The position numbers were made by a program, and so were the translations under genes. Source: a virus. From it: a DNA stretch of 27,829 nt. Shown here piece after piece: positions 1-27,829 of the stretch. Location of the stretch: positions 1-27,829 of the IMG/VR virus record IMGVR_UViG_3300027917_000151; one strand, 5' to 3'. Below the pieces are notes generated by a model that was not told where the DNA came from, made no database searches, and saw only the letters and a list, made by a program, of their open reading frames with translations. Every line of letters begins with the position of its first letter. Position 1 is the stretch's first letter.

Positions 1-1
1 T

Positions 2-34
2 AGCTTCTCCAACGGAAAATATATTAGACAGTAA
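2..34 (+). CDS. 3' end of upstream structural gene (probably gp6, baseplate wedge)
   Basis: Only the last ten codons (SFSNGKYIRQ) and a TAA stop are in the window. The stop at 32-34 shares its last A with the ATG of the next gene, the TAATG arrangement that recurs at three other junctions here, and this is why I chose this frame. In T4-like phages gene 6 lies directly before gene 7, so gp6 is the positional guess. The fragment is too short to confirm by similarity. Confidence 0.5.
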   Translation, partial: SFSNGKYIRQ

Positions 35-3000
35 TGATCGACACCGCTTCCAAGAAAGTCCAGATCAATCAGATCGTTAGAAGTCAATTACCTTCTTTTA
101 TACAAGAGGAAAGTCCTCTTTTTATTGATTTCTTAAGTCAGTACTACCTTTCGCAAGAGTATCAAGGTGGGCCAATTGATATTATCACCAATTTTAACGA
201 ATATCAAAAGACAGAGACTTTTAGTGGAAATACAAATCTAATTGGATTTACCACCTGTACAAGTGCAGTAGCTTCGTATGATGATACGATCAATGTAACT
301 TCTACTGATGGATGGCCAAAGACTTATGGTCTTTTGAAGATTGGAAATGAGATCATTACATACACTGGAATCACAACCAACTCGTTTACTGGTTGTATTC
401 GTGGATTTAGTGGTATTGAAAACCTCCATAAACCCAATGAAACTGAAAAACTAGTTTTTAGTTCAAGTGAAGCGTCAAATCATACATCAAATACAAAAGT
501 TGAGAATTTAAGCAATCTTTTCTTACAAGAATTTTGGGATAAAACAAAGAAACAATTCCTTCCAGGATTTGAGAACAGAAAATTAAATGATGCTGTAGAT
601 AAAGCCAATTTCTTAAGACAGGCTAAGGATTTTTATGCTTCAAAAGGTACAAGTGAAGCGATAAAAATTCTTTTCAATGTCCTTTACAATAAAAGAGCCG
701 ATATTGTAAAACCGATTGAATATCTCTTTACACCATCTAATGCAGATTATGTTGTTACTGATGATTTTGTAGCAGAATTGATCAGTGGAAATCCATTAAA
801 TGTAATTGGACAAACTTTATATCAAACTAATAATGATGGCGCAAGTGGAGCTATTTTTAACGTCCAAAGATATACAAAGAATGATAGAGAGTATTATATT
901 ATCAGTTTGAGTAAGGAATCCGAGACTGGTTCTTTTGTAGTCACTGGATCTTCAACATTATTAAAAAATGTAGCTATTGGCGCTACGGTAATTAGTGTTG
1001 ATTCTACTCTTGGATTTGGAAATACGGGATCTATCTATGTTGGTGCGGGTCAAACTGTAGGAATTGCAACATATACTAATAGATCTTCAACGCAATTCTT
1101 TGGTGTAACAGGAATTACATCATCATATTCTGATGGGGAATTTGTAAGAGGGTCTAGAACTATTTTTGCTTATGAAAATGGAGATATAACGAAACCAGTA
1201 TACTTTAGGTTGACTTCTGTTGTCTCTGGTGTAGATTTAGATGGTGTTGGATATTTACTTTCTAATGATTTACTTAAACCAAAATCTTTAGGTAAATTAT
1301 CTTCACCAACCAATTATAGACTCAATTCTTGGTTGCATAATTTAAAAACAAAAACTAATGTTGCAAAAAATCTTGATAACAAATCTATAATTGATACTAC
1401 AACGAATATTGTAACAACTGTTGATCCACACTTACTCAAACTTGACGATTCTGTAACCCTCGTTGATGAAAGTTCTGCAATTCCATCAAATGTAGAAGGA
1501 ACAGTATCTCAAATTATCAATTCCACACAATTTAAAGTTAATATTTCATCTGGATCAGTCAATACATCAAAGACTTATAGTGTAAGAAGAAATTTAACAT
1601 TTGCATCCAGCAATTCCACAACTATTAATGTTTCTCAGTTTTTGTCTGGTGTTCAAAACACATATTTGAATCTTGAAGGTGACAAATTCTATGTAACTTC
1701 TGGATCTTTACCCTTTTACAAAATTTACGCGACTAGTAGGAGAAAATCTTTTACATCTAGTAATGTAAGTGGTACTAGAATTGATATTACAAATCACGAA
1801 TTCTATACTGGAGATACCGTAAAGTATTATCCAGTTGGGGGAGCTGAAATTGGTGGATTGTCAACAGGAACCGAGTATGTAGTAAGAAAAATTAATGATG
1901 ATACAATCTCACTTTCAAATAGTAAGATTGATGCATATTCGAAGAGATTTATTTCTCTCTCTACACAAAATGCAGGAACAAATCATATTATTGTTCCTGC
2001 AGATCTTGCAAGAAAAAATGTACAATATCAAAACTTCTTAAGGGAATTTGATGTAACTCCAAAACCCAAGAAAAATGATAGACCATTCCAAAATGAAACC
2101 ATTGGTATGTTTGTCAATGGTGTTGAAATTTTCTCCAATAGATCTGGAGATGTAATTTACAATGGTTCTTTGGATTCCATTGATGTTGAAAATGGTGGAT
2201 CTGGATATGATGTAATAAATCCACCAAATATTCATATTAAAGATTCTGTTGGTTCTGGAGCCACTGCTTTTGCTGTTGTTGAGAATGGATCCTTTAAGTC
2301 CATAGACATCACTTATCGTGGTTTTGATATCAAACAAGTTCCTTCTGTAAACATCACAGGTGGTAATGGATCTGGAGCTAAAGCTTCGGCTAGACTTAGA
2401 CTGGAAAAAAATGTCAAAAACTTTGACGCCGATTTTGATGTTAATACCACCAACAACAGAATCAAATTCCCATCAAATCATTTATTCTTTAATGGTGAGT
2501 CTGTAATTTATAAAAAATCTACCAGATTTGCAGCTGTTGGGGGTTTGGTAGATGGTTCTCTGTATTATGTCCATAAAGTTGATGATACAAAAATTCAATT
2601 GATGAACACCCGTGAGGATGCCCTCACAGGAAATAATCCAATTAATCTTACCAGTAGATCTACTGGATCTAATACACTTACAACCACAACTCAAAGAAAC
2701 GTACTTGATAATGTAATTATTGAAAATCCTGGATCTGGATACTCGAATAGAAAATCTGTTGTAAACTCTGTTGTTTATCCCCCAACATCTCTTTCTGCAG
2801 AAATTAGAAGTGGTATTAATACATCAAGTGACTATATCTACTTTAGAGATCATGGATTCAATTCTGGAGATCTTGTAAATTATTCCACAACTGGATCTGT
2901 CATTGAAGGACTATCTTCATCAGTAAATTATCAAATTATTAAAATTGATCGAAACAAATTTAGATTAGCTGATGCTGGAATAGGAACCACATCCACCACA

Positions 3001-6000
3001 TTGAATTATGAAAAGAATAATTTTGTTGACATAAGATCTGTTGGATCTGGTACTCATACATTTAAGTATCCAGAAATCCATGTAAGTATTGATGTAATCT
3101 CTGGAGTTGCAAATACTTCTATTTCAACACCAGTTATTAGATCTTTCTGTTCTGGATCTATAAGTAATGTACATCTTACAAGTGTTGGTGCTGGTTATGG
3201 TGTTAGTGATACCTTTAATCTGCATAGAAGACCTGATGTAACCATTTCTAATGGTAGTGGTGCAGAACTTGATGTTGTAGTTGTTAATGGTGAGATTGAC
3301 CAAGTTTTAATCAGGTCTGGTGGAAAGGGTTATGTTAGCCCTCCAACTTTAACTATTGAAGGTGAGGGTAAGTATGCAAAGGTTGTACCAACTCTTACTA
3401 ATGGGGTAATAACTTCTGTAAGTATTGTTGATAGAGGAAAATCATATGTTCAAGGCAGCACTTCAATAAGAGTATCGACTGTTGGAAGTGGTGTCAAACT
3501 TAGAGCCGATGTTAAAAAGTGGGAAGTTGATTTTGTACAGAGATACAAGAAAACTTGTAATGAAAATGATGACGGGATTATCGTCCCAAGTCAAAATGTA
3601 AATTATGGTAGTAAGTATGTCCATGGATATCTTTCAAGAAAATTAAGAACTATTCTTAACGATAACATCAATAGTAATTTTACTGAGAAGTCTACTCTTG
3701 CTCACTCACCTATTGTTGGTTGGGCTTATGATGGATCACCAATTTATGGCCCATATGGTTACGATACTGTAACTGGAGGAACAATTCGTAGAATGGTTCC
3801 AAGTTATACTTTGGAATCAAAATCTAATAGACCTCCAACATCACTATATCCACTTGGTTTCTTTGTAAACGATTGGAATTATACTGCTAATGGTGATCTT
3901 GATGAATACAATGGTAGATTCTGCAAAACTCCAGAGTATCCAAATGGAGTATATGCATACTTCTGTACTATAAACGGAACGAACAGTTCACAATCTCCAT
4001 TCCTAAACAATAGAGAACCTCTATTCCCATATATTTTGAATGGATATAAATTTGATAAAAATAGATTTAATGAAAATCCAGCATCTATTCAAAATCTCCC
4101 CCTCTTGAATAGTGGAGATCTGGTAAGAAATACTTATCCATATAAACTTGGATTCAACCAGTCTAAGTATGATTACTTTATTACCAATAACCTGAATGAT
4201 ACTGAAGTAACAGTAAAATCAATCAAACCTGTGGGTATTGATCAAGTTTCTGTAATTGGTGGTGGTAATAATTATAAAGTTAATGAAAAACTGATATTTA
4301 ACAATCAAGGATCTGGTGGTAATTCAGTATCGGCTAGGATTAAATCAGTAGTTGGTAAAGGAATCACACAAATTTCTTATTCAGAGACAAAAATTTCTAA
4401 CGTCGCATTCAATTATGCAAATCAAGTTGTAACTGGTATTGCAACAACTTCACATGGACTATCCAATAATGATATTGTTGTTGTAAGTGGTATTGGAACT
4501 GGTGAATTGAAGTTTATTGAGGGGCCAAGAACTATTGCCGTTTCCTCAGTAACTGCTAGATTGGATGTTGGAATTGCCACTGTTGGGGCAACTGGAGTTA
4601 CTACATCAATTACTTTGGAGTTGTCGTCTTCATCTAAAGGAATTGACGTAGATGATATTCTGGTTATTGGATCTACTCCAGAAAGACTTCGCGTTCTTTC
4701 CGTTGATAGAACGGCTAACAAATATAGAGTTCGTCGTCAATCTGGAATTGTAACGTCACATGCCGCTGGTGAATCATTGGTAGTGGATCAAAGAAAGTTC
4801 ACTTTCATTGTGGGTGTTAAGACTGATCTTTCCATAAACACAAACAGAAAGATTGTATTCAATCCACAAGATTCTATCGGTGTTGGTACTGAATCTGTTG
4901 TTAAGACTGTTGTTGGTGTTGGTACAACAGTTGTAGTGAGAGTAAAATCTAATGATGGAACAATTCTTACAAACCATCAATTACCTCCATCTGGATCTAC
5001 TGCAGATAATAGTATTAGTATTACTAATCATGGATTTAGAACGGGTCAAAAATTAGTTTACAGTAAGGGATCTGCTGGAATAGCTCTAACTGTATCAAAT
5101 AATTTGAATCTTTCAAATCCATTTGATCTCATCGAAGGTCAAACTGTATATGCAGTAAATAAAGGTCAAAATTTACTTGGTATTACAACTACGTTAGCTG
5201 GAATTGGAACCACTTCAACTTCTTTGTATTTCTTACCCGTTCAAAACAATACTGGATTTGAACATTCCTTTACAACAAGGAATACTGAATACTCTGGAAC
5301 AGTTAAGAAATATGATGTGATCGTAGGCACTTCTACTAATCATGGACTTGCAACTAATGATCAAGTAACTGTAAATGTCATTCCAACATCGACAGTTTCA
5401 AAATCTATTGAGTATGATTCTAATTCTAGAAAAACCATTGTTGATCCAAAATACTTTGGAACGGCATCTGTAGGTGTTGGTACATCACTCTCTACTATTA
5501 CAATTTCTAATCATGATTTTGAGAGTGGTGATAAAGTTCTGTATATTTCGTCTAATCCAGCGTCACCTCTTGTTAATAAAGGCGAATACTATGTTAAGAA
5601 AATCGATGATGATGTATTCAAGTTAACCACAAATTACATTGATGCAACAACATTTAATTCTCCTTATATTGGAATCACTACATTTGGATCTGGAATTCAC
5701 AAAATTGCAAAAATCAATCCAAGAATTGTAGCAACTAGAGGAAGAACGATCGGTTTTGCTGTATCAGATACTAGTTTGTCAGATCTAAGACTTGAGTTCT
5801 TTGAGGATCAAAACTTTGTTAACCGATACAATGGTTTTGGTATTAGTACTGAGGTAACTAGAACTGGAACTACAGGATCTTCGGGAGCTATTGTAAATCT
5901 TAAGTTATCCGATAATGTTCCATCTACGTTATATTATAGACTCGTTCCAAAAAATCTTGGTTCCATTGGTGTTGATAAGAGAGACACTAATCCTGATAAG

Positions 6001-9000
6001 GATGTTTTAAATGGGTCTATTATCCAAGTTGTCGATAGTGCATTCTCTGGAACCTTTAATATTAAGAAAACTTCAAATACACAATTCAAATATCAAGTTA
6101 AAAAAGAACCCGAATCATCTTCTTATGCATCATCTGGTATATCTACATTCCAATATGTAACAAAATCATCTTCGGCTGATGGCCCAATTGATGTTGTTGA
6201 TGTTACTTTCTCTGGATCTGGTTATACAAACACTCCAGGAATTACCTCCGTCACAACAACTTCTGGAAGTAATTCTATTCTTAGAGTATTCTCTGATAAT
6301 ATTGGAAATTCTCAATTTGATGAGGTAACAAAAATTGGATTTGATTATCCATCGGATAAGTCCTTAAAACCATCAGTTGACATTCCTTCACTTGTTACAA
6401 TTTCAAAAAATTATAAAATTACTGAAGTTGGAGTTGTTACAACTGGTAGAAATTACCTTTCTGCGCCAGATGTTATAGTCGTTGGTAGACCAGACATCTC
6501 CCTTCGTGCAAATCTCAATGGATCATCTATTGATTCTGTTGATATTTTGAGTCCTGCTATAGGTTTTGAAAATATTGGTAATCCAGCAAAAGTGGTTGCT
6601 ATTAGAAACAGTAATGGTGTTGGTGTTGTTACTGCAAGCTCAAATGGGGTTACCAATTTTATCACGATTACACAACCCACAAATGGTTGGAGACCAGATG
6701 GAACAGATTTCCCATTCTTGGTAGGTGATAGAATTTTTGTTGAAAATGTTAACACTAGAGAAACTTCCTTCTCTTCTGGTGGTGGTTATAACTCAGAAAA
6801 CTATGATTATGCCTTCTTTACAATTACGACCAGAAATCCATCAACTTCCCAAATTACTTATTCCATATCTGGAATTGGAACCTCAGGTGGTACATTTGAC
6901 CTAGACAATAGTGCAGGAAGAGTTATTAAACAACGTGATCTACCTACATTTAGTGTAAAACTAGATGTTACTGAGTTTCTTTCTGGTGAAAAAGTAACGT
7001 ATTCTTCCAACGGTGTTGGAAAACTTTCCATCAATGGTGGATACAACTCAGTAACAAATGCATTAAGAGTTGAAAATACGAATACGCCAATATTAAATGG
7101 ATATGTAATTAAAGGATCTATTTCTGGATCTGAGGGAACTGTTGTTGATGTAAAATCATATGAAAGATTCTTTGAGACTGGATATAAGGCCAGAAGACCA
7201 AAGGGTTGGCAAAATGATAGTGGTAAGTTGAATGAAACTTTCCAGAGACTGCAAGATAATGATTATTATCAAAATTTTGCATACTCAATTAAGAGTGAAG
7301 TTCAAGAAACTACTTGGAAAGATGCCGTTGAGAGTATCATTCACCCAGCTGGATATAAGAAGTTCTCCGATTTGATTGTACCTTCTTCTTCAACTCCTGG
7401 ATTTGGTAGAAGTACAACTCTTGAAATCAAAGACTCTTCACCTCCTGGATCCGTATCACTTACGGTACAAATTGATAATTTGAAATCTCTCTATGAGAAA
7501 GATGATTTTGATATCGCCACGGAAGAAACCATTGCTAATGGTTTATCCAAGTACATCTTATTCTCAAATAAAAAAATTACTGAAGGTGTCACTGTTATCA
7601 GTAACAAAGTTGAGATTATTGATGATATTTCTGGACAATTCACTGGTATTGGAACGACAACAAGTGCTTTAGTAGTTGGTCTTACCTCATTCAAACTTAC
7701 CACATTTAATGGAACAAAGATACCTTTCAATAAGGTGTTTGATGGATCAGATTCTACGATTGTTTCTGCTGGTTCTTCAATCATTAGAATCAATGATCAC
7801 GATTTCCAGACTGGTGAAAGAATTGTTTATGATCCAGGAAATGCGATTTATGGAAATAACAGAATTGGTATTGAGACAACAACAACGGTTGTTGGGGGAG
7901 TCTCTACTAACTTCTTACCTAGAGACCTTTTTGCGATTAGAATTGACAACAACAACCTTAAGTTAGCAGGTTTAAGTACCGCATCGGGGAATAATGATCC
8001 TCTGGTATTCCGTTCTGTTGGAACTGGTACATCACATTCATTCGATGTTGATCAACCATTTAATAGAGTTTTGATTGAGATTGATAACATCATTCAATCT
8101 CCACTTTATAAGAAGAATGTTGATGTTGCCCTCGATGAAGCAGTCGGTGTTGGATCCACAACAATTAAAGTTGTTGGAGTCACCTCAATTCGTGGTAATA
8201 ACATTCTTCAAATTAATGATGAACTTCTAAGAATCAATGTTGTTGGATTTGGTTCCACAAACGTACTTGAAGTAGAACGTGCAGTTCTTGGTAGTGTTGC
8301 TGCAGCTCACACCGTTGGAGCCGCTGTAACGATGATGGGTGGAGATTATCGCATCATCAAGGATGTTATTCACTTCATTTCTCCACCATATGGCCCAGTT
8401 GGTGTAAGTACTTTACAACCAGGTATTTCCACACATTCTAGTTTTGCAGGTCGTATCTTCTACAGAGAGGATCCTTCAACCAACTTTATTTTTGATGATA
8501 TCTCTAATAGATTTACTGGAGTTGGTAAGACTTTCACTTTACTTGAAAATAATCAAGATGTAACTGGAATTGTAACTACAAAATCTGGTGGTGGTGGAAA
8601 TGATGAAGTAATAAACAATGGTATTGTTCTTATTAACAACATCTTCCAAAGACCAACTGTTGATTACAGTATGACCGAAAGGTCAACCCCAGGTATCGGG
8701 GCCTCAATTATTTTCACAGGAGATGACAGAGAAAGTCTTCCTAGAGGTGGAATTGTTGATCAAGTTAAAGTTGGATTTGGATCTGGATATCAAAACTTAG
8801 TTTCTGCTGCAGCCACTGCTATTATTAATGGTGCTGGATCGATTGAATCGGTTGTGGTAACTGGAGGAGGATCTGGTTATAGATCATCCAATTCTGTGTA
8901 CATTCAAGTGTTCAATCCACTTGGAATTGGATCAACTGCTGTTCTTTCTGCAACGGTTGGTTCTGCAGGAACTGTATCTGGAATTACTACCGTAAGTGGT

Positions 9001-11703
9001 GGTTCTGGATATGCATCTACAAATCCACCAACCATTGTCGTCGGTATTCCTACTGGATATTCAAATATGTCCTTTACTGGCGGTCAAGGCAGTGGTTTTG
9101 AAGCAACTGTCACTGTAGGTGTTGGTGGTAGTATTATTGATTTTGACATTACAAATCGGGGTATTGGATATGAAAATGGTGATGTATTAACAGTTGCAGG
9201 TATTCCTACCGATCCAAATGTTGGCGTTGCGTTCAGTACTTTCACATTTACTGTTGATCAAACGACTGATGACGAGTTTGCTGGATATAGTTTTGGTCAA
9301 CTCTTACCTCTTTATAACTTCTCTGGTGAATTTAATGGAATACGAAAGTCATTTACATTGAGACGTGATGTAACTCGTCAAATTATTAATTTTACATCCG
9401 ATGACCCAACAATTAAGATTGAGAATAACTTTATCATCGTTCTTAACGATGTAGTACAAAAACCAAAAGAAAATTATGTTCTTGAAAGTCCAACAAAGGT
9501 AAGATTTACTGAAGCTCCAAAATCTGGTAGCAAACTTCAAATTCTGTTCTACAGAGGTTCAAATACCGATATTGATTCTACAACTCCATTTGCAACCGTT
9601 AAGATTGGTGATGAACTTCAATTGCAGAGAGAAGGTAACTACGGAATACAACTGGATAGAACTATCACCGATATTGTTGGTATTGATAAGGTTGAAACGA
9701 ATCTTTATGGAAACGTTGGTATCAATACAGATCCTACATTTGAAAGAGCTGTTTCATGGACAAAACAAACTAGAGATTTGATTTTAAATGGACAACCATT
9801 ATCAAAGGCTAGAGATAGTTTGATTGCAAAGGTACAGCCAACTACAAGACTTATCCAGAATGTTGGTATCAACTCCAATCAAATTTTCGTTGAGAATGCT
9901 TTCCCACTCTTTAGTGCTTATGACAATCGTTCTTTGAGAAATAATGTTCCTGGTAAAGGTATCACCTTAATTGCCGAAAATAACATTGATCAAGCCTCTG
10001 GCACAGTAGTAGTTTCTAGTGGTGGAACAGTTTCCTCTGTGAACATTGTTGATCCTGGTCTTGGGTATGTAAATGCACCTACGGTTTCATTTGCAACTTC
10101 ATACATACAGATCAAGGAAATTGGCAGAACCTGGACTCAATCCAGTTCAAATACCGATATTGACTATCAAGATGTAACACATTCTGCTGGTATTTTTGTT
10201 GCTGTTGGAAGTACTTCTGGCATCAATACATCAACCGATGGAGTTACTTGGAATGATACTGGTGTTAGTGGATTTGGAACCTTCTTTGGAGTTGATAAAG
10301 CTTCAACAACTTCTACAAGTGTTGTTGCTGTCGGTCTTGGTGGCACCATTGCAGTAAGTAGTGATTTATCAACATTCAATAGTTCTAGAACTTATCGTAG
10401 AACTTTGAATGGATTCTTACTCTCATTTACTGACATAACAATTCCGCAAGATCTTAATGGTTATGCTGGAGGAAAAACAAAGGGTGTCGCTGTGGGTGCA
10501 GCTGGAACCGTTCTGTTTACCCCGAATGGGCCATCTGGTTTTGGTACTTCCTTCATTCTTGCAAACAAAGCAACAACGCAAAATCTTCGTGGAGTTGGTA
10601 GTAATGAAGACACCTTTATTGCGGTAGGTGATAATGGTGCGATTATTAGGTCAATTAATGGTGAAACTTGGTCTGGTGCGTCAAGTGCATCAGTTACAAC
10701 TAGATTAAATGACGTTTACTTCAGTGATAATAAGTGGATTGCTGTTGGTGCTGCTGGATCTATCATCCAATCGACAGATAATGGTTTGAATTGGAGTGTT
10801 GTTTCTTCTGGTTCTACATTCAATCTCAACTCTGTTTATTATACTGGTAATGTTTGGGTTGCGGTTGGACAAACTGGAATGGCCATGAATTCATTGGATG
10901 GTACTTCTTGGTATAAGAAGTTTATTGGTGTTGGTACAGATTACAATGGACTGGCATATGCAGATCAAAAGTTAGTTGCTGTGGGACTCTCATCAAACAT
11001 TGCCATCAGTTCTCCTGAAACTGTATCCGCTGCGGCTACCGCTACGGTTTCTGCTGCAGGAACAATCTCATCAATCACCATTAATGATGGTGGATTTGGT
11101 TATGATTCAACAAAACCAGTTAATCTCATAATCGCATCAGAAGCAGTTACGATTGAGAGAATTACAAGTGTTGAGTGTGAAGGTGACTTTGGATATGTAG
11201 TTGGAGTTGGAACAAGTGCATCTGGTATTGGAACCACCAGCCCAATGGTTAAGTTTGAACTTGATTCAAGTCCTTTCCTTAATCAGGCTGGTTTTGGTAA
11301 CATTCAAAAGAGTGCAATTCAAGCTGGTTACTACTTCGTTATTACTGGATCTGTTGTTGGTAATGGATTAACTTCAATTACCATAGGTGATAATCCTATT
11401 GGTGTTGGAACAACTTTCATTGATAATGTTTATCGTGCAGATGAAGTTGTTACTTCGTCTTCTGGTATTGTAACTGTCCACTCTAACGTTAGATCTTTGG
11501 CAGGACTTGGAACAACAAGTCTTTCACCAAAAATTGGTAATTACAGTTGGGGAAGATTCTACAACTTCACCAGAGATCCTCTAAATCCTGGAACATTCAC
11601 CATTAACAATCAAAATGGATACACTGGATTAACAACCGCTCCAGTTGTTAATCGTATTCTAAAATTGGGTGAAAATTACAGTGATTTTACAGAGACTTTA
11701 TAA
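34..11703 (+). CDS. 7: Giant baseplate wedge protein in the gp7 position, with YHYH and beta-propeller domains (3889 aa)
   Basis: This is probably the baseplate wedge initiator equivalent to T4 gp7, which is about 1030 residues, so this protein is nearly four times longer. Residues 1-240 form a conserved-looking N-terminal region (SFIQEESPLFIDFLSQYY, then FLRQAKDFYASKGTSEAIKI). Residues about 1165-1345 resemble a YHYH-type domain, with HSPIVGWAYDGSPIYGPYGY from residue 1224, DLDEYNGR from 1288 and TPEYPNGVYAYF ending at 1310. A second conserved-looking segment lies near residues 2405-2445 (RLQDNDYYQNFAYSIKSEV, HPAGYKKF). Residues about 3367-3660 hold Asp-box-like repeats (STDGVTWN, SINGETW, STDNGLNW, SLDGTSW), suggesting a beta-propeller. 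Most of the rest consists of short beta modules with GGSGY or NHGF signatures and G(V/I)GTTS linkers. It lies between the gp6 tail and gp8. The ATG overlaps the upstream stop. Placement as gp7 rests on synteny and N-terminal resemblance; domain functions are inferred. Confidence 0.8.
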   Translation: MIDTASKKVQINQIVRSQLPSFIQEESPLFIDFLSQYYLSQEYQGGPIDIITNFNEYQKTETFSGNTNLIGFTTCTSAVASYDDTINVTSTDGWPKTYGLLKIGNEIITYTGITTNSFTGCIRGFSGIENLHKPNETEKLVFSSSEASNHTSNTKVENLSNLFLQEFWDKTKKQFLPGFENRKLNDAVDKANFLRQAKDFYASKGTSEAIKILFNVLYNKRADIVKPIEYLFTPSNADYVVTDDFVAELISGNPLNVIGQTLYQTNNDGASGAIFNVQRYTKNDREYYIISLSKESETGSFVVTGSSTLLKNVAIGATVISVDSTLGFGNTGSIYVGAGQTVGIATYTNRSSTQFFGVTGITSSYSDGEFVRGSRTIFAYENGDITKPVYFRLTSVVSGVDLDGVGYLLSNDLLKPKSLGKLSSPTNYRLNSWLHNLKTKTNVAKNLDNKSIIDTTTNIVTTVDPHLLKLDDSVTLVDESSAIPSNVEGTVSQIINSTQFKVNISSGSVNTSKTYSVRRNLTFASSNSTTINVSQFLSGVQNTYLNLEGDKFYVTSGSLPFYKIYATSRRKSFTSSNVSGTRIDITNHEFYTGDTVKYYPVGGAEIGGLSTGTEYVVRKINDDTISLSNSKIDAYSKRFISLSTQNAGTNHIIVPADLARKNVQYQNFLREFDVTPKPKKNDRPFQNETIGMFVNGVEIFSNRSGDVIYNGSLDSIDVENGGSGYDVINPPNIHIKDSVGSGATAFAVVENGSFKSIDITYRGFDIKQVPSVNITGGNGSGAKASARLRLEKNVKNFDADFDVNTTNNRIKFPSNHLFFNGESVIYKKSTRFAAVGGLVDGSLYYVHKVDDTKIQLMNTREDALTGNNPINLTSRSTGSNTLTTTTQRNVLDNVIIENPGSGYSNRKSVVNSVVYPPTSLSAEIRSGINTSSDYIYFRDHGFNSGDLVNYSTTGSVIEGLSSSVNYQIIKIDRNKFRLADAGIGTTSTTLNYEKNNFVDIRSVGSGTHTFKYPEIHVSIDVISGVANTSISTPVIRSFCSGSISNVHLTSVGAGYGVSDTFNLHRRPDVTISNGSGAELDVVVVNGEIDQVLIRSGGKGYVSPPTLTIEGEGKYAKVVPTLTNGVITSVSIVDRGKSYVQGSTSIRVSTVGSGVKLRADVKKWEVDFVQRYKKTCNENDDGIIVPSQNVNYGSKYVHGYLSRKLRTILNDNINSNFTEKSTLAHSPIVGWAYDGSPIYGPYGYDTVTGGTIRRMVPSYTLESKSNRPPTSLYPLGFFVNDWNYTANGDLDEYNGRFCKTPEYPNGVYAYFCTINGTNSSQSPFLNNREPLFPYILNGYKFDKNRFNENPASIQNLPLLNSGDLVRNTYPYKLGFNQSKYDYFITNNLNDTEVTVKSIKPVGIDQVSVIGGGNNYKVNEKLIFNNQGSGGNSVSARIKSVVGKGITQISYSETKISNVAFNYANQVVTGIATTSHGLSNNDIVVVSGIGTGELKFIEGPRTIAVSSVTARLDVGIATVGATGVTTSITLELSSSSKGIDVDDILVIGSTPERLRVLSVDRTANKYRVRRQSGIVTSHAAGESLVVDQRKFTFIVGVKTDLSINTNRKIVFNPQDSIGVGTESVVKTVVGVGTTVVVRVKSNDGTILTNHQLPPSGSTADNSISITNHGFRTGQKLVYSKGSAGIALTVSNNLNLSNPFDLIEGQTVYAVNKGQNLLGITTTLAGIGTTSTSLYFLPVQNNTGFEHSFTTRNTEYSGTVKKYDVIVGTSTNHGLATNDQVTVNVIPTSTVSKSIEYDSNSRKTIVDPKYFGTASVGVGTSLSTITISNHDFESGDKVLYISSNPASPLVNKGEYYVKKIDDDVFKLTTNYIDATTFNSPYIGITTFGSGIHKIAKINPRIVATRGRTIGFAVSDTSLSDLRLEFFEDQNFVNRYNGFGISTEVTRTGTTGSSGAIVNLKLSDNVPSTLYYRLVPKNLGSIGVDKRDTNPDKDVLNGSIIQVVDSAFSGTFNIKKTSNTQFKYQVKKEPESSSYASSGISTFQYVTKSSSADGPIDVVDVTFSGSGYTNTPGITSVTTTSGSNSILRVFSDNIGNSQFDEVTKIGFDYPSDKSLKPSVDIPSLVTISKNYKITEVGVVTTGRNYLSAPDVIVVGRPDISLRANLNGSSIDSVDILSPAIGFENIGNPAKVVAIRNSNGVGVVTASSNGVTNFITITQPTNGWRPDGTDFPFLVGDRIFVENVNTRETSFSSGGGYNSENYDYAFFTITTRNPSTSQITYSISGIGTSGGTFDLDNSAGRVIKQRDLPTFSVKLDVTEFLSGEKVTYSSNGVGKLSINGGYNSVTNALRVENTNTPILNGYVIKGSISGSEGTVVDVKSYERFFETGYKARRPKGWQNDSGKLNETFQRLQDNDYYQNFAYSIKSEVQETTWKDAVESIIHPAGYKKFSDLIVPSSSTPGFGRSTTLEIKDSSPPGSVSLTVQIDNLKSLYEKDDFDIATEETIANGLSKYILFSNKKITEGVTVISNKVEIIDDISGQFTGIGTTTSALVVGLTSFKLTTFNGTKIPFNKVFDGSDSTIVSAGSSIIRINDHDFQTGERIVYDPGNAIYGNNRIGIETTTTVVGGVSTNFLPRDLFAIRIDNNNLKLAGLSTASGNNDPLVFRSVGTGTSHSFDVDQPFNRVLIEIDNIIQSPLYKKNVDVALDEAVGVGSTTIKVVGVTSIRGNNILQINDELLRINVVGFGSTNVLEVERAVLGSVAAAHTVGAAVTMMGGDYRIIKDVIHFISPPYGPVGVSTLQPGISTHSSFAGRIFYREDPSTNFIFDDISNRFTGVGKTFTLLENNQDVTGIVTTKSGGGGNDEVINNGIVLINNIFQRPTVDYSMTERSTPGIGASIIFTGDDRESLPRGGIVDQVKVGFGSGYQNLVSAAATAIINGAGSIESVVVTGGGSGYRSSNSVYIQVFNPLGIGSTAVLSATVGSAGTVSGITTVSGGSGYASTNPPTIVVGIPTGYSNMSFTGGQGSGFEATVTVGVGGSIIDFDITNRGIGYENGDVLTVAGIPTDPNVGVAFSTFTFTVDQTTDDEFAGYSFGQLLPLYNFSGEFNGIRKSFTLRRDVTRQIINFTSDDPTIKIENNFIIVLNDVVQKPKENYVLESPTKVRFTEAPKSGSKLQILFYRGSNTDIDSTTPFATVKIGDELQLQREGNYGIQLDRTITDIVGIDKVETNLYGNVGINTDPTFERAVSWTKQTRDLILNGQPLSKARDSLIAKVQPTTRLIQNVGINSNQIFVENAFPLFSAYDNRSLRNNVPGKGITLIAENNIDQASGTVVVSSGGTVSSVNIVDPGLGYVNAPTVSFATSYIQIKEIGRTWTQSSSNTDIDYQDVTHSAGIFVAVGSTSGINTSTDGVTWNDTGVSGFGTFFGVDKASTTSTSVVAVGLGGTIAVSSDLSTFNSSRTYRRTLNGFLLSFTDITIPQDLNGYAGGKTKGVAVGAAGTVLFTPNGPSGFGTSFILANKATTQNLRGVGSNEDTFIAVGDNGAIIRSINGETWSGASSASVTTRLNDVYFSDNKWIAVGAAGSIIQSTDNGLNWSVVSSGSTFNLNSVYYTGNVWVAVGQTGMAMNSLDGTSWYKKFIGVGTDYNGLAYADQKLVAVGLSSNIAISSPETVSAAATATVSAAGTISSITINDGGFGYDSTKPVNLIIASEAVTIERITSVECEGDFGYVVGVGTSASGIGTTSPMVKFELDSSPFLNQAGFGNIQKSAIQAGYYFVITGSVVGNGLTSITIGDNPIGVGTTFIDNVYRADEVVTSSSGIVTVHSNVRSLAGLGTTSLSPKIGNYSWGRFYNFTRDPLNPGTFTINNQNGYTGLTTAPVVNRILKLGENYSDFTETL
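1971..2001. repeat. Perfect 11-bp inverted repeat within gp7
   Basis: TGCAGGAACAA (1971-1981) and its exact complement TTGTTCCTGCA (1991-2001) flank a 9-base loop. It lies within the coding sequence, at the end of a NHGF-type module, where a random perfect 11-bp palindrome with a short loop is uncommon. It could form an mRNA hairpin; no T run follows it. Confidence 0.6.
8760..9235 (+). repeat. GGSGY module array in the C-terminal third of gp7
   Basis: Four related units follow one another: VKVGFGSGYQN, VVVTGGGSGYRSS, TTVSGGSGYASTNPPTIVV and FDITNRGIGYENGDVL, each followed by Gly/Ala-rich strands. Other single or paired copies occur near 2185-2400, 3150-3520, 4230-4345, 6190-6530, 10000-10100 and 11070-11130. 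They probably form repeated small beta domains. Confidence 0.7.
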
Positions 11704-11708
11704 TACTC

Positions 11709-11716
11709 TATAAATA
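11709..11716 (+). promoter_or_regulatory. T4-type late promoter upstream of gp8
   Basis: An exact TATAAATA octamer, the T4 late promoter -10 box recognised by the gp55 sigma factor, lies in the 33-base gap between the giant gp7 gene and gp8. It ends 20 bases before the gp8 ATG, leaving a short leader. No -35 element is expected for this class. Gaps are rare in this window, so the position supports function. Confidence 0.8.
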
Positions 11717-11736
11717 TAACAAAAAGTCTGTTAAAA

Positions 11737-13341
11737 ATGCCTGCGATTATTTCAGATCAATTTAGAATATTAAATGCTGCGAATTTTGTCGCTGGTGTAG
11801 CTGACACTTCCCAGTCATATTATACTTTTATTGGACTTCCAAATTCTGGCGATGTTGGTGCTGGATATGGTACTACGGATTGGAACACCATCACTCCAGC
11901 ACCCAAAGACAGTTTTAGAGAATATAATGATGATTATGATACCCTGATTGCTCTTAAAAAACTCACTACTAGTGACGTAAAAAGACTGGTGAGAAAATAT
12001 TCATGGACATCGGGAACTGTCTATGAAATGTATAAAAATAATTATACAAGATCAAATCTAAGTCCCCAAACAGGGTCTACAAACTTATATGATGCCAAGT
12101 ATTATGTTGTAAACAGTTCATTTAGGGTTTATCTCTGTATTAATAACGGAGCTAATCCATCAAATCCTAACGGGAATCGTTCACTTGATGAGCCAACGTT
12201 TACTGGTCTTGAACCAAGAACTGCGGGAACAAGTGGTGATGGATATCTCTGGAAATATTTGTATACTATCAATCCATCAGACATTATCAAGTTTGATTCA
12301 ATTGATTACATTCCAGTTCCATCAAATTGGGGAACAGGAGACAGTGCGGATGTAAAAAATAGTGCAATTGATGGAAAAATTGAAACTGCCTTGATTGTAA
12401 ATGCAGGTGGTGGATATCAACCAATTTCAACTACATTTTCAAATATTCCTATTCTTGGTGACGGAACTGGTGGTAAGGCTAGCGTAACCGTTGACTCTCA
12501 AGGAAAAGTTTCTAATGTTTCCATTACAAATGGTGGTAATGGATATACTAGAGGAACTATTCAATTCTATCCAGGAGCTCCAGGATCCGAAACTGGTGGC
12601 CCTATTTCTGGACTTTCTGCCGTTGGAGTTGGTACAACATCTGTAGCAGAGTTCGAAGTTATAACTCCTCCTCCAGGAGGACATGGATTTGACATTTATA
12701 AAGAACTTGGTGCATTTAGAGTTCTTTTATATTCTCGTTTTGAGAATGATGCGACCAATCCAGATTTTATCACTGGTAATGATTTTGCCAGAGTAGGTGT
12801 AATTAAAGATCCACTCACTCCCGCAGGTAATTTATTAACTCAGTCAAAAGCAAGTGGATTAACTGCCATAAAACTCACAAGTTTAACTGGTGGTAACATT
12901 GCGGATACGACATACACAGTGGACACTCCAGTTTTCCAACAAATTGGTGTTGGATCCACCGCTGTTGGTTATGTGGCTAACTGGGATTCATCTACTGGTG
13001 TATTGAAAGTTTACAATCCAGTTGGACTCGCTTCAACTTCTTATGGATTTAGACTCGTAGATTTTGCATCACAAATTGGTGCTGGTGGAACTTATGTTAT
13101 TAGTGGTCAGTCCTCTGGAGCTGCACTTGGCATTGAAACAAGTTTTGGTAGTGCATCAAATCCAGGGACTGCGACTACAGTTGGTAATGCCACTGTTCAG
13201 TTGGGACAGAGTTTTGTGGATGGCATTGCTCAACCTGAGGTCAAAAAATATTCTGGTGAGGTCTTATACATAGATAACAGGGCCTCAATCCAGCGTAGTG
13301 CCACCCAGAAAGAAGACATTAAAATCGTATTAGAGTTCTAA
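11737..13341 (+). CDS. 8: Baseplate wedge subunit gp8 (534 aa)
   Basis: This is a structural subunit of the baseplate wedge that joins gp7 and gp10 in T4. The N-terminal 200 residues are typical of cyanophage gp8: MPAIISDQFRILNAANFV, then FREYNDDYDTLIALKKL, then the DGYLWKYLYTI segment and YIPVPSNW. T4 gp8 is 334 residues. The extra length here lies largely in a beta-rich part after residue 215 that contains two GGxGY modules (LIVNAGGGYQ and SITNGGNGYTRG) and, further on, a GYVANWDSSTGVLKVYNP stretch resembling a module in gp14. The end (SIQRSATQKEDIKIVLEF) looks like a phage structural core again. It follows its own late promoter and lies 4 bases before the next gene. The ATG at 11737 was chosen because the conserved N-terminus starts there. 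Confidence 0.9.
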   Translation: MPAIISDQFRILNAANFVAGVADTSQSYYTFIGLPNSGDVGAGYGTTDWNTITPAPKDSFREYNDDYDTLIALKKLTTSDVKRLVRKYSWTSGTVYEMYKNNYTRSNLSPQTGSTNLYDAKYYVVNSSFRVYLCINNGANPSNPNGNRSLDEPTFTGLEPRTAGTSGDGYLWKYLYTINPSDIIKFDSIDYIPVPSNWGTGDSADVKNSAIDGKIETALIVNAGGGYQPISTTFSNIPILGDGTGGKASVTVDSQGKVSNVSITNGGNGYTRGTIQFYPGAPGSETGGPISGLSAVGVGTTSVAEFEVITPPPGGHGFDIYKELGAFRVLLYSRFENDATNPDFITGNDFARVGVIKDPLTPAGNLLTQSKASGLTAIKLTSLTGGNIADTTYTVDTPVFQQIGVGSTAVGYVANWDSSTGVLKVYNPVGLASTSYGFRLVDFASQIGAGGTYVISGQSSGAALGIETSFGSASNPGTATTVGNATVQLGQSFVDGIAQPEVKKYSGEVLYIDNRASIQRSATQKEDIKIVLEF

Positions 13342-13345
13342 GAAA

Positions 13346-16300
13346 ATGCACCAAGAGACTAATCTTAACGTTTCTCCTTATTATGATGATTTTAATGATG
13401 ACAAGAACTTTAATCGAGTTCTTTTCAAACCAGCTACACCAGTTCAGGCAAGAGAATTAACTCAGTTACAAAGTATTCTCCAGAATCAAATTGAGAAGTT
13501 TGGACAGCACTTCTTTAAAGAAGGTGCAATGGTCATTCCTGGACAGATTGCATATGATCCACAATATTATGCAGTTCAGGTTAATGAGAGTTTCTTAGGA
13601 ATTCCTGTTGCGGATTACTTAGAAAATGTAGTTGGAAAAGTCATTCGGGGATCAGTCTCTGGTGTTGAAGCCACAGTAGTAAATTATGTTTTAGCAGAAA
13701 ATTCAGATAGAGGAACCAATACTCTTTATGTAAAGTATTCGAGATCTGGAAATGATTTTTCCAAGGAAGTGTTTGATGATGGTGAAAACCTAATCTCTTC
13801 CACTGATATTGAATTTGGTATTTCTCGTATCTCAGCTAATAATCCATTTGCATCATGTATTTCTTCTGGTGCAACATCAACTGGTAGTGCAGCTGCAGTA
13901 GAAGAAGGCGTTTACTTTATTCGTGGATTTTTTGTAAAAGTACCAACACAAACAATCATTCTGGATCAGTATGATTCATCACCAAATTATAGAGTTGGTC
14001 TGTTTGTTAGTGGAAATATTGTAACTGCATATGATGATCCAAGTCTGTTTGACAATGCATCGGGATTTTCTAATGAAGCTGCTCCTGGTGCAGACAGATT
14101 CCAAATTTTAACAACTTTAATTAAAAAAGGACTGGATGAATTCAACGATGAAAACTTCGTTGAATTGATGAGACTTGAGAATGGTAGAATTCAAAAATTT
14201 GTCAGGAAGACAGATTATAGTTTACTTAGAGATGAATTAGCAAGAAGAACATATGATGAAAGTGGTGACTACTATGTAAAACCATTCCAAGTCAAGGTTG
14301 TTGAATCTCTAAACAATAGACAAGGAAATGGTGGTATTTACTTACCAGAACAAAAAACTGCAGAGGGTGGAGATCCAAGTGATGACTTGATGCTCTATCA
14401 GGTTTCCCCTGGTAAAGCATATGTAAGAGGATATGGAATTGAAAAATTAAACACTTCTTACATTGATGTTGAAAAACCAAGAGACGTAAAAAATATTTCT
14501 TCATCATCATTTGTTTTTGATGGCGTTAGTAACTTAAAAATTAATAATGTATACGGATCACCTTTAGTTGGATTCGGTACAACTGCTGTAGTAAGTCTTA
14601 GAAGTGAAAGAATTGGATCCACTGCATCATCTGCAGCTGGAATTGAAATTGGTAATGCAAGAGTTTATGATTATAAACTTGAAGCCTCCTCATATTCAAA
14701 TGACGCTTCGAAATATGATCTGTACCTTTATGATCTACAAACTTTCACTACAGTTACAGTAAGTTCAAATCTTACACAATCAACACCTGCATATATTGAA
14801 GGTGTTAGAAGTGGTGCAAAAGGTTTCCTTAAAAATAATGTAACTTCATCACAGTCATTAACCTTAACTTCCACAAACGGACAGTTTATGGTTGATGAAC
14901 CAATTAAAATCAATGGGATTCTTGATACAAGAGTAGTAACATCCGTAAGAGAGTATGGATTAAATGATGTTAAGTCAATTCACCAAACAGTAGGTATTAA
15001 CACATTTAACGCTGATAGTCTTCTCTCCGACAGATTCTTACTTGCACCTCCAGGAACAAACTTTACGATTGGTGCTTCTGGTGTTACTACGGCTCCAGGA
15101 AATAGATTTGGAGTTGGAATTAATACTGGTGATATCGTCACTTATAATAGAAATGGATTCTCTGATCCAACGTTTAACAGAGTTGGTAACATTAGCGCTG
15201 ATGGATCTACAATTACACTTGTTAGTCTTGGAGCTAGTGTGAGTGGAGTATGTGATGGAGGTTTGACAACTACTGAAATTCAAACTAGTGATTTTACACT
15301 TGTTAGACCAAGATTAGTAAACGCTAAGAATTCTTCTCTGGTTACTAAACTACCTAACGGGTTTATTTCTAATGTAGACCTGGATAATTCTGAGATACAA
15401 ATTAGAAAACAGTTTGTTCTCAACGTTGCCAATAATAGAGGTACGGTAACGATTTCCAATATCGATCAGTTTTTCCAACCATTTGATGAAGAACGTTACA
15501 ATTTAGTATTTTCAAATGGTACTGTTGAATCCCTTGATTCACAAAAAATAACGTTTGATGCTAGTTTCAAAACAGCCACATTATTAGGTTTATCTGTTGC
15601 AACAGATACAAACGCAATCCTTGTTGCCACTGTTAAGAAAATTAATGTAAAAGAACAATCGAAGAGTTTATCAAGGTGTAATAAACTCGTTGTATCTAGA
15701 TCCAAATATGATTACTCTGGATCTACTGGTACGACAGTTAATAATGGTCTTACATTTAACTCGGTTTATGGAACCAGGGTTGAAGATAATGAAATCTGTT
15801 TGAACGTGCCAGATGGTCTTCGTGTCCATGCCATATTTGAATCTAGTACAACTGGTGATCCAGCTCTTCCAAAAGTAACATTAATCAATAGATCAGAAGA
15901 TTTAACCAATACTCTTCAGGGTGAAATTCTTATCGGAAGAACTAGTGGTGCTGTTGCTAGAGTTGTAACTTCTTCGGCCACAAACGTAGATATTGTTTAT
16001 GTAAATGAACTTAGATATTCTGTTGGTGAAACGGTAACATTCCAATCTTCAGGCATTACTGGAGAAGTATCTACAGTCACTGCTGGTGATAAGAATATCG
16101 CCAATGACTTTATGTTTGATAATGGTCAAAGAGATGAATTCTATGATTATGCTAGAATTATAAGAAAGTCCAATTCTCAGGAACCAAAACGAAAACTTGC
16201 CATTATATTTGATCATTACACCGTTGATTCTGGATCATCTGGTGATTTTGGAACAGTTAATACATATCTCACCGAAAATTATAAGAATGATTTGCCATCG

Positions 16301-19300
16301 TTTAAGAATGAACCAATTTCAGATTATCTAGATATTAGACCAAGAGTCAGGAATTATGATACTGGAAGTGATACTGGGTCTCCATTTGAATATGACCAAA
16401 GAGATTTCTCATCTGATGGATCATATGTAAACAATATTTTGGTTCCAGATGAAACTGTAACCGTTGGTTATTCCTACTATCTGGGAAGAATTGATAGAAT
16501 TTTCCTGTCGAAAGATGGTTTCTTTGAATTAAAGAAAGGAGCTCCTGCAGAAGTTCCAGTTGCACCAGAAAATCCTTCTGGATCGTTTACAGTAGCTACA
16601 ATCTTTAACAATCCATATTTACGCAATGCCACCGCAGAGAGTAGTGTTGTTCTTGCGAAACATAAGAGATATACAATGTTTGATATCTCTAGATTGGAAA
16701 ATAGACTCCAGAATGTAGAGTTCTATACACAATTATCTCTTCTTGAAACAGATACTGCTAATTTGAATATTAAAGATGTATCAACTGGATTGGATAGATT
16801 TAAGTCTGGATTCTTTGTTGATAATTTTAGAAGTCACAATTCCCACGCAATTACTCATCCAAACTTTAGATCCTCTATCGACAGAGTTAATGCTGAGTTA
16901 AGACCTCTTCATTATACTCATGGAATAGATCTTCTTCTTGGATCTGAACAGGTTATTGGTATTGGCACAACTGCAAATCCAAGTGCCGACCTGACACAAG
17001 TTTCTGATCTGCAGTCAAACGCACTTAGAAAAACTGGAGATGTAGTTACTTTAAACTACACAGAGACAACCTTTATTGAACAGAAGTTCACTACCAGAAC
17101 AGAAAATGTAAATCCATTTGGTGTAATTAACTGGATTGGCACCGTCGCTTTAAATCCAGCTAGTGATGTTTGGGTAGATGAAAAGAGACTTGATATTACC
17201 AATATTAAATTAGAAAGTAACTATCAAGAGTTTCTTGATTCATATAATCTTGATCCTAACGTAGGATTCTCACCTATCGATTGGGGTTCATGGGAAGAAG
17301 AGTGGAAGTCTGTTGATATTAGCACTAAACAACTTTCTGCAAATTCCAATAGCCAAAATTCAAATAGATATGGATCTCGTTGTAGAAATAAAAATGTTTC
17401 TACAGTTAATCAACTTCTTTCCTTTAATGAGGAAACCACTGATGCAGAACGTGGATTAACCAGAGTTCAAATTGGTAGTGATGATGGAGTTAATACCCAA
17501 AGTCTTGGTGATCGTTTAATTAGTAAGGAAAGAATCCCATACATTAGATCAAGAAATATTGAGTTTGTTTCTAATAGACTGAAGCCTAGAACAAGATTCT
17601 ATGTCTTCTTTGATGATCAAGATGTAACTAAGTATGTAACACCAAAACTTCTTGAAATCGAAATGGTTCAAGGTGTTTTCCAAATTGGTGAAACTGTTAA
17701 GGGTACTATTTCAAACTCCGAGGTTCTGGGTGGTTCAAGTCCAGAAATTACATTTAGAGTTGCACAACCAAATCATAAGTATGGTTCATACAATTCACCG
17801 TCTCTTGTATATGCAATCAATCCATATAACGACGGTGTTGGTATTAGTACTGTATATTCTGCAACCAGTTCACTGTTAAACATTGATACTGCTTCTCTGC
17901 AAGCAGAAGTTCTGGGTTCATTCAGTGGATATGCATCACAAAATATGAGACTTGTTGGACAAACAAGTGGTGCAGAAGCTACGGTTTCCAACTTTAGATT
18001 GATTAGTGATGAGAAGGGTACATTAATTGGATCTCTTTATGTTCCAGATTCAACCCTACCCACAGTTCCACAATTCACCACTGGAGTTAAGACATTTAGA
18101 ATTACAAGTAGTTCTGTTAACTCACTGAGTTCTTCTGATGCTCCATCAACTGCAGAATCTTCATTCTACGCAGAAGGTGTTCTCGATACTATTCAACAGG
18201 ATGCAATCGGTGTTAGAAACTGTAATATTCAAAGAGAAACTTCGACTGATAGTACATTAACAAGTGACACCGTAAACAGAACGGTTGATACGAAGAACTT
18301 TGAGAATAGAATCTCGGTACAAAATCAGTGGTGCAATCCTCTTGCTCAATCGTTCGAAGTCGCAGAGGAAAGTGGTGTATTTGTTTCATCTTGTGATATT
18401 TACTTTAGTTCTAAAGATGACACTATCCCAGTAACACTTCAAATTAGAACGGTTCAAACTGGACAACCAACAAATTCTATTCTTCCTTTTGCAGAAGTTG
18501 TCTATGAATCATCTCAGGTCAATGTTTCTACTGATGGTACTTTAGCTACAAGATTCACATTCCCATCACCTGTATATCTTGCGGGTGGAAAAGAGTATGC
18601 TCTTGTTCTTCTTTCTGCTTCCAAGAATTATCAAGTATACATTTCTAGAATGGGTGAAGTTGACACTTCATCTTTGACTTTGCCAGAAAGCGAAAGAACA
18701 ATTGTTTCTCAACAACCATATACGGGGTCTCTCTTTAAGTCACAAAATGGTTCCACTTGGGATCCAAGTCAACTTGAAGATCTCAAGTTTAAACTGAATA
18801 AGTGTCAGTTTGTTTCTGGCCCAGGAACTCTTAAACTGTATAATCCCGAACTTGGTGTTGGTAGACTTGAAAATGCAAACCTGAGACCACAACCTCTTGA
18901 ATTCTATTCTCATGAAATTAAGGTTGGATTTGGAAGTACTGTAATCACAAGAGACTTCAGTGCTGGATCCAGATTTACACAAGTTGGTAATACATCGGCC
19001 GAAGGTCACCTTGTTAAATCTCTTGGTGCAATCAAGATTAATACCAGTGCAACAGAAGCTGGTGGTATTACAACAAATAGAGTTGGAACTGGATTAACTC
19101 CATCTGCATCTAATTTCACATTCACTGGAATCGCTCTTACAACAATTACTGGTAATGGATCTGGTGCTGTTGCAAACATTCAAGTTTCTAGTGGTTCAAT
19201 TGGTATCGTAACCGTAACTAACGGTGGATCTGGATATGCCGTTGGCGATGTTCTTGGATGTACTCTTGGGGAAACTGGAACAGGAACCAGATTCAATGTT

Positions 19301-20824
19301 GGTATTATCTCTGCAACTAACAGTTTGATCTTGGATAGAGTTCAGGGTGAGTTTACAACAACTTCTGAATTGATGACAATCAATGCTGTTGGTGTTGGTT
19401 CTACATTAGTTGGATCACAACCAACAACAATTAGTAACACTGAAACATATAAGGATGGTTTACATGTCAAGGTCAATCACAGAAACCATGGTATGCATTC
19501 CAGAAATAACAGAGTTACAATCTCTGGTGCAGTTGGTGTAACTACAACAACCACTGTTTCTACAGAATATTCAAATACTTCGACTACGGACTTGGATGTT
19601 GCATCCGTATCTGTATTCTCCAGTTTTGAAAATGTTGGAGTTTCTTCTACAAATCCAGGATATGTAAAAATTAATAATGAAATCATTGGATACACTGGTG
19701 TCAATATTTCTGCAACACCACAAAAACTTACTGGTATTACCAGAGGTGTTGATAATACAACTGCAGAAACTCACAAGGTTGGAGACATTGTTCAAAAATA
19801 TGAAGCTTCTGGAATTTCTCTAAGAAGAATTAACAAGACGCATTCTTTTGGTAATGTTAACAATTCTAATGAAATCACTCTCGATAGTTACTTTATTAAG
19901 ATTGATACCACAAGTTCTGGAGTTGGAACCGTTAGAGATGGAACCAATAGTTTCCGTAAGTTGAAAGTTGCAGAAACCGAAATCAATGGTGGCAACAAAG
20001 TTAAGGCATCTCAAAACATTCAGTTTGAAGCCATTACACCACTCGTTGAGGTTCTTAATACTAAGGACACTTCTTTATCTGCAAGAGTTAGAACTGTAAG
20101 TGGAACCAGTGTGGATGGAAGTGAGACATCATTCCGTGATCAGGGATTTGAAAATGTGACTTTGAATGGCATTAATTACTTCAATACTCCAAGAGTTATT
20201 GCTTCTAAGGTAAACGAACAGAATCAACTGTCTTCTCTCCCAGGAAACAAATCTTTCACCATGGAATTAGTTCTTGGTAGTGAAAATCAAAATGTTTCTC
20301 CAGTGATTGATCTGGATAGACTGTTGGTCATTGCTACTACAAATAGACTGGATCAAAGAATTACAAATTATCCAGATGATGAGAGAGTGAATGATAGATT
20401 CTCCGATCCAAATGCTGCTGTTTATGTTACCAAGAAAGTAAATCTTGAAAATCCAGCCACATTCCTCCAAGTTAAATTTGATGCCTTTAGACATCAATCG
20501 AATGATATTAGAGTTCTCTATAGACTCTTTAGACCAGATACTCCAACAAAAGAGTCCCAATATGAACTCTTCCCTGGATATAATAATTTGACTGATACCA
20601 CTGGTGACGGATATGGTGATAAGGTTATTGATCCAAAATTAAATAATGGTAGACCCGATAAATTTGTACCAGACTCTAAGACAAATAGTGACTTCCGTTA
20701 TTATCAATTTACTGCTTCTAATCTCCCAGAATTCACTGGATTTGAAATTAAGGTGATTATGACAGGAACCAATCAATCCTATGTCCCAAGAATTAGAGAT
20801 TTTAGAGCGATTGCATTTGCATAA
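13346..20824 (+). CDS. Giant virion structural protein, DUF4815-type (2492 aa), in the gp9/gp10 region
   Basis: This is a large tail or baseplate protein common in cyanomyoviruses. The N-terminus (NVSPYYDDFNDDKNFNRVLF, then QARELTQLQSILQNQIEKFG and FFKEGAMVIPGQIAYD) has the look of DUF4815 proteins. A conserved middle part contains MFDISRLENRLQNVEFYTQL from residue 1111 and, further on, NPFGVINWIGTVALNPASDVW. Beyond it is a probable beta-sandwich (QNQWCNPLAQSFEV, then KEYALVLLSA). A tract at about residues 1910-2150 carries GGSGY, NHGM and RGVDNTTAETHKVG modules shared with gp7. The C-terminus (FRYYQFTASNLPEFTGFEIK, ending RIRDFRAIAFA) looks conserved. By position it replaces T4 gp9, gp10 and gp11, so a role in the peripheral baseplate or fibre attachment is likely but unproven. 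It starts 5 bases after the gp8 stop and its own stop overlaps the next ATG. Confidence 0.8.
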   Translation: MHQETNLNVSPYYDDFNDDKNFNRVLFKPATPVQARELTQLQSILQNQIEKFGQHFFKEGAMVIPGQIAYDPQYYAVQVNESFLGIPVADYLENVVGKVIRGSVSGVEATVVNYVLAENSDRGTNTLYVKYSRSGNDFSKEVFDDGENLISSTDIEFGISRISANNPFASCISSGATSTGSAAAVEEGVYFIRGFFVKVPTQTIILDQYDSSPNYRVGLFVSGNIVTAYDDPSLFDNASGFSNEAAPGADRFQILTTLIKKGLDEFNDENFVELMRLENGRIQKFVRKTDYSLLRDELARRTYDESGDYYVKPFQVKVVESLNNRQGNGGIYLPEQKTAEGGDPSDDLMLYQVSPGKAYVRGYGIEKLNTSYIDVEKPRDVKNISSSSFVFDGVSNLKINNVYGSPLVGFGTTAVVSLRSERIGSTASSAAGIEIGNARVYDYKLEASSYSNDASKYDLYLYDLQTFTTVTVSSNLTQSTPAYIEGVRSGAKGFLKNNVTSSQSLTLTSTNGQFMVDEPIKINGILDTRVVTSVREYGLNDVKSIHQTVGINTFNADSLLSDRFLLAPPGTNFTIGASGVTTAPGNRFGVGINTGDIVTYNRNGFSDPTFNRVGNISADGSTITLVSLGASVSGVCDGGLTTTEIQTSDFTLVRPRLVNAKNSSLVTKLPNGFISNVDLDNSEIQIRKQFVLNVANNRGTVTISNIDQFFQPFDEERYNLVFSNGTVESLDSQKITFDASFKTATLLGLSVATDTNAILVATVKKINVKEQSKSLSRCNKLVVSRSKYDYSGSTGTTVNNGLTFNSVYGTRVEDNEICLNVPDGLRVHAIFESSTTGDPALPKVTLINRSEDLTNTLQGEILIGRTSGAVARVVTSSATNVDIVYVNELRYSVGETVTFQSSGITGEVSTVTAGDKNIANDFMFDNGQRDEFYDYARIIRKSNSQEPKRKLAIIFDHYTVDSGSSGDFGTVNTYLTENYKNDLPSFKNEPISDYLDIRPRVRNYDTGSDTGSPFEYDQRDFSSDGSYVNNILVPDETVTVGYSYYLGRIDRIFLSKDGFFELKKGAPAEVPVAPENPSGSFTVATIFNNPYLRNATAESSVVLAKHKRYTMFDISRLENRLQNVEFYTQLSLLETDTANLNIKDVSTGLDRFKSGFFVDNFRSHNSHAITHPNFRSSIDRVNAELRPLHYTHGIDLLLGSEQVIGIGTTANPSADLTQVSDLQSNALRKTGDVVTLNYTETTFIEQKFTTRTENVNPFGVINWIGTVALNPASDVWVDEKRLDITNIKLESNYQEFLDSYNLDPNVGFSPIDWGSWEEEWKSVDISTKQLSANSNSQNSNRYGSRCRNKNVSTVNQLLSFNEETTDAERGLTRVQIGSDDGVNTQSLGDRLISKERIPYIRSRNIEFVSNRLKPRTRFYVFFDDQDVTKYVTPKLLEIEMVQGVFQIGETVKGTISNSEVLGGSSPEITFRVAQPNHKYGSYNSPSLVYAINPYNDGVGISTVYSATSSLLNIDTASLQAEVLGSFSGYASQNMRLVGQTSGAEATVSNFRLISDEKGTLIGSLYVPDSTLPTVPQFTTGVKTFRITSSSVNSLSSSDAPSTAESSFYAEGVLDTIQQDAIGVRNCNIQRETSTDSTLTSDTVNRTVDTKNFENRISVQNQWCNPLAQSFEVAEESGVFVSSCDIYFSSKDDTIPVTLQIRTVQTGQPTNSILPFAEVVYESSQVNVSTDGTLATRFTFPSPVYLAGGKEYALVLLSASKNYQVYISRMGEVDTSSLTLPESERTIVSQQPYTGSLFKSQNGSTWDPSQLEDLKFKLNKCQFVSGPGTLKLYNPELGVGRLENANLRPQPLEFYSHEIKVGFGSTVITRDFSAGSRFTQVGNTSAEGHLVKSLGAIKINTSATEAGGITTNRVGTGLTPSASNFTFTGIALTTITGNGSGAVANIQVSSGSIGIVTVTNGGSGYAVGDVLGCTLGETGTGTRFNVGIISATNSLILDRVQGEFTTTSELMTINAVGVGSTLVGSQPTTISNTETYKDGLHVKVNHRNHGMHSRNNRVTISGAVGVTTTTTVSTEYSNTSTTDLDVASVSVFSSFENVGVSSTNPGYVKINNEIIGYTGVNISATPQKLTGITRGVDNTTAETHKVGDIVQKYEASGISLRRINKTHSFGNVNNSNEITLDSYFIKIDTTSSGVGTVRDGTNSFRKLKVAETEINGGNKVKASQNIQFEAITPLVEVLNTKDTSLSARVRTVSGTSVDGSETSFRDQGFENVTLNGINYFNTPRVIASKVNEQNQLSSLPGNKSFTMELVLGSENQNVSPVIDLDRLLVIATTNRLDQRITNYPDDERVNDRFSDPNAAVYVTKKVNLENPATFLQVKFDAFRHQSNDIRVLYRLFRPDTPTKESQYELFPGYNNLTDTTGDGYGDKVIDPKLNNGRPDKFVPDSKTNSDFRYYQFTASNLPEFTGFEIKVIMTGTNQSYVPRIRDFRAIAFA

Positions 20825-21027
20825 TGTCTTATAAAAAAGTTGAAGGTCATTCTGATCTGGTGAGAGATATGGACAGTGGTGCCATTGTCAATAATGACAC
20901 CACTGGATATCAAAATTATATTCAGATGAGAGAACAAAAACTCAAAGAAAAACAAAGATTAGATAAATTAGAATTTGAGGTTGGTGAAATTAAGTCACTT
21001 CTTCAAAAACTTGTTGATAAACTCTGA
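20824..21027 (+). CDS. Small coiled-coil structural protein (67 aa)
   Basis: This is a hypothetical protein of a kind often found after the DUF4815 gene in cyanophages. The N-terminal part (GHSDLVRDMDSGAIVNND) looks like a short conserved recognition segment. It is followed by a charged helix with heptad-like leucines (LDKLEFEVGEIKSLLQKLV) that should form a coiled coil. Its ATG shares the A of the preceding TAA, so translation is probably coupled to the giant gene, and it may be an oligomerisation or assembly partner for it. It has no signal peptide, membrane segment or recognisable catalytic motif. Its function is unknown. Confidence 0.75.
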   Translation: MSYKKVEGHSDLVRDMDSGAIVNNDTTGYQNYIQMREQKLKEKQRLDKLEFEVGEIKSLLQKLVDKL

Positions 21028-21028
21028 T

Positions 21029-21036
21029 TATAAATA
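21029..21036 (+). promoter_or_regulatory. T4-type late promoter upstream of the fibre module
   Basis: A second exact TATAAATA late box begins two bases after the stop of the 67-aa gene and ends 27 bases before the ATG at 21064. Like the box before gp8, it occupies one of the few gaps in the window. It probably starts a transcript covering the Ig-like, linker and fibre genes. Confidence 0.8.
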
Positions 21037-21063
21037 CATCTAGAAGAACTCTACCATTAAATA

Positions 21064-21408
21064 ATGGCTGTATATGTTGTAAATTTAGTGATCGATCAAG
21101 GTGTCGATTTTTCACAAATATTCAATTTGGAAAACAGTATAACAAATTCTGTTACTAACTTGACAGGATATACAGGCGCTTCTCAACTTCGCAAACATTC
21201 GGCTAGTAGTAAGTCTTATCCATTCACTTTGTCGTTTCCTGACAGAATTAATGGAACTATAAAGATTACAATGACTGATTTACAGACTAGTAGAATTAAA
21301 CCTGGTCGTTATATCTATGATATTATTTTGACAAATGGTGATAGTGGACTAAAGGAAAGAGTTGTTGAGGGATCTGTTCTTGTAAGAGAAGGAGCGACTA
21401 GGGAGTAA
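21064..21408 (+). CDS. Ig-like virion protein, BppU-N-like fold suspected (114 aa)
   Basis: This small all-beta protein is seen at this place in cyanophages. The opening VVNLVIDQGVDFSQIFNL and the closing pattern KPGRYIYDIILTNGD followed by VVEGSVLVREGATRE resemble the Ig-like domain found at the N-terminus of phage baseplate upper proteins and tail appendage proteins. In such domains a GxYxYDI strand and a final VxEGxVxVxxxxTR strand are typical. It probably acts as a small adaptor or decoration subunit near the fibre proteins encoded next. It is the first gene after a late promoter, though no strong Shine-Dalgarno sequence is visible. The fold is inferred from pattern only; the exact role is unknown. 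Confidence 0.7.
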   Translation: MAVYVVNLVIDQGVDFSQIFNLENSITNSVTNLTGYTGASQLRKHSASSKSYPFTLSFPDRINGTIKITMTDLQTSRIKPGRYIYDIILTNGDSGLKERVVEGSVLVREGATRE

Positions 21409-21412
21409 CTAA

Positions 21413-21670
21413 ATGTCTAACACCAAGGTTATAGTTGGTCAGCAATCTCTCACTAAAGTTAGAATTGGTCAACAAAATGCAACGAAAGTTGCAACAACTT
21501 CAACTGCTGGTGGTGGTGCAAGTTTAGCTTCTCTTTCAGATACTGATGTATCATCTTTGGCAAATGGATCCTTAATTGTTTATGATGCTAATACTTCAAC
21601 ATGGGTAGCTACAAATACATTGACCCCAGGAAACACAAAAGACTTAGACGTTAACGGAGGTTCATTCTAA
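21413..21670 (+). CDS. Small fibre-linker-like structural protein (85 aa)
   Basis: A short protein with three visible parts. Residues 4-28 hold a tandem repeat of about ten residues (TKVIVGQQSL, TKVRIGQQNA, then TKVATTS). A Gly/Ala/Ser linker follows. Then comes LSDTDVSSLANGSLIVYDAN, a motif common in phage tail fibres where it forms a small beta unit. It ends NGGSF, close to the IDGGTF end of the neighbouring fibre protein. It lies 4 bases after the previous gene, with an AGGGAG ribosome binding site before its ATG, and its stop overlaps the next ATG by one base. It is probably a fibre accessory or connector; no enzymatic motif is visible. Confidence 0.7.
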   Translation: MSNTKVIVGQQSLTKVRIGQQNATKVATTSTAGGGASLASLSDTDVSSLANGSLIVYDANTSTWVATNTLTPGNTKDLDVNGGSF

Positions 21671-23643
21671 TGGCCAGTAAGATTAGGATCTTTAGATCTA
21701 CTGGTGCGACTGCTCCCAGTTCTCTTGAATACGGAGAATTGGCAGTAACCATCGAACAAGGCACAGCTGGATCGCAGGCAAACAAAGCAGGTCGTCTGTT
21801 CGTTGGTAACTTCTCTGGTGATCCCGTAGAGATTGGTGGGGAATATACCTACAAACTCATGGATCACCCCCATGGGGAACTCATTAATTCATCCGTTGCG
21901 ATTGTTGATAGTAATGGTCAAATTAATGGGTGGAACGTTGCTGGTATTCTCACCGCAACTAGAACTAATTTTACTGATCTAGTAACATCAAATCTTAACG
22001 TAACTGGTGTTTCTACCTTTACACAGGGTATTAACTTAAATGGTAATGTTGTTATTGGTGATTCACATACCGATACATTAACCGTCAACGCAAGAACTGG
22101 GTTTACTACAGACGTAACTCTCAATGAAAAACTTCTTGTAACTGGCATTTCTACCTTCACTGGTGCAATCGATGCAAATGGTGGTCTTGATGTCTCTGGT
22201 GGTGCTGGTTTAGTTGTTAGTGCAGATGGTCTCAACGTAACGGGTGTCTCCACATTCAATAACAACGTTGATTTTAGTGGAACCATCGATGTTGATGGTC
22301 AAGCCATCTTTGATGATGTAACAGTTTCCGCTGCTGCAACATTCACAGGCGCCGTTGATATGAACGGTGGTCTTGATGTTTCTGGTGGAGAAACGGTTCT
22401 TTCTTCTGCAACAATTAGTGACCTCACCCAAGACCGTGTTGTTCTTGCAGGTGCTTCTGGAGCTCTGACTGATAGTCTAAACCTTACATTTGCTTCCAAT
22501 ATTCTGGATGTTGATGGAACTGTAGATGCAGGAACTGCACTTCGTTCTCCTGTTGGTGTTATCACTGCACTGACTTCAACAGACGTTGTTGGTACTGCTG
22601 GTACATTCACATCTGCATTTACTCTTGGTTCTGGTGGAACTAGATATTCATTCCCAGTTACTGATGGATCTCCAGATCAAATTCTTGTAACTAATGGATC
22701 TGGTACTATCAGTTTCCAAGATGTTTCATCTACCCTCGTCATTAGTGCAGGTGCAGCCGGTACTGACGGCGTAAGTCTCCTTTCGGATACACTTACGATT
22801 GCATCAACTCTTAACGAAACCAAAACAACACTTACAGACAATACAATTACTGTAGGTCTTGCTACAGATGTTATCGTTGGTGGTGGTCTTACGGTCACAA
22901 ATAACCTTCTTGTTCTTGGCAACTTAACCGTTGAAGGAACTGAAACGATCATTAATGTTGATCGTCTGGATGTTCAAGACAAGACTATTGGTGTTGCTTC
23001 AACATCTACTGCTTCCAACACCACTGCAAATGGTGGTGGATTCTTTGTTCATGGTGGTGGAGATGGTGACAAGACTATCTTCTGGAGTCTTGGACAGAGT
23101 GGTTTCGAAGTTAACCAAGATTGGTTACCTAACGCAGATGGATCTTTAGATCTTGGTAATGCATCTAGAGAGTGGCAAAATCTGTTTGTCGATGGTCTTG
23201 CAGAACTTGATGATGTCAATGTATCTGCTGCTGCAACGATCAATACCCTGAATGTAACGGGTACTGGTACGATTGCTACCGCCGATATTAACGGTGGTAA
23301 TATTGATGGAACTGTAATTGGTGCTGCGTCTTCTGCGGCTGCAACTCTTACAACTGTTAACTATACCTCACTGACTGGCGGCGCAATTAGTGCTGTTGGA
23401 AGCCGCATTGATGCTGGTGACGTTACTTTCACAAACCTGAGAGTAACTGGTGTTTCCACTGTTGCATCATTATTCCTTTCTACAGGAACAAACACAAATG
23501 GTGTTGCATACTTTGATGCAAATGGTCAGGTACAATCTACCGCAACACCTTCAGCTGGAATTCAAACTTCCAACTTTATTTTGACAACGAACGCTTCTGG
23601 CGTTCCTTCATGGACTGATACTATCGATGGCGGAACATTCTAA
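21670..23643 (+). CDS. Tail-fibre-like structural protein with beta repeats (657 aa)
   Basis: This is probably a trimeric adhesin or fibre. The N-terminus (SKIRIFRSTGATAPSSLEYG, ELAVTIEQ, RLFVGNFSGDPVEIGG) has the LxYGELA...LFVGN...IGG pattern of phage fibre and receptor-binding protein N-terminal domains, which attach to the virion. Residues about 100-245 carry repeats of the type LNVTGVSTF and TFTGAIDANGGLDVSGG. Later there is DGSLDLGNASREWQNLFVDG, another unit common in phage fibres, then a last RVTGVST repeat. The protein ends IDGGTF. I see no collagen repeats, chaperone domain or enzyme motif. It lies in the fibre/wac region of the T4 order and may contribute to host recognition. The start is fixed by a TAATG overlap with the 85-aa gene. 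Confidence 0.8.
   Translation: MASKIRIFRSTGATAPSSLEYGELAVTIEQGTAGSQANKAGRLFVGNFSGDPVEIGGEYTYKLMDHPHGELINSSVAIVDSNGQINGWNVAGILTATRTNFTDLVTSNLNVTGVSTFTQGINLNGNVVIGDSHTDTLTVNARTGFTTDVTLNEKLLVTGISTFTGAIDANGGLDVSGGAGLVVSADGLNVTGVSTFNNNVDFSGTIDVDGQAIFDDVTVSAAATFTGAVDMNGGLDVSGGETVLSSATISDLTQDRVVLAGASGALTDSLNLTFASNILDVDGTVDAGTALRSPVGVITALTSTDVVGTAGTFTSAFTLGSGGTRYSFPVTDGSPDQILVTNGSGTISFQDVSSTLVISAGAAGTDGVSLLSDTLTIASTLNETKTTLTDNTITVGLATDVIVGGGLTVTNNLLVLGNLTVEGTETIINVDRLDVQDKTIGVASTSTASNTTANGGGFFVHGGGDGDKTIFWSLGQSGFEVNQDWLPNADGSLDLGNASREWQNLFVDGLAELDDVNVSAAATINTLNVTGTGTIATADINGGNIDGTVIGAASSAAATLTTVNYTSLTGGAISAVGSRIDAGDVTFTNLRVTGVSTVASLFLSTGTNTNGVAYFDANGQVQSTATPSAGIQTSNFILTTNASGVPSWTDTIDGGTF
21993..22405 (+). 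repeat. Degenerate DNA and protein repeats inside the fibre gene
   Basis: A GTAACTGGTGTTTCTACCTT-like unit (VTGVSTF) starts near 21999, 22137 and 22237, with an outlying copy near 23443. A longer pair, encoding (S/A)TFTGA(I/V)D(A/M)NGGLDVSGG, lies at 22150-22203 and 22336-22389. The copies are similar but not identical, which fits repeated beta-helical turns that are diverging. Such units offer sites for unequal recombination. Confidence 0.7.
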
Positions 23644-23839
23644 TCTTGATGCGAATATTGTTATTGAACTCGCACTAAACAAAGTAATTGAATTACAGAA
23701 ACAGATAATCCTGACTGAGGCGAAATATCTAAGCCTCCGTCAGGATTATTCTAAACTTCAAATTGAATATGATGTTTTAAAAACTAAATCGGATCAGTGG
23801 TCTACATCTACAACCACTAGAAAAACTACCACTAAATAG
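23627..23839 (+). CDS. Small coiled-coil protein in the wac region (70 aa)
   Basis: A hypothetical protein whose ATG lies 17 bases inside the end of the fibre gene, in the +1 frame. Residues about 10-58 form a long predicted helix with spaced hydrophobic residues (IVIELALNKVIELQKQI, then DYSKLQIEYDVLKTK), fitting a coiled coil. The tail is rich in Thr and Lys (TTTRKTTTK). In T4 this place, just before gene 13, holds wac (fibritin, a long trimeric coiled coil), but there is no sequence evidence for homology. No clear ribosome binding site is present, so translation probably depends on coupling with the fibre gene. A strong inverted repeat lies inside the reading frame. A reader might ask whether the ORF is real; the helix pattern argues that it is. 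Confidence 0.6.
   Translation: MAEHSNLDANIVIELALNKVIELQKQIILTEAKYLSLRQDYSKLQIEYDVLKTKSDQWSTSTTTRKTTTK
23705..23749 (+). terminator. Long stem-loop within the coiled-coil gene (possible terminator or RNA-processing site)
   Basis: The arms at 23705-23721 and 23733-23749 pair over 17 positions with one mismatch, around an 11-base loop (GAAATATCTAA). The centre of the stem is GC-rich (CCTGAC/GTCAGG and GAGGC/GCCTC). No long T run follows, so a standard rho-independent terminator is not certain; it may instead stall polymerase, protect a 3' end or be cut by RNase. It separates the fibre gene from the neck genes. Confidence 0.6.
23831..23838 (+). promoter_or_regulatory. Candidate weak late promoter before gp13
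   Basis: ACTAAATA matches six of the eight bases of the late box TATAAATA. It overlaps the stop of the 70-aa gene and ends 22 bases before the gp13 ATG. It is part of the 9-mer CTAAATAGT that also occurs just before gp15. The spacing resembles the perfect box before gp8, but two mismatches make it uncertain. Confidence 0.3.
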
Positions 23840-23860
23840 TAGGAAGCTAGTATTATATTC

Positions 23861-24988
23861 ATGGCAAAACCTAGCACTAGACAAGAACTTATTGACTATT
23901 GCCTAAGGCAGCTGGGTGAGCCTGTTTTGGAAATTAACGTCGATGATGATCAGATTGATGATCTTGTCGATGATGCAATTCAATATTTCCAAGAAAGACA
24001 TTTTGATGGTGTTGAGAGGATGTATCTCAAACACCGAATAAATCAGGATGACATTGATGAATCCAGAAGCAATACCGTATCTACGGTTGGGTTTTCATCC
24101 AATGTCTTCAATGGAGAGAGATCTTCCATTGTTAGTGTTAGTGCAAACAATATTACCATTCCAAACCACGGTCTAATTACTGGATCTCCCGTTTACTATA
24201 ATTTTGCTGGGACTGGACATACTTCCATCGGCATCGTAACCACTTCTGTTGCTGGTGTTGGTACTACATCTTTCTTGGGTGTATCTACAACCAGTGTTCA
24301 GTATTATGCAATTGCAGATAATAAAAATCAAATTAGACTTGCAACTAGTAAATCAAACGCATCAAGTGGTGTAGCCGTTACATTTAGTTCTGTTGGTGTT
24401 GGATCAACACACTTTATTAGTACAAGAACTGAATTTACAGAGGCAAGAAATTATATCGAAATTCCAGATCATGTTATTGGAATCAATGGTATCTTCAGGT
24501 TTGATGATAATACCATTACCCAAAACATGTTCAGTATTTCATATCAAATTTTCCTGAATGATGTTTATAACTTTAGTTCTATTGAGATGTTGACATACTC
24601 AATGACTAAAGAATATCTAGAAACGATCCAATTCCTTATAAGTCCAGATAAGAAAATTAGATATAACAAACGCGGAAATAGGTTGTATCTAGACTTGGAT
24701 TGGCAAGGAGTTTCATCTGACGAATATATTGTCATTGATTGTTTCCGTGTTTTGGATCCATCCGAAAACGAAAGAGTTTATAACGATAGTTTCCTGAAAA
24801 AGTATCTAACTGCACTGATCAAGAAACAATGGGGTCAAAACATGAGTAAGTACAGTGGAGTTAAACTCCCTGGTGGTATTGAATTGAATGGTCGTCAAAT
24901 CTATGAAGATGCTCTAAGGGAGTTGGCAGAAATTCAACAAAGAATGACCTTTGATTATGAACTTCCTCCTCTTGACATGATCGGCTAA
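23861..24988 (+). CDS. 13: Neck protein gp13 with an internal module (375 aa)
   Basis: This is the head-completion (neck) protein that seals the filled capsid with gp14 and lets the tail attach. The N-terminus (PSTRQELIDYCLRQLGEPVL, then VDDDQIDDLVDDAIQYFQER) and the C-terminal half (YSMTKEYLETIQFL, LYLDLDW, then KKYLTALIKKQWGQNMSKY and IYEDALRELAEIQQR) are typical of gp13 in T4-like phages. Between them, about residues 72-190 form a beta-type module with IPNHGLITGSPVYYN, VQYYAIADNKNQIRLA and GVGSTHFI, like modules in the giant gp7. T4 gp13 is 309 residues. If the module is removed, a compact core of about 260 residues remains. An AGGAAG sequence precedes the ATG at a rather long distance. 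The stop overlaps the gp14 start. Confidence 0.9.
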   Translation: MAKPSTRQELIDYCLRQLGEPVLEINVDDDQIDDLVDDAIQYFQERHFDGVERMYLKHRINQDDIDESRSNTVSTVGFSSNVFNGERSSIVSVSANNITIPNHGLITGSPVYYNFAGTGHTSIGIVTTSVAGVGTTSFLGVSTTSVQYYAIADNKNQIRLATSKSNASSGVAVTFSSVGVGSTHFISTRTEFTEARNYIEIPDHVIGINGIFRFDDNTITQNMFSISYQIFLNDVYNFSSIEMLTYSMTKEYLETIQFLISPDKKIRYNKRGNRLYLDLDWQGVSSDEYIVIDCFRVLDPSENERVYNDSFLKKYLTALIKKQWGQNMSKYSGVKLPGGIELNGRQIYEDALRELAEIQQRMTFDYELPPLDMIG

Positions 24989-26409
24989 TGGCTTTAAATC
25001 CATTCTTTCTACAAGGTTCTCCTGGAGAACAAAGATTAGTTCAAGACCTCATCAACGAACAGTTGAGAATGTATGGGGTTGATATCTATTACATGCCCAG
25101 AGAATATCTGGGAACTAAAACAGTTATCAAAGAAAACGTTTTAGCTAAATTTGAAGATAACTTCATCATTGAAGCATATGTTCAAAATTATGAAGGTTTC
25201 CAGGGATCTGGAGATTTGATGACTAAGTTTGGAATTAGAACAACTGACGAATTAACTCTTGTTATTTCCAAAGAGAGATTTGAAGACTTTATCTCTCCAT
25301 TTAGTATGGATCTATTGGCAACTAGACCAAAAGAAGGAGACTTAATATATTTTCCACTATCCGATAGTCTTTTCGAAATCAAGTTTGTAGAACACGAGAA
25401 TCCATTCTATCAACTTGGAAAACTTTACATGTATCAACTTACATGTGAGTTGTTTGAATATGAAGATGAAGTAATTGATACGTCAATCGAAGAAATCGAT
25501 GATAATGTTCAAAATATTGGATATATTGCAACACTCACATTAGCTGGAATTGGTCAAACAGCAGAGGCATCAACAACTCTTGTTGATGGTTCAGTAAATC
25601 AAATTATTTTGGTCAATGATGGATATGGATACACTAGTCCACCCGCAGTTTCTATCTCAACTTCACCAAACGGTAGTTCTACTGCAAATGCAACTGCAGT
25701 TGCTATTACAACAAGTAATACTGGATCTGGATCCACTACCTTCTCCGTGAAAGAGGTTCAAATCACCAATCCTGGATTTGGCTATACACAACCCCCAACA
25801 ATCGTTTTCAGTGGTGCTGGCGGGTCTGGGGCAAGTGCAAGGGCGGGTATTGGTACTAAGGGTGTGGTTAAGATACTCAATATCTACAATCCTGGAGCAC
25901 AATACGCTACACCTCCAGTTGTATCAATCTCAACTTCTCCAACTGGTCTTTCTACCGCTAATGCTACTGCTGTTGCGGTTGTAAGTGCTGGTGGAACTAT
26001 CGCACAAATTAGACTTACCAATGCGGGATTTGGGTATACTTTGGCACCAACTATTACTATTGCAGCGCCATCTGCTGGTGGTTCTGGTGTTGGAACTGGA
26101 AACTTTGTTATCAACGAAGTTATTACTGGAGAGAGTTCTCTTTCCACTGCCCGTGTTAAGTCTTGGGATAAAGATACAAGAATTCTCAAGATATCAAATC
26201 TTGCTGGTACGTTTGCCCTTGGCGAAATTATTGTTGGAAGTGCGACAACATTCTCAACACCAGGTATCGGAACAACTGCAAGATATGCAGTTAAGTCAAT
26301 ACAATATGATGATCAATATGACACATATGCGGAAAATATTATTATTGAAAATGAAGCTGATGGTGGAATTCTTGACTTTACAGAGACCAATCCATTTGGT
26401 ACTTTCTAA
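24988..26409 (+). CDS. 14: Neck protein gp14 with a GxGY repeat insertion (473 aa)
   Basis: This is the partner of gp13 in the neck, needed to join head and tail. Residues 1-170 (GSPGEQRLVQDLINEQLRMY, VDIYYMPREYLG, then FEIKFVEHENPFYQLGKLY and YQLTCELFEYEDE) and the end (EADGGILDFTETNPFGTF) form the conserved gp14 core. T4 gp14 is 256 residues, so this one is almost twice as long. The extra part, about residues 190-430, contains four copies of a GxGYxxPPxVxI module, then an ITGESSLSTARVKSWDKDT unit, before the conserved C-terminus returns. The insertion would probably lie on the outer surface of the neck. The ATG shares an A with the gp13 stop. Confidence 0.9.
   Translation: MALNPFFLQGSPGEQRLVQDLINEQLRMYGVDIYYMPREYLGTKTVIKENVLAKFEDNFIIEAYVQNYEGFQGSGDLMTKFGIRTTDELTLVISKERFEDFISPFSMDLLATRPKEGDLIYFPLSDSLFEIKFVEHENPFYQLGKLYMYQLTCELFEYEDEVIDTSIEEIDDNVQNIGYIATLTLAGIGQTAEASTTLVDGSVNQIILVNDGYGYTSPPAVSISTSPNGSSTANATAVAITTSNTGSGSTTFSVKEVQITNPGFGYTQPPTIVFSGAGGSGASARAGIGTKGVVKILNIYNPGAQYATPPVVSISTSPTGLSTANATAVAVVSAGGTIAQIRLTNAGFGYTLAPTITIAAPSAGGSGVGTGNFVINEVITGESSLSTARVKSWDKDTRILKISNLAGTFALGEIIVGSATTFSTPGIGTTARYAVKSIQYDDQYDTYAENIIIENEADGGILDFTETNPFGTF
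25600..26070 (+). repeat. Four-copy GxGYxxPP module array inside gp14
   Basis: The copies lie near 25600-25707 (NDGYGYTSPPAV), 25757-25830 (NPGFGYTQPPTI), 25867-25981 (NPGAQYATPPVV) and 26008-26070 (NAGFGYTLAPTI). The stretches 25648-25707 and 25921-25980 encode twenty residues each. I count 17 of 20 identical at the protein level and 48 of 60 at the DNA level, pointing to internal duplication. The same module recurs in gp7, gp8 and the DUF4815 protein. Confidence 0.8.
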
Positions 26410-26412
26410 ATA
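26405..26412 (+). promoter_or_regulatory. Candidate late promoter before gp15
   Basis: TCTAAATA matches seven of the eight bases of the late box TATAAATA. It overlaps the gp14 stop codon and ends 13 bases before the gp15 ATG, closer than in the two perfect promoters. It includes the 9-mer CTAAATAGT also found before gp13. Confidence 0.35.
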
Positions 26413-26425
26413 GTTAGAAAAAATC

Positions 26426-27505
26426 ATGATTGGCCAGTATTTTTATCACGAGATCCTAAGAAAAACCGTTATTGGTTTTGGAACTCTGTTTAACCAAATT
26501 GAAATTCGTCACTCTGATGATAATGATAATGTACAGAGTAGGATGAAGGTGCCACTGGCTTATGGCCCAATGCAAAAGTTTTTGGCCAAAATTGAACAAC
26601 AACCCCAATTAAAAGGAAGGGCTGCGATTACTCTTCCTCGTATGTCTTTTGAGATGACGGGTATTTCATATGATCCTTCAAGAAAAGCTTCTATTACTCA
26701 AACATTTAAAACTTGCAATACTGGTGAGTTAGGGAACATCAAAAAGGTTTATATGCCTGTTCCTTATAACATTAATTTTCAGTTGAGTATTGCTACCAAG
26801 TTAAATGATGACATGTTGCAAATTTTGGAACAAATTCTTCCATATTTCCAACCTGGATTGAACATCACAATTAATCTTGTTTCATCAATTGGTGAAAAGA
26901 GAGATGTTCCAATTATTCTTGAGAACATCAATATGACGGACGATTATGAGGGAAGTTTTGATAATCGTCGTGCGATGATCAGTACCCTCACATTTACTGC
27001 AAAATCTTATCTGTTTGGTAAGATTGCTGATAACTCTGATGGTCTTATCAAAAGAGTTCAAATTGATATGTTTGATGATACCAATAAAGTCACCGCTAGG
27101 AGAATTCAGAGATACGCTGCAACTCCAAGGGCTATTAAAGACTATAATGATGATGCAACCACGGCTATTAATCAAGATCTAGCCGCAGAACAAACCCTAC
27201 TCTCAGTTAACAGTGCATCAGGACTTAGCGTTGACGATTACATTGTTATTAATAGTGAGAACATGCAAATCCGTTCCATCAGCGGAAACGATGTCACCGT
27301 TTATAGAGGAGTTGATGGAACTACCGTATCTGATCATGTTGCTGGATCTATTGTAAATATTATTAGTGGAACTAGAACTCCAGATCTACCTCTAACTGGC
27401 GATGATAATCTCATTGTTGCTGGCGATGACTTTGGATTTAATGAACTAACATCCTTCTATCAAGACTATAAGGATTATTCTCCATCACAAGGAACTGATG
27501 TTTAA
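26426..27505 (+). CDS. 15: Tail sheath stabiliser / tail completion protein gp15 (359 aa)
   Basis: This forms the hexameric ring at the top of the tail that stabilises the contracted or extended sheath and joins the tail to the neck. The sequence (MIGQYFYHEILRKTVIGFGT, LFNQIEIRH, VPLAYGPMQKFLAKIEQQP, LPRMSFEMTGISYDPSRK, then YMPVPYNINFQLSIATK and FTAKSYLFGKI) is a clear gp15. T4 gp15 is 272 residues. The extra length lies near the C-terminus at about residues 252-313, a module with SASGLSVDDYIVINSENMQI and YRGVDGTTVSDHVAGSIV that resembles modules in gp7 and the DUF4815 protein. The end (DDFGFNELTSFYQDYKDYSP) looks conserved. It starts 16 bases after the gp14 stop. Confidence 0.9.
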   Translation: MIGQYFYHEILRKTVIGFGTLFNQIEIRHSDDNDNVQSRMKVPLAYGPMQKFLAKIEQQPQLKGRAAITLPRMSFEMTGISYDPSRKASITQTFKTCNTGELGNIKKVYMPVPYNINFQLSIATKLNDDMLQILEQILPYFQPGLNITINLVSSIGEKRDVPIILENINMTDDYEGSFDNRRAMISTLTFTAKSYLFGKIADNSDGLIKRVQIDMFDDTNKVTARRIQRYAATPRAIKDYNDDATTAINQDLAAEQTLLSVNSASGLSVDDYIVINSENMQIRSISGNDVTVYRGVDGTTVSDHVAGSIVNIISGTRTPDLPLTGDDNLIVAGDDFGFNELTSFYQDYKDYSPSQGTDV

Positions 27506-27520
27506 TAGTGAGGAACAACA

Positions 27521-27829
27521 ATGGCGTTTGATGATATCGGGAAAGCACTTGACATTCTTAAAGATGATGGATGCAGTGAGATTGCCCCTGTTAGCGGCGA
27601 TGTACAAGTCCCAAAACAGCGAGAAGAAAAACCAGACCTGAAAAGGGACTACGAATACACAAGAGGTCAGTTGTATTCGTTGATCGAAAAGGGTCAAGAG
27701 GCTATTGATGGGATCATGGAGATCTCACAGGAACAAGGCTCTGCGAGAGCTTATGAAGTTACTGGGCAACTAATTAAGAGTGTGGCTGATGCCACAGATA
27801 AATTATTAGACCTACAGAAAAAAATGAGA
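27521..27829 (+). CDS. 16: Terminase small subunit gp16, 5' part (103 codons in window)
   Basis: This is the small terminase subunit, which regulates DNA packaging by the large terminase gp17. It begins MAFDDIGKALDILKDDG and continues with KRDYEYTRGQLYSLIEKGQ, AIDGIMEISQEQ and SARAYEVTGQLIKSVADATD, a helical sequence typical of T4-like gp16. The reading frame runs open to the last base of the window, so the C-terminal part is missing. A GAGGAACAACA sequence gives a good ribosome binding site before the ATG. The order 13-14-15-16 is exactly that of T4. Confidence 0.88.
   Translation, partial: MAFDDIGKALDILKDDGCSEIAPVSGDVQVPKQREEKPDLKRDYEYTRGQLYSLIEKGQEAIDGIMEISQEQGSARAYEVTGQLIKSVADATDKLLDLQKKMR

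Follow-up and report, generated by a model that had tools for sequence, protein, structure and literature searches.

The closest described parallel is that of the lactococcal 936 phages, in which one kind of domain occurs on several virion proteins including those of the neck (Dit, the MTP extension TpeX and the neck passage structure), and only in some relatives; these domains are BppA-like carbohydrate-binding modules (CBMs), two of which were shown to bind host cells (PMC6669499). Domain shuffling of phage structural proteins, neck passage structures among them, likewise involves ongoing exchange at a constant protein position; the passages concerned do not deal with gp13–15 of T4-like cyanophages or with one module set across neck, terminator, sheath and baseplate (PMC10684548). 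Contractile tail sheaths carry additional β domains outside a conserved core, for which adhesion or stability has been proposed (PMC9230969; T4 gp18 domain I, PMC3004832), and in T4 the fibritin whiskers and collar are external appendages on domain III of the neck adaptor gp13 (PMC12270204). As a case that speaks against adhesion, the carbohydrate-binding module on the neck fibre of cyanophage A-1(L) did not bind the host (PMC10966104).

We analysed IMG/VR record IMGVR_UViG_3300027917_000151, from an ocean virus of cyanobacteria, over its whole 27,829 nt (the window; Table 1). Unlike the 936 phages, it and its relatives have at least three unrelated kinds of module, of no recognised CBM family, inside T4-type gp13, gp14 and gp15, and any binding by them is something that we infer. 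Fibritin is a separate fibre protein in T4, whereas here the addition to gp13 is an inserted domain at another site. In the tail sheath of P-RSM6, two modules of the gp15 type (iE ∼1e-15) align at T4 gp18 domain I, residues 98–188, and take the place of that domain.

Table 1. Genes, modules and module copies in the window
Feature	Position	Strand	Residues and evidence
C copy in gp7	250..417	+	73–128; iE 2.8e-11
Five further A copies in gp7	1738..5721 (1738–2022, 2446–2721, 2785–3081, 4930–5340, 5443–5721)	+	Alignment profile matching gp13 and gp15 A modules
B repeats in gp7	2170..2391	+	713–786; iE 2.6e-7, 1.1e-4
B repeats in gp7	3157..3423	+	1042–1130; iE 0.024, 4.3e-5
A copy in gp7, best match to gp13 insert	7732..8037	+	2567–2668
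C copy in gp7, directly 3' of A copy	8128..8310	+	2699–2759; iE 2.7e-7
B repeat in gp7	10027..10101	+	3332–3356; iE 5.4e-6
B-like repeats in gp8	12361..13026	+	209–430; phrog_460 (gp14 family), E 8.1e-6
C copy in DUF4815 (gp10-like) protein	19547..19774	+	2068–2143; iE 6e-17
gp13, head–tail adaptor (T4 neck protein)	23861..24988	+	375 aa; phrog_211, E 1.7e-45
A module (NHGxxTG type) in gp13	24119..24424	+	87–188, inside region aligning to T4 swing domain
gp14, head closure (T4 neck protein)	24988..26409	+	473 aa; PF11649, E 5.7e-36
B module in gp14, four GxGYxxPP repeats of ∼42–46 aa	25591..26085	+	202–366; confident predicted β block
C-terminal barrel region of gp14	26086..26307	+	367–440; pairs in model with ∼178–190
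gp15, tail terminator/sheath stabiliser	26426..27505	+	359 aa; PF16724, E 1.2e-87, residues 5–243
C module (INxE...RG..GT..H type) in gp15	27155..27364	+	244–313, between core and conserved C-terminal tail

Conserved cores and the inserted modules

The three proteins are readily assigned. Window gp13 is T4 gp13 (head–tail adaptor Ad2), which it matches in sequence (E = 1.2e-17) and in fold (Z = 15.2, with a high r.m.s.d. of 15.5 from domain shifts and a window model of pLDDT 63). Window gp14 is T4 gp14 (head closure Hc2): PF11649 scores 124.7 bits against a cut-off of 25, and residues 24–159 of the model superpose on the T4 fold with Z = 11.5 and an r.m.s.d. of 4.0 over 106 aligned residues. 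Window gp15 is T4 gp15, the tail sheath stabiliser (PF16724 at 293.6 bits against a cut-off of 25; T4 gp15 at E = 1.7e-23). An earlier note on this DNA had described all three as longer than in T4 and as carrying distinct motif types; the open reading frames and the T4 record (309, 256 and 272 residues) agree with the former, and the sequence with the latter. The motifs are PNHGLITG at residue 101 of gp13 (A), GYGYTSPP at 212, GFGYTQPP at 263, GAQYATPP at 303 (degenerate) and GFGYTLAP at 347 of gp14 (B), and INSENMQIRSISGNDVTVYRGVDGTTVSDHVAG in gp15 (C). Profile searching places the gp14 units at 202–244, 253–293, 297–334 and 337–383.

The predicted structures differ in what can be read from them. 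The gp13 model, made with 50 alignment rows, has a pLDDT of 62.9 and a pTM of 0.47, and its insert lies mostly below a pLDDT of 60; no fold was read for A from this model, and a profile search of A against the PDB gave a best E of only 0.25. The gp14 model has an overall pLDDT of 69.8 and a pTM of 0.48, with values of 66–94 (mostly >80) over residues 181–370, and only the repeat block and the barrel were interpreted. In this model the B repeats are predicted to leave the C-terminal barrel as a separate, confidently folded block, and the barrel region is retained in repeat-free gp14s of 288 amino acids. According to VIA, residues 177–442 resemble EF-Tu/eIF2-gamma domain III-like barrels (Z = 5–6) and the entry 9f4a (Z = 7.9); no VIA match was limited to the B repeats, which should not be taken as a sign of a new fold. 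Foldseek of the same model against the PDB returned only T4 gp14 below an E of 0.001, and in BFVD the TM-scores were low and most matches were to proteins of the neck or to large structural ones. Pfam immunoglobulin families did not match the modules by sequence, which leaves room for an Ig-like fold in A and C. A concanavalin/LamG-like stretch noticed by eye in one very long gp14 (L141; 1021 amino acids) was not confirmed by Pfam and was dropped.

Recurrence in the baseplate proteins

Each insert has counterparts in the giant baseplate protein gp7. The gp13 insert matches gp7 residues 2567–2668 with an iE of 1.1e-9 in a profile search of 18 sequences, and hhalign relates gp13 inserts to the six gp7 A copies (P = 95.1%, E = 3e-8). 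A modules that occupy the gp15 site in other loci likewise match the gp7 copies (P = 98.9, E = 2.6e-17) and gp13 A (P = 96.6, E = 5.6e-10). The B profile, trained on gp14, finds seven units in window gp7 at iE < 0.05, the best of them at 2.6e-7, and none in the decoys, which were reversed or shuffled sequences. The B-like repeats of gp8 are reached by BLAST with the gp14 repeats (4e-5) and by the profile of B-like repeats from gp13 (4e-4). The C profile started from gp15 sequences and was extended by iteration over the fetched loci and the window, and it matched no decoy; before iteration the gp15-only profile already matches gp7 residues 2692–2759, and the copy in the DUF4815 protein weakly (iE = 0.034). 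A MAFFT alignment of the gp7 C copies alone was poor and was set aside.

On this sequence evidence the inserts of gp13, gp14 and gp15 are each akin to modules in gp7 beyond chance, and the DUF4815 protein carries C as well, much as the earlier note had proposed. For A and C, with a gp13 model too poor for a comparison of structures, it is the profiles that bear on the note's alternative of structurally unrelated modules, and they point to a relationship. It is very improbable that glycine-, threonine- and serine-rich β repeats arrived at these similarities by convergence or composition. The modules are indeed rich in Gly, Thr, Ser and Val, and single-copy matches can be weak (the gp13 insert reaches gp7 at an iE of only 3.5e-4 in the large set of all fetched open reading frames plus decoys); however, no reversed or shuffled sequence matched at the thresholds used, which speaks against this source of the resemblance. 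Moreover, a control comparison of the A profile with the C profile showed the two to be unrelated, and an independent library agrees: phrog_2885, a baseplate wedge family, matches gp13 residues 81–205 (E = 9.6e-17). Matches between neck and baseplate families, such as phrog_2885 on gp13 or phrog_460 on gp8, should be annotated as shared modules and not as orthology.

Occupancy of the three sites among relatives

We compared 308 IMG/VR loci. The same gp13, gp14 or gp15 core is found there without a module, with the same module or with a different one, and the modules are therefore real insertions in otherwise typical cores, as had been claimed. At the gp13 site, 243 of 283 loci are empty, 33 (the clade of the window) have A, four (L097, L148, L162 and L164) have B-like repeats and three have a module of the TTDFT type (L086/L091), which in L086 has matches in only two records. 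The B profile did not reach an iE of 0.01 on the four B-like inserts; they were named from the reverse search, in which their own profile reached gp7 (2.5e-7) and gp14 (4e-5). At the gp15 site, C is present in 133 of 247 orthologues and A in three (L086, L238 and L241), and 111 are empty; the gp15 of L241 differs from module-free L240 by an exact insert of 87 amino acids, with a core identity of 66%. These observations, and above all the filling of one socket with different modules, support the claim that the modules are interchangeable.

Only the gp13 module is clade-specific among the three. Occurring in over half of gp15s, C is no feature of one clade, and the gp14 B repeats are near-universal in relatives rather than peculiar to this phage: profile-based counts, which replaced earlier regular-expression counts, find them in 273 of 278 gp14s. 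The alternative raised in the earlier note, that the extra regions are integral to the cores and present in all relatives, accordingly fails for gp13 and gp15 and holds in part for gp14, although five gp14s lack the repeats, their number ranges from 0 to 9 and they form a separate block in the model.

Such patchiness could arise if mobile β modules were carried by recombination from one large structural gene to another and kept wherever harmless, with no selected function, but we consider this unlikely. It would explain why modules were gained and lost so often along the core tree, built from 92 core sets after exclusion of 24 loci in which the core motif was not found, where the state changes number at least four for gp13 and at least nine and at least 11 for the other two proteins. 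It would also suit the higher amino-acid divergence of the modules, which are less conserved than the core in 103 of 105, 115 of 120 and 113 of 120 (non-independent) clade pairs; relaxed constraint would explain such rapid change no less well than adaptation would. Against it, C is retained by over half of the lineages and the gp14 repeats by nearly all, the E, V, R and H positions of C are invariant across 44 diverse copies, and the open reading frames are always intact.

Display or reinforcement

The explanation that best covers the evidence as a whole, and one that we hold tentatively, is that the modules are surface decorations at permissive sites. gp13, gp14 and gp15 retain the T4-type cores that build the head–tail connection, each with a site at which small β modules are gained, exchanged or lost; the same modules stand in tandem in gp7, are present in tail fibres and, in cyanophages other than this one, form part of the sheath. 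The structures of the T4 neck and sheath suggest that they would project outwards: the gp13 site maps to the swing domain, a peripheral ring in T4 (PMC12270204), and the C modules of P-RSM6 to domain I of gp18 (PMC3004832). So placed, they are perhaps weak auxiliary adhesins, with low affinity for the cell surface, glycans or particles. In favour of this reading, the modules diverge faster than the cores, and C resembles parts of siphophage tail-tip proteins and of a capsule depolymerase: its profile matches the minor tail protein 8vjh (E = 3.5e-11), the tip attachment protein 8rk3 (0.016) and, over part of the module only, the K1 depolymerase 9k4a (3.6e-5). The K1-lyase Rider domain (PF24149) covers half of the module and scores 15.5 bits on the window copy, below its gathering cut-off of 27; ten of the 44 C copies match it at E up to 0.1, the best at 0.0036. 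Against it, Pfam carbohydrate-binding families matched none of the modules, nor ten long gp14s, although the modules may still represent an undescribed CBM.

It is rather doubtful, but worth weighing, that the modules instead contact neighbouring subunits, fibres or the capsid and so give the neck and tail stiffness or a seal, in place of the collar that fibritin forms on gp13 in T4. The sites do adjoin known joints. The anchor of the T4 swing domain touches the portal and gp23, the gp15 site directly follows the gp14-binding segment 203–245 and the gp14 site lies in the gp15-binding C-terminal region (PMC12270204); given this T4 contact between the gp14 C-terminal region and gp15 residues 203–245, the gp14 and gp15 modules could occupy an internal junction. 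In addition, the fibritin-binding domain III (T4 gp13 residues 190–239) mostly lacks a counterpart in the cyanophage sequence alignment, although the gp13 model is weak and a remnant is possible, and the near-universal gp14 repeats would suit a structural part. However, close module-free orthologues persist, with gp13 core identities of 80% (L086 with the module, L239 without) and 77% (L097 and L163); the nearest to the window, L094, has 72%. Unrelated modules in one site suit display more than a fitted joint, and the number of gp14 repeats varies from four to eight within one clade.

Neck proteins are usually viewed as conserved plumbing. Extending the display reading, it is possible that T4-like cyanophages have, along the outer face of the head–tail axis, standard sockets for insertions (gp13, gp14, gp15, sheath gp18 and baseplate gp7, gp8 and gp10), filled from a common pool of β modules, such that the decoration could change with the assembly cores untouched. 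If display is the correct reading, these abundant T4-like phages of the sea would have a decorated neck and tail whose surfaces evolve by domain exchange, with a bearing on the adsorption and host range of Synechococcus and Prochlorococcus phages. Cultured isolates with the gp13 module exist: S-8S53, S-8S55, S-8S56 and S-CAM9, the last of which has eight B units in its gp14.

Modules common to neck and baseplate proteins

The window is a viral record 27,829 bases long, and its three proteins are gp13, gp14 and gp15 of the T4 type according to family models, the solved T4 structures and their folds, and rechecking confirmed the open reading frames, their lengths (375, 473 and 359 residues, against 309, 256 and 272 in T4) and the motifs given for them in the earlier note. 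Among named phages, those nearest to the window at these genes are S-CAM9 and S-8S56, which infect Synechococcus and are both recorded as Kanaloavirus, joined for gp14 and gp15 by S-PRM1 (Makelovirus). A 657-residue fibre-like repeat protein is encoded directly upstream of gp13, where T4 has the whisker gene wac.

That note had claimed that beta modules in gp13–gp15 recur in the giant baseplate proteins, and profile matches bear this out in gp7 for all three: A (NHGxxTG type, in gp13), B (GxGYxxPP repeats, in gp14) and C (INxE...RG..GT..H type, in gp15). The A insert of gp13 matches gp7, and a profile of gp13 inserts matches that of six gp7 copies (hhalign probability 95.1%, E = 3e-8); outside gp13, A is present in gp7 and in tail fibres. 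A repeat profile trained on the gp14s of other phages detects B four times in the window's gp14 and seven times in its gp7, with zero matches to decoys, and gp8 bears related repeats. For C, a profile iterated on a set including the window finds two copies in gp7 and one in the DUF4815 (gp10-like) protein; the latter is weak with the un-iterated profile. One A copy and one C copy adjoin each other in gp7. There is no match between the profile of C and that of A, so these are separate families rather than one compositional blur. A YHYH domain (PF14240, E = 1.2e-24) also lies amid the gp7 modules.

Positions of modules, insertion sites and neighbouring features (nucleotides are those of the window unless a locus is named)
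Feature	Residues	Nucleotides
gp7, YHYH domain	1218-1314	3685-3978
gp7, match to gp13 insert (A)	2567-2668	
gp7, C copies	73-128; 2699-2759	
DUF4815 protein, C copy	2068-2143	
Fibre-like repeat protein		21670-23643
gp13 site, aligned to T4	about 62-100	
T4 gp13, swing domain	52-192	
gp14 model, repeats	181-370	
gp14 model, barrel-like region	~178-190 + 367-442	
gp15 site, aligned to T4	after about 243	
T4 gp15, gp14-binding segment	203-245	
gp15, EF-hand/dockerin-like insertion site (by eye)	236-245 + 330-345	about 27131-27160 + 27413-27460
Long gp14 of a relative		L141:6601-9663
P-RSM6 gp18		L337:2219-5017
P-RSM6 gp18, C modules	102-156; 179-234	
T4 gp18, domain I	98-188	

Insertion sites in relatives

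IMG/VR loci fetched around gp13 and gp15 homologues yielded complete gp13 (n = 283), gp14 (n = 278) and gp15 (n = 247) proteins, counts that are not independent, several loci being from one contig or near-identical. gp13 has 267–292 residues in 243 loci and 374–375 in 33, all 33 of which carry A; seven further gp13s bear other inserts. gp15 has 263–284 residues in 111 loci and 329–359 in 136, and gp14 carries from zero to nine repeats, most often four (eight in S-CAM9, against four in the window). Similar cores differ in the presence of an insert: L086 and L239 gp13 (D-type insert; core identity 80%), L097 and L163 gp13 (77%), window and L094 gp13 (72%), and L241 and L240 gp15 (an exact 87-residue insert; 66%).

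Aligned to T4, the gp13 site falls inside the swing domain, which makes up the peripheral ring of the T4 gp13 dodecamer (PMC12270204), the gp15 site comes just past the gp14-binding segment, and the repeats of gp14 belong to its C-terminal part. These repeats are confident in the gp14 model (block means 66–94, mostly >80), where a low-confidence linker lies between them and the core. Since the flanking residues resemble EF-Tu/eIF2-gamma domain III-like barrels (a middling Z of 5–6) and this region is retained in repeat-free gp14s, the model suggests a small barrel out of which the repeats extend.

By eye, the gp15 site of the module-free relatives L141, L097 and L240 resembles an EF-hand/dockerin-type loop (D.NNDGVIN..DD); the module enters right after DYN.D. 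L141 also encodes a 1021-residue, repeat-rich gp14, part of which is reminiscent of a concanavalin/LamG domain but is not recognised as such by Pfam.

Exchange at fixed sites

The interchangeability proposed earlier holds at both the gp13 and the gp15 site, each of which is occupied by different modules in relatives. At the gp15 site of L086, L238 and L241, A stands where others have C, with unchanged flanks. This A module matches the copies in gp7 with E 2.6e-17 (P 98.9) and the inserts of gp13 with E 5.6e-10 (P 96.6). The gp13 site holds B-like repeats in L097, L148, L162 and L164, whose profile matches gp7 (2.5e-7) and gp14 (4e-5), and a TTDFT-type module in L086, L091 and L238. On a quick tree of the three cores (92 non-redundant sets, no mixture model, 24 loci excluded), module state changes at least four times for gp13, nine for gp15 and 11 for gp14 length class. 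Between the window and locus L001, gp14 is 96% identical in both parts, while the gp13 module is 64% and the gp13 core 92% identical; these identities suggest a recombination breakpoint near the gp13/gp14 border.

Divergence, possible roles and tail sheaths

The module is less conserved than the core in 103/105 (gp13), 115/120 (gp14) and 113/120 (gp15) window-clade pairs, which have history in common. In gp13 and gp14 the modules exceed the cores in synonymous divergence too, which indicates a contribution from recombination or alignment effects. Structures matched by the C profile are 8vjh, a minor tail protein with two copies (E = 3.5e-11), 9k4a, a capsule K1 depolymerase that aligns to the first half of the module (3.6e-5), and 8rk3, a tip attachment protein (0.016); all are host-facing, yet the C-like domain need not be their binding part. 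We tentatively favour auxiliary adhesion as the most likely role of the modules; that they reinforce the structure ranks second and is rather unlikely, and shuffling that is simply tolerated, ranked third, is more doubtful still. One reason for care over adhesion is cyanophage A-1(L), in which the carbohydrate-binding module of the neck fibre failed to bind the host (PMC10966104).

Domain additions to neck and tail proteins have precedents: lactococcal 936 phages, with carbohydrate-binding modules added to three structural proteins (PMC6669499), neck passage structures, which undergo domain exchange (PMC10684548), and sheath proteins with extra domains (PMC9230969). The sharing of cyanophage gp13–gp15 modules with gp7 is apparently new, no description being found in the open-access literature, a scope that takes in few subscription journals.

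A, B and C have zero matches in the T4 proteins of the corresponding region. C is also found in the annotated tail sheaths of P-RSM6, P-TIM40, S-WAM1 and S-SZBM1. P-RSM6 gp18 (932 residues) has two tandem copies (iE about 1e-15), which align where T4 gp18 has domain I (PMC3004832).
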